Assembly (NCBI GenBank): GCA_943735955.1
Contig: OX030955.1
Span: 62,001 to 126,000 of the forward strand
Length of the DNA stretch: 64,000 bases
Direction of reading: 5' to 3'
From: Piscicola geometra
Lineage: Eukaryota > Annelida > Clitellata > Hirudinida > Piscicolidae
Below the pieces are notes generated by a model that was not told the DNA's origin, did no database searches, and worked only from the letters and a program-made list of their open reading frames with translations. Positions 1-64,000 of this stretch are shown here, piece after piece. The position numbers and the translations under genes were made by a program. How positions within the stretch are numbered: the stretch's first letter is position 1; each line of letters starts with the position of its first letter.

Positions 1-228
1 ACACGAGTTTCTCAAAAAGCACCTTGAACGTTTGTTATTCCCCACTGGCCTGATGCGCTGCTTATTCGCTTAAGATAGGCTAACCTTTCAAGGGGACGTC
101 TATTAGCGGCAATAGGCACGTGATCTCCTATCATCATCACTCGATCTCGGTAAAGCAGAGATTCGAAGCTGATAAATTATCTTCGATATAGCCGCTTTTA
201 CGAGCGACGACGACTATCGAAGGCGACT

Positions 229-268
229 AGAAGACTCGTCGACTTTAGGTCAGCGACGCTAGTCTTCT
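229..268 (+). other. Spacer hairpin just upstream of the 18S fragment
   Basis: An imperfect inverted repeat: AGAAGACT-CGTCG, a 12-nt loop, CGACG, a CT bulge, then AGTCTTCT. The stem is 8+5 bp and ends 11 nt before the 18S start. It recurs at 975-1014, 2539-2578, 3286-3325, 4033-4072 (left arm mutated), 4779-4818 and 5525-5564. Its position matches the end of an external transcribed spacer, where processing hairpins are common. That role is inference, and the copies here lead into dead 18S fragments. Confidence 0.6.
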
Positions 269-279
269 TGCTCGTGTAT

Positions 280-539
280 TACCTGGTTGATCCTGCCAGT
301 AGTTATATGCTTGTCTCAAAGATTCGGCTCGTAAATTTTGGTGACTCTGAATAAATTACGGCTGATCGCACGACCTAGCGTCGGCGACAGATCTATCAAG
401 TGTGTGCCCTATCAACTTTCGATGGTATGTGATATGCTTACCATGGTTGTAACGGGTAACGGGGAATCAGGGTTCGATTCCGGAGAAGGAGCATGAGAAA
501 CGGCTACCACATCCAAGGAAGGCAGCAGGCGCGCAAATT
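280..539 (+). pseudogene. Truncated, internally deleted 18S rRNA 5' fragment (copy 1)
   Basis: It starts with the canonical eukaryotic small-subunit 5' end TACCTGGTTGATCCTGCC and runs through ATGCTTGTCTCAAAGATT. It then jumps to a segment equivalent to roughly nt 280-470 of a typical 18S (GGTGACTCTGAATAA, GGTTGTAACGGGTAACGGGG, GGAAGGCAGCAGGCGCGC) and ends at GCAAATT. Roughly 200 nt, including the usual AAGCCATGCATG segment, are missing. It cannot fold into a functional subunit. All copies share both breaks, so the deletion predates amplification. The nucleotide numbers are from memory of the family. Confidence 0.9.
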
Positions 540-689
540 TGTCTCATGATTGAACGAAAGATTTTTTAAAAATTTCATTAAAAAATTTTTTTCACTGGCA
601 ATGAAATTCCACCCTAGGCCGAGATCCTCGCCGCTCCGGTCGAATGCGCGAGAAAACATGCCTTCACCGGCTTGGGTCCCATTGAAACG

Positions 690-716
690 CGATTATAATC
701 TGTAAACGATTATAAA
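690..716 (+). promoter_or_regulatory. Paired CGATTATAA motif in the unit's spacer
   Basis: CGATTATAA occurs twice, at 690-698 and 708-716, starts 18 bp apart, about 310 bp upstream of the next 18S fragment. It recurs in every full unit (for example near 2255, 3000 and 3747) but only the first half survives in the truncated units. An AT-rich repeated motif upstream of an rRNA start could be a spacer or core promoter remnant. Nothing in the sequence proves promoter function. Confidence 0.25.
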
Positions 717-746
717 AAGACTGACCGATCAAATATTTTGAGCTCG

Positions 747-1450
747 ACACGAGTTTCTCAAAAAGCACCTTGAACGTTTGTTATTCCCCACTGGCCTGAT
801 GCGCTGCTTATTCGCTTAAGATAGGCTAACCTTTCAAGGGGACGTCTATTAGCGGCAATAAGCGCGTGATCTCCTATCATCATCACTCGATCTCGGTAAA
901 GCAGAGATTCGAAGCTGATAAATTATCTTCGATATAGCCGCTTTTACGAGCAGCGACGACTATCGAAGGCGACTAGAAGACTCGTCGACTTTAGGCCAGC
1001 GACGCTAGTCTTCTTGCTCGTGTATTACCTGGTTGATCCTGCCAGTAGTTATATGCTTGTCTCAAAGATTCGGCTCGTAAATTTTGGTGACTGTGAATAA
1101 ATAACGGCTGATCGCACGACCTAGCGTCGGCGACAGATCTTTCAAGTGTGTGCCCTATCAACTTTCGATGGTATGTGATATGCTTACCATGGTTGTAACG
1201 GGTAACGGGGAATCAGGGTTCGATTCCGGAGAGGAAGCATGAGAAACGGCTACCATATCCAAGGAAGGCAGCAGGCGCGCAAATTTGTCTCATGATTGAA
1301 CGAAAGATTTTTTAAAAACTTGATTTTCAAAATTTTTTCACTGGCAATGAAATTCCACGCTAGGCCGAGATCCTCGCCGCTCCGGTCGAATGCGCGAGAA
1401 AACATGCTTTAATCGGCTTGGGTCCCATTGAAACGCGATTATAATCTGTA
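747..1450 (+). repeat. rDNA-derived unit A2, truncated at its 3' end
   Basis: This second unit is colinear with the others until ATAATCTGTA near 1450. There the expected run into the second CGATTATAA and the next unit is replaced by the cassette flank. It carries private variants (CATGCTTTAATCGG instead of CATGCCTTCACCGG; CTGTGAATAAATAAC) that recur in its 4.55-kb counterpart at 5297-6000, so this unit and the cassette moved together. Confidence 0.88.
1026..1285 (+). pseudogene. 18S rRNA 5' fragment (copy 2)
   Basis: It has the same 5' start, internal deletion and 3' end as copy 1. It differs by CTGTGAATAAATAAC, GAGAGGAAGC and CTACCATATCC, substitutions in tracts that are normally highly conserved, as expected for relaxed constraint. 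Confidence 0.9.
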
Positions 1451-1634
1451 AATTTACTCTTAATTTTCTAAGACTTTCAAGTTTTTCAACGGCATCCGCC
1501 GTCGCATCTCCTATCTCTCTCGATGATCACTCACTTAGTGTATTAACAACTCGTTTCGATCTTATCGTCTATTTATCGTAATTAAATATTTTTTGCTTTA
1601 TTCACCTCCCTTAGTTAAGGAAAAAGGGTAGATA
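1451..1634 (+). other. Cassette left flank, AT-rich, no gene
   Basis: Unrecognised AT-rich sequence between the truncated unit A2 and the 18S core fragment. It holds a small hairpin (ACGGC-ATCC-GCCGT at 1489-1502), a palindromic CCTTA-GT-TAAGG near 1609, and one arm of an 18-bp direct repeat at 1553. I see no ORF, tRNA or transposon end. It could be rDNA spacer or unrelated insertion sequence. Confidence 0.6.
1553..1570 (+). repeat. 18-bp direct repeat flanking the short array, left arm
   Basis: GTTTCGATCTTATCGTCT matches GTTTCAATCTTATCGTCT at 1934-1951 in 17 of 18 positions, in the same orientation, on opposite sides of the 18S core / 9-bp array / 28S block. A third copy is at 6103-6120 before the giant array. 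It may be a duplication or microhomology left by the rearrangement that built the cassette. Confidence 0.6.
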
Positions 1635-1697
1635 TGACACCGCGGGCAATCTCCGGGAAACCAAAGATTTTTGATTCCGGCGGAAGTATGGTTGCAA
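1635..1697 (+). pseudogene. Internal 18S rRNA core fragment (short cassette)
   Basis: TGACACCGCGGGCAATCTCC, then GGGAAACCAAAG, GATTCCGGCGG and GGAAGTATGGTTGCAA match the conserved 18S stretch around nt 1090-1140 of a typical gene. There it normally reads GGGAAACCAAAGTTTTTGG, then GGGGGAAGTATGGTTGCAAA. It is diverged at several conserved positions. The match stops at GGTTGCAA and the 9-bp repeat begins at the next base, so this is the exact left edge of the minisatellite. Confidence 0.85.
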
Positions 1698-1895
1698 GAC
1701 GATGAAGACGATGAAGACGATGAAGACGATGAAGACGATGAAGACGATGAAGACGGTGGAGACGATGAAGACGGTGAAGACGGTGAAGACGATGAAGACA
1801 GTGAAGACGATGAAGACGGTGAAGACGGTGAAGACGATGAAGACGATGAAGACGATGAAGACGGTGAAGACGATGAAGACGATGAAGACGATGAA
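1698..1895 (+). repeat. Short 9-bp minisatellite array (198 bp, 22 monomers)
   Basis: Twenty-two copies of GATGAAGAC-type monomers, mostly GAT with eight GGT versions (one as GGTGGAGAC) and one AGT version. There is no 4-bp junction insertion. It shares its first monomers, including GGTGGAGAC, with the start of the giant array at 6248, so the two are copies of one locus. It could be the unexpanded ancestor or a contracted copy. The lack of any junction favours the unexpanded state, as inference. An 80-codon ORF reads through it but starts and ends in rRNA-derived sequence. Confidence 0.95.
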
Positions 1896-1920
1896 AGGTG
1901 TTGGTTGATATAGACAGCAG
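1896..1920 (+). pseudogene. 28S rRNA fragment at the right edge of the short array
   Basis: AGGTGTTGGTTGATATAGAC followed by AGCAG matches the strongly conserved large-subunit stretch GGTGTTGGTTGATATAGACA, which in genes continues AGCAGGACGGTGG. The match breaks right after AGCAG. It starts at the base after the last 9-bp monomer and has the same orientation as the 18S pieces. It is only 25 bp, but the motif is distinctive. An alignment to a 28S reference would settle it. Confidence 0.75.
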
Positions 1921-2101
1921 TTAAAATAAAATTGTTTCAATCTTATCGTCTCTTATACGGCCTTATTTTCGTTTCACAAAAATTGAAACTCGATGTCTCA
2001 CGCTAGTTAACTCTTGTATATTCTATAGGTATAGGCATGCTTCGAAACTCAAGATAATAAAGTTTCAAATGGCAACTCTTGTCAAATGAACTTATTTTGA
2101 G
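1921..2101 (+). other. Cassette right flank, AT-rich, no gene
   Basis: Unrecognised AT-rich DNA between the 28S fragment and the point where the 746-bp units resume. It contains the right arm of the 18-bp direct repeat at 1934-1951. I see no ORF of note, tRNA or transposon terminus. Its counterpart after the giant array, if any, lies beyond the window. Confidence 0.6.
1934..1951 (+). repeat. 18-bp direct repeat flanking the short array, right arm
   Basis: GTTTCAATCTTATCGTCT, one mismatch from the left arm at 1553-1570. The distance between arms is 381 bp in this cassette. Deletion between the arms would remove the array together with the 18S core and 28S pieces. Confidence 0.6.
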
Positions 2102-2310
2102 ATTTGTCTCATGATTGAACGAAAGATTTTTTAAAATTTTTATTTAAAAATTTTTTCACCGGCAATGAAATTCCACGCTAGGCCGAGATCCTCACCGCTC
2201 CGGTCGAATGCGCGAGAAAACATGCCTTCACCGGCTTGGGTCCCATTGAAACGCGATTATAATCTGTAAACGATTATAAAAAGACTGACCGATCAAATAA
2301 TTTGAGCTCG
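2102..2310 (+). repeat. Partial rDNA-derived unit, 3' part only
   Basis: The tandem units resume in mid-unit. Position 2102 corresponds to about 537 of unit A1, exactly at the 3' break of the 18S fragment (ATTTGTCTCATGATTGAACG). Only the post-18S part is present. With the truncated unit at 747-1450, this marks the two edges of the cassette interruption. Confidence 0.88.
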
Positions 2311-3057
2311 AAACGAGTTTCTCAAAAAGCACCTTGAACGTTTGTTATTCCCCACTGGCCTGATGCGCAGCCTATTCGCTTAAGATAGGCTAACCGTTCA
2401 AGGGGACGTCTATTAGCGGCAATAAGCGCGTGATCTTCTATCATCATCACTCGATCTCGGTAAAGCAGAGATTCGAAGCTGATAAATTATCTTCGATATA
2501 GCCGCTTTCACGAGCGGCGACGACTATCGAAGGCGACTAGAAGACTCGTCGACTTTAGGCCAGCGACGCTAGTCTTCTTGCTCGTGTATTACCTGGTTGA
2601 TCCTGCCAGTAGTTATATGCTTGTCTCAAAGATTCGGCTTGTAAATTTTGGTGACTCTGAATAAATTACGGCTGATCGCACGACCTAGCGTCGGCGACAG
2701 ATCTTTCAAGTGTGTGCCCTATCAACTTTCGATGGTATGTGATATGCTTACCATGGTTGTAACGGGTAACGGGGAATCAGGGTTCGATTCCGGAGAGGGA
2801 GCATGAGAAACCTCTACCACATCCAAGGAAGGCAGCAGGCGCGCAAATTTGTCTCATGATTGAACGAAAGATTTTTTAAAAACTTCATTAAAAATTTTTT
2901 TTCACTAGCAATGAAATTCCACGCTAGGCCGAGATCCTCGCCGCTCCGGTCGAATGCGCGAGAAAACATGCCTTCACCGGCTTGGGTCTAATTGAAATGC
3001 GATTATAATCAGGTAAACGATTATAAAAAGACTGACCGATCAAATATTTTGAGCTCG
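2311..3057 (+). repeat. rDNA-derived 747-bp unit B
   Basis: A full unit with the 18S fragment at 2590-2849. It has private variants such as GCGCAGCCTATTCG in place of GCGCTGCTTATTCG and AAACCTCTACC in the 18S part where others read AAACGGCTACC. It has the ATAATCAGGTAAACG form of the AT-rich motif near its end. Confidence 0.9.
2590..2849 (+). pseudogene. 18S rRNA 5' fragment (copy 3)
   Basis: Same structure as copy 1. It carries CGGCTTGTAAATTT after the deletion point and AAACCTCTACCAC where rRNA normally reads AAACGGCTACCAC, a change in a near-universal stretch. Confidence 0.9.
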
Positions 3058-3804
3058 AAACGAGTTTCTCAAAAAGCACCTTGAACGTTTGTTATTCCCC
3101 ACTGGCCTGATGCGCTGCTTATTCGCTAAAGATAGGCTAACCGTTCAAGGGGACGTCTATTAGCGGCAATAAGCGCGTGATCTCCTATCATCATCACTCG
3201 ATCTCGGTAAAGCAGAGATTCGAAGCTGATAACTTATCTTCGATATAGCCGCTTTTACGAGCGGCGACGACTATCGAAGGCGACTAGAAGACTCGTCGAC
3301 TTTAGGCCAGCGACGCTAGTCTTCTTGCTCGTGTATTACCTGGTTGATCCTGCCAGTAGTTATATGCTTGTCTCAAAGATTCGGCTCGTAAATTTTGGTG
3401 ACTCTGAATAAATTACGGCTGAACGCACGACCTAGCGTCGGCGACAGATCTTTCAAGTGTGTGCCCTATCAACTTTCGATGGTATGTGATATGCTTACCA
3501 TGGTTGTAACGGGTAACAGGGAATCAGGGTTCGATTCCGGAGAGGGAGCATGAGAAACGGCTACCACATCCAAGGAAGGCAGCAGGCGCGCAAATTTGTC
3601 TCATGATTGAACGAAAGATTTTTTAAAAATTTCATTTTAAAAAGTTTTTCACTGGCAATGAAATTCCACGCTAGGCCGAGATCCTCGCCGCTCCGGTCGA
3701 ATGCGCGAGAAAACATGCCTTCACCGGCTTGGGTCCAATTGAAACGCGATTATAATCAAGTAAACGATTATAAAAAGACTGACCGATCAAATATTTTGAG
3801 CTCG
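3058..3804 (+). repeat. rDNA-derived 747-bp unit C
   Basis: A full unit with the 18S fragment at 3337-3596. It shares the AATTGAAA variant before the AT-rich motif with unit B, and the CGCTAAAGATAGG variant with unit D. Such shared variants between neighbours are expected from local unequal exchange. Confidence 0.9.
3337..3596 (+). pseudogene. 18S rRNA 5' fragment (copy 4)
   Basis: Same structure. It has GGGTAACAGGGAATC instead of GGGTAACGGGGAATC, and CTGAACGCACG instead of CTGATCGCACG. Confidence 0.9.
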
Positions 3805-4550
3805 AAACGAGTTTCTCAAAAAGCACCTTGAACGTTTGTTATTCCCCACTGGCCTGATGCGCTGCTTATTCGCTAAAGATAGGCTAACCGTTCAAGGGGA
3901 CGTCTATTAGCGGCAATAAGCGCGTGATCTCCTATCATCATCACTCGATCTCGGTAAAGCAGAGATTCGAAGCTGATAAATTATCTTCGATATAGCCGCT
4001 TTTACGAGCGGCGACGATTATCGAAGGCGACTAGAAGTATCGTCGACTTTAGGCCAGCGACGCTAGTCTTCTTGCTCGTGTATTACCTGGTTGATCCTGC
4101 CAGTAGTTATATGCCTGTCTCAAAGATTCGGCTCGTAAATTTTGGTGACTCTAAATAAATAACGGCTGATCGCATGACCTAGCGTCGGCGACAGATCTTT
4201 CAAGTGTGTGCCCTATCAACTTTCGATGGTATGTGATATGCTTACCATGGTTGTAACGGGTAACGGGGAATCAGGGTTCGATTCCGGAGAGGGAGCATGA
4301 GAAACGGCTACCACATCCAAGGAAGGCAGCAGGCGCGCAAATTTGTCTCATGATTGAACGAAAGATTTTTTAAAAATTTCATTTTAAAAAGTTTTTCACT
4401 GGCAATGAATTTCCACGCTAGGCCGAGATCCTCGCCGCTCCGGTCGAATGCGCGAGAAAACATGCCTTCACCGGCTTGGGTCCCATTGAAACGCGATTAT
4501 AATCTGTAAACGATTATAAAAAGACTGACCGATCAAATATTTTGAGCTCG
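3805..4550 (+). repeat. rDNA-derived 746-bp unit D
   Basis: A full unit with the 18S fragment at 4084-4343. Its spacer hairpin is damaged: the left arm reads AGAAGTAT instead of AGAAGACT, so two outer pairs are lost. That argues this copy is not constrained. It is the last unit before the 4.55-kb period restarts. Confidence 0.9.
4084..4343 (+). pseudogene. 18S rRNA 5' fragment (copy 5)
   Basis: Same structure. It has ATATGCCTGTCTC in the otherwise invariant ATGCTTGTCTC tract, and CGCATGACCTAGCG. Confidence 0.9.
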
Positions 4551-5296
4551 ACACGAGTTTCTCAAAAAGCACCTTGAACGTTTGTTATTCCCCACTGGCC
4601 TGATGCGCTGCTTATTCGCTTAAGATAGGCTAACCTTTCAAGGGGACGTCTATTAGCGGCAATAGGCACGTGATCTCCTATCATCATCACTCGATCTCGG
4701 TAAAGCAGAGATTCGAAGCTGATAAATTATCTTCGATATAGCCGCTTTTACGAGCGGCGACGACTATCGAAGGCGACTAGAAGACTCGTCGACTTTAGGT
4801 CAGCGACGCTAGTCTTCTTGCTCGTGTATTACCTGGTTGATCCTGCCAGTAGTTATATGCTTGTCTCAAAGATTCGGCTCGTAAATTTTGGTGACTCTGA
4901 ATAAATTACGGCTGATCGCACGACCTAGCGTCGGCGACAGATCTTTCAAGTGTGTGCCCTATCAACTTTCGATGGTATGTGATATGCTTACCATGGTTGT
5001 AACGGGTAACGGGGAATCAGGGTTCGATTCCCGAGAAGGAGCATGAGAAACGGCTACCACATCCAAGGAAGGCAGCAGGCGCGCAAATTTGTCTCATGAT
5101 TGAACGAAAGATTTTTTAAAAATTTCATTAAAAATTTTTTTTCACTGGCAATGAAATTCCACCCTAGGCCGAGATCCTCGCCGCTCCGGTCGAATGCGCG
5201 AGAAAACATGCCTTCACCGGCTTGGGTCCCATTGAAACGCGATTATAATCTGTAAACGATTATAAAAAGACTGACCGATCAAATATTTTGAGCTCG
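4551..5296 (+). repeat. rDNA-derived 746-bp unit A1'
   Basis: The 4.55-kb counterpart of unit A1, with the same length and the same GAGAAGGAGC variant. It differs from A1 by only a few substitutions, and it marks the start of super-repeat copy 2. Confidence 0.9.
4830..5089 (+). pseudogene. 18S rRNA 5' fragment (copy 6)
   Basis: The counterpart of copy 1 at an offset of 4,550 bp. It has GATTCCCGAGAAGG where copy 1 has GATTCCGGAGAAGG. Confidence 0.9.
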
Positions 5297-6000
5297 AAAC
5301 GAGTTTCTCAAAAAGCACCTTGAACGTTTGTTATTCCCCACTGGCCTGATGCGCTGCTTATTCGCTTAAGATAGGCTAACCGTTCAAGGGGACGTCTATT
5401 AGCGGCAATAAGCGCGTGATCTCCTATCATCATCACTCGATCTCGGTAAAGCAGAGATTCGAAGCTGATAAATTATCTTCGATATAGCCGCTTTTACGAG
5501 CAGCGACGACTATCGAAGGCGACTAGAAGACTCGTCGACTTTAGGCCAGCGACGCTAGTCTTCTTGCTCGTGTATTACCTGGTTGATCCTGCCAGTAGTT
5601 ATATGCTTGTCTCAAAGATTCGGCTCGTAAATTTTGGTGACTGTGAATAAATAACGGCTGATCGCACGACCTAGCGTCGGCGACAGATCTTTCAAGTGTG
5701 TGCCCTATCAACTTTCGATGGTATGTGATATGCTTACCATGGTTGTAACGGGTAACGGGGAATCAGGGTTCGATTCCGGAGAGGAAGCATGAGAAACGGC
5801 TACCATATCCAAGGAAGGCAGCAGGCGCGCAAATTTGTCTCATGATTGAACGAAAGATTTTTTAAAAACTTCATTTTCAAAATTTTTTCACTGGCAATGA
5901 AATTCCACGCTAGGCCGAGATCCTCGCCGCTCCGGTCGAATGCGCGAGAAAACATGCTTTAATCGGCTTGGGTCCCATTGAAACGCGATTATAATCTGTA
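5297..6000 (+). repeat. rDNA-derived unit A2', truncated at its 3' end
   Basis: The counterpart of unit A2, with the same private variants and the same abrupt end at ATAATCTGTA before the AT-rich flank. It leads into the giant 9-bp array rather than the short one. Confidence 0.88.
5576..5835 (+). pseudogene. 18S rRNA 5' fragment (copy 7)
   Basis: The counterpart of copy 2 at an offset of 4,550 bp, with the same private variants (CTGTGAATAAATAAC, CTACCATATCC). It is the last 18S 5' fragment before the giant array. Confidence 0.9.
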
Positions 6001-6184
6001 AATTTACTCTTAATTTTCTAAGACTTTCAAGTTTTTCAACGGCATCCGCCGTCGCATCTCCTATCTCTCTCGATGATCACTCACTTAGTGTATTAACAAC
6101 TCGTTTCGATCTTATCGTCTATTTATCGTAATTAAATATTTTTTGCTTTATTCACCTCCCTTAGTTAAGGAAAAAGGGTAGATA
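6001..6184 (+). other. Left flank of the giant-array cassette
   Basis: The counterpart of 1451-1634 at an offset of 4,550 bp, with no difference seen by eye. It includes the 18-bp direct-repeat arm at 6103-6120. No gene is visible. Confidence 0.7.
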
Positions 6185-6247
6185 TGACACCGCGGGCAAT
6201 CTCCGGGAAACCAAAGATTTTTGATTCCGGCGGAAGTATGGTTGCAA
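6185..6247 (+). pseudogene. Internal 18S rRNA core fragment (giant cassette)
   Basis: The counterpart of 1635-1697, ending at the same GGTTGCAA, after which the giant 9-bp array starts at 6248. The identical boundary shows that both arrays descend from one rearrangement. Confidence 0.85.
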
Positions 6248-6364
6248 GACGATGAAGACGATGAAGACGATGAAGACGATGAAGACGATGAAGACGATGA
6301 AGACGGTGGAGACGATGAAGACGATGAAGACGATGAAGACGATGAAGACGATGAAGACGATGAA

Positions 6365-6377
6365 GACGAACGATGAA
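6365..6377 (+). repeat. Exemplar of the 13-bp junction monomer (4-bp insertion)
   Basis: GACGAACGATGAA replaces GACGATGAA, a net insertion of four bases (GAAC at 6368-6371 is one way to align it). It is the first junction in the giant array and is absent from the short array. Variants elsewhere are GATCGATGAA, GAACTATGAA, GAACAATGAA, GAACGATGGA and GAACGATGAATGCG. All differ by point changes or short extensions, so one ancestral event probably seeded all junctions. Confidence 0.9.
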
Positions 6378-6865
6378 GACGATGAAGACGGTGAAGACGG
6401 TGAAGACGGTGAAGACAGTGAAGACGATGAAGACGATGAAGACGGTGAAGACGAACGATGGAGATGATGAAGACGGTGTAGACGATGAAGACGGTGAAGA
6501 CGATGAAAACGCTGAAGACGATGAAGACGGTGAAGACGATGAAGACGGTGAAGACGATGAAGACGGTGAAGACGATGAAGACTGTGAAGACGATGAAGAC
6601 GGTGAAGACGATGAAGACGATGAAGACGGTGAAGACGATGAAGACGGTGAAGACGATGAAGACGATGAAGACGATGAAGACGAACGATGAAGACGGTGAA
6701 GACGGTGAAGACGGTGAAGACGGTGAAGACGATGAAGACGATGAAGACGATGAAGACGATGAAGACGATGAAGACGAACGATGAAGACGATGAAGACGGT
6801 GAAGACGGTGAAGACGGTGAAGACGGTGAAGACGATGAAGACGATGAAGACGGTGAAGACGAACG

Positions 6866-8060
6866 ATGGAGACGATGAAGACGGTGAAGACGATGAAGAC
6901 GGTGAAGACGATGAAGACGCTGAAGACGATGAAGACGGTGAAGACGATGAAGACGGTGAAGACGATGAAGACGGTGAAGACGATGAAAACGCTGAAGACG
7001 ATGAAGACGGTGAAGACGATGAAGACGGTGAAGACGATGAAGACGGTGAAGACGATGAAAACGGTGAAGACGATGAAGACGGTGAAGACGATGAAGACGA
7101 TGAAGACGATGAAGACGATGAAGACGAACGATGAAGACGGTGAAGACGGTGAAGACGGTGAAGACGATGAAGACGGTGAAGACGATGAAGACGGTGAAGA
7201 CGATGAAGACGGTGAAGACGATGAAGACGGTGAAGACGATGAAGACGGTGAAGACGATGAAGACGGTAAAGACGATGAAGACGGTGAAGACGATGAAGAG
7301 TGTGAAGACGGTGAAGACGAACGATGAAGACTATGAAGACGGTGAAGACGATGAAGACGGTGAAGACGATGAAGACGGTGAAGACGATGAAGACGGTGAA
7401 GACGATGAAGACGATGAAGACGATGAAGACGATGAAGACGAACGATGAAGACGATGAAGACGGTGAAGACGGTGAAGACGGTGAAGACGATGAAGACGAT
7501 GAAGACGGTGAAGACGAACGATGGAGACGATGAAGACGGTGAAGACGATGAAGACGGTGAAGACGATGAAGACGCTGAAGACGATGAAGACGGTGAAGAC
7601 GATGAAGACGGTGAAGACGATGAAGACGGTGAAGACGATGAAAACGCTGAAGACGATGAAGACGGTGAAGACGATGAAGACGGTGAAGACGATGAAGACG
7701 GTGAAGACGATGAAAACGGTGAAGACGATGAAGACGGTGAAGACGATGAAGACGATGAAGACGATGAAGACGATGAAGACGAACGATGAAGACGGTGAAG
7801 ACGGTGAAGACGGTGAAGACGATGAAGACGGTGAAGACGATGAAGACGGTGAAGACGATGAAGACGGTGAAGACGATGAAGACGGTGAAGACGATGAAGA
7901 CGGTGAAGACGATGAAGACGGTAAAGACGATGAAGACGGTGAAGACGATGAAGAGTGTGAAGACGGTGAAGACGAACGATGAAGACTATGAAGACGGTGA
8001 AGACGATGAAGACGGTGAAGACGATGAAGACGGTGAAGACGATGAAGACGGTGAAGACGA
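6866..8060 (+). repeat. Tandem higher-order repeat, 655-bp period, two copies
   Basis: Junctions and variants at 6866-7400 recur at 7521-8055, including GATGAAAACGCTG, GAAGAGTGTG and the GAAGACTATG variant. 655 equals 71 monomers of 9 bp plus 4 junction insertions of 4 bp. Confidence 0.8.
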
Positions 8061-8455
8061 TGAAGACGGTGAAGACGATGAAGACGGTGAAAACTGTGAA
8101 GACGGTGAAGACGATGAAGACGGTGAAGACGATGAAGACGGTGAAGACGATGAAGACGATGAAGACGGTGAAGACGATGAAGACGGTTGAAGACGATGAA
8201 AACGGTGAAGACGATGAAGACGGTGAAGACGATGAAGACGATGAAGACGATGAAGACGATGAAGACGAACGATGAAGACGGTGAAGACGGTGAAGACGAA
8301 GAAGACGGTGAAGACGATGAAGACGGTGAAGACGATGAAGACGGTGAAGACGATGAAGACGGTGAAGACGATGAAGACGGTGAAGACGATGAAGACGGTA
8401 AAGACGATGAAGACGGTGAAGACGATGAAGAGTGTGAAGACGGTGAAGACGAACG

Positions 8456-9800
8456 ATGAAGACGATGAAGACGGTGAAGACGATGAAGACGGTGAAGACG
8501 ATGAAGACGGTGAAGACGATGAAGACGATGAAGACGATGAAGACGATGAAGACGGTGAAGACGAACGATGGAGACGATGAAGACGGTGAAGACGATGAAG
8601 ACGGTGAAGACGATGAAGACGCTGAAGACGATGAAGACGGTGAAGACGGTGAAGACGATGAAGACAGTGAAAACAATGAAGACGGTGAAGACGATGATAT
8701 CGGTGAAGACGATGAAGACGGTGAAGACGATGAAGACGATGAAGACGATGAAGACGGTGAAGACGATGAAGACGATGAAGACGATGAAGACGATGAAGAC
8801 GAACGATGAAGACGGTGAAGACGGTGAAGACGGTGAAGACGGTGAAGACGATGAAGACGGTGAAGACGATAAAGACGGTGAATACGATGAAGACGGTGAA
8901 GACGATGAAGACGGTGAAGACGATGAAGACGGTGAAGACGATGAAGACGGTAAAGACGATGAAGACGGTGAAGACGATGAAGAGTGTGAAGACGGTGAAG
9001 ACGAACGATGAAGACGATGAAGACGGTGAAGACGATGAAGACGGTGAAGACGATGAAGACGGTGAAGACGATGAAGATGGTGAAGACGATGAAGACGGTG
9101 AAGACGATGAAGACGGTGAAAACTGTGAAGACGGTGAAGACGATGAAGACGGTGAAGACGATGAAGACGGTGAAGACGATGAAGACGATGAAGACGGTGA
9201 AGACGATGAAGACGGTGAAGACGATGAAGACGGTGAAGACGATGAAGACGGTGAAGACGATGAAGACGGTGAAGACGATGAAGACGGTGAAGACGATGAA
9301 GACGGTGAAGACGATGAAGACGGTGAAGACGATGAAGACGGTGAAGACGATGAAGACGGTAAAGACGATGAAGACGATGAAGACGGTGAAGACGATGAAG
9401 AGTGTGAAGACGGTGAAGACGAACGATGAAGACGATGAAGACGGTGAAGACGATGAAGACGGTGAAGACGATGAAGACGGTGAAGACGATGAAGACGATC
9501 AAGACGATGAAGACGATGAAGACGGTGAAGACGAACGATGGAGACGATGAAGACGGTGAAGACGATGAAGACGGTGAAGACGATGAAGACGCTGAAGACG
9601 ATGAAGACGGTGAAGACGGTGAAGACGATGAAGACAGTGAAAACAATGAAGACGGTGAAGACGATGATATCGGTGAAGACGATGAAGACGGTGAAGACGA
9701 TGAAGACGATGAAGACGATGAAGACGGTGAAGACGATGAAGACGATGAAGACGATGAAGACGATGAAGACGAACGATGAAGACGGTGAAGACGGTGAAGA
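8456..9800 (+). repeat. Higher-order repeat, 970-bp offset
   Basis: The block run at 8456-8830 recurs at 9426-9800, including the rare GATGATATCGGTG and GTGAAAACAATG variants, with one extra change (GATCAAGAC near 9500). 970 = 9n + 4x4, which fits the four junctions between the copies. Confidence 0.8.
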
Positions 9801-11285
9801 CGGTGAAGACGATGAAGACGGTAAAGACGATGAAGACGGTGAAAACTGTGAAGACGGTGAAGACGATGAAGACGGTGAAGACGATGAAGACGGTGAAGAC
9901 GATGAAGACGATGAAGACGGTGAAGACGATGAAGACGGTGAAGACGATGAAGACGGTGAAGACGATGAAGACGGTGAAGACGATGAAGACGGTGAAGACG
10001 ATGAAGACGGTGAAGACGAACGATGAAGACGGTGAAGACGATGAAGACGGTGAAGACGATGAAGACGGTGAAGACGATGAAGACGGTGAAGACGATAAAG
10101 ACGGTGAAAACTGTGAAGACGGTGAAGACGATGAAGACGGTGAAGACGATGAAGACGGTGAAGACGATGAAGACGATGAAGACGGTGAAGACGATGAAGA
10201 CGGTGAAGACGATGAAGACGGTGAAGACGATGAAGACGGTGAAGACGATGAAGACGGTGAAGACGATGAAGACGGTGAAGACGATGAAGACGGTGAAGAC
10301 GGTGAAGACGGTGAAGACGATGAAGACGGTGAAGACGATGAAGACGGTGAAGACGATGAAGACGGTGAAGACGGTGAAGACGATGAAGACGATGAAGACG
10401 GTGAAGACGGTGAAGACGGTGAAGACGGTGAAGACGGTGAAGACGGTGAAGACGATGAAGACGATGAAGACGATGAAGACGGTGAAGACGATGAAGACGA
10501 TGAAGACGAACGATGAAGACGATGAAGACGGTGAAGACGGTGAAGACGGTGAAGACGGTGAAGACGATGAAAACGATGAAGACGGTGAAGACGAACGATG
10601 GAGACGATGAAGACGGTGAAGACGATGAAGACGGTGAAGACGATGAAGACGCTGAAGACGATGAAGACGGTGAAGACGATGAAGACGGTGAAGACGATGA
10701 AGACGGTGAAGACGATGAAAACGGTGAAGACGATGAAGACGGTGAAGACGATGAAGACGGTGAAGACGATGAAGACGGTGAAGACGATGAAGACGGTGAA
10801 GACGGTGAAGACGATGAAGACGGTGAAGACGATGAAGACGGTGAAGACGATGAAGACGGTGAAGACGGTGAAGACGATGAAGACGATGAAGACGGTGAAG
10901 ACGATGAAGACGGTGAAGACGGTGAAGACGATGAAGACGGTGAAGACGATGAAGACGGTGAAGACGATGAAGACGGTGAAGACGATGAAGACGGTGAAGA
11001 CGATGAAGACGGTGAAGACGGTGAAGACGGTGAAGACGATGAAGACGGTGAAGACGATGAAGACGGTGAAGACGATGAAGACGATGAAGACGGTGAAGAC
11101 GATGAAGACGGTGAAGACGATGAAGACGGTGAAGACGATGAAGACGGTGAAGACGATGAAGACGGTGAAGACGATGAAGACGGTGAAGACGATGAAGACG
11201 GTGAAGACGATGAAGACGATGAAGACGATGAAGACGGTGAAGACGATGAAGACGATGAAGACGATGAAGACGATGAAGACGAACG

Positions 11286-12291
11286 ATGAAGACGGTGAAG
11301 ACGGTGAAGACGGTGAAGACGGTGAAGACGATGAAGACGGTGAAGACGATGAAGACGGTGAAGACGATGAAGACGGTGAAGACGATGAAGACGGTGAAGA
11401 CGATGAAGACGGTGAAGACGATGAAGACGGTAAAGACGATGAAGACGGTGAAGACGATGAAGAGTGTGAAGACGGTGAAGACGAACGATGAAGACGATGA
11501 AGACGGTGAAGACGATGAAGACGGTGAAGACGATGAAGACGGTGAAGACGATGAAGACGGTGAAGACGATGAAGACGGTGAAGACGATGAAGACGGTGAA
11601 AACTGTGAAGACGGTGAAGACGATGAAGACGGTGAAGACGATGAAGACGGTGAAGACGATGAAGACGGTGAAGACGATGAAGACGGTGAAGACGATGAAG
11701 ACGGTGAAGACGATGAAGACGATGAAGACGATGAAGACGGTGAAGACGATGAAGACGATGAAGACGATGAAGACGATGAAGACGAACGATGAAGACGGTG
11801 AAGACGGTGAAGACGGTGAAGACGGTGAAGACGATGAAGACGGTGAAGACGATGAAGACGGTGAAGACGATGAAGACGGTGAAGACGATGAAGACGGTGA
11901 AGACGATGAAGACGGTGAAGACGATGAAGACGGTAAAGACGATGAAGACGGTGAAGACGATGAAGAGTGTGAAGACGGTGAAGACGAACGATGAAGACGA
12001 TGAAGACGGTGAAGACGATGAAGACGGTGAAGACGATGAAGACGGTGAAGACGATGAAGACGGTGAAGACGATGAAGACGGTGAAGACGATGAAGACGGT
12101 GAAAACTGTGAAGACGGTGAAGACGATGAAGACGGTGAAGACGATGAAGACGGTGAAGACGATGAAGACGGTGAAGACGATGAAGACGGTGAAGACGATG
12201 AAGACGGTGAAGACGATGAAGACGGTGAAGACGATGAAGACGGTGAAGACGATGAAGACGGTGAAGACGATGAAGACGGTGAAGACGATGA
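11286..12291 (+). repeat. Tandem higher-order repeat, 503-bp period
   Basis: Two adjacent copies start with four GGTGAAGAC monomers and include GAAGAGTGTG and GGTGAAAACTGTG. 503 = 9x55 + 4x2. The copies part near their right ends, where the second continues into a longer monomer run. Confidence 0.75.
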
Positions 12292-13689
12292 AGACGGTGA
12301 AGACGGTGAAGACGGTGAAGACGATGAAGACGGTGAAGACGATGAAGACGGTGAAGACGATGAAGACGGTGAAGACGGTGAAGACGATGAAGACGATGAA
12401 GACGGTGAAGACGATGAAGACGGTGAAGACGATGAAGACGGTGAAGACGATGAAGACGGTGAAGACGATGAAGACGGTGAAGACGATGAAGACGGTGAAG
12501 ACGATGAAGACGGTGAAGACGATGAAGACGGTGAAGACGGTGAAGACGGTGAAGACGATGAAGACGGTGAAGACGATGAAGACGGTGAAGACGATGAAGA
12601 CGGTGAAGACGGTGAAGACGATGAAGACGATGAAGACGGTGAAGACGGTGAAGACGGTGAAGACGGTGAAGACGATGAAGACGGTGAAGACGATGAAGAC
12701 GATGAAGACGATGAAGACGGTGAAGACGATGAAGACGATGAAGACGAACGATGAAGACGATGAAGACGGTGAAGACGGTAAAGACGATGAAGACGGTGAA
12801 GACGGTAAAGACGATGAAGACGGTGAAGACGATGAAGAGTGTGAAGACGGTGAAGACGAACGATGAAGACGATGAAGACGGTGAAGACGATGAAGACGGT
12901 GAAGACGATGAAGACGGTGAAGACGATGAAGACGGTGAAGACGATGAAGACGGTGAAGACGATGAAGACGGTGAAGACGATGAAGACGGTGAAAACTGTG
13001 AAGACGGTGAAGACGATGAAGACGGTGAAGACGATGAAGACGGTGAAGACGATGAAGACGATGAAGACGGTGAAGACGATGAAGACGGTGAAGACGATGA
13101 AGACGGTGAAGACGATGAAGACGGTGAAGACGATGAAGACGGTGAAGACGATGAAGACGGTGAAGACGATGAAGACGGTGAAGACGGTAAAGACGGTGAA
13201 GACGATGAAGACGGTGAAGACGATGAAGACGGTGAAGACGATGAAGACGGTGAAGACGGTGAAGACGATGAAGACGATGAAGACGGTGAAGACGGTGAAG
13301 ACGGTGAAGACGGTGAAGACGGTGAAGACGATGAAGACGGTGAAGACGATGAAGACGATGAAGACGATGAAGACGGTGAAGACGGTAAAGACGATGAAGA
13401 CAGTGAAAACGATGAAGACGGTGAAGACGATGAAAACGGTGAAGACGATGAAGACGGTGAAGACGATGAAGACGATGAAGACGATGAAGACGATGAAGAC
13501 GAACGATGAAGACGGTGAAGACGGTGAAGACGGTGAAGACGATTAAGACGGTGAAGACGATGAAGACTGTGAAGACGATGAAGACGGTGAAGACGATGAA
13601 GACGGTGAAGACGATGAAGACGGTAAAGACGATGAAGACGGTAAAAACGATGAAGACGGTGAAGACGATGAAGAGTGTGAAGACGGTGA

Positions 13690-15508
13690 AGACGAACGAT
13701 GAAGACGATGAAGACGGTGAAGACGATGAAGACGGTGAAGACGATGAAGACGGTGAAGACGATGAAGACGGTGAAGACGATGAAGACGGTGAAGACGATA
13801 AAGACGGTGAAAACTGTGAAGACGGTGAAGACGATGAAGACGGTGAAGACGATGAAGACGGTGAAGACGATGAAGACGATGAAGACGGTGAAGACGATGA
13901 AGACGGTGAAGACGATGAAGACGGTGAAGACGATGAAGACGGTGAAAACGATGAAGACGGTGAAGACGATGAAGACGGTGAAGACGATGAAGACGGTGAA
14001 GACGGTGAAGACGGTGAAGACGATGAAGACGGTGAAGACGATGAAGACGGTGAAGACGATGAAGACGGTGAAGACGGTGAAGACGATGAAGACGATGAAG
14101 ACGGTGAAGACGGTGAAGACGGTGAAGACGGTGAAGACGATGAAGACGGTGAAGACGATGAAGACGATGAAGACGATGAAGACGGTGAAGACGATGAAGA
14201 CGATGAAGACGAACGATGAAGACGATGAAGACGGTGAAGACGGTGAAGACGGTGAAGACGGTGAAGACGATGAAGACGATGAAGACGGTGAAGACGAACG
14301 ATGGAGACGATGAAGACGGTGAAGACGATGAAGACGGTGAAGACGATGAAGACGCTGAAGACGATGAAGACGGTGAAGACGATGAAGACGGTGAAGACGA
14401 TGAAGACGGTGAAGACGATGAAAACGGTGAAGACGATGAAGACGGTGAAGACGATGAAGACGGTGAAGACGATGAAGACGGTGAAGACGATGAAGACGGT
14501 GAAGACGGTGAAGACGGTGAAGACGATGAAGACGGTGAAGACGATGAAGACGGTGAAGACGATGAAGACGGTGAAGACGGTGAAGACGATGAAGACGATG
14601 AAGACGGTGAAGACGGTGAAGACGGTGAAGACGGTGAAGACGATGAAGACGGTGAAGACGATGAAGACGATGAAGACGATGAAGACGATGAAGACGAACG
14701 ATGAAGACGGTGAAGACGGTGAAGACGGTGAAGACGATGAAGACGGTGAAGACGATGAAGACGGTGAAGACGATGAAGACGGTGAAGACGATGAAGACGG
14801 TGAAGACGATGAAGACGGTGAAGACGATGAAGACGGTGAAGACGATGAAGACGGTAAAAACGATGAAGACGGTGAAGACGATGAAGAGTGTGAAGACGGT
14901 GAAGACGAACGATGAAGACGATGAAGACGGTGAAGACGATGAAGACGGTGAAGACGATGAAGACGGTGAAGACGATGAAGACGGTGAAGACGATAAAGAC
15001 GGTGAAAACTGTGAAGACGGTGAAGACGATGAAGACGGTGAAGACGATGAAGACGGTGAAGACGATGAAGACGATGAAGACGGTGAAGACGATGAAGACG
15101 GTGAAGACGATGAAGACGGTGAAGACGATGAAGACGGTGAAGACGATGAAGACGGTGAAGACGATGAAGACGGTGAAGACGATGAAGACGGTGAAGACGG
15201 TGAAGACGGTGAAGACGATGAAGACGGTGAAGACGATGAAGACGGTGAAGACGATGAAGACGGTGAAGACGGTGAAGACGATGAAGACGATGAAGACGGT
15301 GAAGACGGTGAAGACGGTGAAGACGGTGAAGACGATGAAGACGGTGAAGACGATGAAGACGATGAAGACGATGAAGACGGTGAAGACGATGAAGACGATG
15401 AAGACGAACGATGAAGACGATGAAGACGGTGAAGACGGTGAAGACGGTGAAGACGGTGAAGACGATGAAGACGATGAAGACGGTGAAGACGAACGATGGA
15501 GACGATGA
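13690..15508 (+). repeat. Higher-order repeat, 1,195-bp offset
   Basis: The run at about 13.7-14.3 kb recurs at about 14.9-15.5 kb, with shared GATAAAGACGGTGAAAACTG markers and the same order of block lengths near the right end. 1,195 = 9n + 4x4. The left part of the two copies differs by two monomers. Confidence 0.7.
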
Positions 15509-18500
15509 AGACGGTGAAGACGATGAAGACGGTGAAGACGATGAAGACGGTGAAGACGATGAAGACGGTGAAGACGATGAAGACGGTGAAGACGATGAAA
15601 ACGGTGAAGACGATGAAGACGGTGAAGACGATGAAGACGGTGAAGACGATGAAGACGGTGAAGACGATGAAGACGGTGAAGACGGTGAAGACGATGAAGA
15701 CGATGAAGACGGTGAAGACGGTGAAGACGGTGAAGACGGTGAAGACGATGAAGACGGTGAAGACGATGAAGACGATGAAGACGATGAAGACGGTGAAGAC
15801 GATGAAGACGATGAAGACGAACGATGAAGACGATGAAGACGGTGAAGACGGTGAAGACGGTGAAGACGGTGAAGACGATGAAGACGATGAAGACGGTGAA
15901 GACGAACGATGGAGACGATGAAGACGGTGAAGACGATGAAGACGGTGAAGACGATGAAGACGATGAAGACGATGAAGACGGTGAAGACGATGAAGACGAT
16001 GAAGACGAACGATGAAGACGATGAAGACGGTGAAGACGGTGAAGACGGTGAAGACGGTGAAGACGATGAAGACGATGAAGACGGTGAAGACGAACGATGG
16101 AGACGATGAAGACGGTGAAGACGATGAAGACGGTGAAGACGATGAAGACGATGAAGACGGTGAAGACGATGAAGACGATGAAGACGATGAAGACGATGAA
16201 GACGAACGATGAAGACGGTGAAGACGGTGAAGACGGTGAAGACGATGAAGACGGTGAAGACGATGAAGACGGTGAAGACGATGAAGACGGTGAAGACGAT
16301 GAAGACGGTGAAGACGATGAAGACGGTGAAGACGATGAAGACGGTAAAGACGATGAAGACGGTGAAGACGATGAAGAGTGTGAAGACGGTGAAGACGAAC
16401 GATGAAGACGATGAAGACGGTGAAGACGATGAAGACGGTGAAGACGATGAAGACGGTGAAGACGATGAAGACGGTGAAGACGATGAAGACGGTGAAGACG
16501 ATGAAGACGGTGAAAACTGTGAAGACGGTGAAGACGATGAAGACGGTGAAGACGATGAAGACGGTGAAGACGATGAAGACGGTGAAGACGATGAAGACGG
16601 TGAAGACGATGAAGACGGTGAAGACGATGAAGACGGTGAAGACGATGAAGACGGTGAAGACGATGAAGACGGTGAAGACGGTGAAGACGGTGAAGACGAT
16701 GAAGACGGTGAAGACGATGAAGACGGTGAAGACGATGAAGACGGTGAAGACGGTGAAGACGATGAAGACGATGAAGACGGTGAAGACGGTGAAGACGGTG
16801 AAGACGGTGAAGACGATGAAGACGGTGAAGACGATGAAGACGATGAAGACGATGAAGACGGTGAAGACGATGAAGACGATGAAGACGAACGATGAAGACG
16901 GTGAAGACGGTGAAGACGGTGAAGACGGTGAAGACGATGAAGACGATGAAGACGGTGAAGACGAACGATGGAGACGATGAAGACGGTGAAGACGATGAAG
17001 ACGGTGAAGACGATGAAGACGCTGAAGACGATGAAGACGGTGAAGACGATGAAGACGGTGAAGACGATGAAGACGGTGAAGACGATGAAAACGGTGAAGA
17101 CGATGAAGACGGTGAAGACGATGAAGACGATGAAGACGATGAAGACGATGAAGACGAACGATGAAGACGGTGAAGACGGTGAAGACGGTGAAGACGATGA
17201 AGACGGTGAAGACGGTGAAGACGGTGAAGACGGTGAAGACGGTGAAGACGGTGAAGACGATGAAGACGGTGAAGACGAACGATGGAGACGATGAAGACGG
17301 TGAAGACGATGAAGACGGTGAAGACGATGAAGACGCTGAAGACGATGAAGACGGTGAAGACGATGAAGACGATGAAGACGATGAAGACGGTGAAGACGAT
17401 GAAGACGATGAAGACGAACGATGAAGACGATGAAGACGGTGAAGACGGTGAAGACGATGAAGACGATGAAGACGGTGAAGACGAACGATGGAGACGATAA
17501 AGACGGTGAAGACGATGAAGACGGTGAAGACGATGAAGACGATGAAGACGATGAAGACGGTGAAGACGATGAAGACGATGAAGATGAACGATGAAGACGA
17601 TGAAGACGGTGAAGACGGTGAAGACGGTGAAGACGGTGAAGACGATGAAGACGATGAAGACGGTGAAGACGAACGATGGAGACGATGAAGACGGTGAAGA
17701 CGATGAAGACGGTGAAGACGATGAAGACGATGAAGACGGTGAAGACGATGAAGACGATGAAGACGATGAAGACGATGAAGACGAACGATGAAGACGGTGA
17801 AGACGGTGAAGACGGTGAAGACGGTGAAGACGATGAAGACGGTGAAGACGATGAAGACGGTGAAGACGATGAAGACGGTGAAGACGATGAAGACGGTGAA
17901 GACGATGAAGACGGTGAAGACGATGAAGACGGTAAAGACGATGAAGACGGTGAAGACGATGAAGAGTGTGAAGACGGTGAAGACGAACGATGAAGACGAT
18001 GAAGACGGTGAAGACGATGAAGACGGTGAAGACGATGAAGACGGTGAAGACGATGAAGACGGTGAAGACGATGAAGACGGTGAAGACGATGAAGACGGTG
18101 AAAACTGTGAAGACGGTGAAGACGATGAAGACGGTGAAGACGATGAAGACGGTGAAGACGATGAAGACGGTGAAGACGATGAAGACGGTGAAGACGATGA
18201 AGACGGTGAAGACGATGAAGACGGTGAAGACGATGAAGACGGTGAAGACGGTGAAGACGGTGAAGACGGTGAAGACGATGAAGACGGTGAAAACGATGAA
18301 GACGGTGAAGACGATGAAGACGGTGAAGACGGTGAAGACGATGAAGACGATGAAGACGGTGAAGACGGTGAAGACGGTGAAGACGGTGAAGACGATGAAG
18401 ACGGTGAAGACGATGAAGACGATGAAGACGATGAAGACGGTGAAGACGATGAAGACGATGAAGACGAACGATGAAGACGATGAAGACGGTGAAGACGGTG

Positions 18501-18555
18501 AAGACGGTGAAGACGGTGAAGACGATGAAGACGATGAAGACGGTGAAGACGAACG

Positions 18556-21500
18556 ATGGAGACGATGAAGACGGTGAAGACGATGAAGACGGTGAAGACG
18601 ATGAAGACGCTGAAGACGATGAAGACGGTGAAGACGATGAAGACGGTGAAGACGATGAAGACGGTGAAGACGATGAAAACGGTGAAGACGATGAAGACGG
18701 TGAAGACGATGAAGACGATGAAGACGATGAAGACGATGAAGACGATGAAGACGAACGATGAAGACGGTGAAGACGGTGAAGACGGTGAAGACGATGAAGA
18801 CGGTGAAGACGGTGAAGACGGTGAAGACGGTGAAGACGGTGAAGACGGTGAAGACGATGAAGACGGTGAAGACGAACGATGGAGACGATGAAGACGGTGA
18901 AGAGGATGAAGACGGTGAAGACGATGAAGACGCTGAAGACGATGAAGACGGTGAAGACGATGAAGACGGTGAAGACGATGAAGACGGTGAAGACAATGAA
19001 AACGCTGAAGACGATGAAGACGGTGAAGACGATGAAGACGGTGAAGACGATGAAGACGGTGAAGACGATGAAAACGGTGAAGACGATGAAGACGGTGAAG
19101 ACGATGAAGACGATGAAGACGATGAAGACGATGAAGACGAACGATGAAGACGGTGAAGACGGTGAAGACGGTGAAGACGGTGAAGACGATGAAGACGGTG
19201 AAGACGATGAAGACGGTGAAGACGATGAAGACGGTGAAGACGATGAAGACGGTGAAGACGATGAAGACGGTGAAGACGATGAAGACGGTAAAGACGATGA
19301 AGACGGTGAAGACGATGAAGAGTGTGAAGACGGTGAAGACGAACGATGAAGACTATGAAGACGGTGTAGACGATGAAGACGGTGAAGACGATGAAGACGG
19401 TGAAGACGATGAAGACGGTGAAGACGATGAAGACGGTGAAGACGATGAAGACGGTGAAAACTGTGAAGACGGTGAAGACGATGAAGACGGTGAAGACGAT
19501 GAAGACGGTGAAGACGATGAAGACGATGAAGACGGTGAAGACGATGAAGACGGTGAAGACGATGAAAACGGTGAAGACGATGAAGACGGTGAAGACGATG
19601 AAGACGATGAAGACGATGAAGACGGTGAAGACGATGAAGACGATTAAGACGATGAAGACGATGAAGACGAACGATGAAGACGGTGAAGACGGTGAAGACG
19701 GTGAAGACGGTGAAGACGATGAAGACGGTGAAGACGATGAAGACGGTGAAGACGATGAAGACGGTAAAGACGATGAAGACGGTGAAGACGATGAAGAGTG
19801 TGAAGACGGTGAAGACGAACGATGAAGACGATGAAGACGGTGAAGACGATGAAGACGGTGAAGACGATGAAGACGGTGAAGACGATGAAGACGGTGAAAA
19901 CTGTGAAGACGGTGAAGACGATGAAGACGGTGAAGACGATGAAGACGGTGAAGACGATGAAGACGATGAAGACGGTGAAGACGATGAAGACGGTGAAGAC
20001 GATGAAAACGGTGAAGACGATGAAGACGGTGAAGACGATGAAGACGATGAAGACGATGAAGACGGTGAAGACGATGAAGACGATGAAGACGATGAAGACG
20101 ATGAAGACGAACGATGAAGACGGTGAAGACGGTGAAGACGGTGAAGACGGTGAAGACGATGAAGACGGTGAAGACGATGAAGACGGTGAAGACGATGAAG
20201 ACGAACGATGAAGACGATGAAGACGGTGAAGACGATGAAGACGGTGAAGACGATGAAGACGGTGAAGACGGTGAAGACGGTGAAGACGATGAAGACGGTG
20301 AAGACGATGAAGACGATGAAGACGATGAAGACGGTGAAGACGATGAAGACGATGAAGACGAACGATGAAGACGATGAAGACGGTGAAGACGGTGAAGACG
20401 GTGAAGACGGTGAAGACGATGAAGACGATGAAGACGGTGAAGACGAACGATGGAGACGATGAAGACGGTGAAGACGATGAAGACGGTGAAGACGATGAAG
20501 ACGCTGAAGACGATGAAGACGGTGAAGACGATGAAGACGGTGAAGACGATGAAGACGGTGAAGACGATGAAAACGGTGAAGACGATGAAGACGGTGAAGA
20601 CGATGAAGACGATGAAGACGATGAAGACGATGAAGACGAACGATGAAGACGGTGAAGACGGTGAAGACGGTGAAGACGATGAAGACGGTGAAGACGGTGA
20701 AGACGGTGAAGACGGTGAAGACGGTGAAGACGGTGAAGACGATGAAGACGGTGAAGACGAACGATGGAGACGATGAAGACGGTGAAGAGGATGAAGACGG
20801 TGAAGACGATGAAGACGCTGAAGACGATGAAGACGGTGAAGACGATGAAGACGGTGAAGACGATGAAGACGGTGAAGACAATGAAAACGCTGAAGACGAT
20901 GAAGACGGTGAAGACGATGAAGACGGTGAAGACGATGAAGACGGTGAAGACGATGAAAACGGTGAAGACGATGAAGACGGTGAAGACGATGAAGACGATG
21001 AAGACGATGAAGACGATGAAGACGAACGATGAAGACGGTGAAGACGGTGAAGACGGTGAAGACGGTGAAGACGATGAAGACGGTGAAGACGATGAAGACG
21101 GTGAAGACGATGAAGACGGTGAAGACGATGAAGACGGTGAAGACGATGAAGACGGTGAAGACGATGAAGACGGTAAAGACGATGAAGACGGTGAAGACGA
21201 TGAAGAGTGTGAAGACGGTGAAGACGAACGATGAAGACTATGAAGACGGTGAAGACGATGAAGACGGTGAAGACGATGAAGACGGTGAAGACGATGAAGA
21301 CGGTGAAGACGATGAAGACGGTGAAGACGATGAAGACGGTGAAAACTGTGAAGACGGTGAAGACGATGAAGACGGTGAAGACGATGAAGACGGTGAAGAC
21401 GATGAAGACGATGAAGACGGTGAAGACGATGAAGACGGTGAAGACGATGAAAACGGTGAAGACGATGAAGACGGTGAAGACGATGAAGACGATGAAGACG

Positions 21501-22260
21501 ATGAAGACGTTGAAGACGATGAAGACGATTAAGACGATGAAGACGATGAAGACGAACGATGAAGACGGTGAAGACGGTGAAGACGGTGAAGACGGTGAAG
21601 ACGATGAAGACGGTGAAGACGATGAAGACGGTGAAGACGATGAAGACGGTAAAGACGATGAAGACGGTGAAGACGATGAAGAGTGTGAAGACGGTGAAGA
21701 CGAACGATGAAGACGATGAAGACGGTGAAGACGATGAAGACGGTGAAGACGATGAAGACGGTGAAGACGATGAAGACGGTGAAAACTGTGAAGACGGTGA
21801 AGACGATGAAGACGGTGAAGACGATGAAGACGGTGAAGACGATGAAGACGATGAAGACGGTGAAGACGATGAAGACGGTGAAGACGATGAAAACGGTGAA
21901 GACGATGAAGACGGTGAAGACGATGAAGACGATGAAGACGATGAAGACGGTGAAGACGATGAAGACGATGAAGACGATGAAGACGATGAAGACGAACGAT
22001 GAAGACGGTGAAGACGGTGAAGACGGTGAAGACGGTGAAGACGATGAAGACGGTGAAGACGATGAAGACGGTGAAGACGATGAAGACGGTAAAGACGATG
22101 AAGACGGTGAAGACGATGAAGAGTGTGAAGACGGTGAAGACGAACGATGAAGACGATGAAGACGGTGAAGACGATGAAGACGGTGAAGACGATGAAGACG
22201 GTGAAGACGATGAAGACGATGAAGACGATGAAGACGATGAAGACGGTGAAGACGAACGAT
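18556..22260 (+). repeat. Tandem higher-order repeat, 1,885-bp period, two copies
   Basis: Ten consecutive junction-bounded blocks recur in the same order 1,885 bp apart (for example 18758 and 20643, 19144 and 21029, 19822 and 21707). Rare variants such as GAAGAGGATG, GAAGACAATGAAAACGCTG and GACGATTAAGAC are present in both. 1,885 = 9x205 + 4x10. Small differences (GGTGTAGAC at 19372; GACGTTGAAG near 21510) distinguish the copies. Confidence 0.85.
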
Positions 22261-23780
22261 GGAGACGATGAAGACGGTGAAGACGATGAAGACGGTGAAG
22301 ACGATGAAGACGCTGAAGACGATGAAGACGGTGAAGACGGTGAAGACGATGAAGACAGTGAAAACGATGAAGACGGTGAAGACGATGAAAACGGTGAAGA
22401 CGATGAAGACGGTGAAGACGATGAAGACGATGAAGACGATGAAGACGATGAAGACGAACGATGAAGACGGTGAAGACGGTGAAGACGATGAAGACGGTGA
22501 AGACGATGAAGACGGTGAAGACGATGAAGACGGTGAAGACGATGAAGACGGTGAAGACGATGAAGACGGTGAAGACGATGAAGACGGTAAAGACGATGAA
22601 GACGGTGAAGACGATGAAGAGTGTGAAGACGGTGAAGACGAACGATGAAGACGATGAAGACGGTGAAGACGATGAAGACGGTAAAGACGATGAAGACGGT
22701 GAAGACGATGAAGACGGTGAAGACGATGAAGACGGTGAAGACGATGAAGACGGTGAAGACGATGAAGACGGTGAAAACTGTGAAGACGGTGAAGACGATG
22801 AAGACGGTGAAGACGATGAAGACGATGAAGACGGTGAAGACGATGAAGACGGTGAAGACGATGAAGACGGTGAAGACGATGAAGACGGTGAAGACGATGA
22901 AGACGGTGAAGACGATGAAGACGGTGAAGACGATGAAGACGGTGAAGACGGTGAAGACGGTGAAGACGATGAAGACGGTGAAGACGATGAAGACGGTGAA
23001 GACGATGAAGACGGTGAAGACGGTGAAGACGATGAAGACGATGAAGACGGTGAAGACGGTGAAGACGGTGAAGACGGTGAAGACGATGAAGACGGTGAAG
23101 ACGATGAAGACGATGAAGACGATGAAGACGATGAAGACGGTGAAGACGATGAAGACAGTGAAAACGATGAAGACGGTGAAGACGATGAAAACGGTGAAGA
23201 CGATGAAGACGGTGAAGACGATGAAGACGATGAAGACGATGAAGACGATGAAGACGAACGATGAAGACGAACGATGAAGACGGTGAAGACGGTGAAGACG
23301 GTGAAGACGATGAAGACGGTGAAGACGATGAAGACGGTGAAGACGATGAAGACGGTGAAGACGATGAAGACGGTGAAGACGATGAAGACGGTGAAGACGA
23401 TGAAGACGGTAAAGACGATGAAGACGGTGAAGACGATGAAGAGTGTGAAGACGGTGAAGACGAACGATGAAGACGATGAAGACGGTGAAGACGATGAAGA
23501 CGGTGAAGACGATGAAGACGGTGAAGACGATGAAGACGGTGAAGACGATGAAGACGGTGAAGACGATGAAGACGGTGAAAACTGTGAAGACGGTGAAGAC
23601 GATGAAGACGGTGAAGACGATGAAGACGGTGAAGACGATGAAGACGATGAAGACGGTGAAGACGATGAAGACGGTGAAGACGATGAAGACGGTGAAGACG
23701 ATGAAGACGGTGAAGACGATGAAGACGGTGAAGACGATGAAGACGGTGAAGACGATGAAGTCGGTGAAGACGGTGAAGAC

Positions 23781-26700
23781 GATCGATGAAGACGATGAAG
23801 ACGGTGAAGACGATGAAGACGGTGAAGACGATGAAGACGGTGAAGACGATGAAGACGATGAAGACGGTGAAGACGATGAAGACGGTGAAGACGATGAAGA
23901 CGGTGAAGACGATGAAGACGGTGAAGACGATGAAGACGGTGAAGACGATGAAGACGATGAATACGATGAAGACGATGAAGACGGTGAAGACGATGAAGAC
24001 GGTGAAGACGATGAAGACGGTGAAGACGATGAAGACGGTGAAGACGATGAAGACGGTGAAGACGATGAAGTCGGTGAAGACGGTGAAGACGATCGATGAA
24101 GACGATGAAGACGGTGAAGACGGTGAAGACGAACGATGAAAACGATGAAGACGGTGAAGACGATGAAGACGATGAAAACGGTGAAGACGATGAAGACGGT
24201 GAAGACGATGAAGACGGTGAAGACGGTGAAGACGATCGATGAAGACGATGAAGACGGTGAAGACGATGAAGACGGTGAAGACGATGAAGACGGTGAAGAC
24301 GATGAAGACGATGAAGACGGTGAAGACGATGAAGACGGTGAAGACGATGAAGACGGTGAAGACGATGAAGACGGTGAAGACGATGAAGACGGTGAAGACG
24401 GTGAAGACGATCGATGAAGACGATGAAGACGGTGAAGACGATGAAGACGGTGAAGACGATGAAGACGGTGAAGACGATGAAGACGATGAAGACGGTGAAG
24501 ACGGTGAAGACGATGAAGACGGTGAAGACGATGAAGACGGTGAAGACGATGAAGACGGTGAAGACGATGAAGACGGTGAAGACGATGAAGACGATGAAGA
24601 CGGTGAAGACGATGAAGACGGTGAAGACGATGAAGACGGTGAAGACGGTGAAGACGATGAAGACGGTGAAGACGATGAAGACGGTGAAGACGATGAAGAC
24701 GGTGAAGACGATGAAGACGGTGAAGACGATGAAGACGGTGAAGACGGTGAAGACGGTGAAGACGGTGAAGACGATGAAGACGGTGAAGACGGTGAAGACG
24801 ATGAAGACGGTGAAGACGATGAAGACGGTGAAGACGATGAAGACGATGAAGACGGTGAAGACGATGAAGACGGTGAAGACGATGAAGACGGTGAAGACGA
24901 TGAAGACGGTGAAGACGGTGAAGACGGTGAAGACGATGAAGACGGTGAAGACGATGAAGACGGTGAAGACGATGAAGACGGTGAAGACGGTGAAGACGAT
25001 GAAGACGATGAAGACGGTGAAGACGGTGAAGACGGTGAAGACGGTGAAGACGATGAAGACGGTGAAGACGATGAAGACGATGAAGACGATGAAGACGATG
25101 AAGACGGTGAAGACGATGAAGACAGTGAAAACGATGAAGACGGTGAAGACGATGAAAACGGCGAAGACGATGAAGACGGTGAAGACGATGAAGACGATGA
25201 AGACGATGAAGACGATGAAGACGAACGATGAAGACGATGAAGACGATGAAGACGGTGAAGACGGTGAAGACGATGAAGACGGTGAAGACGATGAAGACGG
25301 TGAAAACGATGAAGACGGTGAAGACGATGAAGACGGTGAAGACGGTGAAGACGATCGATGAAGACGATGAAGACGATGAAGACGGTGAAGACGATGAAGA
25401 CGGTGAAGACGATGAAGAGTGTGAAGACGGTGAAGACGAACGATGAAGACGATGAAGACGGTGAAGACGATGAAGACGGTGAAGACGATGAAGACGGTGA
25501 AGACGATGAAGACGGTGAAGACGATGAAGACGGTGAAGACGATGAAGACGGTGAAGACGATGAAGACGGTGAAGACGATGAAGACGGTGAAGACGATGAA
25601 GACGGTGAAAACTGTGAAGACGGTGAAGACGATGAAGACGGTGAAGACGATGAAGACGATGAAGACGGTGAAGACGATGAAGACGGTGAAGACGATGAAG
25701 ACGGTGAAGACGATGAAGACGGTGAAGACGATGAAGACGGTGAAGACGATGAAGACGGTGAAGACGATGAAGACGGTGAAGACGGTGAAGACGGTGAAGA
25801 CGATGAAGACGGTGAAGACGATGAAGACGGTGAAGACGATGAAGACGGTGAAGACGGTGAAGACGATGAAGACGATGAAGACGGTGAAGACGGTGAAGAC
25901 GGTGAAGACGGTGAAGACGATGAAGACGGTGAAGACGATGAAGACGATGAAGACGATGAAGACGATGAAGACGGTGAAGACGATGAAGACAGTGAAAACG
26001 ATGAAGACGGTGAAGACGATGAAAACGGTGAAGACGATGAAGACGGTGAAGACGATGAAGAGGATGAAGACGATGAAGACGATGAAGACGAACGATGAAG
26101 ACGGTGAAGACGGTGAAGACGGTGAAGACGGTGAAGACGATGAAGACGGTGAAGACGATGAAGACGGTGAAGACGATGAAGACGGTGAAGACGATGAAGA
26201 CGGTGAAGACGATGAAGACGGTGAAGACGATGAAGACGGTAAAGACGATGAAGACGGTGAAGACGATGAAGACGGTGAAGACGATGAAGACGGTGAAGAC
26301 GATGAAGACGGTGAAGACGGTGAAGACGATGAAGACGATGAAGACGGTGAAGACGGTGAAGACGATGAAGACGGTGAAGACGATGAAGACGGTAAAGACG
26401 ATGAAGACGGTGAAGACGATGAAGACGGTGAAGACGGTGAAGACGATCGATGAAGACGATGAAGACGATGAAGACGGTGAAGACGATGAAGACGGTGAAG
26501 ACGATGAAAAGTGTGAAGACGGTGAAGACGAACGATGAAGACGATGAAGACGGTGAAGACGATGAAGACGGTGAAGACGATGAAGACGGTGAAGACGATG
26601 AAGACGGTGAAGACGATGAAGACGGTGAAGACGATGAAGACGGTGAAAACTGTGAAGACGGTGAAGACGATGAAGACGGTGAAGACGATGAAGACGATGA

Positions 26701-29700
26701 AGACGGTGAAGACGATGAAGACGGTGAAGACGATGAAGACGGTGAAGACGATGAAGACGATGAAGACGGTGAAGACGATGAAGACGATGAAGACGGTGAA
26801 GACGATGAAGACGGTGAAGACGGTGAAGACGGTGAAGACGATGAAGACGGTGAAGACGAGGATGACGGTGAAGACGATGAAGACGGTGAAGACGGTGAAG
26901 ACGATGAAGACGATGAAGACGGTGAAGACGGTGAAGACGGTGAAGACGGTGAAGACGATGAAGACGGTGAAGACGATGAAGACGATGAAGACGATGAAGA
27001 CGATGAAGACGGTGAAGACGATGAAGACGATGAAGACGGTGAAGACGATGAAGACGATGAAGACGGTGGAGACGATGAAGACGGTGAAGACGAACGATGA
27101 ATGCGATGAAGACGGTGAAGACGATGAAGACGATGAAGACGATGAAGACGGTGAAGACGATGAAGACGGTGAAGACAGTGAAGACGGTGAAGACGGTGAA
27201 GACGATGAAGACGGTGAAGACGATGAAGAGTGTGAAGACGGTGAAGACGAACGATGAAGACGATGAAGACGGTGAAGACGATGAAGACGGTGAAGACGAT
27301 GAAGACGGTGAAGACGATGAAGACGGTGAAAACGATGAAGACGGTGAAGACGATGAAGACGGTGAAGACGATGAAGACGGTGAAAACTGTGAAGACGGTG
27401 AAGACGATGAAGACGGTGAAGACGATGAAGACGATGAAGACGGTGAAGACGATGAAGACGGTGAAGACGATGAAGACGGTGAAGACGATGAAGACGGTGA
27501 AGACGATGAAGACGGTGAAGACGATGAAGACGGTGAAGACGATGAAGACGGTGAAGACGGTGAAGACGGTGAAGACGATGAAGACGGTGAAGACGATGAA
27601 GACGGTGAAGACGATGAAGACGGTGAAGACGGTGAAGACGATGAAGACGGTGAAGACGGTGAAGACGGTGAAGACGGTGAAGACGGTGAAGACGATGAAG
27701 ACGGTGAAGACGATGAAGACGATGAAGACGATGAAGACGATGAAGACGGTGAAGACGATGAAGACAGTGAAAACGATGAAGACGGTGAAGACGATGAAAA
27801 CGGTGAAGACGATGAAGACGGTGAAGACGATGAAGACGATGAAGACGATGAAGACGATGAAGACGAACGATGAAGACGGTGAAGACGGTGAAGACGGTCA
27901 AGACGATGAAGACGGTGAAGACGATGAAGACGGTGAAGACGATGAAGACGGTGAAGACGGTGAAGACGATGAAGACGATGAAGACGGTGAAGACGGTGAA
28001 GACGGTAAAGACGATGAAGACGGTGAAGACGATGAAGACGGTGAAGACGATGAAGACGGTGAAGACGATGAAGACGGTGAAGACGGTGAAGACGATGAAG
28101 ACGATGAAGACGGTGAAGACGGTGAAGACGATGAAGACGGTGAAGACGATGAAGACGGTGAAGACGATGAAGACGGTGAAGACGATGAAGACGGTGAAGA
28201 CGGTGAAGACGATCGATGAAGACGATGAAGACGATGAAGACGGTGAAGACGATGAAGACGGTGAAGACGATGAAGAGTGTGAAGACGGTGAAGACGAACG
28301 ATGAAGACGATGAAGACGGTGAAGACGATGAAGACGGTGAAGACGATGAAGACGGTGAAGGCGATGAAGACGGTGAAGACGATGAAGACGGTGAAGACGA
28401 TGAAGACGGTGAAGACGATGAAGACGGTGAAAACTGTGAAGACGGTGAAGACGATGAAGACGGTGAAGACGATGAAGACGATGAAGACGGTGAAGACGAT
28501 GAAGACGGTGAAGACGATGAAGACGGTGAAGACGATGAAGACGGTGAAGACGATGAAGACGGTGAAGACGATGAAGACGGTGAAGACGATGAAGACGGTG
28601 AAGACGGTGAAGACGGTGAAGACGATGAAGACGGTGAAGACGATGAAGACGGTGAAGACGATGAAGACGGTGAAGACGGTGAAGACGATGAAGACGATGA
28701 AGACGGTGAAGACGGTGAAGACGGTGAAGACGGTGAAGACGATGAAGACGGTGAAGACGATGAAGACGATGAAGACGATGAAGACGATGAAGACGGTGAA
28801 GACGATGAAGACAGTGAAAACGATGAAGACGGTGAAGACGATGAAAACGGTGAAGACGATGAAGACGGTGAAGACGATGAAGACGATGAAGACGATGAAG
28901 ACGATGAAGACGAACGATGAAGACGATGAAGACGATGAAGACGGTGAAGACGGTGAAGACGATGAAGACGGTGAAGACGATGAAGGCGGTGAAGACGATG
29001 AAGACGGTGAAGACGATGAAGACGGTGAAGACGGTGAAGACGATCGATGAAGACGATGAAGACGATGAAGACGGTGAAGACGATGAAGACGGTGAAGACG
29101 ATGAAGAGTGTGAAGACGGTGAAGACGAACGATGAAGACGATGAAGACGGTGAAGACGATGAAGACGGTGAAGACGATGAAGACGGTGAAGACGATGAAG
29201 ACGGTGAAGACGATGAAGACGGTGAAGACGATGAAGACGGTGAAGACGATGAAGACGGTGAAAACTGTGAAGACGGTGAAGACGATGAAGACGGTGAAGA
29301 CGATGAAGACGATGAAGACGGTGAAGACGATGAAGACGGTGAAGACGATGAAGACGGTGAAGACGATGAAGACGGTGAAGACGATGAAGACGGTGAAGAC
29401 GATGAAGACGGTGAAGACGATGAAGACGGTGAAGACGGTGAAGACGGTGAAGACGATGAAGACGATGAAGACGGTGAAGACGATGAAGACGGTGAAGACG
29501 ATGAAGACGGTGAAGACGATGAAGACGGTGAAGACGATGAAGACGATGAAGACGGTGAAGACGGTGAAGACGATGAAGACGGTGAAGACGATGAAGACGG
29601 TGAAGACGGTGAAGACGATGAAGACGATGAAGACGGTGAAGACGGTGAAGACGGTGAAGACGGTGAAGACGATGAAGACGGTGAAGACGATGAAGACGAT

Positions 29701-32700
29701 GAAGACGATGAAGACGATGAAGACGGTGAAGACGATGAAGACAGTGAAAACGATGAAGACGGTGAAGACGATGAAAACGGTGAAGACGGTGAAGACGATG
29801 AAGACGATGAAGACGGTGAAGACGATGAAGACGGTGAAGACGATGAAGACGGTGAAGACGATGAAGACGGTGAAGACGATGAAGACGGTGAAGACGATGA
29901 AGACGGTGAAGACGATGAAGACGGTGAAGACGGTGAAGACGGTGAAGACGATGAAGACGGTGAAGACTATGAAGACGGTGAAGACGATGAAGACGGTGAA
30001 GACGGTGAAGACGATGAAGACGATGAAGACGGTGAAGACGGTGAAGACGGTGAAGACGGTGAAGACGATGAAGACGGTGAAGACGATGAAGACGATGAAG
30101 ACGATGAAGACGATGAAGACGGTGAAGACGATGAAGACGGTGAAGACGATGAAGACGGTGAAGACGGTGAAGACGAACGATGAAAACGATGAAGACGGTG
30201 AAGACGATGAAGACGATGAAAACGGTGAAGACGATGAAGACGGTGAAGACGATGAAGACGGTGAAGACGGTGAAGACGATCGATGAAGACGGTGAAGACG
30301 ATCGATGAAGACGATGAAGACGGTGAAGACGATGAAGACGGTGAAGACGATGAAGACGGTGAAGACGATGAAGACGATGAAGACGGTGAAGACGATGAAG
30401 ACGGTGAAGACGATGAAGACGGTGAAGACGATGAAGACGGTGAAGACGATGAAGACGGTGAAGACGGTGAAGACGATCGATGAAGACGATGAAGACGGTG
30501 AAGACGATGAAGACGGTGAAGACGATGAAGACGGTGAAGACGATGAAGACGATGAAGACGGTGAAGACGATGAAGACGGTGAAGACGATGAAGACGGTGA
30601 AGACGATGAAGACGGTGAAGACGATGAAGACGGTGAAGACGATGAAGACGATGAAGACGGTGAAGACGATGAAGACGGTGAAGACGATGAAGACGGTGAA
30701 GACGGTGAAGACGAACGATGAAGACGATGAAGACGGTGAAGACGATGAAGACGATGAAAACGGTGAAGACGATGAAGACGGTGAAGACGATGAAGACGGT
30801 GAAGACGGTGAAGACGATCGATGAAGACGATGAAGACGGTGAAGACGATGAAGACGGTGAAGACGATGAAGACGGTGAAGACGAACGATGAAGACGATGA
30901 AGACGGTGAAGACGATGAAGACGGTGAAGACGATAAAGACGGTGAAGACGGTGAAGACGGTGAAGACGGTGGAGACGATGAAGACGGTGAAGACCATGAA
31001 GACGATGAAGACGATGAAGACGATGAAGACGATGAAGACGATGAGGACGGTGAAGACGGTGGAGACGATGAAGACGGTGAAGACGATGAAGACGGTGAAG
31101 ACGATGAAGACGATGAAGACGGTGAAGACGATGAAGACGGTGAAGACGATGAAGACGATGAAGACGATGAAGACGGTGAAGACGATGAAGACGGTGAAGA
31201 CGATGAAGACGGTGAAGACGATGAAGACGGTGAAGACAATGAAGACGGTGAAGACGATGAAGACGGTAAAGACGATGAAGACGGTGAAGACGGTGAAGAC
31301 GATGAAGACGATGAAGACGGTGAAGACGGTGAAGACGGTGAAGACGGTGAAGACGATGAAGACGGTGAAGACGATGAAGACGGTGAAGACGATGAAGACG
31401 GTGAAGACGATGAAGACGGTGAAGACGGTGAAGACGAACGATGAAAACGATGAAGACGGTGAAGACGATGAAGACGATGAAAACGGTGAAGACGATGAAG
31501 ACGGTGAAGACGATGAAGACGGTGAAGACGGTGAAGACGATCGATGAAGACGGTGAAGACGATCGATGAAGACAATGAAGACGGTGAAGACGATGAAGAC
31601 GGTGAAGACGATGAAGACGGTGAAGACGATGAAGACGATGAAGACGGTGAAGACGATGAAGACGGTGAAGACGATGAAGACGGTGAAGACGATGAAGACG
31701 GTGAAGACGATGAAGACGGTGAAGACGGTGAAGACGATCGATGAAGACGATGAAGACGGTGAAGACGATGAAGACGGTGAAGACGATGAAGACGATGAAG
31801 ACGATGAAGACGATGAAGACGGTGAAGACGATGAAGACAGTGAAAACGATGAAGACGGTGAAGACGATGAAAACGGTGAAGACGATGAAGACGATGAAGA
31901 CGAACGATGAAGACGGTGAAGACGGTGAAGACGGTCAAGACGATGAAGACGGTGAAGACGATGAAGACGGTGAAGACGATGAAGACGGTGAAGACGGTGA
32001 AGACGATGAAGACGATGAAGACGGTGAAGACGGTGAAGACGGTAAAGACGATGAAGACGGTGAAGACGATGAAGACGGTGAAGACGATGAAGACGGTGAA
32101 GACGATGAAGACGGTGAAGACGGTGAAGACGATGAAGACGGTGAAGACGATGAAGACGGTGAAGACGGTGAAGACGATCGATGAAGACGATGAAGACGAT
32201 GAAGACGGTGAAGACGATGAAGACGGTGAAGACGATGAAGAGTGTGAAGACGGTGAAGACGAACGATGAAGACGATGAAGACGGTGAAGACGATGAAGAC
32301 GGTGAAGACGATGAAGACGGTGAAGGCGATGAAGACGGTGAAGACGATGAAGACGGTGAAGACGATGAAGACGGTGAAGACGATGAAGACGGTGAAAACT
32401 GTGAAGACGGTGAAGACGATGAAGACGGTGAAGACGATGAAGACGATGAAGACGGTGAAGACGATGAAGACGGTGAAGACGATGAAGACGGTGAAGACGA
32501 TGAAGACGGTGAAGACGATGAAGACGGTGAAGACGATGAAGACGGTGAAGACGATGAAGACGGTGAAGACGGTGAAGACGGTGAAGACGATGAAGACGGT
32601 GAAGACGATGAAGACGGTGAAGACGATGAAGACGGTGAAGACGGTGAAGACGATGAAGACGATGAAGACGGTGAAGACGGTGAAGACGGTGAAGACGGTG

Positions 32701-35700
32701 AAGACGATGAAGACGGTGAAGACGATGAAGACGATGAAGACGATGAAGACGATGAAGACGGTGAAGACGATGAAGACAGTGAAAACGATGAAGACGGTGA
32801 AGACGATGAAAACGGTGAAGACGATGAAGACGGTGAAGACGATGAAGACGATGAAGACGATGAAGACGATGAAGACGAACGATGAAGACGATGAAGACGA
32901 TGAAGACGGTGAAGACGGTGAAGACGATGAAGACGGTGAAGACGATGAAGACGGTGAAGACGATGAAGACGGTGAAGACGATGAAGACGGTGAAGACGGT
33001 GAAGACGATCGATGAAGACGATGAAGACGATGAAGACGGTGAAGACGATGAAGACGGTGAAGACGATGAAGAGTGTGAAGACGGTGAAGACGAACGATGA
33101 AGACGATGAAGACGGTGAAGACGATGAAGACGGTGAAGACGATGAAGACGGTGAAGACGATGAAGACGGTGAAGACGATGAAGACGGTGAAGACGATGAA
33201 GACGGTGAAGACGATGAAGACGGTGAAAACTGTGAAGACGGTGAAGACGATGAAGACGGTGAAGACGATGAAGACGATGAAGACGGTGAAGACGATGAAG
33301 ACGGTGAAGACGATGAAGACGGTGAAGACGATGAAGACGGTGAAGACGATGAAGACGGTGAAGACGATGAAGACGGTGAAGACGATGAAGACGGTGAAGA
33401 CGGTGAAGACGGTGAAGACGATGAAGACGATGAAGACGGTGAAGACGATGAAGACGGTGAAGACGATGAAGACGGTGAAGACGATGAAGACGGTGAAGAC
33501 GATGAAGACGATGAAGACGGTGAAGACGGTGAAGACGATGAAGACGGTGAAGACGATGAAGACGGTGAAGACGGTGAAGACGATGAAGACGATGAAGACG
33601 GTGAAGACGGTGAAGACGGTGAAGACGGTGAAGACGATGAAGACGGTGAAGACGATGAAGACGATGAAGACGATGAAGACGATGAAGACGGTGAAGACGA
33701 TGAAGACAGTGAAAACGATGAAGACGGTGAAGACGATGAAAACGGTGAAGACGGTGAAGACGATGAAGACGATGAAGACGGTGAAGACGATGAAGACGGT
33801 GAAGACGATGAAGACGGTGAAGACGATGAAGACGGTGAAGACGATGAAGACGGTGAAGACGATGAAGACGGTGAAGACGATGAAGACGGTGAAGACGGTG
33901 AAGACGGTGAAGACGATGAAGACGGTGAAGACTATGAAGACGGTGAAGACGATGAAGACGGTGAAGACGGTGAAGACGATGAAGACGATGAAGACGGTGG
34001 AAAGGTGAAGACGGTGAAGACGGTGAAGACGATGAAGACGGTGAAGACGATGAAGACGATGAAGACGATGAAGACGATGAAGACGGTGAAGACGATGAAG
34101 ACGGTGAAGACGATGAAGACGGTGAAGACGGTGAAGACGAACGATGAAAACGATGAAGACGGTGAAGACGATGAAGACGATGAAAACGGTGAAGACGATG
34201 AAGACGGTGAAGACGATGAAGACGGTGAAGACGGTGAAGACGATCGATGAAGACGGTGAAGACGATCGATGAAGACGATGAAGACGGTGAAGACGATGAA
34301 GACGGTGAAGACGATGAAGACGGTGAAGACGATGAAGACGATGAAGACGGTGAAGACGATGAAGACGGTGAAGACGATGAAGACGGTGAAGACGATGAAG
34401 ACGGTGAAGACGATGAAGACGGTGAAGACGGTGAAGACGATCGATGAAGACGATGAAGACGGTGAAGACGATGAAGACGGTGAAGACGATGAAGACGGTG
34501 AAGACGATGAAGACGATGAAGACGGTGAAGACGATGAAGACGGTGAAGACGATGAAGACGGTGAAGACGATGAAGACGGTGAAGACGATGAAGACGGTGA
34601 AGACGATGAAGACGATGAAGACGGTGAAGACGATGAAGACGGTGAAGACGATGAAGACGGTGAAGACGGTGAAGACGAACGATGAAGACGATGAAGACGG
34701 TGAAGACGATGAAGACGATGAAAACGGTGAAGACGATGAAGACGGTGAAGACGATGAAGACGGTGAAGACGGTGAAGACGATCGATGAAGACGATGAAGA
34801 CGGTGAAGACGATGAAGACGGTGAAGACGATGAAGACGGTGAAGACGAACGATGAAGACGATGAAGACGGTGAAGACGATGAAGACGGTGAAGACGATAA
34901 AGACGGTGAAGACGGTGAAGACGGTGAAGACGGTGGAGACGATGAAGACGGTGAAGACGATGAAGACGATGAAGACGATGAAGACGATGAAGACGATGAA
35001 GACGATGAGGACGGTGAAGACGGTGGAGACGATGAAGACGGTGAAGACGATGAAGACGGTGAAGACGATGAAGACGATGAAGACGGTGAAGACGATGAAG
35101 ACGGTGAAGACGATGAAGACGATGAAGACGATGAAGACGGTGAAGACGATGAAGACGGTGAAGACGATGAAGACGGTGAAGACGATGAAGACGGTGAAGA
35201 CAATGAAGACGGTGAAGACGATGAAGACGGTAAAGACGATGAAGACGGTGAAGACGGTGAAGACGATGAAGACGATGAAGACGGTGAAGACGGTGAAGAC
35301 GGTGAAGACGGTGAAGACGATGAAGACGGTGAAGACGATGAAGACGGTGAAGACGATGAAGACGGTGAAGACGATGAAGACGGTGAAGACGGTGAAGACG
35401 AACGATGAAAACGATGAAGACGGTGAAGACGATGAAGACGATGAAAACGGTGAAGACGATGAAGACGGTGAAGACGATGAAGACGGTGAAGACGGTGAAG
35501 ACGATCGATGAAGACGGTGAAGACGATCGATGAAGACAATGAAGACGGTGAAGACGATGAAGACGGTGAAGACGATGAAGACGGTGAAGACGATGAAGAC
35601 GATGAAGACGGTGAAGACGATGAAGACGGTGAAGACGATGAAGACGATGAAGACGATGAAGACGGTGAAGACGATGAAGACGGTGAAGACGGTGAAGACG

Positions 35701-37376
35701 ATCGATGAAGACGATGAAGACGGTGAAGACGATGAAGACGGTGAAGACGATGAAGACGGTGAAGACGATGAAGACGATGAAGACGGTGAAGACGATGAAG
35801 ACGGTGAAGACGATGAAGACGGTGAAGACGATGAAGACGGTGAAGACGATGAAGACGGTGAAGACGATGAAGACGATGAAGACGGTGAAGACGATGAAGA
35901 CGGTGAAGACGATGAAGACGGTGAAGACGGTGAAGACGAACGATGAAGACGATGAAGACGGTGAAGACGATGAAGACGATGAAAACGGTGAAGACGATGA
36001 AGACGGTGAAGACGATGAAGACGGTGAAGACGGTGAAGACGATCGATGAAGACGATGAAGACGGTGAAGACGATGAAGACGGTGAAGACGATGAAGACGG
36101 TGAAGACGAACGATGAAGACGATGAAGACGGTGAAGACGATGAAGACAGTGAAGACAATAAAGACGGTGAAGACGGTGAAGACGGTGAAGACGGTGGAGA
36201 CGATGAAGACGGTGAAGACGATGAAGACGATGAAGACGATGAAGACGATGAAGACGATGAGGACGGTGAAGACGGTGGAGACGATGAAGACGGTGAAGAC
36301 GATGAAGACGATGAAGACGGTGAAGACGATGAAGACGGTGAAGACGATGAAGACGATGAAGACGATGAAGACGGTGAAGACGATGAAGACGGTGAAGACG
36401 ATGAAGACGGTGAAGACGATGAAGACGGTGAAGACAATGAAGACGGTGAAGACGATGAAGACGGTAAAGACGATGAAGACGGTGAAGACGATGAAGACGG
36501 TGAAGACGATGAAGACGATGAAGACGATGAAGACGATGAAGACGAACGATGAAGACGGTGAAGACGGTGAAGACGGTGAAGACGGTGAAGACGATGAAGA
36601 CGATGAAGACGATGAAGACGATGAAGACGATGAAGACGATGAAGACGAACGATGAAGACGGTGAAGACGGTGAAGACGGTGAAGACGGTGAAGACGATGA
36701 AGACGATGAAGACGATGAAGACGATGAAAACGATGAAGACGAACAATGAAGACGATGAAAACGGTGAAGACGGTGAAGACGGTGAAGACGATGAAGACGA
36801 TAAAGACGGTGAAGACGAACGATGGAGACGATGAAGACGGTGAAGACGATGAAGACGGTGAAGACGATGAAGACGGTGAAGACGATGAAGACGGTGAAGA
36901 CGATGAAGACGGTGAAAACAATGAAAACGGTGAAGACGATGAAGACGGTGAAGACGATGAAGACGATGAAGACGATGAAGACGATGAAGACGAACGATGA
37001 AGACGAACGATGAAGACGGTGAAGACGGTGAAGACGGTGAAGACGATGAAGACGGTGAAGACGATGAAGACGGTGAAGACGATGAAGACGGTGAAGACGA
37101 TGAAGACGGTGAAGACGATGAAGACGGTAAAGACGATGAAGACGGTGAAGACGATGAAGACGGTGAAGACGATGAAGACGGTGAAGACGATGAAGACGGT
37201 GAAAATGGTGAAGACGGTGAAGACGATGAAGACGGTGAAGACGATGAAGACGGTGAAGACGATGAAGACGATGAAGACGGTGAAGACGATGAAGACGGTG
37301 AAGACGGTGAAGACGGTGAAGACGATGAAGACGATGAAGACGGTGAAGACGATGAAGACGGTGAAGACGAACGATG
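23781..37376 (+). repeat. Array domain II, with GATCGATG junctions
   Basis: The junction variant GACGATCGATGAAGAC first appears near 23781 and recurs until about 37920, often next to GGTGAAAACGATG. Domain I markers are interleaved up to about 33.2 kb. A short stretch near 36.5-37.0 kb reverts to GAACGATGAAG and GAACGATGGAGAC junctions as in domain I. The domain is dominated by a 3,965-bp duplication. Confidence 0.7.
27870..36050 (+). repeat. Large tandem duplication within the array, 3,965-bp period
   Basis: The junction pattern at 28216-31740 recurs at 32181-35705 block for block (28301/32266, 29047/33012, 30821/34785). The offset drops from 3,965 to 3,964 after about 34.0 kb, because copy 2 reads GGTGGAAAGGTGAAG where copy 1 has two regular monomers. 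3,965 = 9n + 4x17, matching 17 junctions counted. A nested 1,261-bp repeat (seven junctions) is present in both copies at 30305/31566 and 34269/35530. Confidence 0.85.
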
Positions 37377-38348
37377 AAGACGATGAAGACGGTGAAGACG
37401 GTGAAGAAGATGAAGACGATGAAGACGGTGAAGACGATGAAGACGGTGAAGACGATGAAGACGATGAAGACGGTGAAGACGATGAAGACGGTGAAGACGA
37501 TGAAGACGGTGAAGACGATGAAGACGGTGAAGACGATGGAGACGGTGAAGACGATGAAGACGGTGAAGACAATGAAGACGGTGAAGACGGTGAAGACGGT
37601 GAAGACGATGAAGACGGTGAAGACGATGAAGACGGTGAAGACGGTGAAGACGATGAAGACGATGAAGACGGTGAAGACGGTGAAGACGGTGAAGACGGTG
37701 AAGACGATGAAGACGGTGAAGACGATGAAGACGATGAAGACGATGAAGACGATGAAGACGGTGAAGACGATGAAGACGGTGAAGACGATGAAGACGGTGA
37801 AGACGGTGAAGACGAACGATGAAGACGATGAAGACGGTGAAGACGATGAAGACGATGAAAACGGTGAAGACGATGAAGACGGTGAAGACGATGAAGACGG
37901 TGAAGACGGTGAAGACGATCGATGAAGACGATGAAGACGGTGAAGACGATGAAGACGGTGAAGACGATGAAGACGGTGAAGACGATGAAGACGATGAAGA
38001 CGGTGAAAACGATGAAGACGGTGAAGACGATGAAGACGGTGAAGACGGTGAAGACGGTGAAGACGGTGAAGACGATGAAGACGATGAAGACGGTGAAGAC
38101 GGTGAAGACGGTGAAGACGGTGAAGACGATGAAGACGGTGAAGACGATGAAGACGATGAAGACGATGAAGACGATGCAGACGGTGAAGACGATGAAGACG
38201 GTGAAGACGAACGATGAAGACGATGAAGACGGTGAAGACGGTGAAGAAGATGAAGACGATGAAGACGGTGAAGACGATGAAGACGGTGAAGACGATGAAG
38301 ACGGTGAAGACGATGAAGACGATGAAGACGGTGAAGACGGTGTAGACG

Positions 38349-39672
38349 ATGAAGACAATGAAGACGGTGAAGACGATGAAGACGGTGAAGACGAACGATG
38401 AAGATGATGAAGACGGTGAAGACGGTGAAGACGATGAAGACGATGAAGACGGTGAAGACGGTGAAGACGATGAAGACGATGAAGACGATGAAGACGGTGA
38501 AGACGGTGAAGACGGTGCAGACGGTGAAGACGGTGAAGACGGTGAAGACGATGAAGACGATGAAGACGATGAAGACGATGAAGACGGTGATTACGATGAA
38601 GACGATGAAGACGATGAAGACGGTGAAGAAGGTGAAGACGATGGAGACGATGAAGACGGTGATTACGATGAAGACGATGAAGACGATGAAGACGGTGAAG
38701 AAGGTGAAGACTATGAAGACGATGAAGACGGTGAAGACGGTGAAGACGAACGATGAAGACGAGGAAGACGGTGAAGACGGTGAAGAAGATGAAGACGATG
38801 AAGACGGTGAAGACGATGAAGACGGTGAAGACGATGAAGACGGTGAAGACGGTGAAGACGGTGAAGACGATGAAGACGATGAAGACGGTGAAGACGGTGA
38901 AGACGGTGAAGACGGTGAAGACGATGAAGACGGTGAAGACGATGAAGACGATGAAGACGATGAAGACGATGCAGACGGTGAAGACGATGAAGACGGTGAA
39001 GACGAACGATGAAGACGATGAAGACGGTGAAGACGGTGAAGAAGATGAAGACGATGAAGACGGTGAAGACGATGAAGACGGTGAAGACGATGAAGACGGT
39101 GAAGACGATGAAGACGATGAAGACGGTGAAGACGGTGTAGACGATGAAGACAATGAAGACGGTGAAGACGATGAAGACGGTGAAGACGAACGATGAAGAT
39201 GATGAAGACGGTGAAGACGGTGAAGACGATGAAGACGATGAAGACGGTGAAGACGGTGAAGACGATGAAGACGATGAAGACGATGAAGACGGTGAAGACG
39301 GTGAAGACGGTGCAGACGGTGAAGACGGTGAAGACGGTGAAGACGATGAAGACGATGAAGACGATGAAGACGATGAAGACGGTGATTACGATGAAGACGA
39401 TGAAGACGATGAAGACGGTGAAGAAGGTGAAGACTATGAAGACGATGAAGACGGTGAAGACGGTGAAGACGAACGATGAAGACGATGAAGACGGTGAAGA
39501 CGGTGAAGACGGTGAAGACGGTGAAAACGATGAAGACGATGAAGACGGTGAAGACGATGAAGACGGTGAAGACGATGAAGACGGTGAAGACGATGAAGAC
39601 GGTGAGAACGGTGAAGACGGTGAAGATGATGAAAACGGTGAAGACGATGAAGACGGTGAAGACGAACGATGA
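38349..39672 (+). repeat. Higher-order repeat, 795-bp offset
   Basis: A block rich in GAT monomers with GGTGCAGAC, GGTGATTACGATG and GGTGAAGAAGGTG variants occurs near 38.4-38.75 kb and again near 39.2-39.48 kb. The first copy has an extra internal repetition of the GGTGATTACG section. A third version is near 44.5-44.8 kb. 795 = 9n + 4x3. Confidence 0.75.
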
Positions 39673-40750
39673 AGACGGTGAAGACGGTGAAGAAGATGAA
39701 GACGATGAAGACGGTGAAGACGATGAAGACGGTGAAGACGATGAAGACGGTGAAGACGATGAAGACGATGAAGACGATGAAGACGGTGAAGACGATGAAG
39801 ACGATGAAGACGGTGAAGACGATGAAGACGGTGAAGACGAACGATGAAGACGATGAAGACGGTGAAGACGGTGAAGACGATGAAGACGATGAAGACGGTG
39901 AAGACGATGAAGACGATGAAGACGATGAAGACGGTGAAGACGGTGAAGACGGTGAAAACGATGAAGACGATGAAGACGGTGAAGACGGTGAAGACGATGA
40001 AGACGGTGAAGACGATGAAGACGGTGAAGACGATGAAGACGGTGAAGACGATGAAGACGGTGAAGACGGTGAAGACGGTGAAGACGATGAAGACGGTGAA
40101 GACGATGAAGACGGTGAAGACGGTGAAGACGGTGAAGACGATGAAGACGGTGAAGACGATGAAGACGGTGAAGACGAACGATGAAGACGATGAAGACGGT
40201 GAAGACGGTGAAGAAGATGAAGACGATGAAGACGGTGAAGACGATGAAGACGGTGAAGACGTTGAAGACGGTGAAGACGATGAAGACGATGAAGACGATG
40301 AAGACGGTGAAGACGATGAAGACGATGAAGACGGTGAAGACGATGAAGACGGTGAAGACGAACGATGAAGACGATGAAGACGGTGAAGACGGTGAAGACG
40401 ATGAAGACGATGAAGACGGTGAAGACGGTGAAGACGATGAAGACGATGAAGACGGTGAAGACGAACGATGAAGACGATGAAGACGATGAAGACGGTGAAG
40501 ACGATGAAGACGGTGAAGACGATGAAGACGGTGAAGACGATGAAGGCGGTGAAGACGATGAAGACGATGAAGACGATGAAGACGATGAAGACGGTGAAGA
40601 CGATGAAGACGGTGAAGACGATGAAGACGATGAAGACGATGAAGACGGTGAAGACGATGAAGACGGTGAAGACGATGAAGACGGTGAAGACGGTGAAGAC
40701 GGTGAAGACGATGAAGACGGTGAAGACGATGAAGACGGTGAAGACGAACG

Positions 40751-43700
40751 ATGAAGACGATGAAGACGGTGAAGACGGTGAAGAAGATGAAGACGATGAA
40801 GACGGTGAAGACGATGAAGACGGTGAAGACGATGAAGAGGGTGAAGACGATGAAGACGATGAAGACGGTGAAGACGGTGAAGACGATGAAGACAATGAAG
40901 ACGGTGAAGACGATGAAGACGGTGAAGACGAACTATGAAGACGATGAAGACGGTGAAGACGGTGAAGACGATGAAGACGATGAAGACGGTGAAAACGATG
41001 AAGACGATGAAGACGGTGAAGACGGTGAAGACGATGAAGACGGTGAAGACGATGAAGACGGTGAAGACGGTGAAGACGATGAAGACGATGAAGACGGTGA
41101 AGACGATGAAGACGGTGAAGACGAACGATGAAGACGATGAAGACGATGAAGACGGTGAAGACTATGAAGACGATGAAGACGGTGAAGACGGTGAAGACGA
41201 ACGATGAAGACGATGAAGACGGTGAAGACGGTGAAGACGGTGAAGACGGTGAAAACGATGAAGACGATGAAGACGGTGAAGACGGTGAAGACGATGAAGA
41301 CGATGAAGACGATGAAGACGATGAAGACGGTGAAGACGATGAAGACGGTGAAGACGATGAAGACGGTGAAGACGGTGAAGACGATGAAGACGATGAAGAC
41401 GGTGAAGACGATGAAGACGGTGAAGACGAACGATGAAGACGATGAAGACGGTGAAGACGGTGAAGAAGATGAAGACGATGAAGACGGTGAAGACGATGAA
41501 GACGGTGAAGACGATGAAGACGGTGAAGACGATGAAGACGATGAAGACGATGAAGACGGTGAAGACGATGAAGACGATGAAGACGGTGAAGACGATGAAG
41601 ACGGTGAAGACGAACGATGAATGCGATGAAGACGGTGAAGACGATGAAGACGATGAAGACGATGAAGACGGTGAAGACGATGAAGACGGTGAAGACAGTG
41701 AAGACGGTGAAGACGGTGAAGACGATGAAGACGGTGAAGACGATGAAGACGGTGAAGACGAACGATGAAGACGATGAAGACGGTGAAGACGGTGAAGAAG
41801 ATGAAGACGATGAAGACGGTGAAGACGATGAAGACGGTGAAGACGATGAAGACGGTGAAGACGATGAAGACGATGAAGACGATGAAGACGGTGAAGACGA
41901 TGAAGACGATGAAGACGGTGAAGACGATGAAGACGGTGAAGACGAACGATGAAGACGATGAAGACGGTGAAGACGGTGAAGACGATAAAGACGATGAAGA
42001 CGGTGAAGACGGTGAAGACGATGAAGACGATGAAGACGGTGAAGACGGTGAAGACGATGAAGACGATGAAGACGGTGAAGACGAACGATGAAGACGATGA
42101 AGACGATGAAGACGGTGAAGACGATGAAGACGGTGAAGACGATGAAGACGGTGAAAACGATGAAGGCGGTGAAGACGATGAAGACGATGAAGACGATGAA
42201 GACAGTGAAGACGATGAAGACGGTGAAGACGAACGATGAAGACGATGAAGACGGTGAAGACGGTGAAGACGATGAAGACGATGAAGACGGTGAAGACGGT
42301 GAAGACGATGAAGACGATGAAGACGGTGAAGACGAACGATGAAGACGATGAAGACGGTGAAGACGGTGAAGAAGATGAAGACGATGAAGACGGTGAAGAC
42401 GATGAAGACGGTGAAGACGATGAAGACGGTGAAGACGATGAAGACGATGAAGACGGTGAAGACGATGAAGACGGTGAAGACGATGAAGACGGTGAAGACG
42501 GTGAAGACGGTGAAGACGATGAAGACGGTGAAGACGATGAAGACGGTGAAGACGAACGATGAAGACGATGAAGACGGTGAAGACGGTGAAGAAGATGAAG
42601 ACGATGAAGACGGTGAAGACGATGAAGACGGTGAAGACGATGAAGAGGGTGAAGACGATGAAGACGATGAAGACGGTGAAGACGGTGAAGACGATGAAGA
42701 CAATGAAGACGGTGAAGACGATGAAGACGGTGAAGACGAACTATGAAGACGATGAAGACGGTGAAGACGGTGAAGACGATGAAGACGATGAAGACGGTGA
42801 AAACGATGAAGACGATGAAGACGGTGAAGACGGTGAAGACGATGAAGACGGTGAAGACGATGAAGACGGTGAAGACGGTGAAGACGATGAAGACGATGAA
42901 GACGGTGAAGACGATGAAGACGGTGAAGACGAACGATGAAGACGATGAAGACGATGAAGACGGTGAAGACTATGAAGACGATGAAGACGGTGAAGACGGT
43001 GAAGACGAACGATGAAGACGATGAAGACGGTGAAGACGGTGAAGACGGTGAAGACGGTGAAAACGATGAAGACGATGAAGACGGTGAAGACGGTGAAGAC
43101 GATGAAGACGATGAAGACGATGAAGACGATGAAGACGGTGAAGACGATGAAGACGGTGAAGACGATGAAGACGGTGAAGACGGTGAAGACGATGAAGACG
43201 ATGAAGACGGTGAAGACGATGAAGACGGTGAAGACGAACGATGAAGACGATGAAGACGGTGAAGACGGTGAAGAAGATGAAGACGATGAAGACGGTGAAG
43301 ACGATGAAGACGGTGAAGACGATGAAGACGGTGAAGACGATGAAGACGATGAAGACGATGAAGACGGTGAAGACGATGAAGACGATGAAGACGGTGAAGA
43401 CGATGAAGACGGTGAAGACGAACGATGAATGCGATGAAGACGGTGAAGACGATGAAGACGATGAAGACGATGAAGACGGTGAAGACGATGAAGACGGTGA
43501 AGACAGTGAAGACGGTGAAGACGGTGAAGACGATGAAGACGGTGAAGACGATGAAGACGGTGAAGACGAACGATGAAGACGATGAAGACGGTGAAGACGG
43601 TGAAGAAGATGAAGACGATGAAGACGGTGAAGACGATGAAGACGGTGAAGACGATGAAGACGGTGAAGACGATGAAGACGATGAAGACGATGAAGACGGT

Positions 43701-44370
43701 GAAGACGATGAAGACGATGAAGACGGTGAAGACGATGAAGACGGTGAAGACGAACGATGAAGACGATGAAGACGGTGAAGACGGTGAAGACGATAAAGAC
43801 GATGAAGACGGTGAAGACGGTGAAGACGATGAAGACGATGAAGACGGTGAAGACGGTGAAGACGATGAAGACGATGAAGACGGTGAAGACGAACGATGAA
43901 GACGATGAAGACGATGAAGACGGTGAAGACGATGAAGACGGTGAAGACGATGAAGACGGTGAAAACGATGAAGGCGGTGAAGACGATGAAGACGATGAAG
44001 ACGATGAAGACAGTGAAGACGATGAAGACGGTGAAGACGAACGATGAAGACGATGAAGACGGTGAAGACGGTGAAGACGATGAAGACGATGAAGACGGTG
44101 AAGACGGTGAAGACGATGAAGACGATGAAGACGGTGAAGACGAACGATGAAGACGATGAAGACGGTGAAGACGGTGAAGAAGATGAAGACGATGAAGACG
44201 GTGAAGACGATGAAGACGGTGAAGACGATGAAGACGGTGAAGACGATGAAGACGATGAAGACGGTGAAGACGATGAAGACGGTGAAGACGATGAAGACGG
44301 TGAAGACGGTGAAGACGGTGAAGACGATGAAGACGGTGAAGACGATGAAGACGGTGAAGACGAACGATGA
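40751..44370 (+). repeat. Tandem higher-order repeat, 1,808-bp period, two copies
   Basis: Eleven successive blocks repeat exactly in order and length (40751/42559, 41128/42936, 41617/43425, 42339/44147), including GAACTATGAAG, GAACGATGAATGCG and GATGAAGGCGG markers. I saw no length difference between the copies, so this duplication is very recent. Confidence 0.85.
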
Positions 44371-47300
44371 AGACGATGAAGACGGTGAAGACGGTGAAGA
44401 AGATGAAGACGATGAAGACGGTGAAGACGATGAAGACGGTGAAGACGATGAAGACGATGAAGACGAACGATGAAGACGATGAAGACGGTGAAGACGGTGA
44501 AGACGATGAAGACGGTGAAGACTATGAAGACGGTGAAGACGATGAAGACGATGAAGACGGTGAAGACGGTGAAGACGATGAAGACGATGAAGACGATGAA
44601 GACGGTGAAGACGGTGAAGACGGTGCAGACGGTGATGACGGTGAAGACGGTGAAGACGATGAAGACGATGAAGACGATGAAGACGATGAAGACGGTGATT
44701 ACGATGAAGACGATGAAGACGATGAAGACGGTGAAGAAGGTGAAGACTATGAAGACGATGAAGACGGTGAAGACGGTGAAGACGAACGATGAAGACGATG
44801 AAGACGGTGAAGACGGTGAAGACGGTGAAGACGGTGAAAACGATGAAGACGATGAAGACGGTGAAGACGATGAAGACGGTGAAGACGATGAAGACGGTGA
44901 AGACGATGAAGACGGTGAAGACGGTGAAGACGGTGAAGATGATGAAAACGGTGAAGACGATGAAGACGGTGAAGACGAACGATGAAGACGATGAAGACGG
45001 TGAAGACGGTGAAGAAGATGAAGACGATGAAGACGGTGAAGACGATGAAGACGGTGAAGACGATGAAGACGGTGAAGACGATGAAGACGATGAAGACGAT
45101 GAAGACGGTGAAGACGATGAAGACGATGAAGACGGTGAAGACGATGAAGACGGTGAAGACGAACGATGAAGACGATGAAGACGGTGAAGACGGTGAAGAC
45201 GATGAAGACGATGAAGACGGTGAAGACGATGAAGACGATGAAGACGATGAAGACGGTGAAGACGGTGAAGACGGTGAAAACGATGAAGACGATGAAGACG
45301 GTGAAGACGGTGAAGACGATGAAGACGGTGAAGACGATGAAGACGGTGAAGACGATGAAGACGGTGAAGACGATGAAGACGGTGAAGACGGTGAAGACGG
45401 TGAAGACGATGAAGACGGTGAAGACGATGAAGACGGTGAAGACGGTGAAGACGGTGAAGACGATGAAGACGGTGAAGACGATGAAGACGGTGAAGACGAA
45501 CGATGAAGACGATGAAGACGGTGAAGACGGTGAAGAAGATGAAGACGATGAAGACGGTGAAGACGATGAAGACGGTGAAGACGTTGAAGACGGTGAAGAC
45601 GATGAAGACGATGAAGACGATGAAGACGGTGAAGACGATGAAGACGATGAAGACGGTGAAGACGATGAAGACGGTGAAGACGAACGATGAAGACGATGAA
45701 GACGGTGAAGACGGTGAAGACGATGAAGACGATGAAGACGGTGAAGACGGTGAAGACGATGAAGACGATGAAGACGGTGAAGACGAACGATGAAGACGAT
45801 GAAGACGATGAAGACGGTGAAGACGATGAAGACGGTGAAGACGATGAAGACGGTGAAGACGATGAAGGCGGTGAAGACGATGAAGACGATGAAGACGATG
45901 AAGACGATGAAGACGGTGAAGACGATGAAGACGGTGAAGACGATGAAGACGATGAAGACGATGAAGACGGTGAAGACGATGAAGACGGTGAAGACGATGA
46001 AGACGGTGAAGACGGTGAAGACGGTGAAGACGATGAAGACGGTGAAGACGATGAAGACGGTGAAGACGAACGATGAAGACGATGAAGACGGTGAAGACGG
46101 TGAAGAAGATGAAGACGATGAAGACGGTGAAGACGATGAAGACGGTGAAGACGATGAAGAGGGTGAAGACGATGAAGACGATGAAGACGGTGAAGACGGT
46201 GAAGACGATGAAGACAAGGAAGACGGTGAAGACGATGAAGACGGTGAAGACGAACTATGAAGACGATGAAGACGGTGAAGACGGTGAAGACGATGAAGAC
46301 GATGAAGACGGTGAAAACGATGAAGACGATGAAGACGGTGAAGACGGTGAAGACGATGAAGACGGTGAAGACGATGAAGACGGTGAAGACGGTGAAGACG
46401 ATGAAGACGATGAAGACGGTGAAGACGATGAAGACGGTGAAGACGAACGATGAAGACGATGAAGACGATGAAGACGGTGAAGACTATGAAGACGATGAAG
46501 ACGGTGAAGACGGTGAAGACGAACGATGAAGACGATGAAGACGGTGAAGACGGTGAAGACGGTGAAGACGGTGAAAACGATGAAGACGATGAAGACGGTG
46601 AAGACGGTGAAGACGATGAAGACGATGAAGACGATGAAGACGGTGAAGACGATGAAGACGGTGAAGACGATGAAGACGGTGAAGACGGTGAAGACGATGA
46701 AGACGATGAAGACGGTGAAGACGATGAAGACGGTGAAGACGAACGATGAAGACGATGAAGACGGTGAAGACGGTGAAGAAGATGAAGACGATGAAGACGG
46801 TGAAGACGATGAAGACGGTGAAGACGATGAAGACGGTGAAGACGATGAAGACGATGAAGACGATGAAGACGGTGAAGACGATGAAGACGATGAAGACGGT
46901 GAAGACGATGAAGACGGTGAAGACGAACGATGAATGCGATGAAGACGGTGAAGACGGTGAAGACGATGAAGACGATGAAGACGGTGAAGACGGTGAAGAC
47001 GATGAAGACGATGAAGACGGTGAAGACGAACGATGAAGACGATGAAGACGATGAAGACGGTGAAGACGATGAAGACGGTGAAGACGATGAAGACGGTGAA
47101 GACGATGAAGGCGGTGAAGACGATGAAGACGATGAAGACGATGAAGACGATGAAGACGGTGAAGACGATGAAGACGGTGAAGACGATGAAGACGATGAAG
47201 ACGATGAAGACGGTGAAGACGATGAAGACGGTGAAGACGATGAAGACGGTGAAGACGGTGAAGACGGTGAAGACGATGAAGACGGTGAAGACGATGAAGA

Positions 47301-50169
47301 CGGTGAAGACGAACGATGAAGACGATGAAGACGGTGAAGACGGTGAAGAAGATGAAGACGATGAAGACGGTGAAGACGATGAAGACGGTGAAGACGATGA
47401 AGAGGGTGAAGACGATGAAGACGATGAAGACGGTGAAGACGGTGAAGACGATGAAGACAAGGAAGACGGTGAAGACGATGAAGACGGTGAAGACGAACTA
47501 TGAAGACGATGAAGACGGTGAAGACGGTGAAGACGATGAAGACGATGAAGACGGTGAAAACGATGAAGACGATGAAGACGGTGAAGACGGTGAAGACGAT
47601 GAAGACGGTGAAGACGATGAAGACGGTGAAGACGGTGAAGACGATGAAGACGATGAAGACGGTGAAGACGATGAAGACGGTGAAGACGAACGATGAAGAC
47701 GATGAAGACGATGAAGACGGTGAAGACTATGAAGACGATGAAGACGGTGAAGACGGTGAAGACGAACGATGAAGACGATGAAGACGGTGAAGACGGTGAA
47801 GACGGTGAAGACGGTGAAAACGATGAAGACGATGAAGACGGTGAAGACGGTGAAGACGATGAAGACGATGAAGACGATGAAGACGATGAAGACGGTGAAG
47901 ACGATGAAGACGGTGAAGACGATGAAGACGGTGAAGACGGTGAAGACGATGAAGACGATGAAGACGGTGAAGACGATGAAGACGGTGAAGACGAACGATG
48001 AAGACGATGAAGACGGTGAAGACGGTGAAGAAGATGAAGACGATGAAGACGGTGAAGACGATGAAGACGGTGAAGACGATGAAGACGGTGAAGACGATGA
48101 AGACGATGAAGACGATGAAGACGGTGAAGACGATGAAGACGATGAAGACGGTGAAGACGATGAAGACGGTGAAGACGAACGATGAATGCGATGAAGACGG
48201 TGAAGACGATGAAGACGATGAAGACGATGAAGACGGTGAAGACGATGAAGACGGTGAAGACAGTGAAGACGGTGAAGACGGTGAAGACGATGAAGACGGT
48301 GAAGACGATAAAGACGGTGAAGACGAACGATGAAGACGATGAAGACGGTGAAGACGGTGAAGAAGATGAAGACGATGAAGACGGTGAAGACGATGAAGAC
48401 GGTGAAGACGATGAAGACGGTGAAGACGATGAAGACGGTGAAGACGATGAAGACGGTGAAGACGATGAAGACGATGAAGACGATGAAGACGGTGAAGACG
48501 ATGAAGACGATGAAGACGGTGAAGACGATGAAGACGGTGAAGACGAACGATGAAGACGATGAAGACGGTGAAGACGGTGAAGACGATAAAGACGATGAAG
48601 ACGGTGAAGACGGTGAAGACGATGAAGACGATGAAGACGGTGAAGACGGTGAAGACGATGAAGACGATGAAGACGGTGAAGACGAACGATGAAGACGATG
48701 AAGACGATGAAGACGGTGAAGACGATGAAGACGGTGAAGACGATGAAGACGGTGAAGACGATGAAGGCGGTGAAGACGATGAAGACGATGAAGACGATGA
48801 AGACAGTGAAGACGATGAAGACGGTGAAGACGAACGATGAAGACGATGAAGACGGTGAAGACGGTGAAGACGATGAAGACGATGAAGACGGTGAAGACGG
48901 TGAAGACGATGAAGACGATGAAGACGGTGAAGACGAACGATGAAGACGATGAAGACGGTGAAGACGGTGAAGAAGATGAAGACGATGAAGACGGTGAAGA
49001 CGATGAAGACGGTGAAGACGATGAAGACGGTGAAGACGATGAAGACGATGAAGACGGTGAAGACGATGAAGACGGTGAAGACGATGAAGACGGTGAAGAC
49101 GGTGAAGACGGTGAAGACGATGAAGACGGTGAAGACGATGAAGACGGTGAAGACGAACGATGAAGACGATGAAGACGGTGAAGACGGTGAAGAAGATGAA
49201 GACGATGAAGACGGTGAAGACGATGAAGACGGTGAAGACGATGAAGACGATGAAGACGAACGATGAAGACGATGAAGACGGTGAAGACGGTGAAGACGAT
49301 GAAGACGGTGAAGACTATGAAGACGATGAAGACGGTGAAGACGGTGAAGACTATGAAAACGATGAAGACTGTGAAGACGGTGAAGACGAACGATGAAGAC
49401 GATGAAGACGGTGAAGACGGTGAAGACGGTGAAGACGGTGAAAACGATGAAGACGATGAAGACGGTGAAGACGATGAAGACGGTGAAGACGATGAAGACG
49501 GTGAAGACGATGAAGACGGTGAAGACGGTGAAGACGGTGAAGATGATGAAAACGGTGAAGACGATGAAGACGGTGAAGACGAACGATGAAGACGATGAAG
49601 ACGGTGAAGACGGTGAAGAAGATGAAGACGATGAAGACGGTGAAGACGATGAAGACGGTGAAGACGATGAAGACGGTGAAGACGATGAAGACGATGAAGA
49701 CGATGAAGACGATGAAGACGGTGAAGACGATGAAGACGATGAAGACGGTGAAGACGATGAAGACGGTGAAGACGAACGATGAAGACGATGAAGACGGTGA
49801 AGACGGTGAAGACGATGAAGACGATGAAGACGGTGAAGACGATGAAGACGGTGAAGACGATGAAGACGGTGAAGACGGTGAAGACGGTGAAAACGATGAA
49901 GACGATGAAGACGGTGAAGACAGTGAAGACGATGAAGACGGTGAAGACGATGAAGACGGTGAAGACGATGAAGACGGTGAAGACGATGAAGACGGTGAAG
50001 ACGGTGAAGACGGTGAAGACGATGAAGACGGTGAAGACGATGAAGACGGTGAAGACGGTGAAGACGGTGAAGACGATGAAGACGGTGAAGACGATGAAGA
50101 CGGTGAAGACGAACGATGAAGACGATGAAGACGGTGAAGACGGTGAAGAAGATGAAGACGATGAAGACG

Positions 50170-50400
50170 GTGAAAACGGTGAAGACGATGAAGACGGTGA
50201 AGACGATGAAGACGGTGAAGACGGTGAAGACGATCGATGAAGACGGTGAAGACGATCGATGAAGACAATGAAGACGGTGAAGACGATGAAGACGGTGAAG
50301 ACGATGAAGACGGTGAAGACGATGAAGACGATGAAGACGGTGAAGACGATGAAGACGGTGAAGACGATGAAGACGGTGAAGACGATGAAGACGGTGAAGA
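50170..50400 (+). repeat. Domain II patch inside domain III
   Basis: Two GATCGATG junctions 22 bp apart and the following GATGAAGACAATG marker occur here and at 31540-31570 and 35500-35535, but nowhere else in domain III. Compared with the equivalent blocks at 45503-45690, the locus has gained 206 bp, which is 22 monomers plus two junctions. The flanking domain III sequence (GGTGAAGAAGATG before, GACGTTGAAG after) is intact. This fits a gene-conversion or template-switch insertion from about 15-19 kb away. Confidence 0.75.
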
Positions 50401-53400
50401 CGTTGAAGACGGTGAAGACGATGAAGACGATGAAGACGATGAAGACGGTGAAGACGATGAAGACGATGAAGACGGTGAAGACGATGAAGACGGTGAAGAC
50501 GAACGATGAAGACGATGAAGACGGTGAAGACGGTGAAGACGATGAAGACGATGAAGACGGTGAAGACGGTGAAGACGATGAAGACGATGAAGACGGTGAA
50601 GACGAACGATGAAGACGATGAAGACGATGAAGACGGTGAAGACGATGAAGACGGTGAAGACGATGAAGACGGTGAAGACGATGAAGGCGGTGAAGACGAT
50701 GAAGACGATGAAGACGATGAAGACGATGAAGACGGTGAAGACGATGAAGACGGTGAAGACGATGAAGACGATGAAGACGATGAAGACGGTGAAGACGATG
50801 AAGACGGTGAAGACGATGAAGACGGTGAAGACGGTGAAGACGGTGAAGACGATGAAGACGGTGAAGACGATGAAGACGGTGAAGACGAACGATGAAGACG
50901 ATGAAGACGGTGAAGACGGTGAAGAAGATGAAGACGATGAAGACGGTGAAGACGATGAAGACGGTGAAGACGATGAAAAGGGTGAAGACGATGAAGACGA
51001 TGAAGACGGTGATGACGGTGAAGACGATGAAGACAATGAAGACGGTGAAGACGATGAAGACGGTGAAGACGAACTATGAAGACGATGAAGACGGTGAAGA
51101 CGGTGAAGACGATGAAGACGATGAAGACGGTGAAAACGATGAAGACGATGAAGACGGTGAAGACGGTGAAGACGATGAAGACGGTGAAGACGATGAAGAC
51201 GGTGAAGACGGTGAAGACGATGAAGACGATGAAGACGGTGAAGACGATGAAGACGGTGAAGACGAACGATGAAGACGATGAAGACGATGAAGACGGTGAA
51301 GACTATGAAGACGATGAAGACGGTGAAGACGGTGAAGACTATGAAGACGATGAAGACTGTGAAGACGGTGAAGACGAACGATGAAGACGATGAAGACGGT
51401 GAAGACGGTGAAGACGGTGAAGACGGTGAAAACGATGAAGACGATGAAGACGGTGAAGACGATGAAGACGGTGAAGACGATGAAGACGGTGAAGACGATG
51501 AAGACGGTGAAGACGGTGAAGACGGTGAAGATGATGAAAACGGTGAAGACGATGAAGACGGTGAAGACGAACGATGAAGACGATGAAGACGGTGAAGACG
51601 ATGAAGACGGTGAAGACGATGAAGACGGTGAAGACGATGAAGACGATGAAGACGATGAAGACGATGAAGACGGTGAAGACGATGAAGACGATGAAGACGG
51701 TGAAGACGATGAAGACGGTGAAGACGAACGATGAAGACGATGAAGACGGTGAAGACGGTGAAGACGATGAAGACGATGAAGACGGTGAAGACGATGAAGA
51801 CGGTGAAGACGATGAAGACGGTGAAGACGGTGAAGACGGTGAAAACGATGAAGACGATGAAGACGGTGAAGACGGTGAAGACGATGAAGACGGTGAAGAC
51901 GATGAAGACGGTGAAGACGATGAAGACGGTGAAGACGATGAAGACGGTGAAGACGGTGAAGACGGTGAAGACGATGAAGACGGTGAAGACGATGAAGACG
52001 GTGAAGACGGTGAAGACGGTGAAGACGATGAAGACGGTGAAGACGATGAAGACGGTGAAGACGAACGATGAAGACGATGAAGACGGTGAAGACGGTGAAG
52101 AAGATGAAGACGATGAAGACGGTGAAGACGATGAAGACGGTGAAGACGTTGAAGACGGTGAAGACGATGAAGACGATGAAGACGATGAAGACGGTGAAGA
52201 CGATGAAGACGATGAAGACGGTGAAGACGATGAAGACGGTGAAGACGAACGATGAAGACGATGAAGACGGTGAAGACGGTGAAGACGATGAAGACGATGA
52301 AGACGGTGAAGACGGTGAAGACGATGAAGACGATGAAGACGGTGAAGACGAACGATGAAGACGATGAAGACGATGAAGACGGTGAAGACGATGAAGACGG
52401 TGAAGACGATGAAGACGGTGAAGACGATGAAGGCGGTGAAGACGATGAAGACGATGAAGACGATGAAGACGATGAAGACGGTGAAGACGATGAAGACGGT
52501 GAAGACGATGAAGACGATGAAGACGATGAAGACGGTGAAGACGATGAAGACGGTGAAGACGATGAAGACGGTGAAGACGGTGAAGACGGTGAAGACGATG
52601 AAGACGGTGAAGACGATGAAGACGGTGAAGACGAACGATGAAGACGATGAAGACGGTGAAGACGGTGAAGAAGATGAAGACGATGAAGACGGTGAAGACG
52701 ATGAAGACGGTGAAGACGATGAAAAGGGTGAAGACGATGAAGACGATGAAGACGGTGAAGACGGTGAAGACGATGAAGACAATGAAGACGGTGAAGACGA
52801 TGAAGACGGTGAAGACGAACTATGAAGACGATGAAGACGGTGAAGACGGTGAAGACGATGAAGACGATGAAGACGGTGAAAACGATGAAGACGATGAAGA
52901 CGGTGAAGACGGTGAAGACGATGAAGACGGTGAAGACGATGAAGACGGTGAAGACGGTGAAGACGATGAAGACGATGAAGACGGTGAAGACGATGAAGAC
53001 GGTGAAGACGAACGATGAAAACGATGAAGACGATGAAGACGGTGAAGACTATGAAGACGATGAAGACGGTGAAGACGGTGAAGACGAACGATGAAGACGA
53101 TGAAGACGGTGAAGACGGTGAAGACGGTGAAGACGGTGAAAACGATGAAGACGATGAAGACGGTGAAGACGGTGAAGACGATGAAGACGATGAAGACGAT
53201 GAAGACGATGAAGACGGTGAAGACGATGAAGACGGTGAAGACGATGAAGACGGTGAAGACGGTGAAGACGATGAAGACGATGAAGACGGTGAAGACGATG
53301 AAGACGGTGAAGACGAACGATGAAGACGATGAAGACGGTGAAGACGGTGAAGAAGATGAAGACGATGAAGACGGTGAAGACGATGAAGACGGTGAAGACG

Positions 53401-54606
53401 ATGAAGACGGTGAAGACGATGAAGACGATGAAGACGATGAAGACGGTGAAGACGATGAAGACGATGAAGACGGTGAAGACGATGAAGACGGTGAAGACGA
53501 ACGATGAATGCGATGAAGACGGTGAAGACGATGAAGACGATGAAGACGATGAAGACGGTGAAGACGATGAAGACGGTGAAGACAGTGAAGACGGTGAAGA
53601 CGGTGAAGACGATGAAGACGGTGAAGACGATGAAGACGGTGAAGACGAACGATGAAGACGATGAAGACGGTGAAGACGGTGAAGAAGATGAAGACGATGA
53701 AGACGGTGAAGACGATGAAGACGGTGAAGACGATGAAGACGGTGAAGACGATGAATACGATGAAGACGATGAAGACGGTGAAGACGATGAAGACGATGAA
53801 GACGGTGAAGACGATGAAGACGGTGAAGACGAACGATGAAGACGATGAAGACGGTGAAGACGGTGAAGACGATAAAGACGATGAAGACGGTGAAGACGGT
53901 GAAGACGATGAAGACGATGAAGACGGTGAAGACGGTGAGGACGATGAAGATGATGAAGACGGTGAAGACGAACGATGAAGACGATGAAGACGATGAAGAC
54001 GGTGAAGACGATGAAGACGGTGAAGACGATGAAGACGGTGAAGACGATGAAGGCGGTGAAGACGATGAAGACGATGAAGACGATGAAGACAGTGAAGACG
54101 ATGAAGACGGTGAAGACGAACGATGAAGACGATGAAGACGGTGAAGACGGTGAAGACGATGAAGACGATGAAGACGGTGAAGACGAACGATGAAGACGAT
54201 GAAGACGGTGAAGACGGTGAAGAAGATGAAGACGATGAAGACGGTGAAGACGATGAAGACGGTGAAGACGATGAAGACGGTGAAGACGATGAAGACGATG
54301 AAGACGGTGAAGACGATGAAGACGGTGAAGACGATGAAGACGGTGAAGACGGTGAAGACGGTGAAGACGATGAAGACGGTGAAGACGATGAAGACGGTGA
54401 AGACGAACGATGAAGACGATGAAGACGGTGAAGACGGTGAAGAAGATGAAGACGATGAAGACGGTGAAGACGATGAAGACGGTGAAGACGATGAAGACGA
54501 TGAAGACGAACGATGAAGACGATGAAGACGGTGAAGACGGTGAAGACGATGAAGACGGTGAAGACTATGAAGACGATGAAGACGGTGAAGACGGTGAAGA
54601 CGAACG

Positions 54607-57600
54607 ATGAAGACGATGAAGACGATGAAGACGGTGAAGACGGTGAAGACCGTGAAGACGGTGAAGACGGTGAAGACGGTGAAGACGGTGAAGACGATGA
54701 AGACGATGAAGACAGTGAAGACGGTGAAGACGAACGATGAAGACGATGAAGACGATGAAGACGGTGAAGACGGTGAAGACGGTGAAAACGATGAAGACGA
54801 TGAAGACGGTGAAGACGGTGAAGACGATGAAGACGGTGAAGACGATGAAGACGGTGAAGACGATGAAGACGGTGAAGACGATGAAGACGGTGAAGACGGT
54901 GAAGACGGTGAAGACGATGAAGACGGTGAAGACGATGAAGACGGTGAAGACGAACGATGAAGACGATGAAGACGGTGAAGACGGTGAAGAAGATGAAGAC
55001 GATGAAGACGGTGAAGACGATGAAGACGGTGAAGACGATGAAGACGGTGAAGACGATGAAGACGATGAAGACGATGAAGACGGTGAAGACGATGAAGACG
55101 ATGAAGACGGTGAAGACGATGAAGACGGTGAAGACGAACGATGAAGACGATGAAGACGGTGAAGACGGTGAAGACGATGAAGACGATGAAGACGGTGAAG
55201 ACAGTGAAGACGGTGAAGACGGTGAAGACGGTGAAGACGATGAAGACGGTGAAGACGATGAAGACGGTGAAGACGAACGATGAAGACGATGAAGACGGTG
55301 AAGACGGTGAAGAAGATGAAGACGATGAAGACGGTGAAGACGATGAAGACGGTGAAGACGATGAAGACGGTGAAGACGATGAAGACGATGAAGACGATGA
55401 AGACGGTGAAAACGATGAAGACGATGAAGACGGTGAAGACGATGAAGACGGTGAAGACGAACGATGAAGACGATGAAGATGGTGAAGACGGTGAAGACGA
55501 TAAAGACGATGAAGACGGTGAAGACGGTGAAGACGATGAAGACGATGAAGACGGTGAAGACGGTGAAGACGATGAAGACGATGAAGACGGTGAAGACGAA
55601 CGATGAAGACGATGAAGACGATGAAGACGGTGAAGACGAACGATGAAGACGATGAAGACGGTGAAGACGGTGAAGACGATAAAGACGATGAAGACGGTGA
55701 AGACGGTGAAGACGATGAAGACGATGAAGACGGTGAAGACGGTGAAGACGATGAAGACGATGAAGACGGTGAAGACGAACGATGAAGACGATGAAGACGA
55801 TGAAGACGGTGAAGACGATGAAGACGGTGAAGACGATGAAGACGGTGAAGACGATGAAGGCGGTGAAGACGATGAAGACGATGAAGACGATGAAGACAGT
55901 GAAGACGATGAAGACGGTGAAGACGAACGATGAAGACGATGAAGACGGTGAAGACGGTGAAGACGATGAAGACGATGAAGACGGTGAAGACGGTGAAGAC
56001 GATGAAGACGATGAAGACGGTGAAGACGAACGATGAAGACGATGAAGACGGTGAAGACGGTGAAGAAGATGAAGACGATGAAGACGGTGAAGACGATGAA
56101 GACGGTGAAGACGATGAAGACGGTGAAGACGATGAAGACGATGAAGACGGTGAAGACGATGAAGACGGTGAAGACGATGAAGACGGTGAAGACGGTGAAG
56201 ACGGTGAAGACGATGAAGACGGTGAAGACGATGAAGACGGTGAAGACGAACGATGAAGACGATGAAGACGGTGAAGACGGTGAAGAAGATGAAGACGATG
56301 AAGACGGTGAAGACGATGAAGACGGTGAAGACGATGAAGACGATGAAGACGAACGATGAAGACGATGAAGACGGTGAAGACGGTGAAGACGATGAAGACG
56401 GTGAAGACTATGAAGACGATGAAGACGGTGAAGACGGTGAAGACGGTGAAGACGAACGATGAAGACGATGAAGACGATGAAGACGGTGAAGACGGTGAAG
56501 ACGGTGAAGACGGTGAAGACGGTGAAGACGGTGAAGACGATGAAGACGATGAAGACAGTGAAGACGGTGAAGACGAACGATGAAGACGATGAAGACGATG
56601 AAGACGGTGAAGACGGTGAAGACGGTGAAAACGATGAAGACGATGAAGACGGTGAAGACGGTGAAGACGATGAAGACGGTGAAGACGATGAAGACGGTGA
56701 AGACGATGAAGACGGTGAAGACGATGAAGACGGTGAAGACGGTGAAGACGGTGAAGACGATGAAGACGGTGAAGACGATGAAGACGGTGAAGACGAACGA
56801 TGAAGACGATGAAGACGGTGAAGACGGTGAAGAAGATGAAGACGATGAAGACGGTGAAGACGATGAAGACGGTGAAGACGATGAAGACGGTGAAGACGAT
56901 GAAGACGATGAAGACGATGAAGACGGTGAAGACGATGAAGACGATGAAGACGGTGAAGACGATGAAGACGGTGAAGACGAACGATGAAGACGATGAAGAC
57001 GGTGAACACGGTGAACACGATGAAGACGATGAAGACGGTGAAGACGGTGAAGACGATGAAGACGATGAAGACGGTGAAGACGAACGATGAAGACGATGAA
57101 GACGATGAAGACGGTGAAGACGATGAAGACGGTGAAGACGATGAAGACGGTGAAGACGATGAAGGCGGTGAAGACGATGAAGACGATGAAGACGATGAAG
57201 ACGATGAAGACGGTGAAGACGATGAAGACGGTGAAGACGATGAAGACGATGAAGACGATGAAGACGGTGAAGACGATGAAGACGGTGAAGACGATGAAGA
57301 CGGTGAAGACGGTGAAGACGGTGAAGACGATGAAGACGGTGAAGACGATGAAGACGGTGAAGACGAACGATGAAGACGATGAAGACGGTGAAGACGGTGA
57401 AGAAGATGAAGACGATGAAGACGGTGAAGACGATGAAGACGGTGAAGACGATGAAGAGGGTGAAGACGATGAAGACGATGAAGACGGTGAAGACGGTGAA
57501 GACGATGGAGACAATGAAGACGGTGAAGACGATGAAGACGGTGAAGACGAACGATGAAGACGATGAAGACGGTGAAGACGGTGAAGACGATGAAGACGAT

Positions 57601-58000
57601 GAAGACGGTGAAGACGGTGAAGACGATGAAGACGATGAAGACGATGAAGACGGTGAAGACGGTGAAGACGGTGAAGACGGTGAAGACGGTGAAGACGGTG
57701 AAAACGATGAAGACGATGAAGACGATGAAGACGATGAAGACGGTGAAGACGATGAAGACGATGAAGACGATGACGACGATGACGACGGTGAAGACGGTGA
57801 AGACGATGAAGACGGTGAAGACTATGAAGACGACGAAGACGGTGAAGACGGTGAAGACGAACGATGAAGACGATGAAGACGGTGAAGACGGTGAAGACGG
57901 TGAAGACGGTGAAAACGATGAAGACGATGAAGACGGTGAAGACGGTGAAGACGATGAAGACGATGAAGACGATGAAGACGATGAAGACGGTGAAGACGAT
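54607..58000 (+). repeat. Higher-order repeat, 1,843-bp offset
   Basis: Blocks at 54737-55144 recur at 56580-56987 and continue in order. 1,843 = 9n + 4x13, matching 13 junctions. The following material (57087 onward) replaces the GAACTATGAAG junctions of the ~5-kb repeat by the ordinary GAACGATGAAG form, so this is a fourth, diverged version. Confidence 0.7.
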
Positions 58001-60180
58001 GAAGACGGTGAAGACGATGAAGACGGTGAAGACGGTGAAGACGATGAAGACGATGAAGACGGTGAAGACGATGAAGACGGTGAAGACGAACGATGAAGAC
58101 GATGAAGACGGTGAAGACGGTGAAGAAGATGAAGACGATGAAGACGGTGAAGACGATGAAGACGGTGAAGACGATGAAGACGGTGAAGACGATGAAGACG
58201 ATGAAGACGATGAAGACGGTGAAGACGATGAAGACGATGAAGACGGTGAAGACGATGAAGACGATGAAGACGATGAAGACGGTGAAGACGATGAAGACGA
58301 TGAAGACGGTGAAGACGATGAAGACGATGTAGACGAACGATGAATGCGATGAAGACGGTGAAGACGATGAAGACGATGAAGACGATGAAGACGGTGAAGA
58401 CGATGAAGACGGTGATGACAGTGAAGACGGTGAAGACGGTGAAGACGATGAAGACGGTGAAGACGATGAAGACGGTGAAGACGAACGATGAAGACGATGA
58501 AGACGGTGAAGACGGTGAAGAAGATGAAGACGGTGAAGACGATGAAGACGGTGAAGACGATGAAGACGGTGAAGACGAACGATGAAGACGATGAAGACGG
58601 TGAAGACGGTGAAGACGGTGAAAACGGTGAAGACGATGAAGACGATGAAGACGATGAAGACGGTGAAGACGATGAAGACGATGAAGACGGTGAAGACGAT
58701 GAAGACGGTGAAGACGAACGATGAAGACGATGAAGACGGTGAAGACGGTGAAGACGATGAAGACGATGAAGACGGTGAAGACGGTGAAGACGATGAAGAC
58801 GATGAAGACGGTGAAGACGAACGATGAAGACGATGAAGACGATGAAGACGGTGAAGACGATGAAGACGGTGAAGACGATGAAGACGGTGAAGACGATGAA
58901 GGCGGTGAAGACGATGAAGACGATGAAGACGATGAAGACGATGAAGACGGTGAAGACGATGAAGACGGTGAAGACGATGAAGACGATGAAGACGATGAAG
59001 ACGGTGAAGACGATGAAGACGGTGAAGACGATGAAGACGGTGAAGACGGTGAAGACGGTGAAGACGATGAAGACGGTGAAGACGATGAAGACGGTGAAGA
59101 CGAACGATGAAGACGATGAAGACGGTGAAGACGGTGAAGAAGATGAAGACGATGAAGACGGTGAAGACGATGAAGACGGTGAAGACGATGAAGAGGGTGA
59201 AGACGATGAAGACGATGAAGACGGTGAAGACGGTGAAGACGATGGAGACAATGAAGACGGTGAAGACGATGAAGACGGTGAAGACGAACGATGAAGACGA
59301 TGAAGACGGTGAAGACGGTGAAGACGATGAAGACGATGAAGACGGTGAAGACGGTGAAGACGATGAAGACGATGAAGACGATGAAGACGGTGAAGACGGT
59401 GAAGACGGTGAAGACGGTGAAGACGGTGAAGACGGTGAAAACGATGAAGACGATGAAGACGATGAAGACGATGAAGACGGTGAAGACGATGAAGACGATG
59501 AAGACGATGACGACGATGACGACGGTGAAGACGGTGAAGACGATGAAGACGGTGAAGACTATGAAGACGACGAAGACGGTGAAGACGGTGAAGACGAACG
59601 ATGAAGACGATGAAGACGGTGAAGACGGTGAAGACGGTGAAGACGGTGAAAACGATGAAGACGATGAAGACGGTGAAGACGGTGAAGACGATGAAGACGA
59701 TGAAGACGATGAAGACGATGAAGACGGTGAAGACGATGAAGACGGTGAAGACGATGAAGACGGTGAAGACGGTGAAGACGATGAAGACGATGAAGACGGT
59801 GAAGACGATGAAGACGGTGAAGACGAACGATGAAGACGATGAAGACGGTGAAGACGGTGAAGAAGATGAAGACGATGAAGACGGTGAAGACGATGAAGAC
59901 GATGAAGACGATGAAGACGGTGAAGACGGTGAAGACGATGAAGACGATGAAGACGATGAAGACGGTGAAGACGGTGAAGACGGTGAAGACGGTGAAGACG
60001 GTGAAGACGGTGAAAACGATGAAGACGATGAAGACGATGAAGACGATGAAGACGGTGAAGACGATGAAGACGATGAAGACGATGACGACGATGACGACGG
60101 TGAAGACGGTGAAGACGATGAAGACGGTGAAGACTATGAAGACGACGAAGACGGTGAAGACGGTGAAGACGAACGATGAA
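57087..60180 (+). repeat. Tandem higher-order repeat, 1,737-bp period
   Basis: The blocks at 57087-58096 recur at 58824-59833, including the GATGACGACGATGACGAC marker and GAAGACGACGAAGAC. A third partial copy follows at about 60.0-60.4 kb and a further one at 62.8-63.5 kb. 1,737 = 9n + 4x9. The repeats continue to the window end. Confidence 0.8.
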
Positions 60181-63100
60181 GACGATGAAGACGGTGAAGA
60201 CGGTGAAGACGGTGAAGACGGTGAAAACGATGAAGACGATGAAGACGGTGAAGACGGTGAAGACGATGAAGACGATGAAGACGATGAAGACGATGAAGAC
60301 GGTGAAGACGATGAAGACGGTGAAGACGATGAAGACGGTGAAGACGGTGAAGACGATGAAGACGATGAAGACGGTGAAGACGATGAAGACGGTGAAGACG
60401 AACGATGAAGACGATGAAGACGGTGAAGACGGTGAAGAAGATGAAGACGATGAAGACGGTGAAGACGATGAAGACGGTTAAGACGATGAAGACGGTGAAG
60501 ACGATGAAGACGATGAAGACGATGAAGACGGTGAAGACGATGAAGACGATGAAGACGGTGAAGACGATGAAGACGATGAAGACGATGAAGACGGTGAAGA
60601 CGATGAAGACGATGAAGACGGTGAAGACGATGAAGACGATGAAGACGAACGATGAATGCGATGAAGACGGTGAAGACGATGAAGACGATGAAGACGATGA
60701 AGACGGTGAAGACGATGAAGACGGTGAAGACAGTGAAGACGGTGAAGACGGTGAAGACGATGAAGACGGTGAAGACGATGAAGACGGTGAAGACGAACGA
60801 TGAAGACGATGAAGACGGTGAAGACGGTGAAGAAGATGAAGACGATGAAGACGGTGAAGACGATGAAGACGGTGAAGACGATGAAGACGGTGAAGACGAT
60901 GAAGACGATGAAGACGAATAAGACGGTGAAGACGATGAAGACGATGAAGACGGTGAAGACGATGAAGACGGTGAAGACGAACGATGAAGACGATGAAGAC
61001 GGTGAAGACGGTGAAGACGATAAAGACGATGAAGACGGTGAAGACGGTGAAGACGGTGAAGACGATGAAGACGATGAAGACGGTGAAGACGGTGAAGACG
61101 ATGAAGACGATGAAGACGGTGAAGACGAACGATGAAGACGATGAAGACGATGAAGACGGTGAAGACGATGAAGACGGTGAAGACGATGAAGACGGTGAAG
61201 ACGATGAAGGCGGTGAAGACGATGAAGACGATGAAGACGATGAAGACAGTGCAGACGATGAAGACGGTGAAGACGAACGATGAAGACGATGAAGACGGTG
61301 AAGACGGTGAAGACGATGAAGACGATGAAGACGGTGAAGACGGTGAAGACGATGAAGACGATGAAGACGGTGAAGACGAACGATGAAGACGATGAAGACG
61401 GTGAAGACGGTGAAGAAGATGAAGACGATGAAGACGGTGAAGACGATGAAGACGGTGAAGACGATGAAGACGGTGAAGACGATGAAGACGATAAAGACGG
61501 TGAAGATGGTGAAGACGATGAAGACAATGAAGACGGTGAAGACGATGAAGACGATGAAGACGGCGAAGACGATGAAGACGGTGAAGACGATGAAGACGGT
61601 GAAGACGGTGAAGACGGTGAAGACGATGAAGACGGTGAAGACGATGAAGACGGTGAAGACGAACGATGAAGACGATGAAGACGGTGAAGACGGTGAAGAA
61701 GATGAAGACGATGAAGACGATGAAGACGATGAAGACGGTGAAGACGATGAAGACGATGAAGACGAACGATGAAGACGATGAAGACGGTGAAGACGGTGAA
61801 GACGATGAAGACGGTGAAGACTATGAAGACGATGAAGACGGTGAAGACGGTGAAGACGAACGATGAAGACGATGAAGACGATGAAGACGGTGAAGACGGT
61901 GAAGACGGTGAAGACGGTGAAGACGGTGAAGACGATGAAGACGATGAAGACAGTGAAGACGGTGAAGACGAACGATGAAGACGATGAAGACGATGAAGAC
62001 GGTGAAGACGGTGAAGACGGTGAAAACGATGAAGACGATGAAGACGGTGAAGACGGTGAAGACGATGAAGACGGTGAAGACGATGAAGACGGTGAAGACG
62101 ATGAAGACGGTGAAGACGATGAAGACGGTGAAGACGGTGAAGACGGTGAAGACGATGAAGACGGTGAAGACGATGAAGACGGTGAAGACGGTGAAGACGG
62201 TGAAGACGATGAAGACGGTGAAGACGATGAAGACGGTGAAGACGAACGATGAAGACGAGGAAGACGGTGAAGACGGTGAAGAAGATGAAGACGATGAAGA
62301 CGGTGAAGACGATGAAGACGGTGAAGACGATGAAGACGGTGAAGACGATGAAGACGATGAAGACGATGAAGACGGTGAAGACGATGAAGACGATGAAGAC
62401 GGTGAAGACGATGAAGACGGTGAAGACGAACGATGAAGACGATGAAGACGGTGAAGACGGTGAAGACGATGAAGACGATGAAGACGGTGAAGACGGTGAA
62501 GACGATGAAGACGATGAAGACGGTGAAGACGAACGATGAAGACGATGAAGACGATGAAGACGGTGAAGACGATGAAGACGGTGAAGACGATGAAGACGGT
62601 GAAGACGATGAAGGCGGTGAAGACGATGAAGACGATGAAGACGATGAAGACGGTGAAGACGATGAAGACGGTGAAGACGATGAAGACGATGAAGACGATG
62701 AAGACGGTGAAGACGATGAAGACGGTGAAGACGATGAAGACGGTGAAGACGGTGAAGACGGTGAAGACGATGAAGACGGTGAAGACGATGAAGACGGTGA
62801 AGACGAACGATGAAGACGATGAAGACGGTGAAGACGGTGAAGAAGATGAAGACGATGAAGACGGTGAAGACGATGAAGACGGTGAAGACGATGAAGAGGG
62901 TGAAGACGATGAAGACGATGAAGACGGTGAAGACGGTGAAGACGATGAAGACAATGAAGACGGTGAAGACGATGAAGACGGTGAAGACGAACGATGAAGA
63001 CGATGAAGACGGTGAAGACGGTGAAGACGATGAAGACGATGAAGACGGTGAAGACGGTGAAGACGATGAAGACGATGAAGACGATGAAGACGGTGAAAAC

Positions 63101-64000
63101 GGTGAAGACGGTGAAGACGGTGAAGACGGTGAAGACGGTGAAAACGATGAAGACGATGAAGACGATGAAGACGATGAAGACGGTGAAGACGATGAAGACG
63201 ATGAAGACGATGACGACGATGACGACGGTGAAGACGGTGAAGACGATGAAGACGGTGAAGACTATGAAGACGATGAAGACGGTGAAGACGGTGAAGACGA
63301 ACGATGAAGACGATGAAGACGGTGAAGACGGTGAAGACGGTGAAGACGGTGAAAACGATGAAGACGATGAAGACGGTGAAGACGGTGAAGACGATGAAGA
63401 CGATGAAGACGATGAAGACGATGAAGACGGTGAAGACGATGAAGACGGTGAAGACGATGAAGACGGTGAAGACGGTGAAGACGATGAAGACGATGAAGAC
63501 GGTGAAGACGATGAAGACGGTGAAGACGAACGATGAAGACGATGAAGACGGTGAAGACGGTGAAGAAGATGAAGACGATGAAGACGGTGAAGACGATGAA
63601 GACGGTGAAGACGATGAAGACGGTGAAGACGATGAAGACGATGAAGACGATGAAGACGGTGAAGACGATGAAGACGATGAAGACGGTGAAGACGATGAAG
63701 ACGGTGAAGACGAACGATGAATGCGATGAAGACGGTGAAGACGATGAAGACGATGAAGACGATGAAGACGGTGAAGACGATGAAGACGGTGAAGACAGTG
63801 AAGACGGTGAAGACGGTGAAGACGATGAAGACGGTGAAGACGATGAAGACGGTGAAGACGAACGATGAAGACGATGAAGACGGTGAAGACGGTGAAGAAG
63901 ATGAAGACGGTGAAGACGATGAAGACGGTGAAGACGATGAAGACGGTGAAGACGAACGATGAAGACGATGAAGACGGTGAAGACGGTGAAGACGGTGAAA

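What the first reader, a model, noticed from the sequence alone, without database searches (positions are those of the whole stretch)
1698..6500. The same locus twice, 4.55 kb apart: 198 bp versus more than 57 kb of repeat
The two cassettes have practically identical left flanks and begin with the same monomers, yet one array has 22 monomers and no junctions while the other has thousands with junctions. With about seven substitutions in 1.77 kb of shared sequence, the divergence in array length must be recent. This is a natural before-and-after pair for studying satellite birth, or alternatively a contraction product beside its parent.
Basis: partly seen in the sequence, partly recalled or inferred. 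Interest (0 to 1): 0.85.

Follow-up and report, generated by a model that had tools for sequence, protein, structure and literature searches.

The report
Leech chromosome-end satellite with duplicated island

Summary
In detail: two cassettes 4,550 bp apart, 7 substitutions in 1.77 kb, one followed by 22 nine-bp monomers without junctions, the other by a giant array with junctions. [quoted passage not shown] Order: telomere (10.3 kb), 9-mer array A0 (49.7 kb), island I1, A1 (200 bp), island I2, A2 (about 232 kb), a reverse-transcriptase frame.

The islands are whole-island duplicates: 13 mismatches in 3,602 bp plus one 745-bp monomer lost or gained. A1 starts exactly like A2 and ends with the RF-side edge that most sampled cassettes carry. 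A1 is most likely the seam of the duplication, not a 'before' state: 5 of 5 polarisable left-flank changes are derived on chromosome 1, and A0 and A2 hold layers about 7 to 10 times more diverged than the islands. Lack of junctions is expected of array edges.

Among 64 adjacent LF-RF pairs elsewhere, 55 are under 8 kb (128-6,518 bp), 5 of them 254 bp or less. A known kind of process in a satellite I found no description of.

The parts
3..1452 (+). Right part of island I1: M monomers a3 (3-748) and a4 (749-1452, cut at 704 bp). The island begins at C1:60,094, 1.9 kb left of the window
   Evidence: BLAST of the 745-bp monomer; partner comparison with I2
1029..1338 (+). Truncated 18S rRNA 5' end inside monomer a4 (best match; six more SSU matches in window 1-7000)
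   Evidence: Rfam RF01960, E 3.5e-40
1453..1695 (+). LF1, left flank of the short array; LF positions 4-182 are about 89% identical to a satellite at the start of C8
   Evidence: identical to LF2
1696..1895 (+). Short 9-mer array A1 (200 bp, no junction), read as the seam of the island duplication
1896..2101 (+). RF, start of island I2
2102..6002 (+). Island I2: partial M (2102-2312) and M monomers b1-b5; b2 (3060-3806) has no partner in I1
6003..6245 (+). LF2, left flank of the giant array
6246..64000 (+). Giant 9-mer array A2 (continues to about C1:300,210, beyond the window)

Best explanation
[quoted passage not shown] An island of rRNA-derived 745-bp monomers with flanks RF and LF sat between two 9-mer arrays that already held multi-kb, junction-bearing sequence, A0 on the telomere side and A2 on the inner side. 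An unequal exchange, or an equivalent repair event, between A2 near its LF edge and A0 near its RF edge duplicated the island. The short array A1 is the seam: the LF-side edge of A2 joined to an RF-side edge like that of A0. Since then the island copies collected 0.36% substitutions and one whole 745-bp monomer was lost from I1 or gained by I2, while A0 and A2 kept turning over by kb-scale local duplication. Shown: the anatomy, the whole-island duplication, the shared LF-side edge, the more diverged layers in A0 and A2, the derived state of the chromosome-1 left flank. Inferred: that the event was unequal exchange, that A1 was short from birth and did not shrink later, and that the RF-side edge came from A0 itself.
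For: Partner pieces of I1 and I2 differ by 1, 3, 2, 5 and 2 mismatches, non-partner full monomers by 14-24; LF identical. A1's first 78 bp equal A2's start, against at most 51 bp in the 11 other starts. A two-template product of A2's start and A0's end explains A1 with 3 mismatches; any other start needs at least 6 (156 combinations). 5 of 5 polarisable LF changes are derived on chromosome 1. A0 and A2 contain stretches of about 2 kb at 2.6-3.5% divergence. The gain or loss of exactly one M, and island lengths in steps of one M elsewhere (58 of 64 islands), show that exchange in register happens in these arrays.
Against: A1's right part is not specific to A0: three C2 array ends fit equally well, so the right parent is not identified. 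Most local duplicates in A0 (83 chains, median 0.10%) and A2 (131 chains, median 0.23%) are as young as or younger than the island duplication, so the arrays may have been much shorter when it happened; the older layers rest on a few chains, and divergence inside arrays may be raised by conversion among variant monomers. The LF tree itself is unresolved. The reciprocal product and the second haplotype were not seen.
Confidence: 0.7

Rival explanations
1. Contraction: the island was duplicated together with a long array, which later collapsed to 200 bp by deletion that kept the two edges.
For: A1 has both standard edges; four other short arrays exist in a row on C2, so short derived arrays may arise more than once.
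Against: Needs an extra step. No trace of a lost interior is left in A1, but none need be left, so the tools here cannot separate this from the seam model.
Confidence: 0.15
2. Birth: A1 keeps the ancestral short, junction-free state and A2 is its grown form.
For: A1 and the four short C2 arrays lack junctions; many duplicates in A0 and A2 are very young. For the C2 arrays, whose LF is of the common type, this reading is not excluded.
Against: The chromosome-1 LF is derived at 5 of 5 polarisable sites. The same junction occurs in A0, A2 and 5 of 5 fully read longer arrays elsewhere. A1 is no older as a separate array than the 0.36% island duplication, while A0 and A2 hold layers at 2.6-3.5%. 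Junctions are absent from the first 66 bp or more and the last 118 bp or more of longer arrays, so their absence in 200 bp is uninformative.
Confidence: 0.07
3. Assembly artefact: I1 and I2 are the two alleles of one island placed in tandem.
For: 0.36% is in the range that allelic divergence can have (recalled, not measured here); the paper says the assembly is not fully phased and that curation removed 6 haplotypic duplications.
Against: C1:1-256,000 contains no N, and the block from the end of A0 to the start of A2 is about 8.2 kb, short enough for one HiFi read (typical read length recalled). A1 carries an LF-side and an RF-side edge in the right order.
Confidence: 0.07

Closest known systems
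rDNA-derived satellite repeats, e.g. the IGS-homologous satellite of tomato (PMC2679016; outline and abstract seen)
   Same: A tandem repeat carrying a piece of the rRNA unit, spread outside the rRNA genes, growing by segmental duplication and unequal recombination
   Different: Here the unit carries the 5' end of 18S with an internal deletion and forms short islands between 9-mer arrays; the leech's own rRNA unit could not be compared
Subtelomeric short-unit satellites and telomere-adjacent variant repeats (e.g. the Arabidopsis survey PMC11406999; search listing only; otherwise recalled)
   Same: A short repeat directly inside the telomere on several chromosomes, with young local duplications
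   Different: Non-telomeric 9-bp unit, joined to the telomere in both orientations and at differing points, with rRNA-derived islands embedded
Unequal crossing-over in tandem arrays (general model, recalled)
   Same: Whole-unit gain or loss, duplicated island with a composite array between the copies
   Different: The reciprocal product and the exchange itself were not observed

Membership tests
rDNA-derived satellite (M monomers) | homology to an rRNA gene or spacer | tested here: met
   SSU models match 7 places in window 1-7000 above gathering: RF01960 three, the microsporidian SSU model of the same clan four
rDNA-derived satellite (M monomers) | tandem arrangement outside complete rRNA units | tested here: met
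   745-bp monomers in both islands; internal deletion in the 18S part
rDNA-derived satellite (M monomers) | origin from the species' own rRNA unit | not testable with these tools
   a conserved 18S motif has 0 matches in the held genome; the SSU family search did not complete
Subtelomeric satellite (9-mer) | lies directly beside telomeres on several chromosomes | tested here: met
   10 telomere/9-mer junctions, 8 of them within 33 kb of a contig end
Subtelomeric satellite (9-mer) | confined to chromosome ends | tested here: not met
   cassettes with the 9-mer also lie far inside contigs, e.g. C4:10.9-11.06 Mb, C13:1.57-1.72 Mb
Before-and-after pair of satellite birth | the short array keeps the ancestral state | tested here: not met
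   5 of 5 polarisable LF changes derived on chromosome 1; junctions found elsewhere and more diverged array layers
Product of unequal exchange | whole island duplicated, seam made of the two edges | tested here: inconclusive
   island and LF-side edge met; the RF-side edge is not specific to A0

The most novel reading that the evidence does not exclude
The 9-mer satellite is a preferred healing substrate for chromosome ends in this leech: broken ends are repeatedly capped by new telomeres inside the satellite, or inside its rRNA-derived islands as at the end of C12, and arrays that become terminal are no longer bounded on both sides by islands and grow to tens or hundreds of kb.
Probability: 0.2. 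Interest if true: 0.65.

Novelty: new member of a known kind. Interest (0 to 1): 0.4.

Why it matters
It offers a sequenced tandem duplication inside a giant satellite with its seam readable, and over a hundred sister cassettes in the same genome as controls. It shows that a short, variant-free array beside a giant one need not be an ancestor. The chromosome-end pattern (differing telomere junctions within one satellite, long arrays behind them) makes a link between chromosome-end healing and satellite growth testable in a 171-Mb genome.

Tried and rejected
RF as a hyper-conserved element: in 14 RF copies RF differed by at most 0.5% while the adjacent monomer piece differed by up to 7%, but 8 of the 14 had been picked for RF identity and 2 were the query. 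In an unselected count a 100-bp RF word is exact 92 times and a 100-bp LF word 63 times, against 173 and 112 for the short RF and LF junction words: 53% and 56%. The idea was dropped.

A0 as the proven donor of A1's right edge: three C2 ends fit equally well. Long-range exchange between A0 and A2: no shared stretch of 800 bp or more by my seeds and no shared 200-mer. The sR52 snoRNA hits in the 9-mer are below the gathering score and were ignored. A tree of LF copies was unresolved (support 0.38-0.91 inside the group); only the site polarities were used.

Literature: searched terms on rDNA-derived satellites, leech with satellite DNA, subtelomeric minisatellites, and leech with subtelomere and tandem repeat; I saw only titles and abstract beginnings and none described this satellite. 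One search found the genome paper PMC11134150 (part 1 of 3 read). PMC11371463 has none of the words satellite, telomer or tandem repeat in its main text. Preprints and subscription journals are not in that library.

Full report
Where it is. The window is contig C1:62001-126000 of a 171,024,195-base genome in 66 contigs. The 15,135-bp contig C66 encodes a COX3 piece of 188 aa that is 99% identical over 95% of its length to that of Piscicola geometra. The published assembly of this fish leech has 171.1 Mb, 17 chromosomes and a 15.1-kb mitochondrial genome, with chromosome sizes close to the contig lengths seen (part 1 of 3 read).

What is there. C1 starts with 10.3 kb of CCCTAA repeat and passes directly into a 9-bp array A0 (10,346-60,093), then island I1 (60,094-63,695), array A1 (63,696-63,895), island I2 (63,896-68,245) and array A2 from 68,246. 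A2 was read to 256,000, then probed at 280 kb and every 2 kb from 284 kb; its last 9-mer word ends at about 300,210, close to a frame with a Pfam RVT_1 match (E 1.1e-21), and no RF was seen there. The stretch 256,001-280,000 was not read. Each island is RF (206 bp), a partial M, several 745-bp M monomers and LF (243 bp). M carries the 5' end of an 18S rRNA with an internal deletion (RF01960, E 3.5e-40 for the best copy; of seven SSU matches three go to RF01960 and four to the microsporidian model of the same clan). LF positions 4-182 are about 89% identical to a satellite at the start of C8. The strong GC and AT skew (about 0.54 and 0.56) is that of the 9-mer.

At offset 4,550 there are 7 mismatches in window 1-1745, and identity runs 78 bp into the array. 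A1 has 22.2 monomers and no junction; A2 has 1,045 junction words in 187,755 bp and A0 has 421 in 49,748 bp. The junction is a 13-bp monomer (GAAGACGAACGAT) that shifts the register by 4; of the 12 most frequent junction spacings 11 in A0 and 12 in A2 have the form 9k+4.

The islands are whole duplicates. Partner pieces of I1 and I2 differ by 1, 3, 2, 5 and 2 mismatches and LF by none: 13 in 3,602 bp, plus one gap column. Non-partner full monomers differ by 14-24. Monomer b2 of I2 has no partner in I1, so one whole M was lost from I1 or gained by I2. Of 64 adjacent RF-LF distances, 58 cluster near 600, 1,346, 2,092, 2,837, 3,583 and 4,331, steps of one M; the others are 328 and five above 7 kb. 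Only 4 of the 58 are 3,583 or more, the two window islands among them.

A1 as a seam. Its first 78 bp equal the start of A2, while the 11 other array starts available share 51 bp at most. Its right end is the common RF-side edge: 11 of 13 other ends have at most 2 mismatches in the last 80 bp; A0 shares 78-80 bp exactly, three C2 arrays 92 bp, three others 83-85 bp. As a two-template product A1 needs 3 mismatches with A2's start plus A0's end or any of three C2 ends, and at least 6 with any other start (156 combinations). The left parent is clear; the right parent is compatible with A0 but not identified.

A1 is not an ancestor. First, the same junction is in A0, A2 and all five fully read arrays of 373-910 bp on C7, C11 and C13. 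Second, 9 LF sites separate the pair from at least 9 of 10 other LF copies; 5 can be polarised with the C8 satellite, all 5 derived on chromosome 1. The tree of these sequences is unresolved. Third, A0 contains stretches of about 2 kb at 2.9-3.5% divergence and A2 one of 2.1 kb at 2.6%, against 0.36% for the islands. Against this, most local duplicates found in A0 (83 chains, median 0.10%) and A2 (131 chains, median 0.23%) are young, so much of the present length may be recent; the search by exact 80-mers favours young ones. Fourth, lack of junctions says little: the first junction lies 66-300 bp from LF in 8 starts and the last 118-356 bp from RF in 9 ends, and at the observed density a random 200-bp piece lacks one with probability about 0.2-0.3 (my arithmetic). 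For the four short C2 arrays, whose LF is of the common type, an ancestral short state is not excluded.

Other copies. The RF-array word occurs 173 times (63 + and 110 -), the LF-array word 112 times (43 and 69), 2 of the 112 with the chromosome-1 variant. The listings stop at 100 places, so the pairing used 100 RF places and the 71 LF places on the same contigs. Of 64 adjacent LF-RF pairs, 55 lie within 8 kb: 128-6,518 bp, median 1,775, five of them 254 bp or less. The 8-kb limit is mine; nine pairs (8.2, 10.3, 11.1, 12.7, 52.6, 108, 123 kb and two of 10-14 Mb) were set aside unread and may be long arrays or missed partners. A missed LF or RF inflates a length, so long values are upper bounds. 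The five short arrays are A1 and four in a row on C2, all without junctions.

Chromosome ends. Telomere/9-mer junctions were found at 10 places: C1, C8, C9, C10, C11, C14, C15 and C16 within 33 kb of a contig end, and two interior ones, C6:10.04 Mb and C13:1.79 Mb. The ten sequences all differ, although C6 and C9 break at the same phase; in C10 and C14 the 9-mer runs the other way. At seven of these ends 90-base probes found the 9-mer 5 kb inward at 7 of 7, 20 kb inward at 6 of 7 (the C11 probe falls in an RF), and 50 kb inward at 2 of 4 (C8 lies outside, C15 reads N). Point probes do not show that the arrays are continuous. At the right end of C12 the telomere is joined inside an M monomer. 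Not every end is of this kind: C2 ends in another satellite, C4 in 9-mer without telomere. Giant arrays away from ends were not searched for, so that they belong to ends is a pattern in what was sampled, not a census.

Conclusion. The pair is real, but it records the duplication of an island within a large satellite block near a telomere, and the short array is most simply the seam of that event. The pieces are new examples of known kinds. The boldest reading left open is that chromosome ends are repeatedly healed inside this satellite and that terminal arrays grow large because of it.

Noticed in passing
G000 C1:10340, C8:9018518, C9:9413, C10:8625078, C11:8162381, C14:2628, C15:6840781, C16:32678: Telomere repeat joined directly to the 9-mer near eight contig ends, all junction sequences different, two with the 9-mer reversed; long 9-mer stretches behind most of them.
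   Followed up: partly
G000 C6:10040462 and C13:1791977: The same kind of telomere/9-mer junction far inside a contig: interstitial telomere, old fusion or mis-join.
   Followed up: no
L070 (C12:7658618-7659117): Right end of C12: the telomere is joined inside an rRNA-derived M monomer.
   Followed up: partly
L038 (C5:1-3000) and L095 (C16:16001-16090): A 1,172-bp tandem repeat at the start of C5, also found 16 kb into C16 between telomere repeats at both sides; its unit holds CAAACCCTAAC.
   Followed up: partly
L069 (C1:300091-302000): Array A2 ends close to a frame with a reverse-transcriptase domain (RVT_1, E 1.1e-21).
   Followed up: partly
L041 (C8:1-3000): Another complex satellite; part of LF derives from it or shares its origin (about 89% over 182 bp).
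   Followed up: partly
L049 (C2:15883501-15892500): Four cassettes in a row with short junction-free arrays (128, 245, 254, 254 bp).
   Followed up: yes
window 1453-1695 and 1896-2101: LF and RF share a 21-bp word (19 of 21 identical, E 3.9e-5 in a pairwise BLAST), origin unknown.
   Followed up: no
L001 1-330: Sequence beside a cassette on C13 that by eye resembles the DNA-binding part of a pogo-like transposase (not tested).
   Followed up: no
   Followed up: no
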